DNA from: Halioglobus japonicus
GTDB lineage: Bacteria; Pseudomonadota; Gammaproteobacteria; Pseudomonadales; Halieaceae
Length of the DNA stretch: 64,000 nucleotides
Direction: 5' to 3'
Assembly (NCBI GenBank): GCA_902705825.1
Contig: CACSIL010000052.1
Span: forward strand, 154,348-218,347
Below the pieces are notes generated by a model. The model had not been told where the DNA came from. It saw nothing but the letters and a program-made list of their open reading frames with translations, and did not search any database. The stretch's first letter is position 1, and each line of letters starts with the position of its first letter. A program made the translations under genes and the position numbers. Of the stretch, positions 1-64,000 are shown one piece after another.

Positions 1-872
1 GCGGGAGCCTCACCTGCACCCAGCGCGACATGGGCTGAACGAATCTGCGCCGCGAGCGCAGCGCGACGGGCTGGAGCAATGTCCTCGGGGAGCGCCGAAA
101 CCGCCAACATCAGCGCAAAACCAGCGCGCACATCCGCTGCAATCTGGCTTGCGTCTGCGCGCGATACCAGCCGCAGCACCCGCAGCGCTAATGTCTGCGC
201 ACCAAATGGTGCATTCCCTTCGCGCAGTAATTCCCGCAAATGTGCAGTGTCGCCCGTCTCCAGCGCATCTACAGCAGCGCCAAGTCGCGCCCGCAGCTTG
301 TCGCGCAACAGTGTCACCGGGGAAAAGCCCAGCAGGAAATTGAAGCCAACCATCATCATCATGGGCAGCGCCCCCATGGCCCAGGCCTCTCGCAGCGCAA
401 AGGTCGCGGCATCACCGAAAGGCGCCTTTACGATCAACGTCAGCACAAACGCGATGATTAACGCGGCCACGCCGCCATTTTCCCCGAGCTGAGTCGCCGC
501 GCCGATGTAGAGCAATACACAGGAGGTGACAACGATCGGCGCCATGATGTGCATCGTCGATCCGCTCGTCAGGTTCACAATCCAGACAAGGAAGGCAACC
601 AGCGCGGGCATCAATAACAGAAAACCTAACCCAGTGCCGATATTGAGCACCGCGTCGGGCTTCATCAGATAAATGACCAGATAGCAGCTGATCGCTACCT
701 CGGGCACGTCGAACCGCATACCAGCACCCGTTACCAGAGCGCACAGCAAAGCGACTCGCCAGGTCATACCGACCCGACCAGGGACCGGCCGCAGATCATC
801 CACTAACTGATGCCATAGTGACGGCGGCGCGGCGCCGGGATCAGCCCGGAGCGTTGTTGTCACAAGCTTCAT
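1..872 (-). CDS. FUSC-family aromatic/organic-acid efflux pump, N-terminal part (cut by window edge)
   Basis: Inner-membrane pump of the FUSC/MdtO type, expected to work with the adaptor and small lipoprotein encoded just upstream to export aromatic or organic compounds. The reverse strand is open from an ATG at 872 to base 1, about 290 codons. It starts MKLVTTTLRADPG and runs into SLWHQLVDDLRPVPGRVGM, a typical soluble start before the first membrane segment. Four or five hydrophobic segments follow, then a charged cytoplasmic helix region. The start overlaps the adaptor's 3' end by 32 bases, so translation is probably coupled. A GTG at 863 is an alternative start. The C-terminal half lies outside the window. 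The substrate is not visible from sequence. Confidence 0.8.
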   Translation of the reverse strand, partial: MKLVTTTLRADPGAAPPSLWHQLVDDLRPVPGRVGMTWRVALLCALVTGAGMRFDVPEVAISCYLVIYLMKPDAVLNIGTGLGFLLLMPALVAFLVWIVNLTSGSTMHIMAPIVVTSCVLLYIGAATQLGENGGVAALIIAFVLTLIVKAPFGDAATFALREAWAMGALPMMMMVGFNFLLGFSPVTLLRDKLRARLGAAVDALETGDTAHLRELLREGNAPFGAQTLALRVLRLVSRADASQIAADVRAGFALMLAVSALPEDIAPARRAALAAQIRSAHVALGAGEAP

Positions 873-1908
873 CACGCCGCACCACCGCAACTGCGGATGC
901 GCCAAGGCGCATCAGTGGCGCGGGTGGGTCGTCGAGTTTGATCCGCACCGGGAAGCGCTGAACAATGCGCACCCAGTTGAGCGACTTAGGAACATAGGGG
1001 ACACCGCGAGGCAGATTGATAAAACTCTCCGACATCACACCCCAACCGACGCTCTCGACCCTGCCGGTCACGGGGTGAGAGCGATCCGCCAACACATAGA
1101 CCGTCGCGCAATCGCCGATAGCGATATCCGTAAGCTGTGTCTCGGGGAACGTTGCAGAGGCATACCAGTGTTCAGTGTCGATCAAGGTGAACAACGACTG
1201 TCCGGGTGCGACGATTTCGCCGGTAGAAACCGTCAATCCCACCACCAAGCCATCATGAGGCGCACGCACTTGAGTCGCCGCCAATTCTCGCTCGGCGATG
1301 GCCAGCGCTGCCTTTCGCGCTTCTACCAGTGCCTCCGATGCATCGAGCGTAGTGACCAGCGCACTGGCGGCATCGGCCTGACGCAACGCCTGATCGAGAC
1401 TGGACTGGGCGTCATCCCGAGCAGTACGGGCATCGTCAACCTGCTGTGCGGTAACATAACCCTGCGGTGCCAGCGGCAGAAGCCGCGCCAGTGTTGCCTG
1501 TGCCAGCGTAAGATTGGTGCGGGCGCGCTGAACCTGCTCCGTCGCAATAGCCGCGTTCGACTGCTCCGCTCGAATTGCCCGGCGCTGCGCATCCCGCGCC
1601 GCCTCGGCGAGGCGCAAATCGGCGGTCACCTGCGCCACGGCCAGTTCGTAGGGCTCTGGATCCAGCGCAAACAGCAAATCACCCTTGGCAACGCGCTGAT
1701 TGTCCGCCACAGCGATGGACACTACACGCCCGGCGATGGTGGCAGCGACATTCACCACGCTCGCCGTGAGCACCGCATCTTCTGACATCGGATTGCTTGC
1801 CGCACGCTGGGCGTACCACCACCCTGACAGTACAGCACCACTGACAACTACTACCGCAATGATGATACCGACAGCGGTGTATTTTCGCGCATAGGCTGAA
1901 CGGGCCAT
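841..1908 (-). CDS. HlyD-family membrane fusion protein (MdtN/EmrA-like)
   Basis: Periplasmic adaptor of 355 aa linking an inner-membrane pump to an outer-membrane channel. One N-terminal membrane anchor lies at about residues 12-31. A biotinyl-lipoyl-like half follows (GRVVSIAVADNQRVAKGD, about 60-78), then a long Ala/Gln-rich alpha-hairpin (about 85-205), the second lipoyl half (RAPHDGLVVGLTVSTGE) and a beta-barrel. This order is standard for the family. It sits 3 bases downstream of the YtcA-like gene and overlaps the FUSC gene, matching the ytcA-mdtN-mdtO arrangement known in enterobacteria. No outer-membrane factor is seen in this window. Confidence 0.88.
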   Translation of the reverse strand: MARSAYARKYTAVGIIIAVVVVSGAVLSGWWYAQRAASNPMSEDAVLTASVVNVAATIAGRVVSIAVADNQRVAKGDLLFALDPEPYELAVAQVTADLRLAEAARDAQRRAIRAEQSNAAIATEQVQRARTNLTLAQATLARLLPLAPQGYVTAQQVDDARTARDDAQSSLDQALRQADAASALVTTLDASEALVEARKAALAIAERELAATQVRAPHDGLVVGLTVSTGEIVAPGQSLFTLIDTEHWYASATFPETQLTDIAIGDCATVYVLADRSHPVTGRVESVGWGVMSESFINLPRGVPYVPKSLNWVRIVQRFPVRIKLDDPPAPLMRLGASAVAVVRRDEACDNNAPG

Positions 1909-1911
1909 ACG

Positions 1912-2175
1912 CTAGCGTCCAAATACGATTGCTGCAGCAGCAAACGCTATCAGAAAGGCGAGAGAAATATAAACAAGTGTTCGCAGCGGTATGCCGTCGT
2001 CAACACCCAAGCGGATCAGTAGCGCCCGAACAAGCACCGAGCCCAGCACGCCCAGTGCGGCGCAGAGCAACCAGGAGGGAAAATACGCACCGTAAAATGG
2101 CAGCGACGGACTCGCTGCATACCCACAGCCTTGAAGCCCGCACAATACTGTAGCAAGGAGAGTAACCCGCCGCAC
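1912..2175 (-). CDS. YtcA-like small membrane lipoprotein
   Basis: 87 aa, reading from a GTG at 2175. The N-terminus has a hydrophobic stretch ending in a lipobox-like LQGC, and two further membrane segments follow (about 32-52 and 64-84). Size, lipobox and position directly before an HlyD/FUSC pair match the YtcA family, which accompanies MdtN-type adaptors. Its role is unknown; it is presumably an accessory subunit of the pump. The preceding 63-aa ORF stops one base before this GTG's context, and only a weak AAGG lies upstream, so translational coupling is likely. Confidence 0.7.
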   Translation of the reverse strand: MRRVTLLATVLCGLQGCGYAASPSLPFYGAYFPSWLLCAALGVLGSVLVRALLIRLGVDDGIPLRTLVYISLAFLIAFAAAAIVFGR

Positions 2176-2177
2176 AG

Positions 2178-2369
2178 CTATACCTTGGGAGTTACTGTGC
2201 CGCGTGCATTTCTAACGACAGCAGCGGCGTCATTAACCCAACAATGAAAAGCAGAGCGCGCAGCCGCGGATGACATTGCCTGCAGCGGAGACAGATCCAT
2301 CTGCCGTGCAAGCGCTCGCGATAAGCTGGCCCTTGCAGCCGCATCGCAGTAGCCGAGCGAAGTACACAT
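2178..2369 (-). CDS. small protein of unknown function heading the efflux operon
   Basis: 63 aa, Ala-rich, with three cysteines (C2, C8 and C43) and no membrane segment. A strong ribosome binding site (AAGGAG, 7 bases before the ATG at 2369) supports real translation. The stop falls 2 bases before the YtcA-like start. I do not recognise the family. It could be a leader ORF that couples translation to the pump genes rather than a functional protein. The AT-rich region upstream would hold the operon promoter. Confidence 0.45.
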   Translation of the reverse strand: MCTSLGYCDAAARASLSRALARQMDLSPLQAMSSAAARSAFHCWVNDAAAVVRNARGTVTPKV

Positions 2370-2772
2370 TACAATCTCCTTACTGTCCCGACATCGGCAT
2401 CCTCACCGATTCAGCGCACAAAATCTGAGCATGATTAAAGAACGACACAGTGGTCTGTGCTTTTTGTTCTCGATCAGCGCACGCGATTGTAGCTGATACA
2501 GTATCGAACGAAAATACCCAGGAGCACTTCACGCAACTTTGCGACAAGTCATTGAAGTGGCCAGACGTCCATAGACGATTTATTCAGACACCTCTATGCG
2601 AAATTTTTTCTACTAATCGAAACAGTTAAGCCAATCCAGCCACAAAACATTATCGATATGTCCTATAATTTTCCTGCCATTAGAGCATGTCTCCAAACAT
2701 TGCGTTTCAGTTTGGAAGAAAACATGCACAGCGAATAATTAGCATGGCAGTGTGTAATTACTAAATTTCGAT
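2370..2772. other. divergent AT-rich intergenic region
   Basis: 403 bases between the leftward efflux operon and the rightward BCCT gene. It is clearly more AT-rich than its neighbours. It holds a TATAAT at 2664-2669 and a perfect inverted repeat at 2692-2716, and must contain promoters for both operons. No gene is seen in it. Confidence 0.7.
2664..2716 (+). promoter_or_regulatory. candidate -10 box and inverted repeat upstream of the BCCT gene
   Basis: TATAAT at 2664-2669 could be a -10 element, although no good -35 stands 16-18 bases before it. Just downstream, TCCAAAC (2692-2698) and GTTTGGA (2710-2716) form a perfect 7-base inverted repeat with an 11-base spacer. That position would suit a repressor operator. 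No regulator gene lies next to it. Confidence 0.35.
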
Positions 2773-4428
2773 ATGCGCAACAGGCAGCAAAATACTATAA
2801 AAAATGTATGTTGCCTCGCGCTATCGTGTTCGACCACTGGTATAGCAAGGGAGCTTGCTGAACCGTCGCAGAAAAATGCATGGGTAGTACGGGGGCGTCA
2901 TAGCGTGCAAATTAATAGGGTTGTCATCATTTCACTTCTTCTGTGCTTGCCTATAGGCGCTTGGGGCGTGATCGCTCCCGAGCAAATGGCAGCAAACGTC
3001 CTGGGGCTTACAAGTTACTTCATGGTGGGGGCAAGCTGGTGGTGGCTGTTGCTGTGCACAGGCTTTGTCATTCTTGCGGGGTTTCTCGCGTTCGGGCCGT
3101 ACGGCTCTATCCGCCTCGGCAGGGATGACGAGCAACCGGAGTTTTCCTTCACCTCGTGGATTGCCATGCTGTTTGCTGGCGGTATGGGTGCAGGGCTGTT
3201 GTTTTGGGGGGTTGCGGAACCCGTCACACATTTTGACAACCCACCAACGGGTGCAGGCGGCACGGCTGAAGCGGCAAGACAGGCACTGGTGATAACCAAC
3301 CTCCACTGGGGCTTGCACGCCTGGTCCATTTACGGAGTCTGTGCACTGGTGATCGCCTATTTTACTTTCCGACTGGAGAAGGCACCGCTGATTTCAACGC
3401 CTTTGCGCAGCCTGTTTTCCGGACGTTCAGCCGATGTCGCAGCAACCACAGCAGATGTACTGGGTGTGGTCGCGGTAGTGTTCGGCCTCGCCGGCTCCCT
3501 TGCTATGGGCACGCTACAGGTCCGCTCCGGTCTAACGGCTCTGTTTGATGTCCCTGTGGTGAATTCTGTTTCGCTCATGGTTCTGGCCGTACTGTTTGCG
3601 ATGTATATGATCTCCACCCTGACAGGTGTCGAGAAAGGCATGAAACTGCTGTCAGACATCAATATGGTGCTAGGCCTGGCACTGATGGCATTTATCCTGA
3701 TTTTCGGGCCAACCGCGTTCATCATGGAGACATTTGTCACCACGTTCGGCGCCTATGTTTCGCAGTTTGTCGAAATGTCATTTCGCCTGTTTCCTTTTGA
3801 AAACCTCACCCAGTGGTCGGCAAACTGGACACTCACCTACCTTATCTGGTGGCTCGCATGGGGGCCGTTCGTAGGCGTGTTTATCGCACGAATTTCGCGT
3901 GGCCGCACCATTCGAGAATTTTGTATGGGTGTTATCCTGATTCCCACGAGCTTTTCCATATTGTGGTTTTCGGTATTTGGCGGAGCCGGTATTTACGTTG
4001 AAATGTACGGCCCGGGAGGACTGTCTTCCATCATCACACAGGATGTAGCTGCCGCACTTTTTTCCTTTCTGGACTACTTCCCATTTGCTTCAGTACTCAG
4101 TATTGGCGCGCTGTTACTTATCGTGATTTTTCTGGTCACATCTGCTGACAGCGGCACCTTCGTACTCTCGATGATGACAACGGAGGGCAACCTCAACCCG
4201 CCGGCCAGCTCGAAAATTGTCTGGGGCACTATTGTTGCCGTGATCACTGCGGCAACACTTCTGGCCGGTTCGGTGGATGTCGCGCGCGCCATGTCAACGC
4301 TTGGCGCCATTCCGTTCTCTGCAATCCTTATTCTGCAGATCGTCAGCTTCCTGCGGCGACTGCGGCATGACCCATCGCGCAACCGACCCGTTACGAATAC
4401 CAACGTGGTTAACGAGGTGGCGCTATGA
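2773..4428 (+). CDS. BCCT-family betaine/choline/carnitine transporter
   Basis: Secondary transporter for quaternary ammonium or related osmolytes, 551 aa with 12 predicted membrane segments. Family signatures are clear: the GGMGAG loop near residue 138, LFWGVAEP next to it, and the segment-8 signature WWLAWGPFVGVFIARISRG followed by RTIREF. The tail after the last helix is short, so there is no long osmosensory C-terminus. The first ~45 residues do not look like a BCCT N-terminus, and a GTG at 2905 (VQINRVVII) may be the true start. The stop overlaps the next gene's start (ATGA), tying it to a binding lipoprotein, which is unusual for this single-component carrier class. The substrate cannot be read from sequence. 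Confidence 0.9.
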   Translation: MRNRQQNTIKNVCCLALSCSTTGIARELAEPSQKNAWVVRGRHSVQINRVVIISLLLCLPIGAWGVIAPEQMAANVLGLTSYFMVGASWWWLLLCTGFVILAGFLAFGPYGSIRLGRDDEQPEFSFTSWIAMLFAGGMGAGLLFWGVAEPVTHFDNPPTGAGGTAEAARQALVITNLHWGLHAWSIYGVCALVIAYFTFRLEKAPLISTPLRSLFSGRSADVAATTADVLGVVAVVFGLAGSLAMGTLQVRSGLTALFDVPVVNSVSLMVLAVLFAMYMISTLTGVEKGMKLLSDINMVLGLALMAFILIFGPTAFIMETFVTTFGAYVSQFVEMSFRLFPFENLTQWSANWTLTYLIWWLAWGPFVGVFIARISRGRTIREFCMGVILIPTSFSILWFSVFGGAGIYVEMYGPGGLSSIITQDVAAALFSFLDYFPFASVLSIGALLLIVIFLVTSADSGTFVLSMMTTEGNLNPPASSKIVWGTIVAVITAATLLAGSVDVARAMSTLGAIPFSAILILQIVSFLRRLRHDPSRNRPVTNTNVVNEVAL

Positions 4429-6269
4429 GGCTTATTGTTACGCTGCTGCTTTTCGTATCTCTGGCGGGCTGTACTGAACCCCCTTTTCGCGTTGGCTCCA
4501 AGGATCAAACTGAAAGTCGCATTTTGGCGGAAATGTTTGCACTCCTGCTGGAAGAACACGGTATCGAGGTCAAGCGTATAACCGGCCTTGGGTCAACCGA
4601 AACGGTGTTTCAGGCACTCAATGATGACGACATCGATTTGTACCCCGAATACACCGGCACGGCGCTGGCGTTGATGGGCGCACCGCGCACCGGTGACGCA
4701 GACCAGACGTACTCTGTTGTATCCGATGCGCTGGCCAGAAACGGCCTGGTGTTACTGGATCGGCTTGGCTTTGAATCTGGCTATGTGGTGCTGACTCGTC
4801 CGGCCGTGGCCTCGTCCAACAGGCTTAGCGCCATTGCCGATCTTACCCGGGTCGACAACCAGCTGCGACTGGGAGTTACGCAGTCTTTTGCCGAACGACC
4901 ACGCGATGGGCTCGAGCCGTTTCTTGACCGCTTTGGCCTGGCGTTTGATGACATCGTGGTGTTTGCCAATGTCGATCGCGAAGGCCTCTATGATGCACTG
5001 ATCGAAAAGCGTGTTGATGTGATTGTAGGGCTCACCACCGACCCCGAAATTGCTGACTATGAGCTATTACAGCTACAAGACAAGACGGGCGTTTTCCCCG
5101 ACTATGATGCAGCGCCATTGACATCGCGCATCGCACTCGAACGCCATCCGGACGTTGCGGAAGTACTGTCCCTGCTGGCGGACAAAATTGATAATGCGAT
5201 GATGCGCAAACTGAATGCAGCCGTTCGCCTTGATGGCCGTCCGGCCAACCGCGTCGCACGTCAGGCACTATACGATCTCGGTCTTGTTGACGAACCACCG
5301 CGGGAGCGTGCCCCAGTATTGGCGATTGCCGTTGCACCTGAAGCAATGGGTACGGATGTATCGATTACCACGCTACGCGCAGTGCGCAAGGCAATGCGTG
5401 GCCGCGATGTCGACCTCACGGCCTTTGACGTACCGCTGGAAGGAATTGCCAGCGGCGAGGCCCGCCTGGCACTCGCACCGGCGGTTGCCGCCTTCATCAT
5501 GAAAGACGACACACTGGTAAGGGATGATCGCGTCGAGGCGGTTGCCGCCGTCGGCTCGACCTTTCTGCATGCATTGGCGCTGAGCAGTGCACCTGTCGAA
5601 CCGATCAATGCACGCACTATTGCCTCCGGCCCAGTGGGGTCTTCCTCGCACAAGTTGGCGCTGGTTATTGCCGCATCCGCCGGTTCTCCCGTGAATGTTG
5701 TGGCGCTGCAAGACGATGGCGCGCAAACTGCCGCGGCGGCACTGCGCGACGGCAAAGCAGACGTGGCATTGGTATTTGCCGCACCGGGGCGACAGGACCT
5801 GGTAGATGTATTCTTACAGAACGACGATATCACCTTGGTGAAATCTGACGGCTGGTGGCAAAGTGCCTCGCGCCTTGCCCTTCCGGTTATGCGCGAGGCG
5901 CAGATTAACGCCGACATCTATCGCGGTGTTGACCAAGCCGTTGCCACCCTGTCGACGCAGCTGATCCTGTTTGGCCCCGCCCTGCCCGACCGCTTTGTTA
6001 TCGGCCTTCAAGGGCCGGGATCACTGTTCGGCGAACTGCGACCGCTGCAAGATAAAAGCGTCGAGGCGATTAACCTCAACCTTGGCCGTCACGCTGCCGT
6101 TGATCCTCATTTACGCCGCGCCGCAGCGCTGGCGCCACACGTCAATATTCGCGACGACAGGATGAACCCCTATCCGGAGCGCGCAGTCTTGATGGTGGTA
6201 ATTCTGGCATTTCTGGTATGGGCCGGATGGCTGCTAGTGCGTCCGGAAAAAACAGGCCACAGCTCATAA
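4425..6269 (+). CDS. two-module binding lipoprotein: OpuAC-like plus TAXI/NMT1-like, C-terminally anchored
   Basis: 614 aa. A lipobox (SLAGC, Cys about 16) suggests outer- or inner-membrane lipid attachment. Residues about 20-290 resemble OpuAC/ProX glycine-betaine binding proteins (FRVGSKDQTES, then DIDLYPEYTGTALALMG, typical of the choline/betaine pocket region). Residues about 295-565 resemble a TAXI/NMT1-type receptor (SGPVGSSSHKLAL, LRDGKADVALVFAAPG, ADIYRG). A membrane helix lies at about 588-606 with a short positive tail. The gene overlaps the BCCT gene by 4 bases. I infer that it scavenges or senses substrate for that carrier. The second-module assignment rests on pattern alone and is the less certain part. 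Confidence 0.75.
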   Translation: MRLIVTLLLFVSLAGCTEPPFRVGSKDQTESRILAEMFALLLEEHGIEVKRITGLGSTETVFQALNDDDIDLYPEYTGTALALMGAPRTGDADQTYSVVSDALARNGLVLLDRLGFESGYVVLTRPAVASSNRLSAIADLTRVDNQLRLGVTQSFAERPRDGLEPFLDRFGLAFDDIVVFANVDREGLYDALIEKRVDVIVGLTTDPEIADYELLQLQDKTGVFPDYDAAPLTSRIALERHPDVAEVLSLLADKIDNAMMRKLNAAVRLDGRPANRVARQALYDLGLVDEPPRERAPVLAIAVAPEAMGTDVSITTLRAVRKAMRGRDVDLTAFDVPLEGIASGEARLALAPAVAAFIMKDDTLVRDDRVEAVAAVGSTFLHALALSSAPVEPINARTIASGPVGSSSHKLALVIAASAGSPVNVVALQDDGAQTAAAALRDGKADVALVFAAPGRQDLVDVFLQNDDITLVKSDGWWQSASRLALPVMREAQINADIYRGVDQAVATLSTQLILFGPALPDRFVIGLQGPGSLFGELRPLQDKSVEAINLNLGRHAAVDPHLRRAAALAPHVNIRDDRMNPYPERAVLMVVILAFLVWAGWLLVRPEKTGHSS

Positions 6270-6270
6270 T

Positions 6271-6309
6271 CGGCAGTGGCCTGCCAATCTGGTTAGTAAT
6301 GCACTGCCG
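6271..6309. repeat. inverted repeat after the binding-protein gene
   Basis: CGGCAGTG at 6271-6278 pairs perfectly with CACTGCCG at 6302-6309 across a 23-base loop, starting 1 base after the stop codon. There is no T-tract, so it is more likely a 3'-end stabilising hairpin than a classical terminator. Confidence 0.35.
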
Positions 6310-6667
6310 CCGTGGGTGGAGCTGCGTTTATGAATGCATGTCAGATGTTGATGCCGATAGTGCAGAAGTCTGATGACAAAGACAACATGTAACCTTTTGG
6401 ACTTTGGGACAGATCAACAACCCGGCTTGGACAGACAATCTTTCACATCTAAAAAGCGGTATCAGCTTTTGCTCTGCCCCAAATTACGCGCTATACCGCT
6501 ACCATTGCCAGACCTAATCCACGCTGTTATGGAGTGGCGCAAGCTGGGTGTGTCTGCACAACAAGATGTCCGCTGCCATTAGCTTTCTCCTTGTCCTTGC
6601 CAGCACTGTACGCAACAAGTAACATCGCCCGACCACAAAGACTCAATAGACAACGCAATCTCCAATC
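6310..6667. other. intergenic region before the metal-efflux operon
   Basis: About 360 bases without a convincing gene. A 69-codon open frame at 6373-6582 lacks a ribosome binding site and family features. The promoter of the metal-efflux operon should lie in its right half, but no clear MerR-type spaced promoter or regulator gene was found. Confidence 0.5.
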
Positions 6668-6979
6668 GTGAAATTTTTTGTTGCCATTTTTTTCGCTCTC
6701 CAGATGCTTATCAACTGCACGCTGGCGTTTGCGCACATGGCAAGTGATATGCATGATCCACACGATGCAGCACAGACAAGCACAGCTTCAGATCTCTTTG
6801 AGCAATCAGCGGGCAGCGACTCAGACCTCGACGACAACACCCACTGTCACCTCTGCGCAATAGCACTGAATACCTCTTTCGCGAGTGCGCCAATCGCACG
6901 GCACTTCGCGACAACACCCTTCGCACAGCAGCGCGCGAATAGCGGCACCTCACCTCCCGTACGCCCACCTAACGCCTGA
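6668..6979 (+). CDS. small exported Cys/His protein (DUF2946/CopL-like) ahead of czcCBA
   Basis: 103 aa from a GTG start. A signal peptide covers about residues 1-22. The rest is polar and rich in His, Asp and Ser, with HCHLCAIAL near residue 58 as the only conserved-looking motif. Small exported proteins with an HxxC core (DUF2946, CopL-type) are commonly encoded ahead of metal-efflux genes and are thought to bind or sense metal. It lies 70 bases upstream of the TolC-like gene in the same direction. Family membership is inferred from layout and the motif only. Confidence 0.6.
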   Translation: MKFFVAIFFALQMLINCTLAFAHMASDMHDPHDAAQTSTASDLFEQSAGSDSDLDDNTHCHLCAIALNTSFASAPIARHFATTPFAQQRANSGTSPPVRPPNA

Positions 6980-7049
6980 ACTCCCCCACCACTAACACTT
7001 TTAGTTTTTAGTCGGTGCGCTCCCCTGCGCGTCGGCTGCGGGAGTAATC

Positions 7050-8348
7050 ATGTATTTATCCAAACGACAGGTACGGCTGATGCTATCTGGCCGGATCGCA
7101 ACAATCGGGGCTGGCCTCGTGTTGACTCTGGCTGTCAGTCAAGGTGTTTCAGCACAGACAAGTATTGGCCTGGCCCGGGCGCTGCAGTTGTCCCTTGCCA
7201 ACAATCAGGAGCTGCAGCTCTACCCCTATCAACGCAACAGTTCCGAAGCGCTGCTATTGCAGGCGGGGCTGAGGCCCACGCCACGGGCTGAGCTGGTGGT
7301 AGAAAATGCGTTGGGCAGTGGCGATTACAGCGGCTTTGACGCCAGTGAAACCACGCTGGCTCTGAGTCAGGTGATTGAACTGGGAGAGAAGCGCGAGCAA
7401 CGTATATCGGTGGCTCAGGCCAGGCAGGATCTGCTCTCCACAGAGTATGAATTGAGCCGGCTCGATGTACTGGCTGAAACCAGTCGGCGCTACTACCAGA
7501 TGCTCGCAGTCCAGGCGCAAGCACAGATCAATGCCAAGCGGCTTGCCCAGGACCTAAAAGCCCTTGAGATCACCCGCAACCGCAACCGTGCCGGGGCGAC
7601 AGCTGCCGCCGATGTCTCCAAACTTGAATTGAGAGTGGCTCGCAGTCGCGCCACCGCACAGAGTTTAGACAACGCGCAATTACTCGCCGCCAGGCGGCTC
7701 GCAGCGATGTGGCAGGGAGAACCGGATTTTGAGCGGGTTGAGGGCGATCTTTCCGCTATGCCGGCGCTACCCAGTCTTCAGGCCCTGCGCACCGCCATCC
7801 AACGCTCTTCCAGCCTGGAACGTCAGTTTGCGCTGCTGCGCCTGGCGGATGCCAGCGTGGGATTGGCGCAGGCTAACGGCAAAAACGACCTGACACTGGG
7901 ACTGGGTCTGCGACACCTTGAAGCCAGCAATGATCAGGCACTGGTCTTTTTCGTTTCCACGCCCCTCAGTTTCAGCAACCCCAATGAGGGGCGCATCAGG
8001 GCAGCCAGAGCAGACCACTTGCGCGGCACCAGAGAGGCCGAGTTACTGACACAAACTCTGGAGTTGGAATTGCTGCAGCTCTACCAACAACTGCAGAACC
8101 ACCGCGATCAGGCATTACAGGTGAGAGACGAACTGCTCCCCCGGTCGCGCAAGCTCATTGACGATATCCAGCAAGGCTATCAGCTGGGCCAGTACTCTGC
8201 CCTGCAATGGGTCGACGCACAGGAGGAACGCTTTGTGCTGGAGCGCGAGCTCATCGATCTCTACACCACTATTTACCTGCTACTACTAGAGCTTGAACGC
8301 ATTACTGGCGAGCCTCTACAAGGCGTCATTGAAGGAGATATTTCATGA
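7050..8348 (+). CDS. czcC: outer-membrane efflux channel, CzcC/TolC family
   Basis: 432 aa. A signal peptide ends near residue 35 (VSAQ). The rest is the duplicated TolC-type helical/beta barrel pattern, with SLANNQELQL early and a long coiled region about 160-240. It should form the outer-membrane exit duct of the RND pump encoded downstream. The start is supported by GGGAG, 5 bases before the ATG. Its stop overlaps the adaptor's start by 4 bases, so the three efflux genes are translated as a unit. Confidence 0.88.
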   Translation: MYLSKRQVRLMLSGRIATIGAGLVLTLAVSQGVSAQTSIGLARALQLSLANNQELQLYPYQRNSSEALLLQAGLRPTPRAELVVENALGSGDYSGFDASETTLALSQVIELGEKREQRISVAQARQDLLSTEYELSRLDVLAETSRRYYQMLAVQAQAQINAKRLAQDLKALEITRNRNRAGATAAADVSKLELRVARSRATAQSLDNAQLLAARRLAAMWQGEPDFERVEGDLSAMPALPSLQALRTAIQRSSSLERQFALLRLADASVGLAQANGKNDLTLGLGLRHLEASNDQALVFFVSTPLSFSNPNEGRIRAARADHLRGTREAELLTQTLELELLQLYQQLQNHRDQALQVRDELLPRSRKLIDDIQQGYQLGQYSALQWVDAQEERFVLERELIDLYTTIYLLLLELERITGEPLQGVIEGDIS

Positions 8349-9568
8349 CTATTCGTACCCTATTGATATGTACCGCTCTCTATCTGACTTTCAATGCCAG
8401 TGCCGTTCTCGCCAGTGCAGATGACAGCGAACACACTGAAGCACCGAAAGGCCCTCACGGAGGCACACTGCTCAGCGACGCCCGCGGCCTCACGCTGGAA
8501 GTCACCATATTCAACCGGGGCATCCCACCCGAAATGCGCATATTTGCCTATCGGGATGGCGAACCTCTTTCGCCGTCTGAACTTGACGTGAACGTCCGAC
8601 TGAACCGTCTCGGTGGCGAAGTAACTCAACTGACATTTGCGCCCGAAGACGATTATCTGGTCAGTGGTGAAATGGTCCCGGAACCTCACTCGTTTGAAGT
8701 CTCAGTCATTGCCCGCTCAGCGGGATTGGATTACCAATGGCAGTACGACAACCCCGAAGGGCGTACACAGATCAACGAACGCGAGCAACAATTAGCAGAA
8801 CTGACAACCGAGCGCGCAGGCCCGATGACTCTGGTATTTACCGACACCCTGTTCGGCGTTATCGCCGCAGTAGCGGATCAGGTGTATCGCGTAAACGCGC
8901 CTTACCCGGGAATGGTTGTGTCTGTGTATGTCAACGTGGGAGACAGGGTCAAAGAGGGTCAGAAAGTGGCCACCCTGCGCAATACACAGACCTTGCAGAA
9001 TTACGATGTAACCAGCCCCGCAAACGGCGAGGTGACGGCCAGATCTGTCAATACCGGTGATCGTGCCGATGATGGCGCACTGGTTGAGATCACCGACCTT
9101 TCCCAGGTCTGGGTCGAACTCTCCGCTTTCCCGGAGGATATTGAAAAGCTCGCGACAGGCCAGGCCGTAACCGCATACGATCTACACCACCACGAGGTGG
9201 CGCACAGCACCATCAGCTACATCGCCCCGAGTATGACCGGCGGCCATATTGCAAGAGCGAGGGCAACCATTCCCAACCCTGAGGGACATTGGCGTCCGGG
9301 CATGCACCTCAAGGCTGATGTTGAAACAGGCAGGCGCAATGTACCTCTGGCAATACGCAACAGTGCACTGCAAACCATTGCAGAGCAGCCCGTGGTGTTC
9401 GCCCGCTATGGCAACACATTCGAAGTACGCATGCTCGAACTGGGTGACAGTACCGAAGAGTTCTCGGAGGTATTGAGCGGGCTACAGCCCGATACGGAAT
9501 ACGTCACCAACAACAGCTTTGTGCTAAAAGCCGACATTCTCAAAGGTGGTGTCAGCCACGATCACTAG
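8345..9568 (+). CDS. czcB: RND metal-efflux periplasmic adaptor, CzcB family
   Basis: 407 aa. After a signal peptide (about 1-23), an N-terminal domain with PKGPHGG and a long beta-rich region (about 35-140) precedes the adaptor core. This extra N-terminal domain is typical of CzcB-type, not drug-type, adaptors. The lipoyl half-motifs include PYPGMVVSVYVNVGDRVKEG and ANGEVTARSVNTGDR. The C-terminus ends SHDH, a possible metal ligand. It lies between CzcC and CzcA, 9 bases before the latter. Confidence 0.88.
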   Translation: MTIRTLLICTALYLTFNASAVLASADDSEHTEAPKGPHGGTLLSDARGLTLEVTIFNRGIPPEMRIFAYRDGEPLSPSELDVNVRLNRLGGEVTQLTFAPEDDYLVSGEMVPEPHSFEVSVIARSAGLDYQWQYDNPEGRTQINEREQQLAELTTERAGPMTLVFTDTLFGVIAAVADQVYRVNAPYPGMVVSVYVNVGDRVKEGQKVATLRNTQTLQNYDVTSPANGEVTARSVNTGDRADDGALVEITDLSQVWVELSAFPEDIEKLATGQAVTAYDLHHHEVAHSTISYIAPSMTGGHIARARATIPNPEGHWRPGMHLKADVETGRRNVPLAIRNSALQTIAEQPVVFARYGNTFEVRMLELGDSTEEFSEVLSGLQPDTEYVTNNSFVLKADILKGGVSHDH

Positions 9569-9577
9569 GAGATCGCA

Positions 9578-12500
9578 ATGATCGATAAAATTATCAGTGC
9601 CTCAGTACGCAGGCGCTGGCTGACGCTGTTCGCCACCTTACTGCTGGTAGGTCTGGGCATTTATAACGGTAGCAAGTTGCCGATTGATGCCGTGCCCGAT
9701 ATCACCAACGTACAGGTACAGATTAACACCGAGGCGGAGGGCTACTCGCCACTGGAGGTTGAACAGCGCGTCACCTATGTGGTGGAAAACGCGATGGCGG
9801 GTATACCTCTACTGGACTACACGCGCTCACTGTCTCGCTATGGATTGTCACAAGTCACTGTGATTTTCCAGGAAGGCACCGACATCTATTGGGCCAGACA
9901 ACAAGTCGCCGAACGACTCCAGGGTATTCGCAGCGAACTGCCTCCAGGGATGGAGCCCAGCCCTGGCCCCATTGCCAGCGGCCTGGGCGAAATATTCATC
10001 TATGCTGTCAGGGCTAAACCCGGTGCAGTTAAACCCGACGGCTCTGCGTACTCGATAGAAGATCTTCGCACTATTCAGGACTGGATAATCCGCCCGCAGC
10101 TAGTAACAACACCCGGTGTAACCGAGATCAACAGCGTGGGCGGATTTGAGCGCGAGTATCAGGTCGCGCCCGACCCACTGAAATTGCTGGCTTTCAAAAT
10201 CACCGTGGAGGATGTCATCAAGGCGCTGCAAAGCAACAACCAGAATGCCGGTGCCGGTTATATTGAACGGCGCGGAGAGCAGTGGTTGATTCGCTCCAAC
10301 GGACAACTGAGCGATCTTGAAGAGATCGGCCAGGTAGTTGTTGCCAAGCGCGATGACGCCCCTGTAAGGGTTTCCGATGTGGCCGAAGTCAGCTACGGCA
10401 AGCAGCTGCGCACCGGCTCGGCAACGCTCAATAGCGAGGAAACCGTTCTGGGCACAGCGTTTATGTTGCTGGGAGAAAACAGCCGCACCGTATCGAAAGC
10501 CATTGGCGCTGCTCTGGTGCGGGTTAATCTCAGCCTACCTGAGGGTGTCGAGGCTGTCGCGCTTTACGATCGCACCTCGTTGGTGGACAAAACCATCGCC
10601 ACCGTCAGGACAAACCTGTTCGAGGGTGCGGTACTGGTTATTGCGGTAATGTTCCTGCTACTGGGCAACATTCGTGCGGCATTCATCGCCGCACTCGTCA
10701 TCCCCTTGTCCATGCTGTTTGCCATTACCGGCATGGCGGCCAACCGAGTGTCGGGCAACCTGATGAGTCTGGGTGCAATCGATTTCGGCCTGATAGTGGA
10801 CGGCGCAGTGATAGTCGTTGAGAACGCCCTCCGCCGCCTGGGCTCGGCGCAACAAAAACTCGGCAGGCTGCTAACGCTTGAGGAGCGGCTGCGCGAGGTC
10901 ACCGCGAGTACTCGCGAGGTTGTGCGACCCGCTGTATTCGGTGTCTTTATTATCATGCTGGTCTACCTGCCGCTGTTCGCGCTCACTGGCGTAGAAGGAA
11001 AAATGTTTCAGCCAATGGCCTTTACCGTAATCGCCGCGCTGGCTGGCTCCCTGATTTTTTCGGTTACTTTCGTGCCCGCCGCTATCGCAGTTCTGGTAAG
11101 GGGAAACATCAATGAACGTGAGAACCCCTTGATGCGCTTTGCTCAGCGTCTATATCGGCCACTACTGGCATATGCGCAAAAATACTCTGCGCTGGTGATC
11201 GCTTGCGCCGTGTTATTAGTGGTCGCTGCGGGTGTGCAATCAACCCGCATGGGCAGCGAATTTCTACCGCAGCTGGATGAGCATGATATTGCCATGCATG
11301 CACTGCGAATCCCGGGAACAGGCATGGAGCAATCCACGCGGATGCAAATGCAACTGGAATCCAGGCTGCGCGAGTTTTCTGAGGTAGAACGGGTCTTTTC
11401 CAAAATCGGCACGCCAGAAATTGCGACAGACCCGATGCCCCCCAATATGGCTGACACCTTCCTGATTCTGAAACCACGGCAGCAATGGCCCAACCCATCA
11501 ATGCCCAAGTCGCAACTGCTGGCGGAACTGCGGGAGGCTGTGGAAAGCGTTCCCGGTAATAACTATGAGTTTACCCAGCCGATTGAGATGCGTTTCAACG
11601 AACTGATTGCAGGTGTGAGGTCTGATGTCGCTATTCGTATTTACGGCGACGATATGGCGACCCTGGCAAACGTCGGCGAACAGGCCCAACAGTTACTGAC
11701 TCAGATCAGCGGCAGCAAGGATGTACGTGTCGAACAGACAACCGGCCTGCCCGTGGTAAACATAGACCCCAAACGCGATCACATGGCGCTCCTCGGTCTT
11801 AATGTGTCTGACGTACAACAGGCCCTGCAAGCGGCGATCAGCGGTGTACAGACAGGACTTATCTATGAGGGCGACAGGCGTTTCCGCCTGGTGGTACGGC
11901 TCGATGAGAAGCTGCGTCGTTCACCCGAGTCCCTTGCCTCCCTGCCCATAATCATTCCCGACAGTACCAACCCTGAACTGGCATATGTGCCACTGGGTGA
12001 AATCGCCGACATCACCGTGACCGAGGGGCCCAATCAGATAAATCGTCGCAGCGGCAAACGCAATGTCGTCGTTACCGCCAACGTGGAAGACCGCGATCTG
12101 GGCAGTTTCATTGGAGAGACGCAGAACCTGATGGACGCGCGACTGGACATGCCCAGTGGCTACTGGCTGGAGTATGGCGGCACATTCGAGCAACTGCAGT
12201 CCGCATCGCAGCGCCTGTCTATTGTGGTGCCGCTAACACTGCTGTTGATACTGGGCCTACTGTTCGGCGCTTTTAACTCAGTGCGCGACGCCCTGATAAT
12301 ATTCACCGGGATACCACTGGCCCTTACTGGCGGGATACTGGCGCTGACGTTGAGAGGAATGCCGCTATCTATCTCGGCAATGGTGGGGTTTATTGCCCTG
12401 TCCGGAGTAGCAGTGCTCAACGGCGTGGTCATGCTGACGTTCATCGGTGAGTTACGCAGGCAGGGGGTACCGCTTGCCGAGGCAATTGAACAGGGAGCCA

Positions 12501-12709
12501 GGCAGCGTCTCAGACCGGTGCTCATGACCGCTCTGGTGGCGAGCCTGGGCTTTCTGCCTATGGCGCTCAATACCGGCACAGGCGCTGAAGTGCAGCGTCC
12601 TCTGGCGACGGTAGTAGTCGGAGGAATCGTATCCTCTACGCTGCTCACACTGGTCGTGCTTCCGGCTCTTTACCGCCTGGCTTACCGTCTGCGACCGGAT
12701 AACCGCTAG
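9578..12709 (+). CDS. czcA: heavy-metal efflux RND pump, CzcA family
   Basis: 1043 aa proton-driven inner-membrane pump exporting divalent cations. The N-terminus carries DAVPDITNVQVQINT and the HME-class marker SGLGEIFIY. The membrane motif DFGLIVDGAVIVVEN gives D402, D408 and E415, the same three positions reported as essential in Cupriavidus CzcA. That places it with the Co/Zn/Cd class (HME1) rather than the Cu/Ag class. Two halves of six membrane segments each with large periplasmic loops are evident. The metal range is inferred from these residues. No sensor kinase or regulator lies adjacent. Confidence 0.92.
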   Translation: MIDKIISASVRRRWLTLFATLLLVGLGIYNGSKLPIDAVPDITNVQVQINTEAEGYSPLEVEQRVTYVVENAMAGIPLLDYTRSLSRYGLSQVTVIFQEGTDIYWARQQVAERLQGIRSELPPGMEPSPGPIASGLGEIFIYAVRAKPGAVKPDGSAYSIEDLRTIQDWIIRPQLVTTPGVTEINSVGGFEREYQVAPDPLKLLAFKITVEDVIKALQSNNQNAGAGYIERRGEQWLIRSNGQLSDLEEIGQVVVAKRDDAPVRVSDVAEVSYGKQLRTGSATLNSEETVLGTAFMLLGENSRTVSKAIGAALVRVNLSLPEGVEAVALYDRTSLVDKTIATVRTNLFEGAVLVIAVMFLLLGNIRAAFIAALVIPLSMLFAITGMAANRVSGNLMSLGAIDFGLIVDGAVIVVENALRRLGSAQQKLGRLLTLEERLREVTASTREVVRPAVFGVFIIMLVYLPLFALTGVEGKMFQPMAFTVIAALAGSLIFSVTFVPAAIAVLVRGNINERENPLMRFAQRLYRPLLAYAQKYSALVIACAVLLVVAAGVQSTRMGSEFLPQLDEHDIAMHALRIPGTGMEQSTRMQMQLESRLREFSEVERVFSKIGTPEIATDPMPPNMADTFLILKPRQQWPNPSMPKSQLLAELREAVESVPGNNYEFTQPIEMRFNELIAGVRSDVAIRIYGDDMATLANVGEQAQQLLTQISGSKDVRVEQTTGLPVVNIDPKRDHMALLGLNVSDVQQALQAAISGVQTGLIYEGDRRFRLVVRLDEKLRRSPESLASLPIIIPDSTNPELAYVPLGEIADITVTEGPNQINRRSGKRNVVVTANVEDRDLGSFIGETQNLMDARLDMPSGYWLEYGGTFEQLQSASQRLSIVVPLTLLLILGLLFGAFNSVRDALIIFTGIPLALTGGILALTLRGMPLSISAMVGFIALSGVAVLNGVVMLTFIGELRRQGVPLAEAIEQGARQRLRPVLMTALVASLGFLPMALNTGTGAEVQRPLATVVVGGIVSSTLLTLVVLPALYRLAYRLRPDNR

Positions 12710-12838
12710 CGCACGGGTAAACAGATACTCAAAGTGGACAGCGCCCAAATCGGAGCCTTCGACTGTTTCTTTGTCATCTGGGGTGGTATTTAGCGTGCTT
12801 CTCCAGGTAATGAGCTGCAGGAATCCAGCTCCTTGCTC

Positions 12839-14743
12839 TTAGTTGCCAGGATGAGCAATAAATAAGTACCTGTAATCATCTGCCATTTTTCCGGCGAGTT
12901 CGATGCCCCCACTTAATGACAGGTGGCCATAATCAATAAAGGCCAGCTTTCCGTCTTCTGTAAAAATTCTGCACGATCCGGGACACTGGTATTGCTGATA
13001 GTCGATAAAAGGTGCGAGTGGCTCTACAGCGCTTTTGAGCAAGCGGTTTCCCTCCCTCTCGGAACTCACGATATGATTATTCGCGTAGGCTTCCATGCCG
13101 CTTATTGATGATTCTCCGGAATCCACGATCAGACTTGGTACGCTGCTCACGAAGCGGATTCCCGAGCCAACAACGATGACCTTTTCCGTTTTTGAGTACA
13201 AATATTGTATAGCCTGTTTCAGTAGAGGAAGCTCGTCATAGCTCCACGACGAAGACAGGATGACGCCATCGATTCGATCATCGGGCAGGAAATCCGAGAG
13301 AATAAAATCTACCAGACGCTCACATGTCTCGTACTGGCCTACCCCCCCAAATGGGCTGCAAGCCTCTGCCGTGGCCTGCAGGAAATTAACATCCGGATAA
13401 GCCGTTGACAAAATACTGTAGGTATCAGCGGCAAAGCTATCACCCAGTATCAGGTAATTTTGGCCTTGTGGTTCCTTGTTCAGACAAGTCGACTGATTAA
13501 ACTCGGAGAAGGATTGTGTCTTCATCAAAAAGCACTCTCCAACGCGCGTCACCGCATTTCGTTCTCTCCACATCTCGTCCGCACTTGGAATAGCGCTTAT
13601 CGCCTCTGGCAAACGAAAACGCCAACCTTTCGTGTAGATGGCCTGCCCCGAAACCAAAAATATCAACAAGGCAGCTACGATAATGGGGGTAAATCCTCTC
13701 GCAGACCGGGTGCTACCGCTGCGTGAATTTGATCGAAGTGGTGTCTCAATGTATCGGTACATCAGCGCAGCGAGAACGAAAAAGGAAAGTAGCAGACCAC
13801 CCTTCTCCAGATAATCCAGCTCTGTCCCAAACTGATACTTGAAGAAGACAATGACAGGCCAGTGAACCAGGTACAGAGAGTAGGAAATTGCTCCCGTATA
13901 AACCATAAGCTTATTGGTTAGTAGCTTGCCCGCAACGTTATCGTTCGCAGCGTAGATGATCAGTGCTGTGGCAATACAGGGTATTAAAGACAGGAACCCC
14001 GGCATGGGCGTCGTATCGTCAAAATTGAGGAAAGAGAGTACTAGAATGAATAAACCCAGCAGCAAAAATAGCCCGGAGAAAAAGCGTTTCTGCGCCAGCG
14101 CGCTGGGAAATCTGACAACCATGGCCCCGATGCAGAATTCAAATATTCTAAATGGCGTCAGAAAAAATGCGGCTCCCGGGTCTGCACCTTGTACTGCTTG
14201 GGCCAGCAACAAAGACAGAATGGCTACTATAAAAATCGCCGGCCAGAATACAGAGTGCTTTCTGGCGCTGTAAAAAATCGCCAGAAAGGCGGGCCAGACA
14301 ATATAAAATTGTTCTTCAACAGCGAGTGACCAGGTATGTAATAACGGTTTCAGGTGAGCCGCAGAATCAAAATAGCCCAGTTCGCTCCAGAACAAAAAAT
14401 TGGATAATGAAAAAACGGAGAGGAGCGCTACGATAGCCAACCTGAAAGAGTGGTCTGGCGGGAACAGCAAAAAACTCAAAAGCAGCGTGAAGATCAGCGT
14501 AGCAAATAAGGCGGGCAGTAAACGCCGGGCTCTTCTGGCATAGAATTTTCTAAAACTGAACTGCCGTTTTCCAAGATCTGACAGGATGTTCCTGGAAATC
14601 AAATAACCGGAGATAACAAAAAATACGTCAACCCCAAGAAACCCTCCCGGAATAAATGAAAAATCCAGATGGAACAGAATAACGGATAGAACGGCTAGCG
14701 CCCGTAAGCCTTCTATATCCTTTCGTTTTACCGATTGTTGCAC
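12839..14743 (-). CDS. OafA/OatA-type O-acyltransferase with C-terminal SGNH domain
   Basis: 634 aa. Residues 1 to about 345 form an acyltransferase-3 membrane domain starting KRKDIEGLRALAVLSVILFH, with the catalytic His, and about ten helices. Residues about 395-630 form a periplasmic SGNH hydrolase-like domain with GDSFAAD (block I) and DYGHLS near the end (block V, Asp-x-x-His). Such fusions transfer acyl, mostly acetyl, groups from the cytoplasm onto surface polysaccharide or lipid-linked sugars. It stands alone between the czc operon and the glycosyltransferase fusion gene, so decoration of the O-antigen or exopolysaccharide made nearby is the likely job. Confidence 0.9.
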   Translation of the reverse strand: MQQSVKRKDIEGLRALAVLSVILFHLDFSFIPGGFLGVDVFFVISGYLISRNILSDLGKRQFSFRKFYARRARRLLPALFATLIFTLLLSFLLFPPDHSFRLAIVALLSVFSLSNFLFWSELGYFDSAAHLKPLLHTWSLAVEEQFYIVWPAFLAIFYSARKHSVFWPAIFIVAILSLLLAQAVQGADPGAAFFLTPFRIFEFCIGAMVVRFPSALAQKRFFSGLFLLLGLFILVLSFLNFDDTTPMPGFLSLIPCIATALIIYAANDNVAGKLLTNKLMVYTGAISYSLYLVHWPVIVFFKYQFGTELDYLEKGGLLLSFFVLAALMYRYIETPLRSNSRSGSTRSARGFTPIIVAALLIFLVSGQAIYTKGWRFRLPEAISAIPSADEMWRERNAVTRVGECFLMKTQSFSEFNQSTCLNKEPQGQNYLILGDSFAADTYSILSTAYPDVNFLQATAEACSPFGGVGQYETCERLVDFILSDFLPDDRIDGVILSSSWSYDELPLLKQAIQYLYSKTEKVIVVGSGIRFVSSVPSLIVDSGESSISGMEAYANNHIVSSEREGNRLLKSAVEPLAPFIDYQQYQCPGSCRIFTEDGKLAFIDYGHLSLSGGIELAGKMADDYRYLFIAHPGN

Positions 14744-15132
14744 TGCGGGGTTTCCTAAAATTACCAGACAGTCTAACCAAGCGCGCCTGGCTACCCCTTC
14801 TGTAAATTGACAGAGCTATCGCCCCGGGCTGGTCGCGGGCAATTTCATCTGAGGTCTGCGAACTTGCTGGGCTGGTTGGCTGATATTACATCATTTTGAC
14901 AGCATCACCGACGGTGCAGTGTTACCTGTGCCAAATGTTGTGATGCATACCTCATTAACGCTGGGAGATGCATCGACCTGCCTAATTTGGGTACCCCCAC
15001 TCCCTTCCACTGTCTGCCAATTAGCCTATCTTCACACCTAGAGTGAAAGTCTGAGACTAATGGACCACTCAGGGGTAGCTGTCCGACAGTATCATCCGGC
15101 ACAGCTAAACAGGGCGTAGTGAGGACGACGTG
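14744..15132. other. intergenic region
   Basis: About 390 bases between the acyltransferase start and a possible small ORF. No gene, tRNA or clear promoter could be supported. The 14905-15312 open frame on the minus strand has no family features or ribosome binding site. Confidence 0.5.
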
Positions 15133-15303
15133 ATGACAAAAGAAAACAATGCTGTAGAAATAGTGATTCCGGAAGAGGCCTATAAACAAAATACCGTCTA
15201 CCGACCCTGGAGTGACATAAAGGCCGGCATCAGCACGGCAAAGGCCTACACAGCGCCGACACAATTGGATAACCGCAGGAGCCCGGCAAGACCCGCCCAC
15301 TGA
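15133..15303 (+). CDS. possible 56-aa protein of unknown function
   Basis: An open frame MTKENNAVEIVIPEEAY to RPARPAH with GAGGA 7 bases before its ATG. The composition (Glu, Lys, Ile and Tyr early, then Arg/Pro at the end) looks coded for the first half. No family is recognised. It may be a remnant of a longer gene at this variable locus. Confidence 0.3.
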   Translation: MTKENNAVEIVIPEEAYKQNTVYRPWSDIKAGISTAKAYTAPTQLDNRRSPARPAH

Positions 15304-15382
15304 TACTGCCAAATTCCGCTAACATTGGGCTCCCTCTCAGACACCGCTTGAGAAGCTTCTACAGAACGCACTTTCAGCCTCA

Positions 15383-15637
15383 TCAGATGTAAGGTTTTTC
15401 GCTCTCAATGTGAGATTCGACGCATTTTGAGTACCACTCTACACTTCGCCCGAAAATACCCTCAGGCAGCCCCCTCTCAAGCGATTTTATGTTGTAATAT
15501 TTTTCAGCGACCCGCATGGCCTGATGATGACCAGGGCTGGTGACATCGGTAATGCCAGATATTAGGTGATATAGTATCGAGGCTGCTTCCATAGAGGTCG
15601 CACCATGCGAAAACAGCAAATGGCAGCGATTATTCAA
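15383..15637 (-). CDS. possible small protein of unknown function
   Basis: 84 codons from a TTG, or 69 from an internal ATG (MEAASILYHL). The residue mix is protein-like, with an amphipathic start and a charged tail (YNIKSLERGLPEGIFGRSV). There is no strong ribosome binding site and no recognised family. It is divergent from the 1659-aa gene, and its upstream end lies 85 bases from that gene's start. It may be a gene fragment left by turnover of polysaccharide genes. Confidence 0.3.
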   Translation of the reverse strand: MNNRCHLLFSHGATSMEAASILYHLISGITDVTSPGHHQAMRVAEKYYNIKSLERGLPEGIFGRSVEWYSKCVESHIESEKPYI

Positions 15638-15722
15638 ACTAACGGGGTTCGGTTATCGTAAATCTCGCCCCAAACCGCAAATATAAACTACAAGAAACTC
15701 TGAAGCGTAACGCAAAGAATAT

Positions 15723-18700
15723 ATGAAGAACTGTCTATTCGTATTGGGAATGCATCGCAGTGGGACATCGGCATTCACCGGCATTCTCAACCTCCTCGGC
15801 GTCAATCTCGGCACGAAGATGCTCGAGACGCAGCGCGATAATCCCAAGGGGTTCTTTGAGAATAAATACGTTGTTCTGGCCAATGATTGCATTCTGGAGT
15901 CGTTTAACTCCTCCTGGGATGATCCTCTACCCCTGCCGGAGAACTGGCCGCAAAAATTCGAGGAATCCCAACTTGTAGACGATGTCCGCCATTTCCTGCG
16001 CACCGATATTCCCGATGCCGAACTATCGGCACTGAAGGATCCCAGGTTGTGCCGGTTGCTGCCATTTTGGCTGCCGTTGCTGACAACCGAAAATATCACA
16101 CCACGCGCTGTACTGGTGATTCGCAGCCCACTGGAAATTGCTGATTCACTTGCGCGCAGAAACGGGTTTTCTCTTGATAAGTCGCTGGTTCTCTGGATGC
16201 AGTACATGCTGGAGGCCGAGAAGAATACCAGACACATGCCGCGCTGCTTTGTGAAGTTCGAAGCCGTACTCAGCACGCCCCGGGAGACTATCGAGCACGT
16301 TTTTGACACGATCGGACTGGAAAAACCCGATTTTGCATCAGTCGATCCGGAAAAAGTTGAACAGTTCGTCGACCAGGATATGCGGCATCACGAGGTGTCG
16401 GATTCAGATCTCGACGCGCGCTGTCACAAGACAATCGCCGATTACTACAGACTGTTGTGTGAGGTGTCAGAGCGCGAGGTAACGGCGCAAGATCACGAGG
16501 CCTTTGACGCCTTGGGTGAACAGTTTCAGATCAATCAAACGCTGTTTTACAACAGCGATATTGCATTGGCACTGGAAAAGGCCAAGCAAGAAAGCGCACC
16601 GGACTGGTATCAGGCAAAGCTGAACCGCATCAAAGCGCAACTTGACGCCGACAAAACGTTCCGCGAATACCGCTATATCGCCAACACGGAACACCTCTAC
16701 CACGCGCGAATTGAACTGCAGAATCAATCCGATGCGCTGAGGGGCGAAATCGACAAGCTGCAGGCTGAAATAGCAAATCTGCAGCAGCAGATTGCACAGC
16801 TACAAAATCAATTGAACACGCCACACCTGACAATCTCTGCGTTGCGAAACGAGCTGGCAGTCCAACAGGATGACATTAACCTCCTTAACGACACGAGCTC
16901 CAAGCTGCGGGCGGATTTGGCATCACGGGTGGACAACATCACCGGGCTGCAAAATGACATCGCAGAGCTTCAGGGGACTATTTCCAGCCTGCAGCATGAG
17001 CAGACAACACTGCAGAACGTCATTGCAGCCCAGAAAATTGTTCTCACGGCGCAAAAATCGGAAGAAGCGGCACGACTGAAAGAGGTAGCTGAACTGCGAG
17101 AGAACCTGGAAAGCCGGCAGAACAGCGAAACCCAGTTGCTCGCCAGAAATGACGAGTTGGAGAGAATAGTTTTTCAGCTTTATGCCACGCGGCCCATGCG
17201 GGTGTACCAAAAGTATCAGCGCTCGGTCGAGGCAGTATTCCCCGAAGGTACCCTGCTGCGAAAGCTGCTAAAGTGGACCAAGGGTGTTTTAACGGGTGAG
17301 AAAGCGGAGCGTACTGCGCTGCAAGACAATGCCCAGATCAGTGAGACACAAGGTGCGAATGCTGGCGAGGAAATCGAACCTGCAATTGTAATGGACACTG
17401 CCGAACAGCACACCGCTGAGGCCCCCGCCAACGAATCTGAAGACGCGAATAACAATACCGCACCGGCTAACTCGCAAGCAGCAGAGGATCAGAACGCGGT
17501 TATAGCGGGACACAGCGAAGAGATGCAGGTGTCAGGAGATGCTGCCGGCGAACGCGCTGCGGATGAGACCTCGCCGGCGAACGCGGATGTTGCCATTGAT
17601 ACGAAACGCGAGAGCAAACCGGAACTCTTCCTTGTTCCCACCGTCACAGCGCCCCCGCCAGTGGATTCCGCAAATGATGTGATGCCAGCTACCGCCTCAC
17701 CTGATCAGGCCCCTGTGCATGATCAAGCTAAGCAAGCAGTGATCAGTGAGGCGGCCCGTTTATCCGCCGAGACCAAAGCCGACAATATCTACGGTGTTGC
17801 GGTAGACGAGCCTGCCGCTGCCGACATACCAGAAAGAGCGGCCGACCCCTCTGCAGCTCAGGCACCTGCCGCTACTGAAGAACAACCATCAACGCCGGAT
17901 GAATCACAAGGCACAACAGTATCGGGCGAAGCTCTCGATCCGCGAGACATCGTGTTTCCAACCACCGAAAACCCGAATGTCAGTATTATTATTCCTGTGT
18001 TCAACAACTGGGCGTTTACCCATAAATGCCTGCATTCCCTGTTTCTTTACAACCGGGGAAGCTACGAAATTATTGTCGTAGACAACAACTCGACAGACGA
18101 GACGCCGCAACACCTTTCTGCCATCACGGGCATTCAGGTGATCACCAACGAGAGCAATGAAGTGTTTGTCAACGCCTGCAATCAGGCTGCTCAAGTTGCC
18201 AGAGGCAACTACCTGCTGTTTTTGAACAACGATACCGAGGTCAGCGAGGGGTGGCTCGAAGCCATGCTGGCACCCTTCTCGGACGCCAGCACCGGAGTGG
18301 TAGGCGCGAAGCTTGTGTACCCGGACGGCTCGCTGCAGGAAGCGGGCGGCATCATCTGGAATGATGGCAACGGCTGCAACTATGGTCACGGTGACAACCC
18401 CGACCTTCCCAAGTACTCCTATCGCAAGGCCGTCGATTACTGCTCTGGTGCCTGCCTGATGATTGCAAGCAGCCTGTGGCATGAGATCGGCGGTTTTGAC
18501 CAACGTTTTGCGCCGGCCTATTACGAGGATACGGATCTGTGTTTTACCGTTCGCGCACTCAACTACAAGGTTATCTACCAACCCGCTGCCCGGATAGTGC
18601 ATTACGGCGGCGCATCCGCCGGCAAGGAGACCAGTTCCGGCTACAAGCGCTACCAGGACATCAATCGCGAAAAGTTCATAGCGAAGTGGCAGGAAGTTCT

Positions 18701-20702
18701 CGATAGGGATCATGTTCCAAGTTCCGCCGGCCTCTTTGGAGCCAGAGAGAGAACCGGTGATAAGCACATCCTGATCATTGACCATCAGGTACCCACCTTT
18801 GACAGGGACTCCGGCTCTTTGCGCATGCTCAATATGTTGCAAATCCTGCTGGATATGAACTACAAGGTATCTTTCTGGCCAGACCAGCTCAATTACGACG
18901 CAAAGTACACACGGGTTTTACAGGATCTCGGCATCGAAACCTATTACGGCGACCTGCAGTTCGAGAACTTCATAAAAGAGCACGGCAACGCACTGGACTT
19001 TGTAATGATGTCGCGCCCCGCCACTACCAAAAAGTACATGCATCTCGTGAAGAAGTACTCGGCGGCTAAAACCATCTTTGATACCGTCGATCTCCATTAC
19101 GTGCGCGAGCAACGCCGCCTGGAACTGGAAGTCCAGCGCTGGAAAAATCTGGAGTTTTTTCTGGCCGAAGAGGCCGATGTCACGCTGGTTGTCAGCCATA
19201 CAGAAAAACAGATGCTTGAAGATCAGAACTTTGCGGACAAAATTTCAGTGGTCTCCAATATCCATTCACTGGAGCCTTGTGAAAAGGGTTTTGAAGAGCG
19301 CTCCGGCCTGATGTTCATAGGCAGCTTTGCGCATCCGCCCAATGAAGAAGGCATCATCTGGTTTATCGATTACATTCTGCCACTTATCAAGAAAAAGATA
19401 CCCGATATCCATCTGACTATCGTCGGCAGTGAACCGACCCAGCGACTGCTGGAAATGGCCAATGAGTCCGTCACGGTGACCGGTTTCGTAGAAGATGTTT
19501 CCGGCTACTTTAATGACAGCAGAGTGTTTGTATCGCCACTGCTGCACGGAGCAGGCGTCAAAGGGAAAATTGGCCAGAGTTTTTCCTACGGTCTACCCGT
19601 TGTCACCACCAGTATTGGTGCTGAAGGTATGCAGCTGACAGATGGGCTGAACGCGCTGATCTCAGACAGCGAAACAGCATTCGCCGATAGCGTTATCGCT
19701 TTGTACCAGGATAAATTTCTCTGGCAGAGACTCTCAACCAACTGCCGTCAGGTGATCAGGGAGCAGTTCAGTACCGAAACAATCCGCACAGCCTTGGAAG
19801 GAATTATGGAAGCAGAATCACCCAAACAAGCACTCAAAAAATCTGTCAGCCGCCCGGTGATCGTGCATTGCCATCTTTTCAAAAATGCCGGAAGCACGCT
19901 TGACTGGAGTTTGCAGCGACAATTTGGAGCCGGGTTTATCGATCACCGGGATGATGACAATATGCGTCGCGGCGCCGCGTATCTGAAGCCATATCTGGAA
20001 GCCCACAAGCAGGTTTCAGCAATCTCCAGCCATCACATCAGGTTCCCTCTTCCCAATTCTGAAGAGTTGCAGCTATTGCCTCTTATCTCACTGCGACACC
20101 CGATCGACCGGGCTCGCTCAGTGTACGATTTTGAACGGCGTCAGGAGTCCAATACCCCCGGCGCCATACACGCGAAAAAGCTGTCTTTTGCAGACTACGT
20201 GCGTTGGCGCATGCAGCCCGACGTCGCGCCGACCATTCGCAATTTCCATTGCAGCTTTTGTACCAGCAACTTCGACAGCCCCATAGGCGAGTCGGCGTAT
20301 CTGGAAAGCGTATCCATGCTGATAAAGACACCACTGCTGGTCATCGTTGAACGTTACGACGAAAGTATGGTGCTACTTGAACAGGAACTTGAGCCGTACT
20401 TCCCAGGTATTGACCTGTCCTACCTCCGCCAGAACGAAACCTTCGGTCGGGAAGTGCAACTGGTACAGCGAATCGAATCTGTTTTCGAGCAGCTGGGGCC
20501 AGAGCTTACCATCGAGTTTCGCGAGAAGAATCACTGGGATATGAAACTGTACGAGAACTCACTGGCAATACACGGTGAACGCATGGGCGCACTCCGGAAT
20601 CAGGATCGATTGATGGCAGATTTTCAGGCGCGGTGCCGCTTGCTGTCGGCTGCCACATTACCCAGCAATGCGAGGGAGACTCCGGAGTCACAGGTGGGCT
20701 GA
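15723..20702 (+). CDS. 1659-aa fusion: sulfotransferase / coiled coil / GT2 / GT4 / sulfotransferase
   Basis: The largest protein in the window. Residues about 1-230 are a PAPS-dependent sulfotransferase (FVLGMHRSGTSAF, the 5'-phosphosulfate loop, then VLVIRSPLEIADSLARR). About 325-485 is a heptad-rich coiled coil, then an Ala/Glu-rich low-complexity linker to about 745. About 753-990 is a GT2 glycosyltransferase (VSIIIPVFNNW, VVDNNSTDET, FLNNDTEV as DxD-type site). About 1014-1370 is a GT4-like domain (HILIIDHQVPTFDRDSGS, GSFAHPPNEEG, HGAGVKGKIGQS). About 1379-1640 is a second sulfotransferase-like domain (HCHLFKNAGSTLDW). All are cytoplasmic. It presumably builds and sulfates a surface glycan with the wbp genes nearby. 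Substrates are unknown. Confidence 0.85.
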   Translation: MKNCLFVLGMHRSGTSAFTGILNLLGVNLGTKMLETQRDNPKGFFENKYVVLANDCILESFNSSWDDPLPLPENWPQKFEESQLVDDVRHFLRTDIPDAELSALKDPRLCRLLPFWLPLLTTENITPRAVLVIRSPLEIADSLARRNGFSLDKSLVLWMQYMLEAEKNTRHMPRCFVKFEAVLSTPRETIEHVFDTIGLEKPDFASVDPEKVEQFVDQDMRHHEVSDSDLDARCHKTIADYYRLLCEVSEREVTAQDHEAFDALGEQFQINQTLFYNSDIALALEKAKQESAPDWYQAKLNRIKAQLDADKTFREYRYIANTEHLYHARIELQNQSDALRGEIDKLQAEIANLQQQIAQLQNQLNTPHLTISALRNELAVQQDDINLLNDTSSKLRADLASRVDNITGLQNDIAELQGTISSLQHEQTTLQNVIAAQKIVLTAQKSEEAARLKEVAELRENLESRQNSETQLLARNDELERIVFQLYATRPMRVYQKYQRSVEAVFPEGTLLRKLLKWTKGVLTGEKAERTALQDNAQISETQGANAGEEIEPAIVMDTAEQHTAEAPANESEDANNNTAPANSQAAEDQNAVIAGHSEEMQVSGDAAGERAADETSPANADVAIDTKRESKPELFLVPTVTAPPPVDSANDVMPATASPDQAPVHDQAKQAVISEAARLSAETKADNIYGVAVDEPAAADIPERAADPSAAQAPAATEEQPSTPDESQGTTVSGEALDPRDIVFPTTENPNVSIIIPVFNNWAFTHKCLHSLFLYNRGSYEIIVVDNNSTDETPQHLSAITGIQVITNESNEVFVNACNQAAQVARGNYLLFLNNDTEVSEGWLEAMLAPFSDASTGVVGAKLVYPDGSLQEAGGIIWNDGNGCNYGHGDNPDLPKYSYRKAVDYCSGACLMIASSLWHEIGGFDQRFAPAYYEDTDLCFTVRALNYKVIYQPAARIVHYGGASAGKETSSGYKRYQDINREKFIAKWQEVLDRDHVPSSAGLFGARERTGDKHILIIDHQVPTFDRDSGSLRMLNMLQILLDMNYKVSFWPDQLNYDAKYTRVLQDLGIETYYGDLQFENFIKEHGNALDFVMMSRPATTKKYMHLVKKYSAAKTIFDTVDLHYVREQRRLELEVQRWKNLEFFLAEEADVTLVVSHTEKQMLEDQNFADKISVVSNIHSLEPCEKGFEERSGLMFIGSFAHPPNEEGIIWFIDYILPLIKKKIPDIHLTIVGSEPTQRLLEMANESVTVTGFVEDVSGYFNDSRVFVSPLLHGAGVKGKIGQSFSYGLPVVTTSIGAEGMQLTDGLNALISDSETAFADSVIALYQDKFLWQRLSTNCRQVIREQFSTETIRTALEGIMEAESPKQALKKSVSRPVIVHCHLFKNAGSTLDWSLQRQFGAGFIDHRDDDNMRRGAAYLKPYLEAHKQVSAISSHHIRFPLPNSEELQLLPLISLRHPIDRARSVYDFERRQESNTPGAIHAKKLSFADYVRWRMQPDVAPTIRNFHCSFCTSNFDSPIGESAYLESVSMLIKTPLLVIVERYDESMVLLEQELEPYFPGIDLSYLRQNETFGREVQLVQRIESVFEQLGPELTIEFREKNHWDMKLYENSLAIHGERMGALRNQDRLMADFQARCRLLSAATLPSNARETPESQVG

Positions 20703-20705
20703 ACA

Positions 20706-20736
20706 ACGCCACGGGGCTCTGCTAGCCCCGTTGGCG
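20706..20736 (+). terminator. hairpin after the 1659-aa gene
   Basis: ACGGGGCT (20711-20718) and AGCCCCGT (20724-20731) pair perfectly across a 5-base loop, and CGCC/GGCG extends the stem outward past one bulge. It starts 4 bases after the stop codon. No T-run follows, so termination may be weak or the element may only protect the mRNA end. Confidence 0.45.
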
Positions 20737-20829
20737 CACACTCCGCACAAAAAAGACGCGCTCCAGAGTAGCCCAACACCCAGACCAACGATTATGATGC
20801 GTGTGGAATAACGCACGGAATCATCTACT

Positions 20830-21246
20830 ATGGCTACAGAATTCAATATGGGCAGTTTTTTCGCTCGATGGCTCTTCGCTATCGCCCTCGTATTCGGAAC
20901 ATACAACCCCTCAGATTATTCCTATGTCAGCTGGGTCATGGCCCAAAGCGCCGATTTTGGGCCTGTGATGGCATTAATTGGTATCGTTTTACTAATCGGG
21001 TGGGTGGTCTTCCTGCGGGCCACGATACTGTCATTGGGAGTACTGGGCATCGTACTGGGGGGCGCGCTCTTTGCCTGTATCATCTGGTGGTTCGTGGACC
21101 TTGGATTGCTCAGTCTGGACGCCACAGGCGCACTTGCCTGGGTCGTTTTACTGATACTGTCGTTTATCCTCGCCACCGGGATGTCCTGGTCGCATATCAG
21201 GCGCCGACTAACCGGACAGTTCGATGTTGATGAGAAAGATGGTTGA
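20830..21246 (+). CDS. DUF6524-type four-helix membrane protein
   Basis: 138 aa with four membrane segments (about 10-25, 43-62, 66-88 and 100-118) and a short charged tail ending DVDEKDG. The early motif FGTYNPSDYSYVSWV resembles the NP-x-x-(Y/F)S signature of the DUF6524 family, small inner-membrane proteins of unknown function in marine Proteobacteria. An ATG at 20848 (MGSFFARW) is an alternative start; neither has a strong ribosome binding site. It is convergent with wbpM and probably not functionally tied to it. Confidence 0.7.
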   Translation: MATEFNMGSFFARWLFAIALVFGTYNPSDYSYVSWVMAQSADFGPVMALIGIVLLIGWVVFLRATILSLGVLGIVLGGALFACIIWWFVDLGLLSLDATGALAWVVLLILSFILATGMSWSHIRRRLTGQFDVDEKDG

Positions 21247-21312
21247 TAAATGCGCCTGAGCTGACGGTGATGCACCGCCGGGCGGCTATCTGGAGCGGGG
21301 AATCAGGTGCAA

Positions 21313-23352
21313 CTAGTAGCTATCTGGAAACAGCTCTTTAACATTTGAAGCCGCCGCGTTCTCTATCGCCAACAGCTTGCCCTGGCGCTTCCAGAGATGG
21401 TCGTAGCGTACCTCATGATCGCCAAATCCGCTTACTGCAAAGCTCAGCACTGAACTAATGCCATCGCAGTCGAGGGAGTCACAATGACCTCGCAGTTTTG
21501 CCAGCAGCCGCTGAATCTGGCCAAAGGGCAGACACTCCTCCTCTGCGCGCATGATCATCGGGTGTCCCGTTCCGGTGACATTCGTCCCCAACAATAACTC
21601 CTCATGCAGTTTTTCCCCGGGGCGCAGTCCGATGAACTCAATTTCAATCTGCTGGCCTCCCTGGGTGTTGTGGCCCATTTCATAGCCACTGAGCCTTATC
21701 ATGCGTTTTGCCAGATCGACAATACGCACCGGCTCTCCCATATCCAGGACAAAGACATCGCCGCCAGTGGCCATTGCTCCGGCCTGCAACACCAGTTGCG
21801 CCGCTTCCGGTATGCTCATGAAGTAGCGCGATACATCCGGGTGAGTCACCGTGACCGGCCCGCCATCCTCAACCTGTTGCCGGAACAGTGGTACCACTGA
21901 TCCGGACGAGCCCAGTACGTTGCCGAAACGGACCATACAAAACCGGGTATCGCTCTCTTGTTGAGCCAATCCCTGCAAAATCATTTCGGCCAGTCGCTTG
22001 GAGGCACCCATAATATTTGTCGGGCGCACGGCCTTGTCGGTCGATACCAGTACAAATGTCTCTACGCCAGCCTTGCGCGCCGCTGTTGCCGCATACCAGG
22101 TGCCGAAAACGTTGTTGGCCACACCCTCGGCAATGTTGTACTCCACCATCGGGACATGCTTATAAGCAGCGGCGTGATAGACCGTACAGACTTCAAACGT
22201 ACGGTAAATACTCTCGAGGCGATTTTGATCCTGAACAGAACCCAGCAGGGCGACGATTTCCACCTGCAGGCCGAGCGCTGTCGCCATCGAGCGCAGCTCT
22301 CGCTCAATGCTGTACAGCGCATACTCGGAATTATCGAGCAGGATCAGTTCCTTTGCAGCAGAGCGAATAATTTGTCGACAGAGTTGAGCTCCGATGGAAC
22401 CACCGGCACCAGTCACCATCACGACCTTTCCGGTAATACATTTTTCTATCAATTCCGGGTGCGGCGGCACAGGCTCCCTGCCCAGCAAATCGTCGAGATC
22501 GATGTCGCGAATCTGGTTGACGCTGGCTTCACCAGCCAGCAACTCATTGATCGTGGGCACCGTGCGGACGTGGACAGGCATACCGACCAGAGAATTGATG
22601 ATCTCCTTGCGACGCTCCTGTGATGCTGACGGAATAGCCAGAAGTACCTGGGTTATATCGTGCTGATCGATCAGCTGCTCCAGATCTTCCGGCGGCGCTA
22701 CCTGCAGGCCGTTGATGATGGAACGTTGCAAGTAGTGATCATCGTCGACGAATACCACGGGGTGGTATTGCTCACCGTGCTGCAGTGTTTGCAGTAGTTG
22801 CCGACCGGATTGCCCCGCACCGTAGATAATCACATTCTCGGATAAGGCGCGCAATTTGGCCTGGTAGTATGCCCGCACTGCCAGCCTTGTCCCGCCGATG
22901 CCGACCACGAGAAGTATCCAGTAAATAAAAGGCATTGAGCGCGGCACTTCGGCACGTGTGAAAAAGACCGCGGCGCCTAAAATCAATGTGGAATAACCGG
23001 CTGCCGTGACAATCGCCCAGATCGCCTGCTGGCCCATGAAACGAATCACTGCGCGGTACAATCCAAGGCGCAAGAAAACCATCGCGCTGCCCACAAGGGT
23101 CACCGCCCCACAGGCGTATTCTACGGCTCCGAGTTGGAAATCAAGATGACCGAAACGCAATGCAACAGCCAGCCACATCGCCGCTGTGACATACACCATA
23201 TCAAGCGAGAACAGGCAGGCCTGCTTAATGTTGCGCGGCAGTTCTACTGCCTTTTGCAGTACATCTCTAAGGCTGCCGACAACACCGACAAAGGATCGGG
23301 TCATGAATTTGCGAGGACGAGTTAGCAAGTCACCTCCTGTGCTCCTGACCAT
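21313..23352 (-). CDS. wbpM: WbpM-type membrane UDP-GlcNAc 4,6-dehydratase (inverting class not resolved)
   Basis: 679 aa. About residues 40-165 hold four membrane helices, then a Rossmann domain with YGAGQSGRQLL. The catalytic half follows, with GAGGSIGAQLCRQI (NAD binding, about 317) and MGASKRLAE (about 446). That shows the Met-x3-Lys in place of Tyr-x3-Lys that marks WbpM/FlaA1-type dehydratases. It converts UDP-GlcNAc to a UDP-4-keto-6-deoxy sugar for O-antigen or capsule. The ATG at 23352 has no ribosome binding site, whereas AGGAGGTGA precedes a TTG at 23328, so the protein may be 8 residues shorter. It is last in a wbpV-wbpL-wbpM order. Confidence 0.92.
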   Translation of the reverse strand: MVRSTGGDLLTRPRKFMTRSFVGVVGSLRDVLQKAVELPRNIKQACLFSLDMVYVTAAMWLAVALRFGHLDFQLGAVEYACGAVTLVGSAMVFLRLGLYRAVIRFMGQQAIWAIVTAAGYSTLILGAAVFFTRAEVPRSMPFIYWILLVVGIGGTRLAVRAYYQAKLRALSENVIIYGAGQSGRQLLQTLQHGEQYHPVVFVDDDHYLQRSIINGLQVAPPEDLEQLIDQHDITQVLLAIPSASQERRKEIINSLVGMPVHVRTVPTINELLAGEASVNQIRDIDLDDLLGREPVPPHPELIEKCITGKVVMVTGAGGSIGAQLCRQIIRSAAKELILLDNSEYALYSIERELRSMATALGLQVEIVALLGSVQDQNRLESIYRTFEVCTVYHAAAYKHVPMVEYNIAEGVANNVFGTWYAATAARKAGVETFVLVSTDKAVRPTNIMGASKRLAEMILQGLAQQESDTRFCMVRFGNVLGSSGSVVPLFRQQVEDGGPVTVTHPDVSRYFMSIPEAAQLVLQAGAMATGGDVFVLDMGEPVRIVDLAKRMIRLSGYEMGHNTQGGQQIEIEFIGLRPGEKLHEELLLGTNVTGTGHPMIMRAEEECLPFGQIQRLLAKLRGHCDSLDCDGISSVLSFAVSGFGDHEVRYDHLWKRQGKLLAIENAAASNVKELFPDSY

Positions 23353-23403
23353 GGCGAGCGCGTATTTTTAGATCTATACAGCAGCGCAATTGAGCTGCTT
23401 ATT

Positions 23404-24390
23404 TTACGCCACTCTACCCACTTTCACCATGCCACAGAGCAGTGGAAGGTATGCCAAAAATACCAAAAATAGTTTGTAGTCAGGCCACATTTGCACCGCC
23501 AGAGCCAGCGGAAACAGCCACAATACGTTGATCGCCAACAACAGCAGGTCGACTCTCAGGTGTGAATTCCAGTGGCGACTCAAGCGCTGGTATGCGTGGG
23601 AGCGGTGGGGCTCGGTGAAGTTCTCGCCGCTTATCATGCGCCACCCCAGAGTCCAGCTCGCGTCGGTGACAAACACCGCCGACAGCACCAGCCAACACAG
23701 CGGATCCAACTGCCCCTGCACAGCCCCCAACAGCGCCAGTGCAGCCAGTAAAAATCCGGTCGGCACGCTACCGGCATCCCCCATAAACAACCGCGCGGGC
23801 GGCGCGTTCCAGGCGAGGAAACCGCCGTGCGCGGCAGCGAGTATCAGACAATAACGGACGTAGCTGTCATCGTGCCCCGCCAGCCATGTCAGGAACGCCG
23901 CACTGGTGCAGATGAACACCGCCTGCAGCGCGGCAATGCCGTCGATGCCATCCATAAAATTGTACAGATTGAGCGACCACAGCAGGATGAACGCTGCGCA
24001 CAGCAGCAGGGCCAGGTGTATAAAAACACCACCTGTATTTGCGCCGTACAACAGTGTGGCGGCAGCAAACAGACATACAATGGCATAGGTTAACAACCGC
24101 CAGCGAACCGACAAGCTGCGTAAATCATCGACAACGCCGACCAGCGCCAATATCAGGGTACAGGCTGTCAGCGTGACAAGGGGAGCCGCCCAGCCACCGT
24201 CGAGTGCAGCGGCGAGTATCAGGCCCAGCACAAAGGCCGCGAGCAATGCGACACCACCACCGTGGGGAGTCGGCAGGATATGCGAGCTGCGCTCATTGGG
24301 CGTGTCCAGAATTTGTCGCGCCCTGGCGAAACGCTCATAGAGGCCACACAAGACAACCGACAACACCAGAGTTAGCAAAACGGCCGTCAC
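23404..24390 (-). CDS. wbpL: WbpL/WecA-type undecaprenyl-phosphate sugar-1-phosphate transferase
   Basis: 328 aa, about ten or eleven membrane helices, of the MraY/WecA family. Cytoplasmic loops hold the family motifs TPHGGG (about 42-47), VDDLRSL (about 86-92), NFMDGIDG (about 143-150), RLFMGDAGS (about 198-206) and PHRSHAYQRL (about 262-271). It starts glycan assembly by moving an N-acetyl-6-deoxyhexosamine-1-phosphate from UDP to undecaprenyl phosphate. The start overlaps the epimerase stop by 4 bases. In P. aeruginosa O6 the homologous order wbpV-wbpL-wbpM is known. Confidence 0.92.
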   Translation of the reverse strand: MTAVLLTLVLSVVLCGLYERFARARQILDTPNERSSHILPTPHGGGVALLAAFVLGLILAAALDGGWAAPLVTLTACTLILALVGVVDDLRSLSVRWRLLTYAIVCLFAAATLLYGANTGGVFIHLALLLCAAFILLWSLNLYNFMDGIDGIAALQAVFICTSAAFLTWLAGHDDSYVRYCLILAAAHGGFLAWNAPPARLFMGDAGSVPTGFLLAALALLGAVQGQLDPLCWLVLSAVFVTDASWTLGWRMISGENFTEPHRSHAYQRLSRHWNSHLRVDLLLLAINVLWLFPLALAVQMWPDYKLFLVFLAYLPLLCGMVKVGRVA

Positions 24391-25328
24391 GAAGCGTTAC
24401 TCCGCGCCGCACCGACTTCCTTCATCGTGTCCGCAAGTGTAATAACAGGCCGCCAGGCGGTAGCGTGTATCACCGCGGCATTGCTGTAGAGCTCTGTACC
24501 GAACAATTTGTCATAAGTCGTTTGTCGGCTCCTGCGGGCCAACGCATCAAGCAGCCATGCACCCCACTGCCACACCCTGTGAGGCAGCCATCCAATGCCC
24601 CTGCCTTTGCCCTGGCTCTCACGCAACAAATCGTACACTTCCTGTGTACTGTAGGCCTGAGCGCCACAGGCTATCCAGGTGTGCACGCCTGCCGGTGGAC
24701 TCTGTGCTATCACACACAGCAGTTCCACCAGATCGCCAAGTGCAATCATCGAGCGTCTGCCTACCTGAGGTGGCCGCGGCAGTCCCCAGCGCACGCCTGT
24801 CGCCAGCGACTGCAGATTCCCCTTCACTTCAGCCCCGTAGACCAGTGCCGGGCGCACGATAACAACAGACATTGAGTGGCCCGCAAATTCCTCGCGCAGC
24901 GCGCATTCTGCCTGCCATTTGGATACGCCATAGGCATCTGTGGGTGGTGTGCAGGCGGATTCCGCGCGGATAGCCGGCGAGGGTGGCGCGCCCATCGCTT
25001 TTACGCTGCTAAGAAAGACGAAGCACCCGACACCCGCTGCTGCTGCTAATCGGGCCAGGCGCAACGTCCCGGTGTGATTCAGCGCGGCATACTCTGACTC
25101 AGGCGCACGCTGGTGAGCTATTCCAGCGAGGTGGAAAACGACATCCACGCCCTGCAGCAAGTTGGCATCAGGGTCACACCGGGCGAGGTCCACCGCTATT
25201 GTCGGCTGCCCGCTGCAAAGCGGTTCGCCGCGGTTACTCAACGGGACGACTGTATGGCCGTACGCGACCAGTTGCTGACAAAGCTGGCGACCGATAAACC
25301 CGGTCGCCCCGCTGACGAGGCATTTCAC
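24387..25328 (-). CDS. wbpV: WbpV-like NAD-dependent UDP-4-keto-sugar reductase/epimerase
   Basis: 313 aa extended short-chain dehydrogenase. The nucleotide-binding motif GATGFIG lies at residues 7-13, and the catalytic YGVSK lies near residue 143 with a Ser (FLSSVKAMG) about 30 residues earlier. It should reduce WbpM's 4-keto product to UDP-QuiNAc or UDP-FucNAc for WbpL. The three genes would make one complete initiator-sugar pathway. It begins the three-gene operon and is separated from comEA by that gene's terminator. The exact sugar product is not decided by sequence. Confidence 0.85.
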   Translation of the reverse strand: MKCLVSGATGFIGRQLCQQLVAYGHTVVPLSNRGEPLCSGQPTIAVDLARCDPDANLLQGVDVVFHLAGIAHQRAPESEYAALNHTGTLRLARLAAAAGVGCFVFLSSVKAMGAPPSPAIRAESACTPPTDAYGVSKWQAECALREEFAGHSMSVVIVRPALVYGAEVKGNLQSLATGVRWGLPRPPQVGRRSMIALGDLVELLCVIAQSPPAGVHTWIACGAQAYSTQEVYDLLRESQGKGRGIGWLPHRVWQWGAWLLDALARRSRQTTYDKLFGTELYSNAAVIHATAWRPVITLADTMKEVGAARSNAS

Positions 25329-25345
25329 TGTTCTGAATCACCGAT

Positions 25346-25370
25346 AAAAAAAAGGGGGCAAAAGCCCCCT
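25346..25370 (-). terminator. Rho-independent terminator after comEA
   Basis: On the minus strand a GGGGGC stem, TTTT loop and GCCCCC are followed by eight T. Positions: G-rich arm 25354-25359, C-rich arm 25364-25369, T-tract complement 25346-25353. It separates comEA from the wbpV operon. Confidence 0.85.
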
Positions 25371-25391
25371 CATAATACGGATGCAGTTAGC

Positions 25392-25793
25392 TTATTCCAG
25401 TGTTATCACATCACGATTCATATCGAGTGTGGAGTTGCCGATACCGTTCACTTCCATCAACTCATCGGCCGAGGCGAAGGGACCATAGGCCTCCCGATAG
25501 CGAACGATTTCTGCGGCACGGGTTTCGCCCACCCCCTTGAGATTGGCGGCCAGGGTTTGTGCATCGGCGGTATTGATATTGACCTGCGCTGCTGCGCTGG
25601 TTACGACAGGCGTTGCTTGCTCCTCAGCCAGTGCGGAGGGCGGCTGCACCAGCATGCCCACGCAGAACAGCAGCGTTAAGATCAGGGCGGCTAGCGCGGC
25701 GCGACCGATCGCGCCCTGATGGTTAAACGAAAGTATATCCCTCGCTGCCAGCGCAGTCCGGGTATTGTGTTGTATCGAAGGGGAATTGGTCAT
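25392..25793 (-). CDS. ComEA-like helix-hairpin-helix DNA-binding protein
   Basis: 133 aa from the ATG at 25793, chosen because GGAG lies about 10 bases upstream; the frame is open 24 codons further. A membrane or signal segment (about 30-50) ends in SALAEE. Two helix-hairpin-helix repeats follow: VNINTADAQTLAANLKGVGETRA and YGPFASADELMEVNGIG. This is the ComEA arrangement, a periplasmic DNA-binding protein of natural transformation. Small HhH proteins of this type are also found without other competence genes. A homologue lies next to the O-antigen locus in Pseudomonas. Confidence 0.82.
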   Translation of the reverse strand: MTNSPSIQHNTRTALAARDILSFNHQGAIGRAALAALILTLLFCVGMLVQPPSALAEEQATPVVTSAAAQVNINTADAQTLAANLKGVGETRAAEIVRYREAYGPFASADELMEVNGIGNSTLDMNRDVITLE

Positions 25794-25988
25794 AATGAAA
25801 TCTCCATATTGGTTAACTGCGTCCTTGCAGGCATCCGTACCGGAGAAAAGTCTAGCAGTGATCAAACGAAAGCGAGAACCTGTGGCCGCATTTGATATTA
25901 CGGCGAAAGCTGAACACAGATGTGACAGGATTGTGCTGCCAGCGCGCTACTGAAGAATGTCCTGCGCGCTGAGCGGTCGCGGTATTAT

Positions 25989-26684
25989 TCAGAGATCGAG
26001 CAATTCCTCATGCACTCGCTGCAGTGCTGCCAGCGGGTCGGGGGCTGCGGTGATTGAACGGCCAATTACGAGATAATCCGAGCCCATTGCCCGCGCCTGT
26101 GCCGGGGTCATCACACGGCGCTGATCGCCGGCATCATCCCCAGCCAGACGAATTCCGGGTGTCACCAGACAAAAGGTCTCACCGCACTGCTGGCGCAATA
26201 CCTGTGCTTCCTGCGCCGAGCACACCACACCGTCCAGACCGCTTTTCTCCGCCAGTGCTGCGAGCCGGGCAACCCGTTGCTGCGCATTTTCACTGTAACC
26301 CAGTTCCTGTAAATCCTGATCCGACATACTGGTAAGCACTGTCACACCGAGCAGGATAGGAGGCTGACTGAACGGCACAAGCGCTTCCACGGCTGCCTCC
26401 ATCATCCTGCGGCCACCACTGGCATGTACATTCACCATCCAGACCCCCAGCTCAGCTGCGGCACGCACCGCTCCCGCAACGGTATTGGGAATATCGTGAA
26501 ACTTCAAATCGAGAAACACGTCAAAGCCAAGCTGCTGTAGTTCGTCAACCAGAGCCGGCCCCGCCCGGGTAAAAAGCTCTTTACCGACTTTCACCCGACA
26601 CAGTGAAGGAGAGAGGCGCTGTGCGAGCTGAAGGGCCTCTGCCCCGGAGGGATAATCCAGTGCAACAATAATGGGGTTCGTCAT
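25989..26684 (-). CDS. pyrF: orotidine 5'-phosphate decarboxylase
   Basis: 231 aa TIM-barrel enzyme making UMP from OMP, the last step of pyrimidine synthesis. The catalytic signature [11 protein letters not shown] lies at about residues 59-69, with VALDYPSG at the substrate-binding start and VIGRSI near the end. Length is standard. It overlaps the lapA stop by 4 bases, so both are one transcription unit with ihfB upstream. This is known gene order in pseudomonads. Confidence 0.96.
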
Positions 26685-26989
26685 GCGCTCTTCGCTACTG
26701 CGGTTGTTCCGCGCAACTTACTCGCTTCTTCGCGTGCGCGGTCCAGCTGCTTCTTACAGGCACTCAGGGAAGCGCGCGTTCGCAGTAGAATCACGGAGGA
26801 GACGATCATGCCCAGTACGCCACCGACGGCGAACGCAAGCAACACCCACAGCGCAAGGCTCTGCGGCGCGAATGTGTATATCAGAAGATCCAGCGGTACG
26901 GGTGTCTCATTTTGCAGGGCGAATAGCACACTCGCCGCCAGCATGGCCAATACGACGATCACAGTAAGGAGAGTTCGCAGTCGTTTCAT
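26681..26989 (-). CDS. lapA: LapA-domain (DUF1049) inner-membrane protein
   Basis: 102 aa with two membrane helices (about 8-26 and 43-67) and a cytoplasmic basic coiled tail ([22 protein letters not shown]). This is the LapA/YciS family, which in E. coli works with LapB to control LpxC turnover and lipopolysaccharide amount. No lapB TPR gene lies directly behind it here; pyrF follows with a 4-base overlap. The position after ihfB is conserved among gammaproteobacteria. Confidence 0.85.
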
Positions 26990-27071
26990 CGGAATGCCCA
27001 GTTCAGTAAAAAGAAGTTAAAAAAAACGGCATGAGCTTTCGACCATACCGCCTGATTGTCGCACAACACGT

Positions 27072-27368
27072 CTAATTTTCTAGCTGCAGACCCAGATTGA
27101 CCCGCTCCCGCAACTCCTTTCCCGGCTTGAAGTGCGGCACATACTTACCTGTCAGCTCAACCGCATCACCAGTCTTAGGGTTGCGGCCGCGACGCGGCTC
27201 ACGAAAATGCAGGGAGAAACTGCCAAAGCCCCGGATCTCGATACGCTCACCGTTGGCAAGCGCCTGTGACATATGTTCGAGAATGGTTTTCACAGCCAGT
27301 TCTACATCCTTCGCAGACAACTGGCTTTGCCGGGAGAGGATTGTCTCAATCAGTTCGCTTTTGGTCAT
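27072..27368 (-). CDS. ihfB: integration host factor beta subunit
   Basis: 98 aa DNA-bending protein that pairs with IhfA. It shows the HU/IHF core with [23 protein letters not shown] (about 46-68, the DNA-intercalating beta arm with its Pro) and [10 protein letters not shown] at the end. It acts in recombination, replication and transcription. It lies 204 bases downstream of rpsA, after that gene's terminator, so it must have its own promoter in the AT-rich gap or be read through. Confidence 0.96.
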
Positions 27369-27511
27369 ACCGCCCCCATTCGAGGTTTTCTTATGGCCTA
27401 TCTTGTCGAACGGGTATTGTGTACTGCACTGGATTATTTCGCAAGTCCTTATTTTTTAACGAAAAACTGAAAATCAGATGCCTATATTCACATTTTCTCT
27501 AGTGCAGAAAC

Positions 27512-27541
27512 AAAAAAAGGGCTCACCTGAGTGAGCCCTTT
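27512..27541 (-). terminator. Rho-independent terminator after rpsA
   Basis: On the minus strand GGGCTCAC, a 4-base loop and GTGAGCCC (arms 27519-27526 and 27531-27538) are followed by seven T (complement of 27512-27518). It lies 31 bases after the rpsA stop. Confidence 0.88.
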
Positions 27542-27572
27542 GGGGACAACGTAATGCGCTTGGTGCGCGCGA

Positions 27573-29246
27573 CTATTCGCCCATCTGTGCCTTGATCAGG
27601 TCGCCGATAGTGCCAGGAGAAGCTGTCTCGTTCTCAGTCTCCTTCAGAGACTTCACAGCCTCCTTCTCATCATCGAAGTCCTTGGCTTTGATAGAGAGTG
27701 CCAGGCCGCGACTCTTGCGATCTACTGCAATAATCTTGGCTTCAACAGTGTCTCCCACTTTGAACATGCTACGGGCATCTTCCACTTTCTCGCGGCTGAT
27801 GTCTGAAGCTTTCAAAATGCCTTCAACTTCCTCGGCCAGCTTAACAGTGACAGACTTGGCATCCACCTCGGTGACTTCACCGGTTACAATCGCGCCGCGA
27901 TCGTTTTCAGCTACATAGTTACCGAACGGATCGTCTTCCAACTGCTTGATACCCAGTGAAATGCGCTCGCGCTCAGAGTCGATTGACAGGATGACTGTCT
28001 CGATCTCATCGCCTTTCTTGTAGTTGCGAACGGCTTCTTCACCCGGCTCGTGCCAGCTGATATCGGACAAGTGAACCAGACCGTCGATGTTGCCTTCCAG
28101 GCCGATAAAGATACCGAAATCGGTGATCGACTTGATGTTGCCGGAGATTTTGGCGCCCTTGGCGTACTGACCTGCAAACGCGTCCCAGGGATTCTGCTGG
28201 CACTGCTTGATACCCAGTGAGATACGACGACGATCTTCGTCGATATCCAGAACCATTACCTCTACCTCATCACCCAGGCTGACGATCTTGGATGGGTGAA
28301 CGTTTTTGTTGGTCCAATCCATTTCAGATACGTGTACCAGACCTTCAACACCCTCTTCCAGCTCGGCAAAGCAGCCGTAGTCGGTAAGGTTGGTGATTTT
28401 GGCTTTGACGCGGCTGTTTTCCGGGTAGCGACCAGTGATTTCCAACCAGGGATCTTCGCCCAGTTGCTTCAGACCCAGCGACACACGGTTGCGCTCGCGG
28501 TCGAACTTGAGAATCTTGACGTCGATTTCCTGACCCACTTCCACAATCTCGGAGGGGTGCTTGATGCGCTTCCACGCCATATCGGTAATGTGCAGCAGGC
28601 CGTCAACACCGCCCAGATCAACAAACGCACCGTAGTCTGTCAGGTTCTTCACGATACCCTTGACGGACATGCCTTCCTGCAGCGATTCCAGCAGAGCGTC
28701 GCGCTCTACGCTGTTGGCCGCTTCCATTACAGCGCGACGTGAAACCACCACGTTGTTGCGCTTCTGGTCCAGCTTGATAACTTTGAACTCGAGTTCCTTG
28801 CCTTCCAGGTGCACGGTTTCGCGCACTGGACGAACATCCACCAGAGAGCCTGGGAGGAATGCCCGGATAGTATTGATATCGACAGTAAAGCCACCCTTGA
28901 CCTTGCCGTTGATAATGCCGGTAACCACTTCGTCGGCTTCGTGCGCTGCTTCCAGATCTTTCCAGGACTCGGCACGCTTGGCCTTTTCACGCGACAGCTT
29001 GGTCTCACCGAAGCCATCTTCCACGGCTTCCAGCGCAACCTGTACTTCGTCGCCAATGCTCAGCGCACATTCGCCGTTAGCATCAATAAATTGTGCACGG
29101 GGGATAACACCTTCGGACTTCAAGCCCGCGTGTACGGTGACCCACTCGTTATCTATGTCGATGACAACGCCGGTTACAATTGCACCGGGTTTCATATCGA
29201 CGGTTTTCAGACTCTCTTCAAATAGTTCGGCGAACGATTCGCTCAT
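27573..29246 (-). CDS. rpsA: 30S ribosomal protein S1
   Basis: 557 aa, the same length as E. coli S1, with six S1 RNA-binding repeats at regular 70-90 residue spacing. The first two differ most; the middle ones carry the recurring VSLGLKQL or ISLGIKQ strand and [12 protein letters not shown]-type cores. It binds mRNA and starts translation of most messages. Codon use looks strongly biased, as expected for a highly expressed gene. It follows cmk, a conserved gammaproteobacterial pair, and ends in a clear terminator. Confidence 0.98.
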
Positions 29247-29411
29247 TACTTAGCACCTGTATGGTTTGTTCGAGACAAGGATCTGTCTCTACCGCGCCTC
29301 CAGTCGGCCCGGGTTATCCAGAGTAGACTGTCTCACCTAACCCTGACTGGAATCAGTAGGAAAAACAGTAATTTAGGCCATTCAAAAAAAGGAATTAAGG
29401 GCCGAGTACGG

Positions 29412-30092
29412 CTAGATAAAACCTCTGTTCTTCACTTCCAGCAACACCCGCTCAAACACTTCTGCAATGGGCGTGTCACTACTGTCGATGACGATGGCAT
29501 CTTCGGCGGGTACCAAAGGCGCGATAGCGCGGTTGCTGTCGCGCTCATCTCGCTCCTGTATATCCGCCAGAAGGCGCGGGAGACTAACACTTTCTCCCTT
29601 TGCTATCAACTGCTTATAGCGCCGCTCAGCGCGCTCGGAGGCGCTCGCTGTGAGGAAAAACTTGAGCGGGGCATCGTGAAAAACCACGGTACCCATATCG
29701 CGACCGTCGGCGACCAGGCCGGGCGGCTGCATAAAATCGCGCTGTCGGGCCAGCAGTGCCTCGCGTACGGCGGGTATTGTGGCCACCGTTGACGCTCCTC
29801 GCCCACCCTCTTCAGTGCGCATAGCGGCGCTCACATCGACACCTTTATATTCCACCAGCATCTCGCCGCTGTCGGCCAGCGTGAACTTTACATCCAGGTG
29901 CCTGGCGATTTCCGCGACGGCGCTGTGGTCTGTCCAGCTGATGCCCTCGATAACACAGGCCTGACCGGTGACGCGGTACAGGGCGCCGCTGTCCAGCAGA
30001 TGCCAACCGAGGCGGTCGGCCAGCATATGGCTGATCGTACCTTTGCCGGCCCCCGAGGGCCCATCGACAGTAATGACAGGCACACTCGTCAC
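29412..30092 (-). CDS. cmk: cytidylate kinase
   Basis: 226 aa P-loop enzyme phosphorylating CMP and dCMP. The P-loop GPSGAGKGTIS lies at about 11-21, the substrate region includes DGRDMGTVVF at about 128-137, and the lid Arg run RRYKQL at about 155-160. It starts 6 bases after the aroA stop, so it belongs to the serC-pheA-tyrA-aroA-cmk run; rpsA follows after 165 bases. Confidence 0.96.
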   Translation of the reverse strand: MTSVPVITVDGPSGAGKGTISHMLADRLGWHLLDSGALYRVTGQACVIEGISWTDHSAVAEIARHLDVKFTLADSGEMLVEYKGVDVSAAMRTEEGGRGASTVATIPAVREALLARQRDFMQPPGLVADGRDMGTVVFHDAPLKFFLTASASERAERRYKQLIAKGESVSLPRLLADIQERDERDSNRAIAPLVPAEDAIVIDSSDTPIAEVFERVLLEVKNRGFI

Positions 30093-30098
30093 GATCGT

Positions 30099-31403
30099 CT
30101 ATCCTTCTACCGAGCTGATGGACAAACCAAGACGGCGCGAGAGCGTGTCAAACCCGGGAAACGATGTCGCCACGTGATCGCAGTCCAGCACTGTGATCTC
30201 GCCGCTGGCACGCAGTGCCGCGATAGCAAACGACATGGCTATGCGATGGTCGTTGTAAGTAGCAATAACACCGCCTCCCATGTCACCGCCGTCGATGATA
30301 ATACCGTCGTCCAATACCTCATTGGTTACGCCCAGCGTAGACAATCCCTCCGCCATCGCGGCGATACGATCACTTTCCTTCACGCGCAGTTCTTCAGCGC
30401 CATGCAGGACCGTGCGCCCCTCGGCGCAGGCTGCGGCAATAAAAATAGCAGGAAACTCGTCAATGGCCAGCGGCACCTGATCCAACGGTATCTCGATACC
30501 GTGCAGCGGGGCGTAGCGAACGCGAATATCCGCCACCGGTTCACCGCCGACCTCGCGCTCATTCTGCAGCGTTATGTCCGCGCCCATCAGTCGCAGGATA
30601 TTGATGACGCCTATACGTGTGGGATTGATGCCGACATGCGCTAACAGCAGGTCCGAACCTGGCGCGATGCTCGCACCGACCAGGAAAAAGGTCGCCGAGG
30701 AAATATCCGCCGGCACCTCGATATCGCAGGCCTGCAGACTGCCGCCGCCCTGCAGGGAAATCTCATCGCCGCCCGAGTCCACTGGATAGCCAAAGCCTCT
30801 CAGCATCCTCTCGGTGTGATCGCGCGTGGGGGCCGGCTCAGTGACCGACGTTCGGCCCTGACTGTACAACCCCGCCAACAGACAACAGGATTTTACCTGG
30901 GCGCTGGCCATTGGCAGGTCGTAATGAATGCCCTGCAACGGCTGGCCACCGTGAATAGTGAGCGGCGGCCTGCCGCCCTCGGCGGAATCAATTTTTGCAC
31001 CCATCATGGTCAGTGGGTCGATCACCCGCCCCATCGGACGGCTGCAGAGCGAGGCATCGCCGGTGAGTTCGGTATCAAATGTCTGGCCGGCCAACAGGCC
31101 ACAGAGTAGGCGCATACCGGTACCGGCATTGCCGAGATCCAGTGCATGGTCGGGAGCCTTGAGGCCGTGTAAACCAACGCCATGCACCGTCACAGAGCCA
31201 TTTTCCGGCCCCTCGATAGCAACGCCCATCGCGCGAAACGCTGCCAGCGTGGCGAGAGCATCCTCGCCTTCCAGAAAGCCGTTGACGTGGGAGGTACCCT
31301 CAGCCAACGCTCCGAGCATAATGGCACGGTGAGAAATGGATTTATCACCCGGGACTCTGGCTTCACCCTTGAGGGTACCGCCGGGCTGTATCTTAAAATG
31401 CAT
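30099..31403 (-). CDS. aroA: 3-phosphoshikimate 1-carboxyvinyltransferase (EPSP synthase)
   Basis: 434 aa, making EPSP from shikimate-3-phosphate and PEP. I chose the ATG at 31403 (MHFKIQPGG) because AAGGT lies 9 bases upstream and upstream codons do not look coded. Motifs: PGDKSISHRA near the start (substrate Lys), GNAGTGMRL (about 90), RPMGRV, and IDEFPAIFIAAA with catalytic Asp. The gene starts 10 bases after tyrA, overlapping nothing. In Pseudomonas tyrA and aroA are one fused gene; here they are separate. Confidence 0.96.
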   Translation of the reverse strand: MHFKIQPGGTLKGEARVPGDKSISHRAIMLGALAEGTSHVNGFLEGEDALATLAAFRAMGVAIEGPENGSVTVHGVGLHGLKAPDHALDLGNAGTGMRLLCGLLAGQTFDTELTGDASLCSRPMGRVIDPLTMMGAKIDSAEGGRPPLTIHGGQPLQGIHYDLPMASAQVKSCCLLAGLYSQGRTSVTEPAPTRDHTERMLRGFGYPVDSGGDEISLQGGGSLQACDIEVPADISSATFFLVGASIAPGSDLLLAHVGINPTRIGVINILRLMGADITLQNEREVGGEPVADIRVRYAPLHGIEIPLDQVPLAIDEFPAIFIAAACAEGRTVLHGAEELRVKESDRIAAMAEGLSTLGVTNEVLDDGIIIDGGDMGGGVIATYNDHRIAMSFAIAALRASGEITVLDCDHVATSFPGFDTLSRRLGLSISSVEG

Positions 31404-31413
31404 AACGTAAACC

Positions 31414-32322
31414 TTAAGGTCTTTTCGAATCGCTGCGCTGGGCCAGAAGAGCGGCAAAGTCATCGCGGGCCTGCTTGGCCCTGGTAAAGGTATTCATGAG
31501 CTGTTCGGCATCGCCCGCTTCCACCGCAGCACGCAGACCGCCCATGTGCTCACTGAATAGATCCATCGCATCCAGCAGCGCAGATTTGTTGGCCAGCGCG
31601 ATATCGCGCCACATGGTCGGGTCACTGGACGCGATACGGGTAAAATCGCGAAAGCCACCGGCGGCGCAGCGGAAGATATCATCGCTGGCATCCGAAGACG
31701 CCAACGCGTCCACCAGCGTGTAGGCCAGCAGGTGAGGCAGATGGCTGGTCGCGGCGAGCACTGCATCGTGCCGCTCTACGGTCATATCCAGCACTTCGGC
31801 GCCGGTGCTCTCCCACATGGCGCGCACCAGTGCCACCGCCGCCGCATCATTGCCCTCCTCCGGAGTCAGGATAACGCGGTGGTTGACGAACAGATTGACG
31901 TCCGCGGCGTCGACACCGCTGTGCTCTGAGCCTGCGATCGGGTGGCCCAAAACCAGCTGCGGGGGCACGGCTCCGGCCACGGCAACAGCGGCATCGCGCA
32001 GGCTGCCCTTGACGCTGGCCACATCGGTAATAACGGGTCCGCCAGAGCGGCCTTGCAGACGCGGCAGGATTTGCGCCAGCATCTTTTCAGCCGTCCGCGT
32101 GGGCGTGCAGATCACGACAATGTCTGCGCGATCTATCGCGGCGTCAAGATCAAGCGTGAATTCGTCGATAACACCCAGTTCCACGCCGCGGCGCAACGAG
32201 GGTTCGCGATGCCCGCAGCCAATAAAATGCTTGCTGAAACCACTGCGGCGCAGGGCTTTGGCCAGAGACCCGCCAATCAGGCCCAAGCCTACTATGACGA
32301 CTGTATCGGTGGCGTAACTCAC
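31414..32322 (-). CDS. tyrA: prephenate/cyclohexadienyl dehydrogenase
   Basis: 302 aa. The Rossmann motif GLGLIGGSLAKALR is at residues 11-24, with a catalytic His in GHPIAGSEHSG (about 126-136). It makes 4-hydroxyphenylpyruvate (or tyrosine from arogenate) in tyrosine synthesis. There is no fused chorismate mutase or ACT domain. It starts 8 bases after pheA. The hisC2-type aminotransferase that lies between pheA and tyrA in Pseudomonas is absent. Confidence 0.94.
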   Translation of the reverse strand: MSYATDTVVIVGLGLIGGSLAKALRRSGFSKHFIGCGHREPSLRRGVELGVIDEFTLDLDAAIDRADIVVICTPTRTAEKMLAQILPRLQGRSGGPVITDVASVKGSLRDAAVAVAGAVPPQLVLGHPIAGSEHSGVDAADVNLFVNHRVILTPEEGNDAAAVALVRAMWESTGAEVLDMTVERHDAVLAATSHLPHLLAYTLVDALASSDASDDIFRCAAGGFRDFTRIASSDPTMWRDIALANKSALLDAMDLFSEHMGGLRAAVEAGDAEQLMNTFTRAKQARDDFAALLAQRSDSKRP

Positions 32323-32330
32323 GCGGCTAT

Positions 32331-33449
32331 CTATAGCAGTGCCTGGGGATAGGACCCCAATGGCTTGAGCATAATGGACTGTTCTTCCAGTTCCACCATG
32401 ATTGCGGCGATATTCTCATCGCGCAAATGGCCTTCAAACTCGATAAAAAACACATACGCCCACTTCTCGGTACGCGAGGGGCGCGTGTCGATGCGCGTGA
32501 GACTGACATTGCCGCGCCTGAATGGCTCTAACAGGTTGAACAGTGCACCCGGCTTATTGCGACTGGCCACGATGATGGATGTCTTGTCGCGGCCACTGGG
32601 CAACACTTCCTCGCGACCGATAACCAGAAAGCGTGTGGTGTTGTCAGCGTAGTCCTCAATATGCGTGGCCAGCGCCTCAAGTTGATACCGTTCCAGTGCC
32701 ATATCACCGGCAACCGCTGCCACACCGGGCGTCTGGGCGGCCATACGCGCGGCCTCACCATTGCTGCTAACCGCCTCGCGTTCCAGCTGCGGCCAGTGTT
32801 TATCGAGCCATGAACGACACTGCGCGAGCGCCTGCTGGTGGGCACAGATACGGGTGACCTCACCCTCTGTTGTACCCGGAGCTACCAGCAGATGCAGGCC
32901 AATACGCATTTCTACTTCGCCGGAAATCTGCAGCGGAGAATCCATGAAGTTGTCCAGCGTATGACTGACCATGCCCTCCGTCGAATTCTCAACAGGCACT
33001 ACACCGTAGTGACATTCACCGGACTCCACCTGGGAGAACACCATATCGATAGTCGCCTGCGGCACGCAGACTGCGGCATGACCGAAGTGCTTGATTGCAG
33101 CCGCCTGCGTGAACGTCCCCTCGGGCCCGAAGTAGGCCACTTGCAGCGGCTTTTCCAGCGCGAGGCAGGCAGACATGATTTCGCGGAAAATGTGCGCCAT
33201 ATTCGCGCCATCCAACGGCCCTTCGTTGCGACTTATTATGCGTTGCAGGACCTGCGCTTCGCGCTCCGGGCGATAGAACACGGGCTCAACCCCGGTTTCA
33301 CCGCGCTCAAGGGCCTGTGCCACATCGGCCATTTTAATATCGGCCACTCGCTGCGCACACTGCGCGCGCTTATTGATCAGGGCCTGAATTTCCTGATCGA
33401 TGGCGTCGATATCTGCCCGGACCTGTTCTAGATTCCTGCTGTCTGCCAT
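32331..33449 (-). CDS. pheA: P-protein: chorismate mutase / prephenate dehydratase
   Basis: 372 aa bifunctional enzyme for phenylalanine synthesis. Residues about 5-90 are the AroQ mutase (RADIDAIDQEIQALINKRAQCA). About 95-280 is the dehydratase (GPEGTFTQAAA, VPVENSTEGMVSHTLD, NTTRFLVIG). About 290-365 is the ACT regulatory domain with GALFNLLEPF and the ESRP-like DTRPSR, so phenylalanine feedback is likely. It follows serC by 9 bases, as in Pseudomonas. Confidence 0.97.
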   Translation of the reverse strand: MADSRNLEQVRADIDAIDQEIQALINKRAQCAQRVADIKMADVAQALERGETGVEPVFYRPEREAQVLQRIISRNEGPLDGANMAHIFREIMSACLALEKPLQVAYFGPEGTFTQAAAIKHFGHAAVCVPQATIDMVFSQVESGECHYGVVPVENSTEGMVSHTLDNFMDSPLQISGEVEMRIGLHLLVAPGTTEGEVTRICAHQQALAQCRSWLDKHWPQLEREAVSSNGEAARMAAQTPGVAAVAGDMALERYQLEALATHIEDYADNTTRFLVIGREEVLPSGRDKTSIIVASRNKPGALFNLLEPFRRGNVSLTRIDTRPSRTEKWAYVFFIEFEGHLRDENIAAIMVELEEQSIMLKPLGSYPQALL

Positions 33450-33458
33450 AAGTAGGTT

Positions 33459-34538
33459 TTAACCGTTACGTTGCTCAAAATCCTGCATAAAGGAGATCAG
33501 CGTATCCACGGCCTCTTCGCTCACGGCGTTGTAGATACTGGCCCGCATACCACCCACAGAGCGGTGTCCTTTCAGGTTGAGCAGACCGGCCGCCTCGGAT
33601 TCCTGCAGAAATAGCTTGTCCAGATCGGCATTCGCCAGGATGAAAGGCACGTTCATCAGGGAGCGACTCGCGATTTCCACCGGGTTGCTGTAGAAATCAC
33701 TGCCATCGATGGCCGCGTACAATTTCTCTGCCTTGCGGCGATTGACAACCTCTATCGCGGACACACCGCCCTGCTCCACCAGCCAATCAAACACCAGGCC
33801 CGCAAGATATAAGGCATAGGTAGGCGGCGTGTTGTACATGGAATCGTTATCGGCGGCGACCTGCCAGTTCAGCATCGCGGGGCACAGCGGGTGTGCTTTG
33901 CCCAGAAGATCGCGCCGCACTATCACCAGGGTGAGGCCGGCCGGACCGATATTTTTCTGTGCGCCAGCGTAAATGACACCGTAGTCATCCACGCGAATAG
34001 CGCGCGACAAAATAGTTGAAGACATATCCGCCACCAGCGGCACATCGACCTGCGGCGTCCAGAAAAACTCCACACCGCCAATAGTCTCGTTGGCCACATA
34101 GTGAAAATAGGCTGGGTCTGCACCCAGTTGCCACGAGGATTGTGCCGGAATCGTGGAGAAGTTGCTCTCTTTGGCAGTGGCAACCACGTTCACTTCGCCA
34201 TAGCGCTGTGCTTCCTCGATCGCCTTCTTCGACCACTGCCCGGTATTGATATAGTCCGCGCCGGCCTTGTCGCCAAGCAGGTTCAGCGGCACAGCAGAAA
34301 ACTGCGTGCTGGCACCGCCTTGCAGAAACAACACGGCGTAATCATCGGAAATACCCAGCAAGCTGCGCAGGGTCTGCTCTGCATGCTGAGCCACACCCAC
34401 AACTTCGGGGCTGCGATGGCTCATTTCCATCAATGACAGGCCCTTGCCGTGCCAATCCAGCATGTCGTCGCGGGCAATTCGAAGGACCGGTTCCGGCAGT
34501 GAAGCCGGTCCGGCGCAAAAGTTGTAGCAGCGGGTCAT
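33459..34538 (-). CDS. serC: phosphoserine aminotransferase
   Basis: 359 aa PLP enzyme making phosphoserine and used in pyridoxine synthesis. It starts NFCAGPASLPEPVL. The PLP lysine lies in AGAQKNIGPAG (about 192-202), and the C-terminus has the conserved HRSVGGMRASIYNA. It lies 35 bases after gyrA and 9 before pheA. The vitamin B6 partner pdxJ is in this window at 58.9 kb. Confidence 0.97.
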   Translation of the reverse strand: MTRCYNFCAGPASLPEPVLRIARDDMLDWHGKGLSLMEMSHRSPEVVGVAQHAEQTLRSLLGISDDYAVLFLQGGASTQFSAVPLNLLGDKAGADYINTGQWSKKAIEEAQRYGEVNVVATAKESNFSTIPAQSSWQLGADPAYFHYVANETIGGVEFFWTPQVDVPLVADMSSTILSRAIRVDDYGVIYAGAQKNIGPAGLTLVIVRRDLLGKAHPLCPAMLNWQVAADNDSMYNTPPTYALYLAGLVFDWLVEQGGVSAIEVVNRRKAEKLYAAIDGSDFYSNPVEIASRSLMNVPFILANADLDKLFLQESEAAGLLNLKGHRSVGGMRASIYNAVSEEAVDTLISFMQDFEQRNG

Positions 34539-34573
34539 TGTACGTACTTCCTCAACAGTTGGAGAATGCCGCG

Positions 34574-37198
34574 TCAGTCGGCGGTGTCTTCGGTGCTATC
34601 AGTGCTATCGCTATCACCAGTGCTGTCCGTGCCATCGGGCTCAGGGCTGGATTCAGGTTCAGGCAACTCATCGGGCTCATCAATACGCTGTACACCCACC
34701 AGGCTTTCGCCCTCTTTGGTGCGAATAACGCGCACACCCTGGGTGTTACGACTGAGCACAGACACCTCGTCTGTGCGGGTCCGCACGAGGGTACCCTGAT
34801 TGGATATAAGCATGAGCTCATCGCCTTCAAAGACCTGTACGGCGCCGACCATATTACCGTTGCGCTCACTGGTAGACATCGCAATCAAACCCTTGCCGCC
34901 GCGACCCTTAGTGGGGAAATCGTCAACCTGGGTGCGCTTGCCGAAGCCGTTTTCACTGACGGTTAATACCATGCCAGCGGCCTGCGGAATAATCAGGGAA
35001 ATCATTTTGTGTCCGTCGCCCAGGCGAATACCGCGAATACCGCGCGCTGTACGGCCCATTTTCCGTACATCCGTTTCCTTAAAGCGCACGGCTTTACCCT
35101 CGGTACTGAACAACATCACGTCGCAATCGCCCTGGGTGATTGCCGTGCCTACCAGCACATCGCCCTCTTCCAGCTGCAATGCCCGCAGACCCACGCTGCG
35201 CTGGCGCGCAAAGTCTGTCAGCGGTGTTTTCTTGACGGTGCCGTTGGCTGTCGCCATAAAGATGTAGTGACCTTCGGTATATTCTTCCACCGGAAGGATC
35301 GACGTCACGCGCTCGCCCTCTTCCAACGGCAACAGATTGACCATCGGGCGGCCGCGGGAATTCCTGCCCGCCAGCGGTATCTGGTAGACCTTCAGCCAGT
35401 ACACTTTGCCCAGATTGGAGAAGCACAGAATGGTCGCGTGGGTGCTGGCGATCAACAGGTGTTCGACAAAATCCTCGTCCTTCACCGCTGTCGCAGATTT
35501 ACCCATACCACCACGGCGCTGAGCCTGGTAATCACTCAGCGGCTGCGTTTTGGCGTAACCGCCGTGGGAAATTGTGACAACCCTGTCCTCTTCCGTGATC
35601 AGGTCTTCTACCGTTAGATCGTGCTGGGACGCGGTAATTTCGGTGCGGCGCTCGTCGCCAAACTCGTTAACAATCTCTTCCAGTTCCTCACGGATAACCA
35701 GTTTGAGGCGTTCCGGATCGCCGAGAATGTCGAGAAAATCGGCAATTTCACTCAGTTTTTCCTGGTATTCGTTCAGCAGTTTCTCGTGCTCCAGGCCGGT
35801 CAACCGGTGCAGGCGCAATTCGAGGATTGCCTGCGCCTGAGCGGGCGACAGCAGGTAGCTGCCGTCGTGCAGACCATACTGCGGCTCCAGTTCATCCGGG
35901 CGACAGGCATCGCTGCCAGCGCGCTCGAGCATGCCGGTCACATCGCCGGGCAGCCAGGGCTCTGCGAGCAGTTTTTCTTTCGCTTCCGCCGAACTCGGAG
36001 ATGCCTTGATCAGCGCAATAATCGGGTCGATGTTACTCAGGGCGATCGCCAGGCCTTCCAGAATATGCCCGCGCTCACGCGCTTTTCGCAGCAGGTATAT
36101 CGTACGCCGCGTCACCACTTCGCGGCGGTGGCGGATAAAGGCTTCCAGTATTTCCTTCAGGTTCAGCAGCTTGGGCTGACCGTCGACCAGCGCCACCATG
36201 TTGATACCGAACACCGACTGCATGGCGGTCTGCGCATACAGGTTATTCAGTACTACATCGCCAATTTCACCGCGGCGCAGTTCGATGACGACACGCATGC
36301 CGTCCTTGTCAGATTCATCGCGCAGCTCGGTAATGCCTTCAATATTCTTTTCTTTTACCAGATCTGCGATCTTCTCGATGAGGCGAGCCTTGTTCAATTG
36401 ATAAGGCAGCTCATGGATCAGGATAATATCCTTGCCACGCTTTTCGTCGTGAATCACTTCCGCCTTGGCGCGCACGTAAATCCGGCCGCGCCCGGTGCGA
36501 TACGCCTGAATGATGCCGGCCCGGCCATTGATAATACCGGCCGTTGGGAAATCAGGGCCCGGTATATGCTCCATCAGTTCATCGACCGTCATTTCCGGAT
36601 CGCGGATCAGCGCCAGACAGCCACTGACCACCTCAGTGAGGTTATGTGGCGGGATATTGGTGGCCATACCCACGGCGATACCGGAGGAGCCATTGATGAG
36701 CAGATTGGGGACCCGCGTAGGCATGACAGCCGGAATGCGCTCGGTGCCATCGTAGTTATCGACAAAATCAACCGTTTCTTTGTCGAGATCCGCCAGTATG
36801 GAGTGGGATATCTTGCGCATGCGAATTTCGGTGTAACGCATGGCGGCAGCGGAATCGCCGTCCACAGAGCCGAAGTTGCCCTGACCGTCAACCAGCATAT
36901 AGCGCAGGGAGAAGGGCTGAGCCATCCGTACGATGGTATCGTACACCGCAGAATCGCCGTGCGGATGGTACTTACCGATCACATCGCCCACCACGCGGGC
37001 AGACTTTTTATACCCCTTGTTCCAGTCATTGCTGAGCTCGTTCATCGCGAACAGAACGCGCCGATGCACCGGTTTCAAGCCGTCGCGCACATCGGGCAGA
37101 GCCCTCCCCACGATCACGCTCATCGCGTAATCCAGATAGGACTGTTTCATCTCGTCTTCGATATTGACGGGAAGGATTTCTTTGGCTAATTCACCCAT
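34574..37198 (-). CDS. gyrA: DNA gyrase subunit A
   Basis: 874 aa. The catalytic tyrosine is Y122 (AMRYTEIRM), and the quinolone region keeps S83 and D87 ([11 protein letters not shown]), the residues of quinolone-susceptible enzymes. The six-bladed C-terminal DNA-wrapping domain contains the GyrA box QRRGGMG. After the last blade there is a tail of about 30 residues made almost only of Asp, Glu, Ser, Thr and Pro. It acts with GyrB to introduce negative supercoils. It heads the leftward aromatic/serine gene run. Confidence 0.98.
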
Positions 37199-37515
37199 TT
37201 ACTGGAACTTCCTTGACTGGCTGCGAACGCATCTTAAGGACAACGGTTAATTCTTATACAGGGCGCTTTACCAGCAACGATGAATATCAGAATCAATGCT
37301 GCTTTGCCCCGAAATCAAACCGTCGATTATACGGGATTTTACCGTGCTCCCGCCACGTTTTTGCAGAAAATCGACGCCTTTAGGGCAGCTGTGGCCGATT
37401 TGTGGTTATACTTTCGCGCCGGCCGCCCATTTCTCGTCAATCAGCGGGCCTGAGGCCGCCTGGCAGCACCGATAGACACGCCCGAAAATACCCAGGGAAA
37501 CAGGAATAAAAACGC
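37199..37515. other. divergent gyrA / mtaD promoter region
   Basis: 317 bases without a gene. For gyrA (minus strand) a TATAAT lies at 37331-37326. For mtaD (plus strand) a TATACT lies at 37407-37412. Neither has a strong -35 hexamer. The stretch around 37260-37400 is more AT-rich than its flanks. Confidence 0.5.
37326..37331 (-). promoter_or_regulatory. candidate -10 box for gyrA
   Basis: TATAAT on the minus strand, about 128 bases before the gyrA ATG. The -35 region is poor, in keeping with the supercoil-sensitive gyrase promoters known elsewhere, though that link is inference. Confidence 0.4.
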
Positions 37516-38856
37516 ATGAGTTCATCACCAAGCACTGTCGACACTCTGATCCACGCCGGCTGGATCGTGCCGGTACTGCCCCACGGGCAAGTACTGGAAA
37601 ACTACAGTATTGCGATCACAGACGACAAAATTTCTGCCCTGCTGCCGCGCGATGAAGCACAGTCTATCGAAGCCAGACAGGTAGTTGATCTGCCCGGACA
37701 CGCTCTGCTGCCGGGGCTGGTCAACTGCCACGGCCACGCCGCCATGACCCTGCTGCGCGGCTATGCGGACGACACACCACTGATGCCCTGGCTGGAAGAG
37801 CATATCTGGCCTGCGGAAGGAGCCCATGTCAGCGAGGAATTTGTGGCCGATGGCACCGAACTGGCTATCGCCGAGATGATACGCTCCGGCACCACCACCT
37901 TCAGCGATATGTATTTCTTCCCCAATGCCTGCGCCGCCACCGCCCAGCGACTGGGCATGCGCTGTCAGATCACATTCCCGATCTTTGATTTTCCTACGGC
38001 CTGGGGGCAGGACGCAGACGATTACATCAGCAAAGGGCTCGCCCTGCGCGATGACTACAAGCACAGCACGCTGGTGACGGTGGTATTTGGCCCGCACGCG
38101 CCGTATACCGTGTGCGAGGCCAATCTGGCGAAGATCGCGACGCTGGCGGCTGAGCTGGACACCCCCGTACACATACATCTGCATGAAACCGCCGGCGAAG
38201 TTCTGCTGGCGGTGGAACAAAATGGTGAGCGCCCGCTGGATACACTGCACCGCCTCGGGCTGCTGGGCCCCAGAACACAGTGCGTCCACATGACAGACAT
38301 GGGCGATCAGGATATCGCGCTGCTGGCGGCAACGGGCGCCCATGTCGTGCACTGCCCGCAATCGAATATGAAACTGGCCTCCGGCACCTGCCGGGTCAGC
38401 ACGTTACTGGCACAGGGCGTAAATGTTGCGCTGGGTACTGACAGTGCCGCCAGCAACAATGACCTCAACCTGTTCGGCGAACTGCAGAGCGCCGCGCTGC
38501 TGGCCAAACTGCACTCACAGGACGCCACCGCACTCCCGGCGGCCGACGCTCTCGCAATGGCCACTATCAATGGCGCCAGGGCAATGGGGCTGGAAGACCA
38601 GATCGGCAGTCTGGAGACAGGCAAGCAGGCCGACCTGATCGCAGTGGACCTCAGTGGCCCGGAAACGCAACCTCTCTATAACCCCCTCTCGCAACTGGTG
38701 TACGCCTGCAACGGCAGCCAGGTGAGCCACAGCTGGGTTGCCGGTGTGCCGTTAATGGCCGACCGAAACCTGTTACAAATCGATCTACAAGCACTCTCGC
38801 CTCGCATCAATGCATGGCAACAACGGATCGCAAAAACCGCAGGCGCAGCACAATGA
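37516..38856 (+). CDS. mtaD: TRZ/ATZ-type amidohydrolase, 5-methylthioadenosine/S-adenosylhomocysteine deaminase
   Basis: 446 aa metal-dependent deaminase. Zinc ligands and the substrate site are visible: [18 protein letters not shown] (about 75-92), HLHETAGE (about 218-225) and [14 protein letters not shown] (about 308-321). In Pseudomonas the gene at this place deaminates methylthioadenosine in methionine salvage, which supports the call. The closely related chlorohydrolases cannot be excluded from sequence alone. Its stop overlaps the ubiG start (ATGA). Confidence 0.88.
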
Positions 38857-39563
38857 GCACTGAACTGAATGTAGACCCCCAGGAAATCGCCAAGTTTGAA
38901 GCACTGGCCTCGCGCTGGTGGGATAGAGGCAGCGAATTCAAACCACTGCACGAGATCAACCCGCTGCGTGCCAACTACATCGACGAACACTCACCGGTGG
39001 CCGGAAAACGGCTGGTGGATGTGGGCTGCGGCGGCGGTATTCTGGCAGAGGCGATGGCGCAGCGCGGCGCAACCGTCACCGGTATCGACATGGGTGAAGC
39101 ACCACTGGCCGTAGCCCGGCTGCATCAACTGGAATCCGGGGTTGAGGTCGATTACCAGCAGTCCACCGCGGAACAGTTGGCAGCCAAAGAAGGCGCATCG
39201 TTCGATATCGTATGCTGCCTTGAAATGCTGGAGCATGTCCCGGACCCGGGCGCCGTCATCGCGGCCTGTGCTGCGCTGGCAAAACCCGGAGGCGCTGTGT
39301 ATTTTTCGACGATCAATCGCAACCCCAAAGCGTTTGCTTTCGCAATTGTCGGTGCCGAGCATATCCTACAACTGTTGCCAGCGGGCACCCACGAGTACGC
39401 CAAGTTCATCAAACCCTCAGAACTGGCCGCGTGGATGCGCGATGCGGGGCTGGTACTTGAGGGCATGACAGGCCTGACCTACAACCCGCTTAGCAAACGC
39501 TACCGCCTGAAGGAATCCGATGTCAGCGTGAATTATATGGTGCGCGCGGTGAAGCCGAGCTGA
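38853..39563 (+). CDS. ubiG: ubiquinone O-methyltransferase
   Basis: 236 aa SAM enzyme for both O-methylations of ubiquinone synthesis. I chose the ATG at 38853 ([19 protein letters not shown]) because it overlaps the mtaD stop and matches the family N-terminus; the frame is open 13 codons further. Motifs: ASRWWD near residue 20, SAM motif [15 protein letters not shown] (about 54-68), [12 protein letters not shown]. The stop and the next start share one base (TGATG). Confidence 0.96.
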
Positions 39564-40267
39564 TGACACCGCCGCGACCCGCCTTCCCAAAAACACTGCG
39601 CGCTGTCCTTTTCGACCTCGACGGCACACTGGTGGATACCGCCGACGAATTCGTCCCCGTGGTGCAGACCCTGCGTGCCGAGCACGGCCGCGCGCCTATG
39701 GACCCGGCGCTGATACGCGCCTCGGTATCCAACGGCGCACGAGCGCTGGTCAGCCTGGGCCTGGACATGCACGAGGACGCGCCGGAATTTGAGCGCAACC
39801 GCCTGCGCCTGCTGGAGTTATACAGCGAGGTGCTGGGCACGCTCGCCACCCCCTATCCCGGTATTGTGGAACTCCTTGAACGCTTGCAGGAACAGGGTAT
39901 TGCCTGGGGTATCTCAACCAACAAACCGCGCGCCTATACCGCACCGCTAATGGACAAGCTGGACATCCAGCCACCGCCGGGGAGCATTGTCTGCCCGGAC
40001 GATATCGCCAACCGCAAACCACATCCGGAATCACTGTATCGCAACTGTCGCGACCTCGGCTGCGCGCCCCACGAGGCAATTTACGTGGGAGATCATCTGC
40101 GTGACATAGATGCCGGTCGCGGCGCGGGCATGTTTACCATCGCCGCGTGCTACGGCTATATCGAGGCAGACGACGATCCACAGCGCTGGGGCGCCAATGT
40201 CGCCGCACAACACAGCACCGATCTGCTCGAACTGATTCTGGGCAGCCAACAACAGGACATCGCATGA
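39563..40267 (+). CDS. mupP: N-acetylmuramic acid 6-phosphate phosphatase (HAD family)
   Basis: 234 aa HAD hydrolase: DLDGTLVDT (about 18-26, nucleophile Asp), STNKP motif II, KPHPESL (motif III Lys) and VGDHLRDIDAG (motif IV). It was long annotated as phosphoglycolate phosphatase. The gene between ubiG and yciK in Pseudomonas is MupP, which feeds MurNAc into the AnmK-AmgK-MurU cell-wall recycling route. The call relies on that conserved position. It overlaps both neighbours (TGATG and ATGA). Confidence 0.85.
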   Translation: MTPPRPAFPKTLRAVLFDLDGTLVDTADEFVPVVQTLRAEHGRAPMDPALIRASVSNGARALVSLGLDMHEDAPEFERNRLRLLELYSEVLGTLATPYPGIVELLERLQEQGIAWGISTNKPRAYTAPLMDKLDIQPPPGSIVCPDDIANRKPHPESLYRNCRDLGCAPHEAIYVGDHLRDIDAGRGAGMFTIAACYGYIEADDDPQRWGANVAAQHSTDLLELILGSQQQDIA

Positions 40268-41022
40268 CAAGCCTTCTTATTCCCGACAATTACGTGCCGC
40301 GCAGCAATCTGCTGGAGGGGAAAACCCTACTGGTGACCGGTGCCGGAGATGGCATTGGCCGCACTGCCGCCCTCACCTATGCCAGCCACGGCGCCACGGT
40401 TTTATTACTGGGCCGCACAGGCAGCAAACTGGACGCCGTTTACGATGAAATCGAAGGAGCCGGCGGCGCCAAACCGGCGATTATAGAAATGGACCTGTCC
40501 ACGGCGACAGAAGAAAGTTACATCAATCTGGCCGCCAGCCTGAGCGAAGCATTTCCCTGCCTCGACGGTATTTTGCACAACGCCGCACTGCTGGGCGAGC
40601 GCCGCCCGATTTCTGACGCCGGTTACACTGCCTGGATGGAGGTGATGCAGGTCAATGTCAACGCCCAGTTTTTGCTCACCCGCTACCTGCTGCCACTGCT
40701 ACAACAGGCACCGCGCGCCTCCATCATACTGACGTCTTCAGGTGTAGGCCGCACCGGCAAAGCCTACTGGGGCGCGTATGCGGTATCCAAGTTTGCAACG
40801 GAAGGTTTTATGCAGGTGCTGGCGGATGAACTGGAAAACATCTCCAAGGTTCGCGTGAACACGCTGAACCCGAAAGGCACTAACACCGCAATGCGCAGAA
40901 CGGCCTATCCGGCTGAAGAGCCCACAAAGAATCCCTCGCCGGAAGACATTATGGGGCCGTATCTTTATTTGATGGGCGATGACAGCGACGGCGTCACCGG
41001 CAAGGCATTTGATGCGCGTTAG
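40264..41022 (+). CDS. yciK: YciK-family short-chain oxidoreductase
   Basis: 252 aa from the ATG at 40264, overlapping the mupP stop. The cofactor motif is TGAGDGIG (about 25-32). The catalytic part has SSGVGRTGKAYWGAYAVSKFA (Ser, Tyr and Lys in place), then NPKGTNTAMR. The substrate is unknown in all organisms I know of. It is the last gene of the mtaD-ubiG-mupP-yciK operon and converges on rluB with only 41 bases between, in which I see no terminator. Confidence 0.93.
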   Translation: MTSLLIPDNYVPRSNLLEGKTLLVTGAGDGIGRTAALTYASHGATVLLLGRTGSKLDAVYDEIEGAGGAKPAIIEMDLSTATEESYINLAASLSEAFPCLDGILHNAALLGERRPISDAGYTAWMEVMQVNVNAQFLLTRYLLPLLQQAPRASIILTSSGVGRTGKAYWGAYAVSKFATEGFMQVLADELENISKVRVNTLNPKGTNTAMRRTAYPAEEPTKNPSPEDIMGPYLYLMGDDSDGVTGKAFDAR

Positions 41023-41063
41023 CGCAGTGAGGCGCCTACATTACATAGACACCGGCGTTTGAA

Positions 41064-42032
41064 TCAAGATCGACCGCGTTTCTTCGGTCCGCCACGACCC
41101 GGTGTTGCGCGACTTGCACTGCCACGAGCATGCCGTTTGCCAAACTGGCGCTCCATTACCTCTCGTTCTTTCTCGGTGCTGCGCGCCTGCTCTTTCGGTG
41201 CCAGGTTGGCCAGGCGATAGAGCGACTTAACGTCGGTGCGCTCCAACTCCACCCACTGCCCCTGCTTGACTTTGGAGGGGATGAATACGTCACCGTAGCG
41301 CACACGTTTGAGCCGGGATACCGTCAGCCCCTGGGATTCCCACAAGCGCCGCACCTCCCGATTGCGCCCTTCCATCAGCACCACGCAGAACCAGCGGTTG
41401 ATGCCGCCCTTGCCGATTTGCTGGATGTCAGTAAAGCGCGCGACGCCGTCCTCCAGCATAACGCCTTCGCGCATGCGATCCAGCATTTCATCCTGCACAT
41501 CACCCATCACGCGCACCATGTACTCGCGTTCGATATTGGATGAGGGATGCATCAGCCCGTTGGCCAGATCGCCATCGGTGGTAAACAGCAACAGGCCGGA
41601 GGTGTTGAAATCCAGGCGGCCGATAGAGATCCAGCGGCCAGTCTTGAGGTTGGGCAAACGCTCGAATACCGTACGACGCCCCTCGGGGTCATTGCGCGAA
41701 CAGACCTCGCCGGTCGGTTTATGATAGAGAATGCAACGCGCTTCCTCCGCGGGAGGCGGATCCAGCTGTCGACCGTCTACGGTCAGACGGTCGCGGGCTT
41801 CTACACGATCGCCGAGTTGGGCGACCTTGCCATTGACCGCCACTCTCCCGGCCTCGATCCAGCGCTCCATCTCACGGCGCGAACCCAGGCCTGTTCGGGC
41901 CAGTACTTTCTGCAACTTTTCTCCAGCAGCAGAATCTGCCGCGGGAGACTTTGCCTCAGCAGACTTGCTACTGGCAGTTGCGGGCTGCTTTTCCTGCAGA
42001 CGGGGTGCCTTTCTTTGGGGCTTCTTTGCCAT
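41064..42032 (-). CDS. rluB: 23S rRNA pseudouridine(2605) synthase
   Basis: 322 aa. An Ala/Lys-rich N-terminal extension (about 1-38) precedes the S4 RNA-binding domain (KLQKVLARTGLGSRREMERWIEAG). The RsuA-family catalytic motif GRLDFNTSGLLLFTTDG carries the nucleophile Asp, near residue 142. The tail is Arg/Gly/Lys-rich. RluB rather than RsuA or RluE is chosen for the extended basic tails and the scpA-scpB-rluB order known in pseudomonads. The gene starts 6 bases after scpB. Confidence 0.9.
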   Translation of the reverse strand: MAKKPQRKAPRLQEKQPATASSKSAEAKSPAADSAAGEKLQKVLARTGLGSRREMERWIEAGRVAVNGKVAQLGDRVEARDRLTVDGRQLDPPPAEEARCILYHKPTGEVCSRNDPEGRRTVFERLPNLKTGRWISIGRLDFNTSGLLLFTTDGDLANGLMHPSSNIEREYMVRVMGDVQDEMLDRMREGVMLEDGVARFTDIQQIGKGGINRWFCVVLMEGRNREVRRLWESQGLTVSRLKRVRYGDVFIPSKVKQGQWVELERTDVKSLYRLANLAPKEQARSTEKEREVMERQFGKRHARGSASRATPGRGGPKKRGRS

Positions 42033-42038
42033 GGCCGG

Positions 42039-43157
42039 TCAGATCTGCGATTCGGGTTTGGAGGGAGAGTTGTCGGTGTAGTCAGTCTGCTCTGCATCGG
42101 CAGCCAGTTCATTGCTTGTGTCGCCACTGGCAAGTGGCTCGCCCGACTCTGAGTCTGAGTCTGCGTCTGCGTCTTCGTCTAATTCTGTTTCTGCTTGTGA
42201 TGCGCGCGCTTCGAGTTCATCCACGGCCTCGGCCAGAGTAACAGGCTCGTCTGCGGCGCCGTCGCTATCGGGCGGCGTGTGTGCCGTTCCCCCGACCACG
42301 GTCAGCCCAGGATTGGACTCACCCTCGTCCACCTCCTGCAAATCGGATGACTGATCTGGCTCTGGCTCCGACTGCGATACTGACTCAGTCTCTAGCCCTG
42401 ACTCTGACTCCGATGCTGACTCACTCCCTAAGTCTGACTCTGATTCCGATACTGACTCAGTCTCCGCCGGAGCGTCTGACCCTGAGTCCGAGGCTGCTTC
42501 AAGCTCCGAGCCCGGCTCTTGTGCCCGCCCCAGCTCTTGTTCTTGGCTCGGCTCTTGTTCTTGGCTCGGCTCTTGCTCCTGCACCAAACCGGGCACAGGA
42601 TCGGTGAAACCCAGCTCGGCATTGAGCGTCTCAAGGTCGCGAATTTCTGCCAGAGCGGGCAATTGATCCAGCGTTTTCAGGCTGAAGTAGTCCAGAAACT
42701 GACGTGTGGTGGCATACATGGCAGGGCGGCCCGGAACATCGCGATGCCCGACCACTCGAATCCACTCGCGTTCATGCAGTGTTTTGATAATGTTGGAACT
42801 GACGGCAACACCACGAATTTCTTCAATCTCACCGCGCGTAATGGGCTGACGATAGGCGACCAGAGCCAGCGTTTCCAACAGCGCGCGCGAATACTTTTGT
42901 GGCCTCTCATGCCACAGGCGGCCCACCCATGGGCTCAGTGATTGACGTACCTGGTAGCGAAACCCACTGGCCACTTCCTGCAGCTCAAACCCCCTGTCCT
43001 CGCAACGTGCCTGCGCCTCGGTGAGAGCCTCGCGAATGGCTGTATTGTCCGGTCTCTCGTGCTCCTCGAACAGCTCCGCCAAATTCGCAACCGTCAGCGG
43101 CTTATCGGCAGCCAGCAACGCGCCCTCGACAATCTGAATCAAACCGATTTCCGACAT
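42039..43157 (-). CDS. scpB: ScpB, kleisin-associated subunit of SMC-ScpAB condensin, with long acidic tail
   Basis: 372 aa from the ATG at 43157. Residues 1 to about 185 are the two winged-helix domains (IGLIQIVEGALLAADKPL; ALLETLALVAYRQPITRGEIEEIRGV; VVGHRDVPGRPAMYATT). The remaining ~185 residues have very low complexity: repeated QEQEPSQEQE, then runs of SESESD-type acidic dipeptides, then Glu/Asp/Ala. Typical ScpB proteins are about 170-200 aa, so the tail doubles the length. It starts 1 base after the scpA stop. The function is chromosome condensation with SMC, which is not in this window. Confidence 0.93.
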   Translation of the reverse strand: MSEIGLIQIVEGALLAADKPLTVANLAELFEEHERPDNTAIREALTEAQARCEDRGFELQEVASGFRYQVRQSLSPWVGRLWHERPQKYSRALLETLALVAYRQPITRGEIEEIRGVAVSSNIIKTLHEREWIRVVGHRDVPGRPAMYATTRQFLDYFSLKTLDQLPALAEIRDLETLNAELGFTDPVPGLVQEQEPSQEQEPSQEQELGRAQEPGSELEAASDSGSDAPAETESVSESESDLGSESASESESGLETESVSQSEPEPDQSSDLQEVDEGESNPGLTVVGGTAHTPPDSDGAADEPVTLAEAVDELEARASQAETELDEDADADSDSESGEPLASGDTSNELAADAEQTDYTDNSPSKPESQI

Positions 43158-43158
43158 A

Positions 43159-44070
43159 TTACTCCGACCTTGCCTTGACGTGGATCGGGCCAAAAATCTC
43201 TGTCTGCACGATTTCCACAAGTGATTCCTTAATTAGCTCCATGATGGCCAGGAAAGTTACCACGACTCCCAGGCGCCCCTCGCTAGCGCTGAACAGCGAT
43301 ACGAAAGGCACAAACTGCTGGCCTGCCAAACGCTCCAATACCTCGCTCATACGCTCTCGCGTAGACAGTGCTTCACGCTCAACATGGTGGCTGGCGAACA
43401 TATCCGCCCTGCGCATCACCTCGCCCATCGCCAACAGCAACTCCCGCATCTCCACTAGTGGCTCGGGCCGCTCGCGATTCAATTCCGGCGGCGCAGCGCT
43501 GCCCACCCAGGTATCCCGCTCGACGCGCGGTAATTCCTCGATATCTTCCGCCGCCTTTTTAAAGCGTTCGTACTCCTGCAGGCGCCGGATGAGCTGTGCG
43601 CGCGGGTCTTCCTCATCGTCATCCACCTCGCTGGCGCGTGGCAGTAACATACGCGATTTGATCTCGGCCAGCATGGCAGCCATTAGCAGGTATTCCGCCG
43701 CCAGTTCAAACTGCATCGCGTCCATCAACTCCACATACTGCATGTACTGCTCGGTAATGCGGGATACGTCGATATCGAGGATGTCCAGGTTCTGCCGCTT
43801 GATCAGGTAGAGCAGCAGATCCAGCGGGCCTTCAAAGGCCTCCAGAAAGACCGCCAGGGCCTGGGGAGGGATATACAGATCCTTGGGAAATTCGGTGAGT
43901 GTTTTGCCCATCACCACCGCGAACGGCATTTCACCCTGCTGCGGCCCAATGCCCACCTGAGGCGGCATGGATTCAGCGCCGGCTTGCGCTACAACCTGCC
44001 CCTCGGGGCTGGCATCACGGGCCGTATCACCGCTGTCCGTGGCTTTTGTATTGGATTCGTTGGCTGACAC
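43159..44070 (-). CDS. scpA: ScpA, kleisin subunit of SMC-ScpAB condensin
   Basis: 303 aa. About 50 N-terminal residues are polar and disordered-looking. Then come FEGPLDLLLYLIKRQNLDILDIDVSRITEQYM (SMC neck-binding), the ScpB-binding middle with YLLMAAMLAEIKSRMLLPR, and a C-terminal winged helix ending in FGPIHVKA. It bridges SMC heads in chromosome segregation. It is first of the leftward scpA-scpB-rluB operon. Confidence 0.95.
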   Translation of the reverse strand: MSANESNTKATDSGDTARDASPEGQVVAQAGAESMPPQVGIGPQQGEMPFAVVMGKTLTEFPKDLYIPPQALAVFLEAFEGPLDLLLYLIKRQNLDILDIDVSRITEQYMQYVELMDAMQFELAAEYLLMAAMLAEIKSRMLLPRASEVDDDEEDPRAQLIRRLQEYERFKKAAEDIEELPRVERDTWVGSAAPPELNRERPEPLVEMRELLLAMGEVMRRADMFASHHVEREALSTRERMSEVLERLAGQQFVPFVSLFSASEGRLGVVVTFLAIMELIKESLVEIVQTEIFGPIHVKARSE

Positions 44071-44346
44071 TGTAATTACCTGACTTTAGGTGGGCCATAG
44101 TATACCTGAGTAAATGCCTAAAGCGTGAGCAGGAATGCCCCAGACGCGCGCTCGGGCCGCCTGCTTGCGTATCGCCGACCGCAGGACCCGCCAGGATGCA
44201 CCACCGGAAGCGCCACCAGGGCGCCAAACAGGCTCTGCCACGGCCCAATGCGGCCAAATCAAAGAAAAATTTCAACGATATGCAGCGATATTGCCGGTCA
44301 GGCCTTCCTCCTTGGCCAGGAATCTATATAATCCCCCTTCTTCCAC
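44071..44346. other. intergenic region between scpA and tRNA-Arg
   Basis: 276 bases. It carries the scpA promoter on the minus strand (not resolved) and on the plus strand a TATAAT at 44327-44332, 14 bases before the tRNA, preceded by a GGCC-rich inverted repeat (GGCCttcctccttGGCC, 44301-44317). No gene was seen. Confidence 0.5.
44327..44332 (+). promoter_or_regulatory. candidate -10 box of tRNA-Arg
   Basis: TATAAT ends 14 bases before the mature tRNA 5' end. A C-rich discriminator follows, the form expected of stringently controlled stable-RNA promoters. The -35 element is weak. Confidence 0.5.
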
Positions 44347-44423
44347 GCGCCCGTAGCTCAGCTGGATAGAGTAACTGGCTTCGAACCAGTTGGTCGGGAG
44401 TTCGAATCTCTCCGGGCGCGCCA
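44347..44423 (+). tRNA. tRNA-Arg (anticodon UCG)
   Basis: A 77-base cloverleaf with encoded CCA. The acceptor GCGCCCG pairs with CGGGCGC; the D arm is GCTC/GAGT; the anticodon stem ACTGG/CCAGT encloses loop CTTCGAA with TCG at positions 34-36. The T arm is GGGAG-TTCGAAT-CTCTC. It reads CGA codons. A lectin-like gene and a transposase remnant lie on its 3' side, the usual side for integrated elements. Confidence 0.96.
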
Positions 44424-44930
44424 ATTAAATCTAAGGGTTGCAGATTTTCAGATCGCTAGCCCTTATTTATTTCGACAGTTTTCCGACACCTCCAATTTCG
44501 CGTTTCACCCGACCTCAAAGGTGTAACCTATCCGCCCGGAATAAAGTGGAACCTACTGCATATGGGCTAGAAGAAAAGGTTTCGTCTGCAATATTTGTTT
44601 TCATGAGAGGGTACATGGAACCCCTAGCTGGCAATGCCCCACTTGGTTGCATACGGCAAAGTTATTGACACTGAGCGACCCTTTTCGAGGGACAATATGT
44701 TAACGTTCCTGTATCAAATTCAAAATTAATGCTGAAGAGGCTATGAGGTGTTTGACACCATAATATGGCTTGGCCAAGCGAGAAAAGTGGAAAATAATAA
44801 TATGCAAGATACCGAACGATCTGCGAAGCGTCTCTCCTCATTTCCTTTCAAATCCTGGGTGGTTCCGCATTCCTGGGCGTTGGCGGTTGGGTTCGGAATC
44901 CGTCTCGGCAATGCGTCCAGCGCATTGATA
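44424..44930. other. AT-richer region downstream of tRNA-Arg
   Basis: 507 bases before the lectin-like gene's likely start. AAGGG (44432-44436) and CCCTT (44459-44463), followed by ATTTATTT, may terminate the tRNA transcript. The lectin frame itself is open back to 44748, but its protein-like part starts with the signal peptide at 44931. Base composition is less GC-rich than the flanking housekeeping genes. No integrase or clear att repeat of the tRNA 3' end was found. Confidence 0.5.
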
Positions 44931-45683
44931 ATGAGGCAGTTGAAATCACTATCCGTGGTGTTTGCTGCATGCATATGCGCCGTCATGTCGCAGGCGACTG
45001 CAGCGCAGGGCATATTGCAGAGTTTCTTCCCGCTGGGTGAAGAGATTGTCAAGGACCAGCCCTATTATTCCGAAGACAAAAAATATTTCGCAGTTCATCA
45101 AAAAGACAACAACCTCGTCGTCCATGAAACGGAAGGAGGAACATTCATCTGGGGTTTAAACGAAGATATCGGTGACAGTTACGCGTCGGTCGCCCGGATT
45201 TTGTTAGGCGCTGATGGCATGCTTATTGGTCTTGATGAGAACTACAATGAAGTTTGGGCGCCACCGGGCATCGTTATCATAGATAGAATGGCGCTCCCGG
45301 TAGTTACGCCCATCCCCGCGGGCACCTATAAAACTCTCGTGAAGCCTTATGGATGGACAGAGCCACAAATGAGCGGTGGCCGAGTCAGGGGAATTGTATG
45401 GGAGGCCAACAAGCTGATAGTTGGCGGTGACGGGGCATTTGAGATAGCGAGCTATTTTGAGACGCTGTCATCTGGCACCCTCGAACAGTACGGGGAGCAA
45501 ATATGCACGAATTCCGATCTCAGCTACGCCTTAAGTGGAAGGGGCACTGAGGGCGACGGAGGCTGTTTTGCGTTTTCGGATGATATTCTCGATACAGTAA
45601 AGGGCAGTCCCCACAGTTCTTTGGGTAATTGCCTGTCTCTTTCATCTGAAGAACGTAATCAGCTGATCATTCTCTGCCCATAA
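44931..45683 (+). CDS. secreted bulb-type (B-lectin-like) domain protein
   Basis: 250 aa from the ATG at 44931, chosen because a clean signal peptide follows (about 1-25, ending ATAAQ); an open frame reaches 61 codons further back. Residues about 45-112 look like a monocot mannose-binding (bulb) lectin domain. HQKDNNLVVH supplies Q57, D59, N61 and V63 of the QxDxNxVxY sugar pocket, with His replacing Tyr at 65. A second, degenerate repeat follows (LLGADGMLIGLD, then NEVW). The C-terminal ~135 residues are unrecognised and contain four cysteines (EQICTNSD, DGGCF, LGNCL, ILCP). No operon partner. A surface-glycan-binding role is inferred. Confidence 0.6.
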   Translation: MRQLKSLSVVFAACICAVMSQATAAQGILQSFFPLGEEIVKDQPYYSEDKKYFAVHQKDNNLVVHETEGGTFIWGLNEDIGDSYASVARILLGADGMLIGLDENYNEVWAPPGIVIIDRMALPVVTPIPAGTYKTLVKPYGWTEPQMSGGRVRGIVWEANKLIVGGDGAFEIASYFETLSSGTLEQYGEQICTNSDLSYALSGRGTEGDGGCFAFSDDILDTVKGSPHSSLGNCLSLSSEERNQLIILCP

Positions 45684-45711
45684 TAAGCACTTGAGCGTAT
45701 CGGTAAGTTAC

Positions 45712-45746
45712 GTTGCTTGAGCCAGACAAAAGTCGCCTCAAGCAAC
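45712..45746. repeat. 10-base perfect inverted repeat
   Basis: GTTGCTTGAG (45712-45721) and CTCAAGCAAC (45737-45746), 15-base loop, 28 bases after the lectin stop. It also spans the stop codon of the IS6-like remnant on the other strand. It may end lectin transcription, but no T-run follows. Confidence 0.5.
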
Positions 45747-45962
45747 CGCCCTGCTCGCCAAATTGATCGCACCCTCCCTGAGATCACGATAATGCTGAGC
45801 CTTGATCATATGCCTTCCACGGTTGAACAAACTGCAAACCGCGGCATGCGCTCGTAGGAATCCCTGAGCCTGACTGACTAATTTGAACTTTCGCACACCT
45901 CCCTCTCTAGCCCGAAGAGTCGGATCGCTTCTCCGAGTGCCGCAGTAGCTTTCCAGGCAAGC
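45738..45962 (-). pseudogene. C-terminal remnant of an IS6-family transposase
   Basis: The reverse strand is open for 74 codons between an in-frame stop at 45963-45965 and the stop at 45738-45740, with no start codon context. Its product contains RKFKLVSQAQGFLRAHAAV and LFNRGRHMIKAQHYRDLRE. This resembles the MRRFKSxxHAQRFLSxH...NxLFRPRRHxxxAxxYRxxR end of IS6/IS26-type DDE transposases. The N-terminal and catalytic parts are gone, and no terminal inverted repeats were recognised. It marks past insertion next to tRNA-Arg. Confidence 0.65.
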
Positions 45963-45999
45963 TCAGTTTGTCGATTTCTCGCATTGGCGAATGCATGCT

Positions 46000-46347
46000 T
46001 CACTCTCCAGATGCCGCGCTTGCCCATTTTTCAGCATCGTCCAGTCCACCGACATTGGTAACATCGGTGAAACCCTGGGCTTCCAGGCGCCCTTTTGCAT
46101 TCTCAGCCCGGCCACCAAAGGCGCAGTACAGGTAAATCGGGGTATCCTTGCCGAGTTGCAGCCCGGCGACACCGGCCTCAATGCCATCGAATGGGATAAG
46201 CACCGCTTGCTGCAGGTGGCCGCTGGCCGTTTCAGCGGGAGAGCGCACATCTATCCAGACGGCGTTGGGTGAAAGTTCGGCCCACGCTGGCTGGCATGCG
46301 AAATAGACCACCACTGCTAGCCACTGTAGTAAAGGTTTGCTCTTCAT
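46000..46347 (-). CDS. periplasmic single-domain rhodanese (PspE-like)
   Basis: 115 aa from the ATG at 46347, chosen for the GGAGG 8 bases upstream. The signal peptide (about 1-23) ends PAWA, so it is exported. The rhodanese domain has WIDVRSPAE at the start and the active loop YCAFGGRA with catalytic Cys near residue 75. It resembles PspE/GlpE single-domain sulfurtransferases. Its sulfur donor is unknown. It lies just past the IS6-like remnant. Confidence 0.88.
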   Translation of the reverse strand: MKSKPLLQWLAVVVYFACQPAWAELSPNAVWIDVRSPAETASGHLQQAVLIPFDGIEAGVAGLQLGKDTPIYLYCAFGGRAENAKGRLEAQGFTDVTNVGGLDDAEKWASAASGE

Positions 46348-46425
46348 GGAAAACCTCCCAGTCAATGAATGAGACGCCAGTGTAGCGCTGTAACCGCATT
46401 TGGCCAGTGCCGGTGCAGGTTTTAG

Positions 46426-47037
46426 TCAGATAGCCGCCGCGCGACCGAAAGCCGGGCGCGCCGTTGCACGCTCAAGATACGCCCGTACTCGCGGCGTGTC
46501 ATCGTTCACGTATCCAAGGTAGTCCGCAATCATCAGCCCGAACACGAGCATGATATCCGCCGCACTGAATGTATCGCCCAGTATCCAACCCTCGCTGCCC
46601 AGTGTTTGCTCGACCACACTCACAATCTGTGGAGCAACCTCCCGACCGCGATCAACCAGTGCCGGTATGCGCCTTTCCGGCGGCAGTGGGCCGCTGTGTG
46701 CGGCGATCTCCCCCATAATCACGGTGAGCGGATTCTCGCCAAAGTCCAGCCATTGAATCGCGAGCGCGCCCGCCTCTGTATCGCGCGGCGGCATGAGTTG
46801 ACCCCCGCCGTATTTCGCATCGAGGTACTGCAAGATTGCGCTCGTCTCCCAGAGGACAAAACCATCGTCCTCTATCGCAGGCACTTTACCCAGCGGGTTG
46901 ATCTGTAGATACTCGGGACGCTGCATTGCATCGCTGAACATCTCCACGGTTTCAAGACGGTATTGCAGACCAATTTCCTCGCACAGCCAGACAACTCGTG
47001 TAGAACGTGACATAGGGGAATGATGAATGGTTATCAT
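46426..47037 (-). CDS. glutathione S-transferase family protein
   Basis: 203 aa. The N-terminal thioredoxin-like domain is SPMSRSTRVVWLCEEIGL with a likely catalytic Ser, then NPLGKVPAIEDDGFVLWETSAILQYL (cis-Pro and the glutathione-binding Glu-Ser/Thr pair). The C-terminal all-helical domain is about 90-200 and includes GDTFSAADIMLVFG. It is a cytosolic conjugation or reduction enzyme of unknown substrate. A stand-alone gene between the rhodanese and the PQQ-type enzyme, same direction. Confidence 0.9.
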   Translation of the reverse strand: MITIHHSPMSRSTRVVWLCEEIGLQYRLETVEMFSDAMQRPEYLQINPLGKVPAIEDDGFVLWETSAILQYLDAKYGGGQLMPPRDTEAGALAIQWLDFGENPLTVIMGEIAAHSGPLPPERRIPALVDRGREVAPQIVSVVEQTLGSEGWILGDTFSAADIMLVFGLMIADYLGYVNDDTPRVRAYLERATARPAFGRAAAI

Positions 47038-47153
47038 GATGGCTGGCTTCCTGGGGATTGTTGTCTGATTTTTTACTGTATTTAATCGCGGTATCTGGAT
47101 GCTGACACTGTCGCAAACCCACGACGCGAGTTACGCAGCACCCCACTCCGCTG

Positions 47154-48821
47154 TCACCTCGGCAACTCCAGCACAAACAGTGCGTTGCCAGCGCCGGCCT
47201 GGTAGCGCCCATTAACGCCCTGGAAAGTGCTATAGCCGGAATTGATCAACAGGCCATCTCCCGCCACCACCACTCCCACTGAATCGATGGTACCGCCATT
47301 GCCCACAACACCGTTGATATCGGTGAAGGTGACAGCTGTATCCATGGACCACTTCTGCGCACCGTCGCGCGTATCAAATGCCCTGACCACGCCGTCGAGT
47401 GAGCCGGCGAACAACAGGTCGTTGCTGATCGACAGCGATGCCGAGAACAGTGACGGTGTCTGCAGCCCCTTAAACATATGGGTGGGATGAATCTCCCAGT
47501 CTATTGCGCCGGTGGCGAGATCAAGCGCGTAGATGCCCGGCCTGGCGCCGGGTATGAGATCGGCCAGTCCGCCGCTGGCTTTGTCGATACTGAAATCCGT
47601 TGCGGCGACGTAGACCCGCTGCTGATCGACGGCCATTCCCCAGTGAATGCCGCCCAGCGTGGAGCCCTCACTCACCTTGTTGGACCAGTTGAGGGCCCCT
47701 GTTGCCGCCTGGATCGAATACACCACACCGCCCTTGTCGCCAGCAATCAGTGTGTCGCCATCATCCAGCAATATTGGCGCCGCGCCAAAATCAAAATCGT
47801 GCCCCGGCGGCACCGGACAGCGCAGGGAGCCTGCGGTGCTACAGTTTCCATTCCAGGTGTCGTTCTCCCTCGCCTGAAATATCCAATTGACGTCTCCGCT
47901 GTCCATATCCAGTGAGATGATCGCGTCCGATGTCATCGTGGCGGGCTCGGTGTAGTTCTGGCCAGTGCCGATATAGATCGCATTGCGCGTAATGTCGAGT
48001 GTCGGCGTGGTCCACACAGGTGCCCCGTTGGGGCCAATTCGCTCACCCGGCAATACCGTTTCTTGAGCCTCGCCGGTCGTGTGGTACTGCCACAGCAATG
48101 CACCCGTATCCGCTGCCAGCGCCACCAGCATGCCGTGGCTCCTGCAACAGGCACCGGGAATGGCAACGGTCGCCAACACTTCCTTGCTGGATACCGGCAC
48201 AAACAGCTTGCCCGCGTGATACTGCATACCGCCGGTGACGAAGTGCAAAAAAGAAATAGTGCCGACAAATGTCTGCCACAAGGGGGCACCGGTAGCAGCG
48301 TCGATCGCGTACACCTGACCATTGAAATCCGCTGCGTATATAACCGCAGGCGAGGTCTCATTTCCCTCTGCCAGTAATATCGAGCCGGACCGGAAATTGC
48401 TGCCGTTGTCCGGCGTGGTGAAAGACCAGTACTGACACCCGGACAATCGGTTGAGTGCGACAAGCTCCCTACCTGACGTCAGGTAGATGACTTGTGCGGT
48501 GACGGCCGGAGCGCCGCGCTTTTCAGTCGCCGCAGCCGGGGCGTAGTGGTAGTTGAGCCGCAGTGTATCGACGTTTGTGGAGTCAATGAGCGAAGCCGTA
48601 TTACGCGTATTGGAGAGGTTAAACCCAAAGCCGTTGACGATAATGGGCGCCGCCACATCCACGGTATCGTTGCACTGACCACCCCTGGGCTGAGGTTCCG
48701 ACTGGTAGGAGACAAATGGCAGCGAGGCTGTCGCCTCCGCTGTGGGATTGTCGGTATTGCTGGTATCGCTGCAAACGGTCAACAGGGGTAACAACAGGGT
48801 GAGACACAAAACGCGACGCAT
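47154..48821 (-). CDS. PQQ-type eight-bladed propeller oxidoreductase, polyvinyl-alcohol-dehydrogenase-like
   Basis: 555 aa from the ATG at 48821 (signal or lipoprotein-like start LLPLLTVCSD); the frame opens 13 codons earlier. Repeated tryptophan-docking blades (for example GALLWQYHTTGE, GDVNWIFQARE, GAIDWEIHPTH) form the propeller. GACCRSHG carries the vicinal cysteine pair that sits over PQQ in quinoprotein alcohol dehydrogenases. GAPVWTTPTLDITRNAIYIGTGQNY resembles polyvinyl alcohol dehydrogenases. The cytochrome c domain some homologues carry is absent. It probably oxidises an alcohol in the periplasm; the substrate is unknown. PQQ genes are not in the window. Confidence 0.75.
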   Translation of the reverse strand: MRRVLCLTLLLPLLTVCSDTSNTDNPTAEATASLPFVSYQSEPQPRGGQCNDTVDVAAPIIVNGFGFNLSNTRNTASLIDSTNVDTLRLNYHYAPAAATEKRGAPAVTAQVIYLTSGRELVALNRLSGCQYWSFTTPDNGSNFRSGSILLAEGNETSPAVIYAADFNGQVYAIDAATGAPLWQTFVGTISFLHFVTGGMQYHAGKLFVPVSSKEVLATVAIPGACCRSHGMLVALAADTGALLWQYHTTGEAQETVLPGERIGPNGAPVWTTPTLDITRNAIYIGTGQNYTEPATMTSDAIISLDMDSGDVNWIFQARENDTWNGNCSTAGSLRCPVPPGHDFDFGAAPILLDDGDTLIAGDKGGVVYSIQAATGALNWSNKVSEGSTLGGIHWGMAVDQQRVYVAATDFSIDKASGGLADLIPGARPGIYALDLATGAIDWEIHPTHMFKGLQTPSLFSASLSISNDLLFAGSLDGVVRAFDTRDGAQKWSMDTAVTFTDINGVVGNGGTIDSVGVVVAGDGLLINSGYSTFQGVNGRYQAGAGNALFVLELPR

Positions 48822-48880
48822 AGTGGTATTCGACTTATTGTTAAAATCCAACGATAGCATTCAACACGGCAAAGACCAAA

Positions 48881-48916
48881 AATACACACAGGGCCGATCA
48901 TCCACATCGGCCCTGT
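48881..48916 (-). terminator. Rho-independent terminator after the aldehyde dehydrogenase
   Basis: ACAGGGCCGAT (48888-48898) and ATCGGCCCTGT (48906-48916) form an 11-base perfect stem with a 7-base loop. On the minus strand GTGTATTTTT follows. It lies 57 bases after the dehydrogenase stop. Confidence 0.72.
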
Positions 48917-48972
48917 AAACCCTGTTCACACCGCAAACAACACTGCCCCAGCGTAATGGCTTATAGGCTCGG

Positions 48973-50382
48973 CTACTTCTGCACACCAATCACCTGCAGA
49001 TTAGTAAACTCTGCCAACCCCCATTCGCTGTTTTCAACGCCGATACCGGACTGCTTGATACCGCCAAACGGTGCGACGGGTTTTTTCGCCAGATGGTGAT
49101 TCACCCACACCGAGCCCGCTTCTATTTGAGCGGCGATGCGCAGCGCTTCATCTACATCCGCACTCCAGACTGAAGCGCCAAGGCCCAGCGGTGAGTCATT
49201 GGCACGTCGTATCACATCGTCGGTATCGGTGAACTTCAGAATCGGCAGGATGGGACCGAAGGGCTCCTCCTTCACCAGCGTGGCGTCATCGGGCAAATCG
49301 ACCGCTATGGAAACGGGCAGGAAGTAGCCTTTGCCTTCGGGCACATCGCCGCCGCACAGAAAGCGGCCGCCCTCGGGCTCAACACTGTTAATGTAAGCGA
49401 CCAGTTTGTCGAACTGCATCTTGTTCTGCACCGGCCCGAGCATCACGCCCTCTTGCATGCCATCACCGACAACAATCTGTTTCGCCATTGCCGCCATACC
49501 ATCACACACGGCATCGTAAATATCGGCATGGACATACAGGCGCTTGATCGAAATACACACCTGGCCTGTGTTCAAGAAGGAATACCAGAACAAACGCGGG
49601 AGTACCGCCTGCACATCGACATCCGGCATTACGATAGCGGGATCATTGCCACCCAATTCCAGCGTGACGCTTTTCAGATTACTCATGGCACCACTAGCCA
49701 TCACCTTTTTGCCGGTGGCGACTGAGCCTGTCAGTGTGATCTTGGCAATGTCCGGGTGCTCTGTGAGCTGTTGCCCAATGGCGTTGTCCCCGGTAATGAT
49801 ATTGATGACACCCGGTGGGAAGATATCGCGAATCAACTCACCCAGTTTCAGTGTGGTGAGTGGCGTGTAGGGAGAGGGCTTCACGATCACGGTATTACCG
49901 GTAGCCACCGCAGGCAGGATTTTCCACACGGCGGTGTTGAGCGGATAGTTCCACGGTGTGATACCCACGACCACGCCCATCGGACGGTGGTGCAATTCTG
50001 AGCGGTGCGTATCGGTGTCTTCGAGTACCTTCACCGGCAGATCAAACGCGGTAATCGCCCGGCACCACTGCGCACTGGGCCCCACCTCGTGGGTCAATGC
50101 ATTGTTGAGCGGTTTTCCCTGCTCCAGTGTTAACAACTGCGCCAACTCATCAGCGTGCGCTTCTATCGCATCCGCCAGTTGCAGGATCATCGCGTTGCGT
50201 TCATCGCGCGTGGTGTTTTTCCAGCTTCTGAATGCCTCTTTAGCCGCTGCCACGGCTTCTTCTACCTGCGCACTGCTGGCCTGCGGGCAGTGAGCAACAA
50301 TCTCTTCCGTCGCCGGGTTCAAGACGGCAAAGGTGTCCGCTGTTGTGGCGGCTTCGCCGTTTATTGTCATACTGAATTTCAC
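48973..50382 (-). CDS. NAD(P)-dependent aldehyde dehydrogenase family protein
   Basis: 469 aa from the GTG at 50382, chosen because GAGGAG lies 7 bases upstream and the product then starts where the family does (VKFSMTINGEA). The open frame extends 92 more codons without coding character. Motifs: TPWNYPLNTAVWKILPA, VTLELGGNDPAIV (catalytic Glu), NTGQVCISIKR (catalytic Cys) and EEPFGPILP. It oxidises an aldehyde to an acid; succinate-semialdehyde or a related substrate is possible but not decided. It could act after the PQQ alcohol oxidase encoded downstream, though that enzyme is periplasmic. Confidence 0.9.
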   Translation of the reverse strand: MKFSMTINGEAATTADTFAVLNPATEEIVAHCPQASSAQVEEAVAAAKEAFRSWKNTTRDERNAMILQLADAIEAHADELAQLLTLEQGKPLNNALTHEVGPSAQWCRAITAFDLPVKVLEDTDTHRSELHHRPMGVVVGITPWNYPLNTAVWKILPAVATGNTVIVKPSPYTPLTTLKLGELIRDIFPPGVINIITGDNAIGQQLTEHPDIAKITLTGSVATGKKVMASGAMSNLKSVTLELGGNDPAIVMPDVDVQAVLPRLFWYSFLNTGQVCISIKRLYVHADIYDAVCDGMAAMAKQIVVGDGMQEGVMLGPVQNKMQFDKLVAYINSVEPEGGRFLCGGDVPEGKGYFLPVSIAVDLPDDATLVKEEPFGPILPILKFTDTDDVIRRANDSPLGLGASVWSADVDEALRIAAQIEAGSVWVNHHLAKKPVAPFGGIKQSGIGVENSEWGLAEFTNLQVIGVQK

Positions 50383-50644
50383 GCAGGTCTCCTCAAACTC
50401 GTTGTGACTGCTAAAGGTATAGCAAACTGCCCGGCGATTCAGGGGGAAAAGGATTAAATATTCGTATTGTATGGTGTGCGGGAGAACGCATTGAGATGAA
50501 TCCTGCACGGGATTATCAGGATTGCACTTGCGGCAAACCGACTGACCAGGCGGGCACATGGGGTCCGGCCAACAAACAGTGCCTTGGGAAGTATGAGGCG
50601 TTACAATCGAAAACATAATTCCTCTCTCACGGTGATGTTTTGCC

Positions 50645-52333
50645 ATGACCTTCTCCATGACACCGGGTTCACTGCGTCTGCTGCTAGCAGTACTTTTATT
50701 TTGTACTTATGCGCAAGCCAGTGAACCTGCCGCGATCACCGTGTTCGATGAACGTGTGCGGGTCAGTCCGGGGCAGCTTATGCTGCTGGAGGATGAAGAC
50801 GGAGCACTCTCCTACCAGCAGGCCGTTGCCGCTTGGCAAAACGGCCGGTTCGCCGCAGCGCAAGCTGACAACCTCAACCTGGGCATTACTGCCTCGGCCT
50901 ACTGGGCGCGTTTACAAATCGACAACCCGACACCAACCTCGCGCCGGCTGATTCTGAGCCATGACTACGCCCCCACCGATGATGTGCGGCTTTATACCGG
51001 CCCCGGCCCGGACAACATACGAGTAGCAGGAGACTCGGCCATTCTGCCCGATAGCAGCAAGCGCAGCCGTGTCGCCGCATTTGAATTGGAGCTGCCTCCG
51101 GAGTCGTCGCAGGTGGTCTATCTGCGGGTGGCGACAGAGTCCAACCTGAATATAGAGCTATCCTTGTGGCCTCCGGTGCAATACCAGCAACATGAGCAGC
51201 TTATCAGTCTGTTCTACGGCGTGTTGTTCGGAGGTGTCGCCGTTACGGTGCTGTACCTGCTGTTCGCTGCACAGTTGGCCCGGGAACCCAATGCGCTATT
51301 GCTGGCCGCCTACCTGACATCCTATGGCCTGTATCTTGCCTTCCTGAACGGCTTCCCCAGCCTGTGGCTGCCAGGTGCACTGCTGGCTTATATGAATATC
51401 CTGCATATTGCCAGTCTCGGCCTGTTGTTCGGATTTGGCGCGCTGTTCTACCGGCGCTACCTGCAACTGGCTGCAAAACACATCTGGGCAGACCGGTTTG
51501 TGGCGCTACTGCAGTGGCTGGGTTTCGCAGTCATACTCTACGGGGTATTACCTTACTCAATTATCGGCGCAATCCTGCTGCTGGTAACAGGCATCGGCCC
51601 CCTCTTCACCATCGGGTTCGCTTTTTATCTGTGGTACCGGCGCGAGCCACACGCGTCGGTATTCGCTCTGGGCTGGACCATCGCACATCTGGGCTCCCTG
51701 CTGGGCACATTGCGGGTTGCCGGCGTGCTGCCCAACACTGACTTGATACTGCACTTACCTGCACTCGGCTGTGCCATAGCCTTCGCCTGCTTCACCTGGT
51801 CCATCGCGCATCGCCTGTCCGTTGAGCGCGTCTATGCCTACACCGATTTCCTCACCGGACTGGCCAATCGACGCCTGCTCAGCACCCAGGGTGAAATGGA
51901 GTATGACCGCGCGCGGCGCTACGGCCACCCACTGTCGGTGGTACTGCTTGACGTCGATCACTTCAAGACGGTCAACGACACCTGGGGCCATGCGTTCGGT
52001 GATCGTGTATTGCGCAGGCTTGCCGAGCACTGCCAGAATGAATCGCGCACTTCAGATCTTGTGATCCGCCTCGGCGGGGAGGAATTTGCCATCCTGCTGG
52101 TAGAGACGCCTATCGCAGAAGCACGAAAAATCGCCGAGCGCGTGCGGCGGGTTCAAATGTCTGAGAAGCTGGAGGGCCGGGAAATCACCGTGAGCCTCGG
52201 CATCAGTGAATTGCTGCCCGACGACCGCGGTATAGAAGATCTACTGCGCCGCGCCGACGCCGCCATGTATCGAGCCAAAGAAGCCGGGCGCAACCGCGTT
52301 GAATTGCAAATGGAAGGCGACGGAGCTCACTGA
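50645..52333 (+). CDS. 7TMR-DISM diguanylate cyclase
   Basis: 562 aa membrane c-di-GMP synthase. After a signal peptide (about 1-25), residues about 45-180 form a periplasmic sensory domain of the DISMED2 type. About 185-390 hold seven membrane helices, and about 400-555 the GGDEF domain. The active site is GGEEF, and RTSD stands exactly five residues before it as the inhibitory I-site, so the enzyme should be active and product-inhibited. It is divergent from the aldehyde dehydrogenase. The ligand is unknown; carbohydrate-type ligands are typical for this sensor class. Confidence 0.92.
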   Translation: MTFSMTPGSLRLLLAVLLFCTYAQASEPAAITVFDERVRVSPGQLMLLEDEDGALSYQQAVAAWQNGRFAAAQADNLNLGITASAYWARLQIDNPTPTSRRLILSHDYAPTDDVRLYTGPGPDNIRVAGDSAILPDSSKRSRVAAFELELPPESSQVVYLRVATESNLNIELSLWPPVQYQQHEQLISLFYGVLFGGVAVTVLYLLFAAQLAREPNALLLAAYLTSYGLYLAFLNGFPSLWLPGALLAYMNILHIASLGLLFGFGALFYRRYLQLAAKHIWADRFVALLQWLGFAVILYGVLPYSIIGAILLLVTGIGPLFTIGFAFYLWYRREPHASVFALGWTIAHLGSLLGTLRVAGVLPNTDLILHLPALGCAIAFACFTWSIAHRLSVERVYAYTDFLTGLANRRLLSTQGEMEYDRARRYGHPLSVVLLDVDHFKTVNDTWGHAFGDRVLRRLAEHCQNESRTSDLVIRLGGEEFAILLVETPIAEARKIAERVRRVQMSEKLEGREITVSLGISELLPDDRGIEDLLRRADAAMYRAKEAGRNRVELQMEGDGAH

Positions 52334-52347
52334 CCCCGCCTGCACGT

Positions 52348-52929
52348 TTAATCTTCGGCGTTACGGGTAAAGGCGTACAGCGCAAACTGCCGCTGCACAC
52401 TGCCTTTGAGTGAACCGTCTACATACTCGGGAACCGATCCGGTTCGATAGTTTTCGTTAACGCATGAAAAACCCAGTCGCTCGAAGAAGCCTTCTGTCTT
52501 GCGCTGATTGGCGTGCTCCAGTTGCACTTCGGCCTCTACTGTTTCACCAACATCCAACCGCTTGAGAAGCTCAGTGGCGATACGACCGCCCAGGCCCAGG
52601 GAACGGGATTCGCTGTCTACGACAATAATTAATCGGGGGTTCGCGTAATGCTCAGGGCTCCGTATGAGTACGCCAGTACCGATCATTGGGGGCTGCGCAT
52701 CCGCCGCCAGCATCATATGTGCGGTAACAAACTCTGCTCGGCCACTTACTGCCAGTTCACACAGTTGATCGGAAGATAACGGGGTACTCCACGGCACCTC
52801 ACCGATGCCTGTAGCCGGCATTTGGGCATCCGCAAATGCCTTGAGTTGCAACGCGTCGAGACGTGTCTCTGAAAGCTTTATATTACAGTCGAAAAATTCT
52901 GTGGCCTGGACTTCCAATGTTCTTAACAT
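52348..52929 (-). CDS. GNAT-family N-acetyltransferase
   Basis: 193 aa. The acetyl-CoA loop is SRSLGLGGRIATELLKRL (about 125-142, the Q/R-x-x-G-x-G/A pattern), followed by ANQRKTEGFFERLGFSCV typical of the GNAT C-terminus. The N-terminal ~50 residues are less conserved. The substrate is unknown. Convergent with the diguanylate cyclase (14 bases between stops) and not obviously in an operon. Confidence 0.8.
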   Translation of the reverse strand: MLRTLEVQATEFFDCNIKLSETRLDALQLKAFADAQMPATGIGEVPWSTPLSSDQLCELAVSGRAEFVTAHMMLAADAQPPMIGTGVLIRSPEHYANPRLIIVVDSESRSLGLGGRIATELLKRLDVGETVEAEVQLEHANQRKTEGFFERLGFSCVNENYRTGSVPEYVDGSLKGSVQRQFALYAFTRNAED

Positions 52930-53061
52930 GCTCTACCAATCCCTATGCCGTTTATTATGGACTTATTCATAATAGTAGATCGTACGAGCGCTATCGGCCA
53001 AAAAAGTGGGCCCGGGTCACAGTCTAAGAGAATAATTCGGCACTCTAAACAGTAGCGTTAA

Positions 53062-55041
53062 CTAGCTGTATTCTTCAGGATCACCCAGAATATCCACCAG
53101 CGGCTGAATGTGCCGCTGGTAGTTTTTCCATCGGTGAATGGCATCGGTGTACATAGGTTTGTTAGCCTGGGAGTAGCTCAACGTGTTGATGAGGCGCTCA
53201 GACTCATGGTGCCTGAGGCATTTGTCGTCCCACTCCAGCCCTATGTGATGTATAAGCCCCCTCGTCACTTCCTCCTGATTGACGACAAGGTCCTCGTATT
53301 TGAGGTTGAAGATTGCGCTATCGGATTGTACCCATAGCTTCATCAGCTCATTGTACTTTGCATAGAACCTGGCGATATCAGTCAAATTTCGCGCGTAGAG
53401 ATGATCCTCATTGAATCGCTTAAAGTAGATCGACAGGCAGGTATCAAAAGGGTGACGATGGCAGTGAATGATGCGGGCCTTGGGAAACAGCTGTTTGATA
53501 AGTGCTATCTGCATAAAGTTGTGCGGTAGCTTATCTGTTATCCGTAACGCGCCCGGTGCCAGGCGCTCTATAAACGCCAGATAGCGGCCAGCGTAGGCAT
53601 TAGCGTTTTCCTTGCTCAATGAGCGCAGACGTTCTGAATAATTTTCGAGATGCTTGTTGTCGCATATGTCACGCCCGATACGCCAAAGCGCCGTGATTTC
53701 ACCTGCGCCGTAGGCATCGGGATGGCAGGCTATGATCTGTTCTGCCAGCGAGGTACCGGAGCGTGGCATACCCACAATAAATACCGGTTTACAGGTGCTG
53801 TTGTCGGACCGTATCGCACCGCTGATAGCGTCCACGCTAACGCCGCTTTGAATATCTTCCAATACTTCAAGATAGCGATTGATGTCTGTTGTGTACGCTG
53901 CGGCGGTATTGGCTTTCTTGTACTGAGTAAACGCTGCATCGAAGCGCTGCATCTTGTCGTAGCTTTCACCCAGCGAGAACAGAATCACTGACTTCATATC
54001 ATCCGGTATGCCGGGCATTTTGAGTGTGCGTTGCAACATGCTGACACTTTCTTCGCAGCGCCCGGTAAGTCTGCATGCATGGGCATAAGCCAGCGCCAGT
54101 CCGGGAGCAACAGGCTGCTCCGGCTTTGCTGATACGATGGTATCCAGTACGGCGAAAGCCGCGTCGTACTCCCCTTTTAGGATATGACAGTTACCGCGCT
54201 CGACAAGAGCCGGCTGGTACATGCTGTCGATACGCAATGCCTTGTTGATTTGAGTCACCGCCTCGTCGAAGTCGCCCAGCGAGCGGTTCACCCTGCCCAG
54301 CGCAACCAGCAGTTCCTGATTGTCGATACAGTTCGCAACGCCCTCCAGATAAAGCTCCCTCGCCTGCACTGCGCGATCACTTTGCTCATAGAGCTTGCCC
54401 AGAGTTATGTAGGCATCGGGGCGGTCGCTGAAGGTCGCCGTGGCATCGAGTAAAACCTTCTCCGCGTTGGGAATGTCGTCTGCGAGGCGGTAGGTTTCAT
54501 AGAGGCTATGCACAGCACCATAGAACTGTGGGTGAGCGCTATGGAGCTTGCTCAGTGTAGCAATCGCTTTATCCAGCTGATTTGATTGTCGATAGCACAG
54601 TGCCAATACATTCATGTACATCGGGTTTGCGCCGTCCAGCGCAACTGCTTTTTTGGCGTGTTGCAGGGCTTTGGCTGTCTCCTGAGTGTCCAGATAGGCT
54701 CTGGCAATGTGCGCGTGCGCGGGCGCAAAGGCGGGTTCCAGCGTCAGTGCTTTTTTGCAAGAGCGAATAGCTTCGCTGAATTTCTTCTGCAGAGACTGCG
54801 ACACACCCAGATCGGTATATGCCGGAAACAGGCTCTTATTCAATTTTACCGTTCTGCGGTAATACTTTTCAGCCGCAGCGTAGCGCCCCAAACGGGCGCT
54901 GCAGATACCGGCCAGATACGTTGAATCTACATCCTTGGGTGAACGTTGAACAATTTGCTCTAACAGCGATAACGCCTCACCCGGGTTGCCGCTTTCCAGC
55001 AATTTTCGGGCACGCTCTCGCTTGTGTGCATCGTGGTTCAC
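53062..55041 (-). CDS. TPR-repeat sulfotransferase
   Basis: 659 aa. Residues about 1-385 are ten or so tetratricopeptide repeats (for example AYTDLGVSQSLQKKFSEAI, AHIARAYLDTQETAKALQHA). About 400-640 is a PAPS-dependent sulfotransferase with PVFIVGMPRSGTSLAEQII (5'-phosphosulfate loop), TDKLPHNF and HCHRHPFDTCLSIYF (3'-phosphate binding). Such fusions are common in marine bacteria and are linked to sulfation of glycans or proteins. It has no signal peptide. It is 15 bases upstream of the YciO-like gene's end, same strand, without an evident functional link. Confidence 0.9.
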   Translation of the reverse strand: MNHDAHKRERARKLLESGNPGEALSLLEQIVQRSPKDVDSTYLAGICSARLGRYAAAEKYYRRTVKLNKSLFPAYTDLGVSQSLQKKFSEAIRSCKKALTLEPAFAPAHAHIARAYLDTQETAKALQHAKKAVALDGANPMYMNVLALCYRQSNQLDKAIATLSKLHSAHPQFYGAVHSLYETYRLADDIPNAEKVLLDATATFSDRPDAYITLGKLYEQSDRAVQARELYLEGVANCIDNQELLVALGRVNRSLGDFDEAVTQINKALRIDSMYQPALVERGNCHILKGEYDAAFAVLDTIVSAKPEQPVAPGLALAYAHACRLTGRCEESVSMLQRTLKMPGIPDDMKSVILFSLGESYDKMQRFDAAFTQYKKANTAAAYTTDINRYLEVLEDIQSGVSVDAISGAIRSDNSTCKPVFIVGMPRSGTSLAEQIIACHPDAYGAGEITALWRIGRDICDNKHLENYSERLRSLSKENANAYAGRYLAFIERLAPGALRITDKLPHNFMQIALIKQLFPKARIIHCHRHPFDTCLSIYFKRFNEDHLYARNLTDIARFYAKYNELMKLWVQSDSAIFNLKYEDLVVNQEEVTRGLIHHIGLEWDDKCLRHHESERLINTLSYSQANKPMYTDAIHRWKNYQRHIQPLVDILGDPEEYS

Positions 55042-55056
55042 TTGCCAGGTAGCCGG

Positions 55057-55680
55057 TCAGCTCTCAAACGGAGCCACCTCCCCCTTCCCGACCCGTATCA
55101 CCACTGGTGTCTCGTCCGCCAGATCCACCACTGTCGTCGGTTCGAGGCCGCAATAACCGCCGTCGATAACCAGATCAACGTGGTGCTCCAGTGTTTCGCG
55201 AATATCGTAGGGATCCATCAGGGGGAATTCATCTCCGGGCAGAATGAGTGTCACACTCATCAGCGGCTCTCCGAGGTCGGCTAATAATGCAGCGGCGATG
55301 GCATTGTCCGGCACACGCAGGCCCACTGTTTTACGCTTGGGATGCATCAGGCGTCTGGGCACCTCAGAGGTCGCTGGCAAAATAAAGGTATACGGCCCTG
55401 GTGTGGTATGGCGCAGCAGACGATAGACGCTGTTGCTGACCTTGGCGTACGTTGCGATCTCCGACAAGTCGCTGCACACCAGCGTAAAATTGTGCTTGGC
55501 GTCGAGTTTGCGAATGCGACGAATTCGGTCCAGCGCATTCTTGTCGCCGATATGACAACCCAGCGCATAGGCGGAATCTGTGGGGTATACCACCACCCCG
55601 CCACCCTTGATGATATCAACCGCCTGGCGGATCAGGCGCGCCTGGGGATTGTCCGGATGAATTTGGAAAAACTGGCTCAC
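55057..55680 (-). CDS. yciO: Sua5/YciO/YrdC family protein (YciO-like)
   Basis: 207 aa. It starts SQFFQIHPDNPQARLIRQAV, the YciO-type N-terminus, with YPTDSAYALGC (ATP/threonine pocket), FTLVCSDLSEI, and KRKTVGLRVPDN. The family includes TsaC/Sua5, which make threonylcarbamoyl-AMP for t6A in tRNA; the YciO subgroup's own role is less clear. It lies 47 bases after the yciV-like gene on the same strand, a pairing seen in many gammaproteobacteria. Confidence 0.9.
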   Translation of the reverse strand: MSQFFQIHPDNPQARLIRQAVDIIKGGGVVVYPTDSAYALGCHIGDKNALDRIRRIRKLDAKHNFTLVCSDLSEIATYAKVSNSVYRLLRHTTPGPYTFILPATSEVPRRLMHPKRKTVGLRVPDNAIAAALLADLGEPLMSVTLILPGDEFPLMDPYDIRETLEHHVDLVIDGGYCGLEPTTVVDLADETPVVIRVGKGEVAPFES

Positions 55681-55727
55681 AGTGGTGTCTCTTCGTTATG
55701 TATTAGTTGGTCTGCGCGGCCCGGTTG

Positions 55728-56564
55728 TCATGGCAACCAGCGCTCCCACACACATCGCAACCCTTCAAACGGCCTGGATTCTACACCGAGTTCGGCGCTA
55801 TAGGGCGCATCCCGATGGAAATCGCTGCCCAGCGATACCTCGAGATCATAATCTTTGGCCAACCGACTCAGATGTGCTGTCTGATCGCGTGTTTGCCTAC
55901 CGCTGAGAACCTCTATACCACAGCCGCCCGCTGCGACAAATGCCTCAATTAGGCGGCGCAATTTCATGCCGGTAAAACGGTACTTCAGCGGGTGTGCTAT
56001 CACCGCCGAGCCACCGGCGGATACGATCCAGCTTACCACCTCAGCCAGTTCCGGCCAGAACGCCTTCACATCGCCTGGCTTGCCCTGCCCCAGATACTGA
56101 TCAAACGCCTGGTTCTGGTCCTGTACATGGCCTTGCTCGACCATCCAGGCGGCAAAGTGTGGCCTGCCCAGCTGGCTCTCACCGGCCTCTTTGAGTGCGC
56201 CCTGTAGCGCACCGTCAAAGCCCCGTGCGACAAGGCGTTTGGCTATTTTTTCACCGCGCTCTGTCCGCGCGGCCGCCATTGTCACCAGCGCGTCGCGCAT
56301 CACCGGGTGATCAGAATCAATGCCCAGGCCGAGAATGTGGATGGTCACTCCCGACCATCTACAGGAAAACTCGATTCCCGGGATAAGCTGCATACCGCCA
56401 GCGCTTTGCCTATGATAAGCTTCTGCTGCCTTGTGGCCTGCCATAGTATCGTGGTCGGTGATCGCCAACAGCTCGATATTGCTGTCCAGCGCTCGCGCTA
56501 CCAACTCGCAGGGATCGAGCGCGCCGTCGGAAGCGGTGGTGTGAGTGTGGAAATCAATCAGCAT
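55728..56564 (-). CDS. rnm: PHP-domain phosphoesterase (YciV / RNase AM type)
   Basis: 278 aa. Metal ligands of the PHP fold are visible: DFHTHTTASDG (residues 4-14), ITDHDTMAGH (about 36-45), GIEFSCRW, VIAHPLKY and GSDFHRD near the end. E. coli YciV removes 5' nucleotides from rRNA ends and hydrolyses 3',5'-bisphosphonucleotides; that is assumed here. 3',5'-bisphosphonucleotides (PAP) also arise from PAPS-using sulfotransferases, of which this window has several. It is first of the yciV-yciO pair, divergent from yciB. Confidence 0.9.
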   Translation of the reverse strand: MLIDFHTHTTASDGALDPCELVARALDSNIELLAITDHDTMAGHKAAEAYHRQSAGGMQLIPGIEFSCRWSGVTIHILGLGIDSDHPVMRDALVTMAAARTERGEKIAKRLVARGFDGALQGALKEAGESQLGRPHFAAWMVEQGHVQDQNQAFDQYLGQGKPGDVKAFWPELAEVVSWIVSAGGSAVIAHPLKYRFTGMKLRRLIEAFVAAGGCGIEVLSGRQTRDQTAHLSRLAKDYDLEVSLGSDFHRDAPYSAELGVESRPFEGLRCVWERWLP

Positions 56565-56678
56565 AATTTGTACGCTGGGGCACGCGTAGCTGAGCTACCG
56601 GCCAATTGACAAAAACACACCCTGATTCAACTTGAATATTCATTTCCACATGGTAACAGCCGGAGCACGATACAATCC

Positions 56679-57272
56679 ATGAAGCAAATTGCCGAATTCA
56701 TACCCATTGCCCTGTTCTTTATCGTCTACCAGTTCGATGGCCAGAGCATTTCACTGTTCGGCTGGAACTATCACTTCGATGGAATTTACTCCGCCACTGC
56801 AGTGCTGATGATAGCCACTGTGCTGCAGGTGGTATTCACCTACGCGTTGACGCGCCGCTTCGAGAAACGCCTGATGTGGCTGGCGGCGGCAGTGCTCATT
56901 TTCGGTGGCGCGACCCTGTTTTTTCACAACCAGATGTTTATCCAGTGGAAACCCACGATATTCAACTGGGCGCTGGCGCTGGCCTTTGGCGGTTCACAAT
57001 TCATCGGCGAGAAAAACCTGATGCAGCGCACACTGGGCAGCCAGATTCATTTGCCGAGGCCGATCTGGACCAAGCTCAACCTGCTGTGGACAGCCAACTT
57101 CTTGATCGTCGGAGGGCTGAACATCTTCGTCGCCTACAGCTTCAGTGAAGCGACTTGGGTCAGCTACAAAATGTACTCCGCGATCGGCTTTACTCTGGTG
57201 TTGACGATCCTCACCGCTGTGCTTGTGAGTCCTCACCTGAAGGAAGGCGCCGCAGAAGAACAGCAGCTGTAA
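56679..57272 (+). CDS. yciB: YciB / intracellular septation protein A
   Basis: 197 aa with five membrane helices. It starts [19 protein letters not shown], the family signature; [20 protein letters not shown] and [24 protein letters not shown] are also typical. It is an inner-membrane protein involved in envelope and septum integrity. It is divergent from yciV by 114 bases and is followed by yciI after 28 bases, the conserved yci neighbourhood. Confidence 0.95.
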
Positions 57273-57300
57273 CGCCCACCGGCATAAAACGGAGATCCCC

Positions 57301-57600
57301 ATGTACTACTCAATATATTGTGAAGATGTTGAAAACAGCGCACCACTGCGCAAGAGCGCACGCCCGGCCCACCTCGCGCGACTGCAGATACTGGCGGATG
57401 CCGGCAAACTGCTGGCTGCAGGGCCACACCCGGCGGTCGATGCGGAAGATCCAGGCGATGCCGGCTTTACCGGCACGCTCGTTATCGGAGAGTTCGACAG
57501 CCTGGAGGCCGCTACGGCATGGGCGGATTCCGACCCGTATGTCGACGCCGGTGTTTTCAGCAAGATTACCGTAAAACCATTCAAGCTGGTTTTGCCATAG
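57301..57600 (+). CDS. yciI: YciI-family protein
   Basis: 99 aa ferredoxin-like alpha/beta protein. It begins [13 protein letters not shown], with the family's [22 protein letters not shown] (conserved His-Leu), and ends in FSKITVKPF. The conserved His and Asp pair (Asp in YCEDV or DPYVDAG) are thought to be an active site, but the reaction is unknown. It lies behind yciB, as in many relatives. Confidence 0.93.
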
Positions 57601-57610
57601 ACTTCACCTT

Positions 57611-57626
57611 GCCCCCTTTGGGGGTT
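57611..57626 (+). terminator. short GC hairpin after yciI
   Basis: CCCCC (57612-57616), TTT loop and GGGGG (57620-57624), followed by only TTA. Starts 11 bases after the yciI stop and lies 43 bases before the SH3-protein start; at most an attenuating hairpin. Confidence 0.35.
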
Positions 57627-57667
57627 ACATTAACCGTATTCAACAACTCCCTGCAGAGGAACAGACC

Positions 57668-58342
57668 TTGCGATTCTCCCTACCCTTATTGATAGTGTGC
57701 TGGTTATTTTCCAGTGTCGCACTGGCCGAAGACATTCGCTATGTCAGCGGCACCCAGAACGTGGCCCTGCGCAGTGGCGCAGGGGATGACAATCAAATCG
57801 TCCACCGCGGAATCCCGTCTGGCGTGCGTGTCATCGTCTCGCGAACATCTGACGATGGCCTCTGGGCTGAAATTACTACAGACGCTGGCGATACCGGCTG
57901 GATCCCCACCCAGAAGCTACTGGTGGAACCTCTCGCCCCCTCGGATGCGACAACCAATATCCCCGTAGCCGCGCAACCCACAGCAACGGGCGAGGATGCC
58001 AGCACTGATGTCGACGCAACTGGCGCTGCCCCGCTGGATCTGGAGGAACAGATGCGGCTGCGCGATGAACAGTTCAATGCCGTCGCCCAGGAGCTCTATC
58101 GTCTGAAACAGGTTTCCGGCCAGGCTGAGCAGCTGGATATAGACAATCGTCGCCTGGTGGAGAACACCGAGAATTTGCGCTCCAAAGTGGAGATGCTGCA
58201 AGCGGAAAACCTGCGTCTGCACGACAAGGTTGAAAGCGAGGACTTTATGAATGGCGCACTGGCAGTTTTATTGGGTGTTGTCATCGCACTGGTGGCTCCC
58301 AGGCTGGTGCCAAAGCGTCGCAAAAGTTCCAGCTGGGCATAA
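57668..58342 (+). CDS. TIGR04211-type SH3-domain membrane protein (YgiM-like)
   Basis: 224 aa from a TTG start with GAGG about 10 bases upstream. A signal peptide (about 1-18) is followed by a bacterial SH3 domain (about 20-87: RYVSGTQNVALRSGAG, GLWAEITTDAGDTGWIPTQKL). Then comes a Thr/Ala linker, a coiled coil (about 118-178, LEEQMRLRDEQF) and a C-terminal membrane helix (about 192-212) with a basic tail. This is the YgiM/TIGR04211 layout. A periplasmic cell-wall-related role is likely but unproven. The cyclophilin gene follows 10 bases later. Confidence 0.88.
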   Translation: MRFSLPLLIVCWLFSSVALAEDIRYVSGTQNVALRSGAGDDNQIVHRGIPSGVRVIVSRTSDDGLWAEITTDAGDTGWIPTQKLLVEPLAPSDATTNIPVAAQPTATGEDASTDVDATGAAPLDLEEQMRLRDEQFNAVAQELYRLKQVSGQAEQLDIDNRRLVENTENLRSKVEMLQAENLRLHDKVESEDFMNGALAVLLGVVIALVAPRLVPKRRKSSSWA

Positions 58343-58352
58343 GGAGAAACTC

Positions 58353-58916
58353 ATGATGCGTACACTACTGCTTTGCCTGTTTCTGGTGCTACCTGGTCTG
58401 GCCTGCGCCGATGAAAGCGTCGCTAAAAATCCACAGGTGGTTATAAAAACCAGCGAGGGTGATATCACGGTACAGCTGTTTGCCGAGGATGCACCTGTGA
58501 CAGTGGAGAACTTTCTCAACTACGTAGATAGCGGCTTTTACAAAGGCACCATCTTTCACCGTGTGATTCCCAACTTCATGATTCAGGGCGGCGGCTTCAG
58601 CCCGGACATGGTAGAGAAAGACACCGACGACCCCATCGTCAATGAATCCAAAAACCGCAAGCACAATACACGGGGTACATTGGCTATGGCCCGCACCAGT
58701 GATCCGGATTCCGCCACCTCACAGTTCTTTATCAACCAGCGCTCCAACCTGCGTCTGGATTGGGCGCCGGGGCGCGATGGTTACACCGTGTTTGGTGAAG
58801 TTATCCAGGGCATGGACATCGTTGATTTCATTGCCACTGCACCAACCGGCATTGCCGGCGGCATGCAGAATGTTCCAGTAAAACCGATTGTCATCACAGA
58901 CATCGTGCGTCAGTAG
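58353..58916 (+). CDS. periplasmic peptidyl-prolyl isomerase, cyclophilin type (PpiA-like)
   Basis: 187 aa from the ATG at 58353, chosen for AAGGAG 6 bases upstream. The signal peptide (about 1-18) ends in LACADE with a possible lipobox Cys. The core has VVIKTSEGDITVQLF, FYKGTIFHRVIPNFMIQGG (catalytic Arg and Phe) and SQFFIN. It speeds proline isomerisation of exported proteins. It follows the SH3 protein in one transcription unit, and pdxJ starts 5 bases after its stop. Confidence 0.92.
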   Translation: MMRTLLLCLFLVLPGLACADESVAKNPQVVIKTSEGDITVQLFAEDAPVTVENFLNYVDSGFYKGTIFHRVIPNFMIQGGGFSPDMVEKDTDDPIVNESKNRKHNTRGTLAMARTSDPDSATSQFFINQRSNLRLDWAPGRDGYTVFGEVIQGMDIVDFIATAPTGIAGGMQNVPVKPIVITDIVRQ

Positions 58917-58921
58917 TCGCA

Positions 58922-59686
58922 ATGATCGCGCTCAGCGTCAATCTCAATAAAATTGCGTTGATCCGCAATTCGCGTGATACCACCAATCCGGATATCCCGC
59001 TGCATGCACAGATGTGTATCGACGCCGACGCCGATGGCATCACGGTTCACCCGCGTCCGGATCAACGACATATCCGCGTGCAGGATTGCTTTGATCTGGC
59101 CGCCATGTTGGATGTTGAATTCAATATAGAGGGCAACCCGTTCACCGGACCACGCAAAAGTGGGCGCGCGAATATTAGCGATTACCCCGGGTTTATGGCG
59201 TTAGTGAAGGAAATCTGCCCCGAGCAGTGTACGCTGGTGCCAGATGGTGACGATCAGTTGACGTCGGATCACGGCTTTGATCTCAAGCGCGACGGCGATA
59301 AGGTTGCGCCGCTGGTGCAGGAGCTGCAGGCACTGGGGATTCGTACCAGCCTGTTTATGGACCCCGATCCCGAGCAAATTCGCCTGGCAGCGCAGACCGG
59401 CACAGACCGCATTGAGCTGTACACTGAAACCTACGCCCGCGCTTTCCAATCGGGCGAGGGGCTGGACGACGTGTTCCGTCAATTTGCAAAGGCGGCAGAG
59501 GTTGCCGCAGAAGAAGGCCTGGGGATCAATGCGGGACACGATCTGGATCTGCAGAACCTGCCGCGTTTTGCCACCATTGCGGGGCTGCTGGAAGTCTCCA
59601 TTGGCCACCATCTCACGGTGGACGCGATACGCATGGGCCTGGCCCCGACAGTCGCCGCCTACCAGCGAGCCCTGGGCAAGCCCTGA
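58922..59686 (+). CDS. pdxJ: pyridoxine 5'-phosphate synthase
   Basis: 254 aa TIM barrel that condenses 3-amino-acetonylphosphate with deoxyxylulose phosphate. Signature stretches: LSVNLNKIALIRNSR at the start, GITVHPRPDQRHI, FNIEGNP and GINAGHDLDLQNL near the end; length is normal. It is unusual to see it after a cyclophilin rather than next to recO/acpS. Its stop overlaps the start of the broken NTF2-like gene (TGATG). Confidence 0.96.
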   Translation: MIALSVNLNKIALIRNSRDTTNPDIPLHAQMCIDADADGITVHPRPDQRHIRVQDCFDLAAMLDVEFNIEGNPFTGPRKSGRANISDYPGFMALVKEICPEQCTLVPDGDDQLTSDHGFDLKRDGDKVAPLVQELQALGIRTSLFMDPDPEQIRLAAQTGTDRIELYTETYARAFQSGEGLDDVFRQFAKAAEVAAEEGLGINAGHDLDLQNLPRFATIAGLLEVSIGHHLTVDAIRMGLAPTVAAYQRALGKP

Positions 59687-60219
59687 TGGATGCTCGCCTG
59701 CAAAGCCTGCTCGACAAGCAGGAAATCACGGAGCTTATCCACACCTACTGCAATGCGGCTGACCGCCACGATTAGGACAAGCTGCGCGCGCTCTACCACG
59801 ACGATGCTACCGACGATCACGGCGCCTTCTTCAATGGCCTGGCCACAGCGTTCATTGAGCAGTTGCCGGCGATACAGGAACCCATGCTGATCCTTCACCA
59901 CAATATCACCACGGTGAATATTGAACTGGACGGTGACTATGCCGAAGGTGAGGTTTATGTTCTGGCATTTCATCAGGTGCGCACGGACGATGGCCCGGTG
60001 GATCTGTTGATCGGCGGGCGCTATTTCGACAAATATGAAAAACGCGCGGGCGTATGGAAGTTCAGCCACCGCGCTGTCGTGGCGGACTGGGCAAACTACA
60101 ATAATCCGTCCACTGTATGCCTTGACCACCCCATGGTCGAAGGCTCCTATATCGGCAAACCGGGCCTCGCCGATCCCTCCTACGCGTTCTTTCGCCTGCT
60201 CAAGCGCGGCCAGCGCTAG
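59686..60219 (+). pseudogene. SnoaL/NTF2-like protein gene interrupted by one in-frame TAG
   Basis: From the ATG at 59686 the frame runs 177 codons to the stop at 60217-60219, with a single TAG at codon 30 (59773-59775). Around it the protein reads ELIHTYCNAADRHD, stop, DKLRALYHDDATDDHGAFF. In the SnoaL-like family the position after RxD/RHD is nearly always Trp (D-W-D-x-L), so TGG to TAG is the likely change. The rest (HHNITTVNIELDGDYAEGE, YFDKYEKRAGVWKFSHR) is intact. It may be a recent nonsense mutation, a read-through gene or a sequencing error. Family members include ring-hydroxylating dioxygenase beta-like subunits and isomerases. Coupled to pdxJ by TGATG. Confidence 0.85.
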
Positions 60220-60605
60220 CGCGCCACCAGCTTTTCTCGTAAGTGGTCGGGAACACGGCTGGGGGAGTGGCTCTGCACATCCATATGCACCAGCACGGCC
60301 TTGCCTCGCACAGTCTGCTTGCCTTGCTGCCACATCTCGCAGTGCAAGGTGAAGGAGCTGTTGCCAATACTGGCTTCTACGACTTTGCCTGTCACGTCGA
60401 AACCGTAGAAGGTCTCAGCGATGAAGTCGATCTGGACCGACGCCAGTATCCAGCTCTTCAGGTGAGCCTCGTTGCTGTCTGCCAGTGACTCCAGAAAGCG
60501 CATTCGAATAACTTCGAACCAGGCGGCGATGGTGGCATTGTTGATGTGGCCCAGGGCGTCGGTTTCGTAAAGTCGCGGACTGATGGTGATAGTAAACTCT
60601 TGCAT
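60216..60605 (-). CDS. hot-dog acyl-CoA thioesterase (YbgC/FadM type)
   Basis: 129 aa from the ATG at 60605, chosen for AAGGAG 9 bases upstream. The hot-dog motif is RLYETDALGHINNATIAAWFEVIR with catalytic Asp (about 15) and the HINN signature. The second strand set is VQIDFIAETFYGFDVTGKV. It hydrolyses acyl-CoA thioesters; the chain preference is unknown. Its end overlaps the broken SnoaL-like gene's stop by 4 bases on the opposite strand. Confidence 0.92.
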   Translation of the reverse strand: MQEFTITISPRLYETDALGHINNATIAAWFEVIRMRFLESLADSNEAHLKSWILASVQIDFIAETFYGFDVTGKVVEASIGNSSFTLHCEMWQQGKQTVRGKAVLVHMDVQSHSPSRVPDHLREKLVAR

Positions 60606-60779
60606 GTATTTGAACTCCTTGGATTTGTGCCACATCGACGGTTCTACCGGTGTAAGGGGAGTGCCTGCGGAACCTTGCTAACCAGCCACCCTGCAATATC
60701 TGCCAAGCCGACTGATACACCTAAAACAGCGCAACCACTTGCCATAAAATTATCACAGCATCAGGCAGACATTAGAACG

Positions 60780-60785
60780 TATAAT
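60780..60785 (+). promoter_or_regulatory. candidate -10 box for dusC
   Basis: TATAAT 33 bases before the dusC ATG in the 213-base gap between the divergent thioesterase and dusC genes. The -35 hexamer is poor. Confidence 0.4.
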
Positions 60786-60818
60786 GCGAGGATAATTTCT
60801 TTAACCGTAAAAAACCTT

Positions 60819-61796
60819 ATGCGCGTGATGATCGCCCCTATGGAGGGCGTTATTGACCATACCATGCGAGAGTTGCTCAGTTCTCTGGGCGGCGTGGATC
60901 GCTGTGTCACGGAATTTGTGCGCGTAAGCGAACGTTTGTTGCCCCCTCGCGTGTTCCACCGGCTCTGCCCGGAACTTGCCACAGACGGAAAAACGGCTTC
61001 GGGTGTACCTGTTTTCGTGCAACTGCTGGGTGGACAGCCCACGGTGATGGCGGAGAATGCTGCGCGCGCTGCGGAACTGGGCGCGCCGGGCATTGACCTG
61101 AATTTTGGCTGTCCCGCCAAGACGGTTAATCGCTCCGACGGCGGTGCAATTCTTCTGCGCGAACCCAAACGGGTGCACGATATTACTGCTGCAGTGCGCG
61201 CGGCCGTGCCGGCGCACGTGCCAGTGACGGTTAAAACCCGGCTGGGGTTTGAGGACAAGGAGCTGTTCCTGGATATTGTCGCGGGCATTGAGGCCGCCGC
61301 TGCCAGCGAACTGACGATACATGCTCGCACCAAGCGCGACGGTTATCGACCGCCGGCTTACTGGGAATCGATTTCACAGGCGCGGGAACGGGTGTCGATG
61401 CCGGTGATAGCCAACGGTGAAATATGGAGTGTGGACGATGCGCTGCGTTGTCGCGCGGTCACGGGCTGTGATGATCTGATGTTGGGGCGTGGCGTTATCT
61501 GTCGCCCCGACCTTCCGCGCTTGATCGCTGCTGCGAACGCCGAAGGCGACACCATCGACGCGCTGGGCTGGGGCGGTATAACGCCGCTGCTGTTGCGCTT
61601 TTTTGAAACGACGCTGCTGCAATACGATGCGCATTGTGCCGGCAACCCGCTCAAGCAGTGGCTGGTGTATATGCGCGGTTACTTTCCCCAAGCCGGGCAA
61701 TTATTTGAACAGGTGAAACGGCTGCGGGACCCCGATGCTATTCGCTCGGTATTACAGCAATCACAACCCTCCTCCACAGATCGCTACGCTGCCTAG
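60819..61796 (+). CDS. dusC: tRNA-dihydrouridine(16) synthase
   Basis: 325 aa FMN enzyme. I chose the ATG at 60819 (MRVMIAPMEGVIDHTMREL), where the DusC family starts; the frame opens further but is not coding. Motifs: APMEGV at the start, GIDLNFGCPAKTVNRSDGG (catalytic Cys about 98), TVKTRLGFED, HARTKRDGY and VIANGEIWS. NRSDGG and the short C-terminus favour DusC over DusA or DusB. It stands alone and converges with the esterase gene, 4 bases between stops. Confidence 0.94.
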   Translation: MRVMIAPMEGVIDHTMRELLSSLGGVDRCVTEFVRVSERLLPPRVFHRLCPELATDGKTASGVPVFVQLLGGQPTVMAENAARAAELGAPGIDLNFGCPAKTVNRSDGGAILLREPKRVHDITAAVRAAVPAHVPVTVKTRLGFEDKELFLDIVAGIEAAAASELTIHARTKRDGYRPPAYWESISQARERVSMPVIANGEIWSVDDALRCRAVTGCDDLMLGRGVICRPDLPRLIAAANAEGDTIDALGWGGITPLLLRFFETTLLQYDAHCAGNPLKQWLVYMRGYFPQAGQLFEQVKRLRDPDAIRSVLQQSQPSSTDRYAA

Positions 61797-61800
61797 CGAG

Positions 61801-62451
61801 CTATTGCAGCAGTCCGCGCGCAACAAGTTCGCCGTAGATACCCTGTGCCAGCACTTCATAACCCTGCGCGTTCGGATGTATTTCGTCGGCGCGTAGCGCA
61901 CTGTCAGAAAGTATCTGCGAGAAGATATCCGGCACCAGTATCACCCCTTCTTCCTCGGCGAGTTCTGAGTAGATATCCGAATCAGAGAGCGCCCCTACAG
62001 TCGCCCGCAGCAAGGAAAGACGCGGCACGGACACCAGTGCGACAACTGCACCCGATGCAGCCGCCTCGCGAATGATGCCCTGCAGGAATTTCTTGACCTG
62101 TGCCGGTGAGGTTTTTCTGAGAAAATCATTGCCGCCCAGTTCAATAATTACCAGATCGGGCTGGTGCCTGGACAGCAGCGGTGCCAGGCGGCTCCCCGCC
62201 TCACGGGCGGTATCACCGGAAATACCGGCGTTGATCACATTTAAACCCGATAGAGCGGCCAGCCGGCTGGGATAATCCTCACCCGCGCCAGCCCCCATAC
62301 CGAAAGTGACGCTGTCGCCGAAGGCCAGCACCACCGCATCAGCTGGCAGCGCCGTGTATTGTGCGCGATCAGCACATGCAGCCAGCCATAAAATGCACAA
62401 TAGAGCCGCGAGCGGCCAACGTGGAGTGGATAACAATTGCGAGTAAGACAT
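61801..62451 (-). CDS. SGNH/GDSL esterase lipoprotein (TesA/arylesterase-like)
   Basis: 216 aa. The signal peptide ends in the lipobox LAAC (Cys about 26). SGNH blocks: I, AFGDSVTFGMGAGAG with the nucleophile Ser; II, GISGD; III, IELGGNDFLR; V, DEIHPNAQGY with the Asp and His. This order matches E. coli TesA-type thioesterase/arylesterases. It acts in the periplasm on acyl esters of unknown identity; the lipid anchor makes it unlike soluble TesA. No ABC partner (YbbA) gene lies divergent from it here. Confidence 0.92.
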   Translation of the reverse strand: MSYSQLLSTPRWPLAALLCILWLAACADRAQYTALPADAVVLAFGDSVTFGMGAGAGEDYPSRLAALSGLNVINAGISGDTAREAGSRLAPLLSRHQPDLVIIELGGNDFLRKTSPAQVKKFLQGIIREAAASGAVVALVSVPRLSLLRATVGALSDSDIYSELAEEEGVILVPDIFSQILSDSALRADEIHPNAQGYEVLAQGIYGELVARGLLQ

Positions 62452-62570
62452 GAAAGAAAGCTTATCACATCAGCTTTGAAACGGTATCACGACCAGCCCA
62501 GCCGAAACCTAACTTCGGCGCCTGTTTTTCTCCAGGCCGGGTTTGGCGTTAACTCCGAGGCATTGACTGG

Positions 62571-63629
62571 CTAGAACGTGGCGCCAATACCAATAGGGAG
62601 GCCAAACTGCAAACCCAGCGCAGGGTCACCGTCATCCGTCACGCCGACAAACATACCCAGAGGAAACGGCAACTTGTTTGTTTCACTAAACAGCGCTCCG
62701 GGGTAAATATTGGCCCGTACGGCCAGGCCTTCGGTACCCCTGACAATCACCGATGCCAGCAGGCTGTTATTCCGATCATAGAAAACACCTGCGCTGGCGC
62801 GAAACTTGTCGGGATTAATAGACTCGGTGGAGACACCCAGGCCCCAGGACAATTCATCGCCGCTGTCCATCCTGTGAGATAAACCGAGAAGATTGGTGAT
62901 CCCCATATAGGCGAACATACGTGTGTCCTTTGTTGCAAGCCAGCGCGGTCGCACCACATAGCTCATGCCGACATTCAGCACCTCATTTTTTTCAACGTCA
63001 TACATCGTCATATGAGGCCACTCAACCGGATCGAGGTTATCTTTTATCCAACGCGCACGTTTGTCCGAGCTGTAAAGCCAGATCCCCAGTGGTCGAAACA
63101 GGTAAAAATCGGCTATTTCATCGGTGCTGTCGGTGGCCGGCTTTTCAAAACCTTCGGCCAGAAACTCGGTCACCATGGATAACACACCCGAGGTAAAATA
63201 CGGCCAGGGCACACCGTGCTCCTGAAACCATTCGGCATTCTTGCGGTAGAGCATGCCACCGCCGAACAGGTGCAAGCCGTAGTTGGGCAATATGGCACCG
63301 CTGTCATTGATATTGTCCGGGTCGACCGGAAATATTTCGGTATTGATAAACCGTTTGGTACCGCCCTCTTCATCAATACGATTACCGGGGCTGCGCAGAT
63401 TGTCACGAACCATACGCAGTTTGTCGCGATAGTTGCTGGTGGTAAAACTACGTTTCACCTGCAGGGAATCCAGTGTGTAGGATGAAAAAGAACTCAGCGG
63501 ATTAAACAGCGCCTCTGACCCATAGTCCTTTGGCTCATAGAAAATCACTGCTTTATCTTCTGCCTGTGCAGTCAGGCTGACAAGGCAAATGACAAACCCC
63601 ATCAATAAACATCGGTATTGGCTGTTCAA
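62571..63629 (-). CDS. exported protein of unknown function, probably outer-membrane beta-rich
   Basis: 352 aa from a TTG at 63629, preceded at 12 bases by AAGGGAG. The frame is open 41 codons further without coding character. A signal peptide (about 1-24) ends in TAQAED. There are no other hydrophobic helices. The C-terminal ~130 residues alternate polar and hydrophobic residues (SYVVRPRWLATKD, AGVFYDRNNSLLASVIVRG, ANIYPGALF) and end in aromatic Phe (GIGATF), as outer-membrane barrels do. I do not recognise the family. Monocistronic, with a possible TATAAT 150 bases upstream on the minus strand. Confidence 0.75.
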   Translation of the reverse strand: MNSQYRCLLMGFVICLVSLTAQAEDKAVIFYEPKDYGSEALFNPLSSFSSYTLDSLQVKRSFTTSNYRDKLRMVRDNLRSPGNRIDEEGGTKRFINTEIFPVDPDNINDSGAILPNYGLHLFGGGMLYRKNAEWFQEHGVPWPYFTSGVLSMVTEFLAEGFEKPATDSTDEIADFYLFRPLGIWLYSSDKRARWIKDNLDPVEWPHMTMYDVEKNEVLNVGMSYVVRPRWLATKDTRMFAYMGITNLLGLSHRMDSGDELSWGLGVSTESINPDKFRASAGVFYDRNNSLLASVIVRGTEGLAVRANIYPGALFSETNKLPFPLGMFVGVTDDGDPALGLQFGLPIGIGATF

Positions 63630-63873
63630 AACGGCTGAAGCTCCCTTTTTATTATTTAAGTCGCCAACAGGGTACGAGCAAGGTATCGCGCCTTGCGACC
63701 ATGTGCGGGAGCGCTCACAGATACGCCTGACGTGAATTGAAAATACAGGCACGACAACGAGCCCGCGCTGTCACCGTGTAATTATAGGGGATATTGGCGG
63801 CCTGTGAGTAGCGTTTACCGACGCCGCACGAGTGGCCCCAGCAGAAAAAGCTTGTGATACGCCTCTTTTCTAG
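63630..63873. other. intergenic region with possible minus-strand promoter
   Basis: On the minus strand a TATAAT lies at 63786-63781, a candidate -10 for the exported protein gene; the -35 is weak. No gene was supported in this stretch; an 86-codon minus-strand frame (63715-63975) has no family features and runs through the promoter described next. Confidence 0.45.
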
Positions 63874-63915
63874 ATGTAATACATTTGTTGACGTTTGTAT
63901 TACATTTACTATACT
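63874..63915 (+). promoter_or_regulatory. sigma-70 promoter overlapped by a perfect palindromic operator
   Basis: TTGACG (63888-63893) and TATACT (63910-63915) with a 16-base spacer form a good promoter. ATGTAATACA (63874-63883) and TGTATTACAT (63896-63905) form a perfect 10-base inverted repeat with a 12-base centre. The palindrome surrounds the -35 and covers most of the spacer, so a dimeric repressor bound there would block polymerase. It directs transcription to the gene starting at 63974. Confidence 0.75.
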
Positions 63916-63973
63916 GCAGTGGATCGGCAATCGACGCAGCCGGGCAGCAACAGGGCCGGTGGTACTGCAGACC

Positions 63974-64000
63974 ATGTCGGACAGCCCAAACTTTGCAAGC
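63974..64000 (+). CDS. start of a gene running off the window
   Basis: An ATG at 63974 opens a frame (MSDSPNFAS) that continues to the window end, about 58 bases after the -10 box. Only a weak purine-rich stretch precedes it. Too short to identify. Confidence 0.5.

Follow-up and report, generated by a model that had tools for sequence, protein, structure and literature searches.

The window analysed here is a stretch of 64,000 nucleotides from Halioglobus japonicus, a member of the Halieaceae, and corresponds to positions 154348–218347 of contig C52 in the source genome (G000; 5.05 Mb in 53 contigs, 93% complete). A forward-strand gene (15723–20702, + strand) extends from ATG to TGA and encodes a protein of 1659 amino acids without an internal stop, and the remaining two frames of the same strand contain 52 and 73 stops over this interval. 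The protein has, in order, an N-terminal sulfotransferase domain (ST_N), a coiled-coil spacer, a linker, GT2 and GT4 glycosyltransferase domains, and a C-terminal sulfotransferase domain (ST_C). The initial annotation of this DNA described a single 1659-residue frame with four modules on one polypeptide; its coordinates and length are confirmed exactly, the frame is uninterrupted in seven other genomes of the genus, and the four modules are supported, with sulfotransferases of different families at either end. The eight full-length proteins are of a long and a short type, distinguished by the length of the spacer (see below).

To the left of the four-domain gene is a gene for an acyltransferase-3 plus SGNH protein (12839–14743, − strand; PF01757, 1.7e-28; PF19040, 4.7e-20), and to its right is a DUF6524 gene (20830–21246, + strand; PF20134, 3.8e-51), which directly follows the fusion in three long-type relatives and is more distant in three of the short type and in L040. 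Beyond this are genes for a CapD/WbpM-type nucleotide-sugar dehydratase (21313–23352, − strand; PF02719, 7e-122), a WecA-type polyprenyl-phosphate sugar-phosphate transferase (23404–24390, − strand; PF00953, 4.6e-30) and an NAD-dependent sugar epimerase/dehydratase (24387–25328, − strand; PF01370, 1.8e-27). The CapD/WbpM-type gene is located at most 7 kb downstream of the fusion and on the opposite strand in all eight full-length loci, and in each it is followed by the WecA-type gene (only partial in L036); the epimerase is present in seven of the eight, the L036 stretch stopping short of it. The pyrF and rpsA genes come next wherever the stretch extends that far, an order that presumably recalls the Pseudomonas O-antigen locus. 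In the short-type loci the genes in between encode beta-helix proteins, a glucosamine-isomerase-like protein and an iron alcohol dehydrogenase. The window ORFs that were scanned, a part of the total, include neither a flippase nor an ABC exporter.

Further along the window, a TPR-sulfotransferase protein is encoded at 53062–55041 (− strand; PF13469, E 7.5e-39). Scans of the whole genome give 25 PF13469 stretches and five PF03567 stretches, and sulfation is therefore seemingly a major theme of this genome, which also encodes an APS kinase for PAPS supply. The four-domain gene is among the matches of neither the PF13469 nor the PF03567 scan.

The sulfotransferase domains

ST_N (residues 1–300; 15723–16622, + strand) is assigned as a PF13469-type PAPS sulfotransferase domain from the PF13469 matches of its relatives and from its fold model. 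The motif GMHRSGTS, which the initial annotation had picked out as a PAPS loop, is located at residues 9–16 (15747–15770, + strand), is invariant in both a 12-row and a 33-row alignment, and is presumably the 5′-phosphosulfate loop of PAPS sulfotransferases. Downstream of it is R134-x-P136-x5-S142 (16122–16148, + strand), with R, P and S invariant in the 12 rows and R and S in the 33, and the same spacing recurs in the reference set of PF13469 members from this genome; we take R-x-P-x5-S to be the 3′-phosphate site of PAPS enzymes, in ST_N and ST_C alike. The N-terminal 310 residues of the window protein score 20.4 bits against PF13469, below the curated Pfam cut-off of 27, and we have filed ST_N as a divergent relative of that family; all 12 aligned ST_N members match it at E≤1 (best, 2.3e-8), and L149, one of the split relatives in which ST_C is a separate gene, scores 29.4 bits.

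Comparison of ST_N with eight PF13469 members of this genome by hhalign (88.2%) covers only 29 columns, and it is therefore the fold that carries the sulfotransferase claim. Predicted from 33 sequences, the N-terminal end has a sulfotransferase fold at pLDDT 87 and pTM 0.86; the alignment behind it took 29 of 70 viral loci, those set aside being mostly shorter or weaker, and L059 (which has a stop codon) and then L071, L084 and L092 were dropped beforehand. A structure search with this model reaches a Z of about 15 to PAP-bound sulfotransferases; the best match is 4gox (Z 15.2, rmsd 4.3, 203 aligned residues), TPST1/2 entries are at Z 14.4–15.0, and all of the 50 best-listed structural matches are sulfotransferases. 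The best Foldseek matches in the PDB are tyrosylprotein sulfotransferases and the sulfotransferase domains of olefin synthase and curacin (best E 4.8e-5; TM-scores 0.39–0.47), with P-loop-type kinases lower in the list. These proteins (PDB 3ap1-3, 5wri, 4gox and 4gbm) have the same fold as ST_N but are just 12–18% identical to it, and another substrate is expected. Judged by the model, the case for a sulfotransferase at the N-terminus is strong.

ST_C (residues 1376–1640; 19848–20642, + strand) is recognized as a PF03567-type domain from the PF03567 matches of its relatives, from profile comparison and from its PAPS motifs. It contains FKNAGSTLDW at residues 1386–1395, and K1387 of the 5′ loop together with R1458-x-P-x5-S1466 is invariant in 14 ST_C rows, as are K15, R112, P114 and S120 in the reference PF03567 set. 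The C-terminal 290 residues of the window protein have no Pfam match at E≤10 (the PF03567 cut-off is 22 bits); among the 14 ST_C members, seven have a PF03567 match at this threshold (best, 2e-8), and a separate ST_C-like gene on another contig of the same genome (G000:C8) scores 33.3 bits against that cut-off. When the ST_C profile is compared by hhalign with one from 14 PF03567 proteins, the result is 93.9%, with an E value of 1.5e-7 over 110 columns. The ST_C fold model was built from five sequences only and has a pLDDT of 37. Against the PDB the best hit of the profile is heparan sulfate 2-O-sulfotransferase, a PF03567 protein, at a weak E of 0.026; the likeness is in the region of the 3′ PAPS motif, and is weak, partial and not significant alone. 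A PF03567-type PAPS sulfotransferase is well supported for this end from the sequence comparisons. None of the viral contigs has a confirmed relative of ST_C.

The two ends thus look like PAPS sulfotransferases from different families, as judged from their profiles; hhalign between ST_N and ST_C gives just 1.0%. The initial annotation had gone further and proposed two different sulfotransferase folds. The difference in family stands, but that in fold is not supported; R-x-P-x5-S occurs at equal spacing in both domains and is invariant in both alignments and both reference sets.

Glycosyltransferase domains and linker

The GT2 domain occupies residues 745–1000 (17955–18722, + strand) and matches PF00535 at residues 754–918 (E 2.2e-28; 99.7 bits, cut-off 23.3). 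Of the rows with letters at the places concerned, all (28 of 28) have LNNDT and all (29 of 29) have Y-x-E-D, and E-D-x-D is retained; we take LNNDT and E-D-x-D to be the GT2 D and ED motifs. The GT4 domain follows at residues 1012–1366 (18756–19820, + strand), with a PF13692 match at residues 1196–1330 (E 1.1e-25; 91 bits, cut-off 27) and a PF00534 score of 33.3 bits (cut-off 26.4). The GT4 family signature is E-x7-E. Across the corresponding interval (19545–19592) the fused rows lack Glu at the first place and have Gln at the second, residue 1285 of the window protein (codon 19575–19577); all nine fused rows have this Gln, as do L143 and L167, whereas 16 of the 20 split rows have Glu. One of the glycosyltransferases could therefore be altered.

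Between the spacer and the GT2 domain, residues 531–744 (17313–17954, + strand) form an acidic, alanine-rich and fast-evolving linker; the initial annotation had noted an acidic linker of over 200 residues. Its 214 residues include 42 D+E, 9 K+R and 46 A, and residues 536–740 share just 32–36% identity with three orthologues (gapped), compared to 87–90% for GT2 and GT4.

Purifying selection acts on all four domains. Comparison with three orthologues gives dN/dS values of 0.08–0.11 for ST_N, 0.05–0.07 for GT2, 0.04–0.05 for GT4 and 0.03–0.04 for ST_C, which are rough, dS being 1.1–1.8; a fourth comparison, with G003, is too distant and mostly gives no usable dS. This bears on a reading in which one sulfotransferase domain is catalytically dead and merely binds PAP(S) or the acceptor. 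The Pfam scores of the window protein, below the cut-offs at both ends, would suit such a domain, but the phosphosulfate and 3′-phosphate motifs are invariant across 12 (ST_N) and 14 (ST_C) rows and selection has been retained on both domains, and we regard this reading as unlikely.

The coiled-coil spacer

A coiled coil was proposed in the initial annotation and is present in the window protein at residues 323–490 (16689–17192, + strand). In a simple heptad test confined to the longest stretch without P or G, this 168-residue spacer gives a z of 5.8, and none of 200 shuffles scores as high. Measured between two conserved motifs, the spacers of the long type are 168 (window), 186, 196 and 200 residues, whereas those of the short type, all retaining the four domains, are 19, 27, 34 and 19 residues, and that of the G002 fragment is 19. 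The gaps that separate the four long coils from one another measure 4, 7, 7, 7, 11 and 14 residues, which the phasing of coiled coils would allow. Of 14 split ST_N-GT2-GT4 relatives, whose linkers are 150–364 residues long, 12 reach a heptad z of at least 2; z is low in the long-type L034 (1.4) and in the split L153 (1.6) and L157 (0.3), and is below 2 in every short type. The coil may be ancestral and have been lost in the short type, or it may have been gained in the long type.

Immediately after the coil is a conserved module that begins with PMRVYQKYQ (residues 491–530; 17193–17312, + strand) and is kept in both long and short orthologues. It is a possible amphipathic helix, and may have a membrane role.

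The initial annotation also suggested that the coil could set chain length or oligomeric state. The long spacers of four orthologues (168–200 residues) agree with a ruler, but the other four full-length orthologues have spacers of 19–34 residues, and we reject the coil as a general ruler, although it may act as one in the long-type species.

Distribution and origin of the four-domain protein

The full four-domain frame occurs in eight of the 18 genus genomes searched, the window's own included (G000, G001, G003, G007, G008, G011, G013 and G016). Pieces are found at contig ends in G002, G005, G009 and G017, and five of the 18 (G004, G010, G012, G014 and G015) have none. In G006 an ST_C-like match of 44 residues, free of stops, is the sole content of a 64-residue frame that is bounded by stops on both sides; we take it as a remnant. 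One orthologue, L032, is cut at its end, and there (near base 29) the first residues of the match read SDVYKRQ, reminiscent of leftover sequencing adapter.

Seven more genomes from this genus carry the uninterrupted frame, and it is therefore neither a chance frame nor an assembly join. That ST_C exists as a separate gene in relatives would be expected if separate genes had been joined by assembly or annotation, but the assemblies of eight species carry the frame unbroken and these proteins group together in trees; we have rejected such an artefact, the chance of which is negligible.

Outside the genus, ST_C is more widely distributed. Matches at E≤0.001 are present in 58 of 140 family, 12 of 369 class and 14 of 398 phylum genomes, where the class and phylum genomes are drawn samples and the counts include the own genome and weak matches. 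Most of the strong matches outside the genus are in frames of about 250–330 residues, i.e. in separate genes. The neighbourhoods read were those of five class hits, out of 11 that are not in the source genome, and of 20 stretches with family hits, three of which belong to the genus. Among 27 split loci, whose shares are not frequencies because some were picked for a matching GT part, the fetched stretch includes a GT2-GT4 gene in 17, and in 14 of these the chain also includes ST_N. ST_C overlaps a GT2-GT4 gene on the same strand or is at most 60 bp from it in 10 of the 27, and in nine of these 10 close pairs it is downstream, which is the order of the fusion. No GT2-GT4 gene is present in the fetched stretch in nine of the 27, and ST_C can therefore do without GT2-GT4. 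The remaining locus, L158, is ambiguous.

Because ST_C is elsewhere separate, and often beside an ST_N-GT2-GT4 gene, the four-domain protein is, on sequence grounds, a gene fusion that joined an ST_N-GT2-GT4 gene to ST_C, its frequent downstream neighbour. A single branch separates the nine fused rows from all others in both the GT2-GT4 tree (support 100/100) and the ST_C tree (100/99). The former used 28 of 29 rows, leaving out the fragment L047, along with ORFs lacking GT2 or GT4, and the latter used 42 rows, from which ST_C stretches no longer than about 200 residues were omitted. The trees are unrooted, and the simplest reading is that the fusion arose once.

Several variations were seen among the separate genes. 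The genome of the window itself has a GT2-GT4 gene with an adjoining ST_C gene (L043, G000:C8, 5864–9496) and an ST_N with an adjoining GT2-GT4 gene (L044, G000:C18, 8084–12873). Two adjacent copies of ST_C, mostly overlapping, are present in L149, L151, L154, L160, L161 and L162, from several genera. In L158 (G454, 5200–9623), a possible second case of fusion, the reading frames of both ST_N and ST_C shift, and the ST_C frame is longer than usual.

Relationship to known systems and proposed function

The order of modifying domain, coiled coil and GT modules that characterizes the polymerase-terminators is found in the window protein, but the coil is missing from four of the eight full-length orthologues. 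WbdD, WbbB and Klebsiella O7 ORF6 cap chains with methyl, methyl-phosphate or Kdo (PMC11231755, PMC3482155), and O7 ORF6 is a polymerase-terminator with a modifying domain, a coil and two C-terminal GT modules (PMC11231755). Klebsiella pneumoniae O7 ORF6 and O12 WbbB and E. coli O9a WbdD resemble the window protein in their N-terminal modifying domain and coiled coil, and possibly in an amphipathic segment after the coil, and O7 ORF6 and O12 WbbB also in having C-terminal GT modules on the same chain (PMC11231755, PMC3482155). The window protein differs in having a sulfotransferase where these have a methyltransferase/kinase or a Kdo transferase, in the combination of GT2 plus GT4, and in its additional C-terminal sulfotransferase (PMC11231755, PMC3482155). 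Its family departs from them further in that half of the full-length orthologues are without the coil, and PF14524 is unmatched in the genome.

Sulfotransferases are associated with other polysaccharide clusters, although as separate proteins. One O-antigen cluster of Aeromonas salmonicida encodes both WbbB, a large GT protein of several modules, and ORF19, which has a sulfotransferase domain but is a separate protein of 216 aa, unlike the fused domains of the window protein; no sulfate is reported for this O-antigen, and the gene table has no second sulfotransferase (PMC4483657). The synechan xss cluster (XssA and XssE; PMC8205485) and Actinoplanes wps-1 (WpsB and WpsH; PMC13390465) each bring two sulfotransferase families to one polysaccharide, but again on separate proteins; the ratio of sugars to sulfate given for synechan is 8 to 2 (PMC8205485). 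Searches of the open-licence literature found no bacterial protein that joins two sulfotransferases with glycosyltransferases.

We consider it likely that the four-domain protein is a glycan-assembly enzyme that builds and doubly sulfates a lipid-linked surface glycan, and that it arose by fusion of ST_N-GT2-GT4 with ST_C. The enzyme would be cytoplasmic and would probably touch the membrane. The presence of a WecA-type neighbour points to an acceptor on polyprenyl; this neighbour would start an O-antigen-like glycan on polyprenyl diphosphate, to which GT2 and GT4 would each add one sugar. The two PAPS-dependent domains, ST_N and ST_C, would sulfate this glycan at two different positions, with ST_C acting right beside the glycosyltransferases and ST_N held away by the coil in the long-type species. 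Catalysis by the individual domains, the acceptor, the sequence of reactions and the glycan made in the cell are inferences here. The extension and sulfation of a glycan by one polypeptide, as proposed in the initial annotation, is plausible both from the domains and from the CapD/WbpM-type, WecA-type and acyltransferase neighbours.

Two more specific readings are special forms of this explanation. According to one, the protein is a polymerase-terminator with a sulfate cap, in which GT2 and GT4, and perhaps ST_C, would polymerise and ST_N would sulfate the non-reducing end; placed distally on the coil, ST_N would cap long chains, so that growth stops and the chain is marked for export. The domain order, like that of Klebsiella O7 ORF6 (PMC11231755), favours this, as do the coil-like spacers of the window protein and three orthologues, the heptad signal in 12 of the 14 split relatives, the gaps of 4, 7, 7, 7, 11 and 14 residues among the long coils, and the possible amphipathic segment after the coil. 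In G181, moreover, an ABC ATPase and an ABC-2 permease (L143, 4133–5562) are divergent from an operon of ST_N-GT2-GT4 plus ST_C, but the ATPase is a mere 224 aa, and in the 93%-complete source genome there is no match to PF14524 (Wzt_C), one type of carbohydrate-binding module of the ABC transporters by which products of polymerase-terminators are exported. Four orthologues keep all four domains with 19–34 residues in place of the coil, the heptad signal is low in L034, L153 and L157, and no sulfate-terminated example was found in the open-licence literature searched. We think this reading rather unlikely. Its fuller version, in which GT2 and GT4 polymerise, ST_C sulfates en route and ST_N stops chains of a set length, with sulfate serving as both stop signal and export mark, we hold to be unlikely.

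The other special form is decoration of a repeat unit in a Wzx/Wzy-type pathway, in which every lipid-linked repeat would receive one sugar from each glycosyltransferase and one sulfate from each sulfotransferase, with the coil serving purely as a scaffold. That the coil is dispensable in four orthologues agrees with this. The genome has three Wzy_C matches, a family that takes in O-antigen ligases too, but none of the three is within the window. In the synechan cluster, two sulfotransferases of distinct subfamilies accompany a Wzx/Wzy system (PMC8205485). We give repeat-unit decoration somewhat less than an even chance.

Halieaceae are reported to be abundant in coastal seas, and reports of sulfated polysaccharides from marine bacteria are appearing, with few of the pathways worked out so far. 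The fusion described here is new and its parts are known, no earlier description having been found in our searches. Spacers ranging from 19 to 200 residues combined with the same catalytic domains are a natural series that bears on the ruler idea, and if the sulfate-capping reading is true, the spacers of the genus, at 19, 27, 34, 168, 186, 196 and 200 residues, would amount to a length series found in nature. With sugar transfer and sulfation by two families on one chain, and in a conserved locus, the link to one surface glycan is directly testable.
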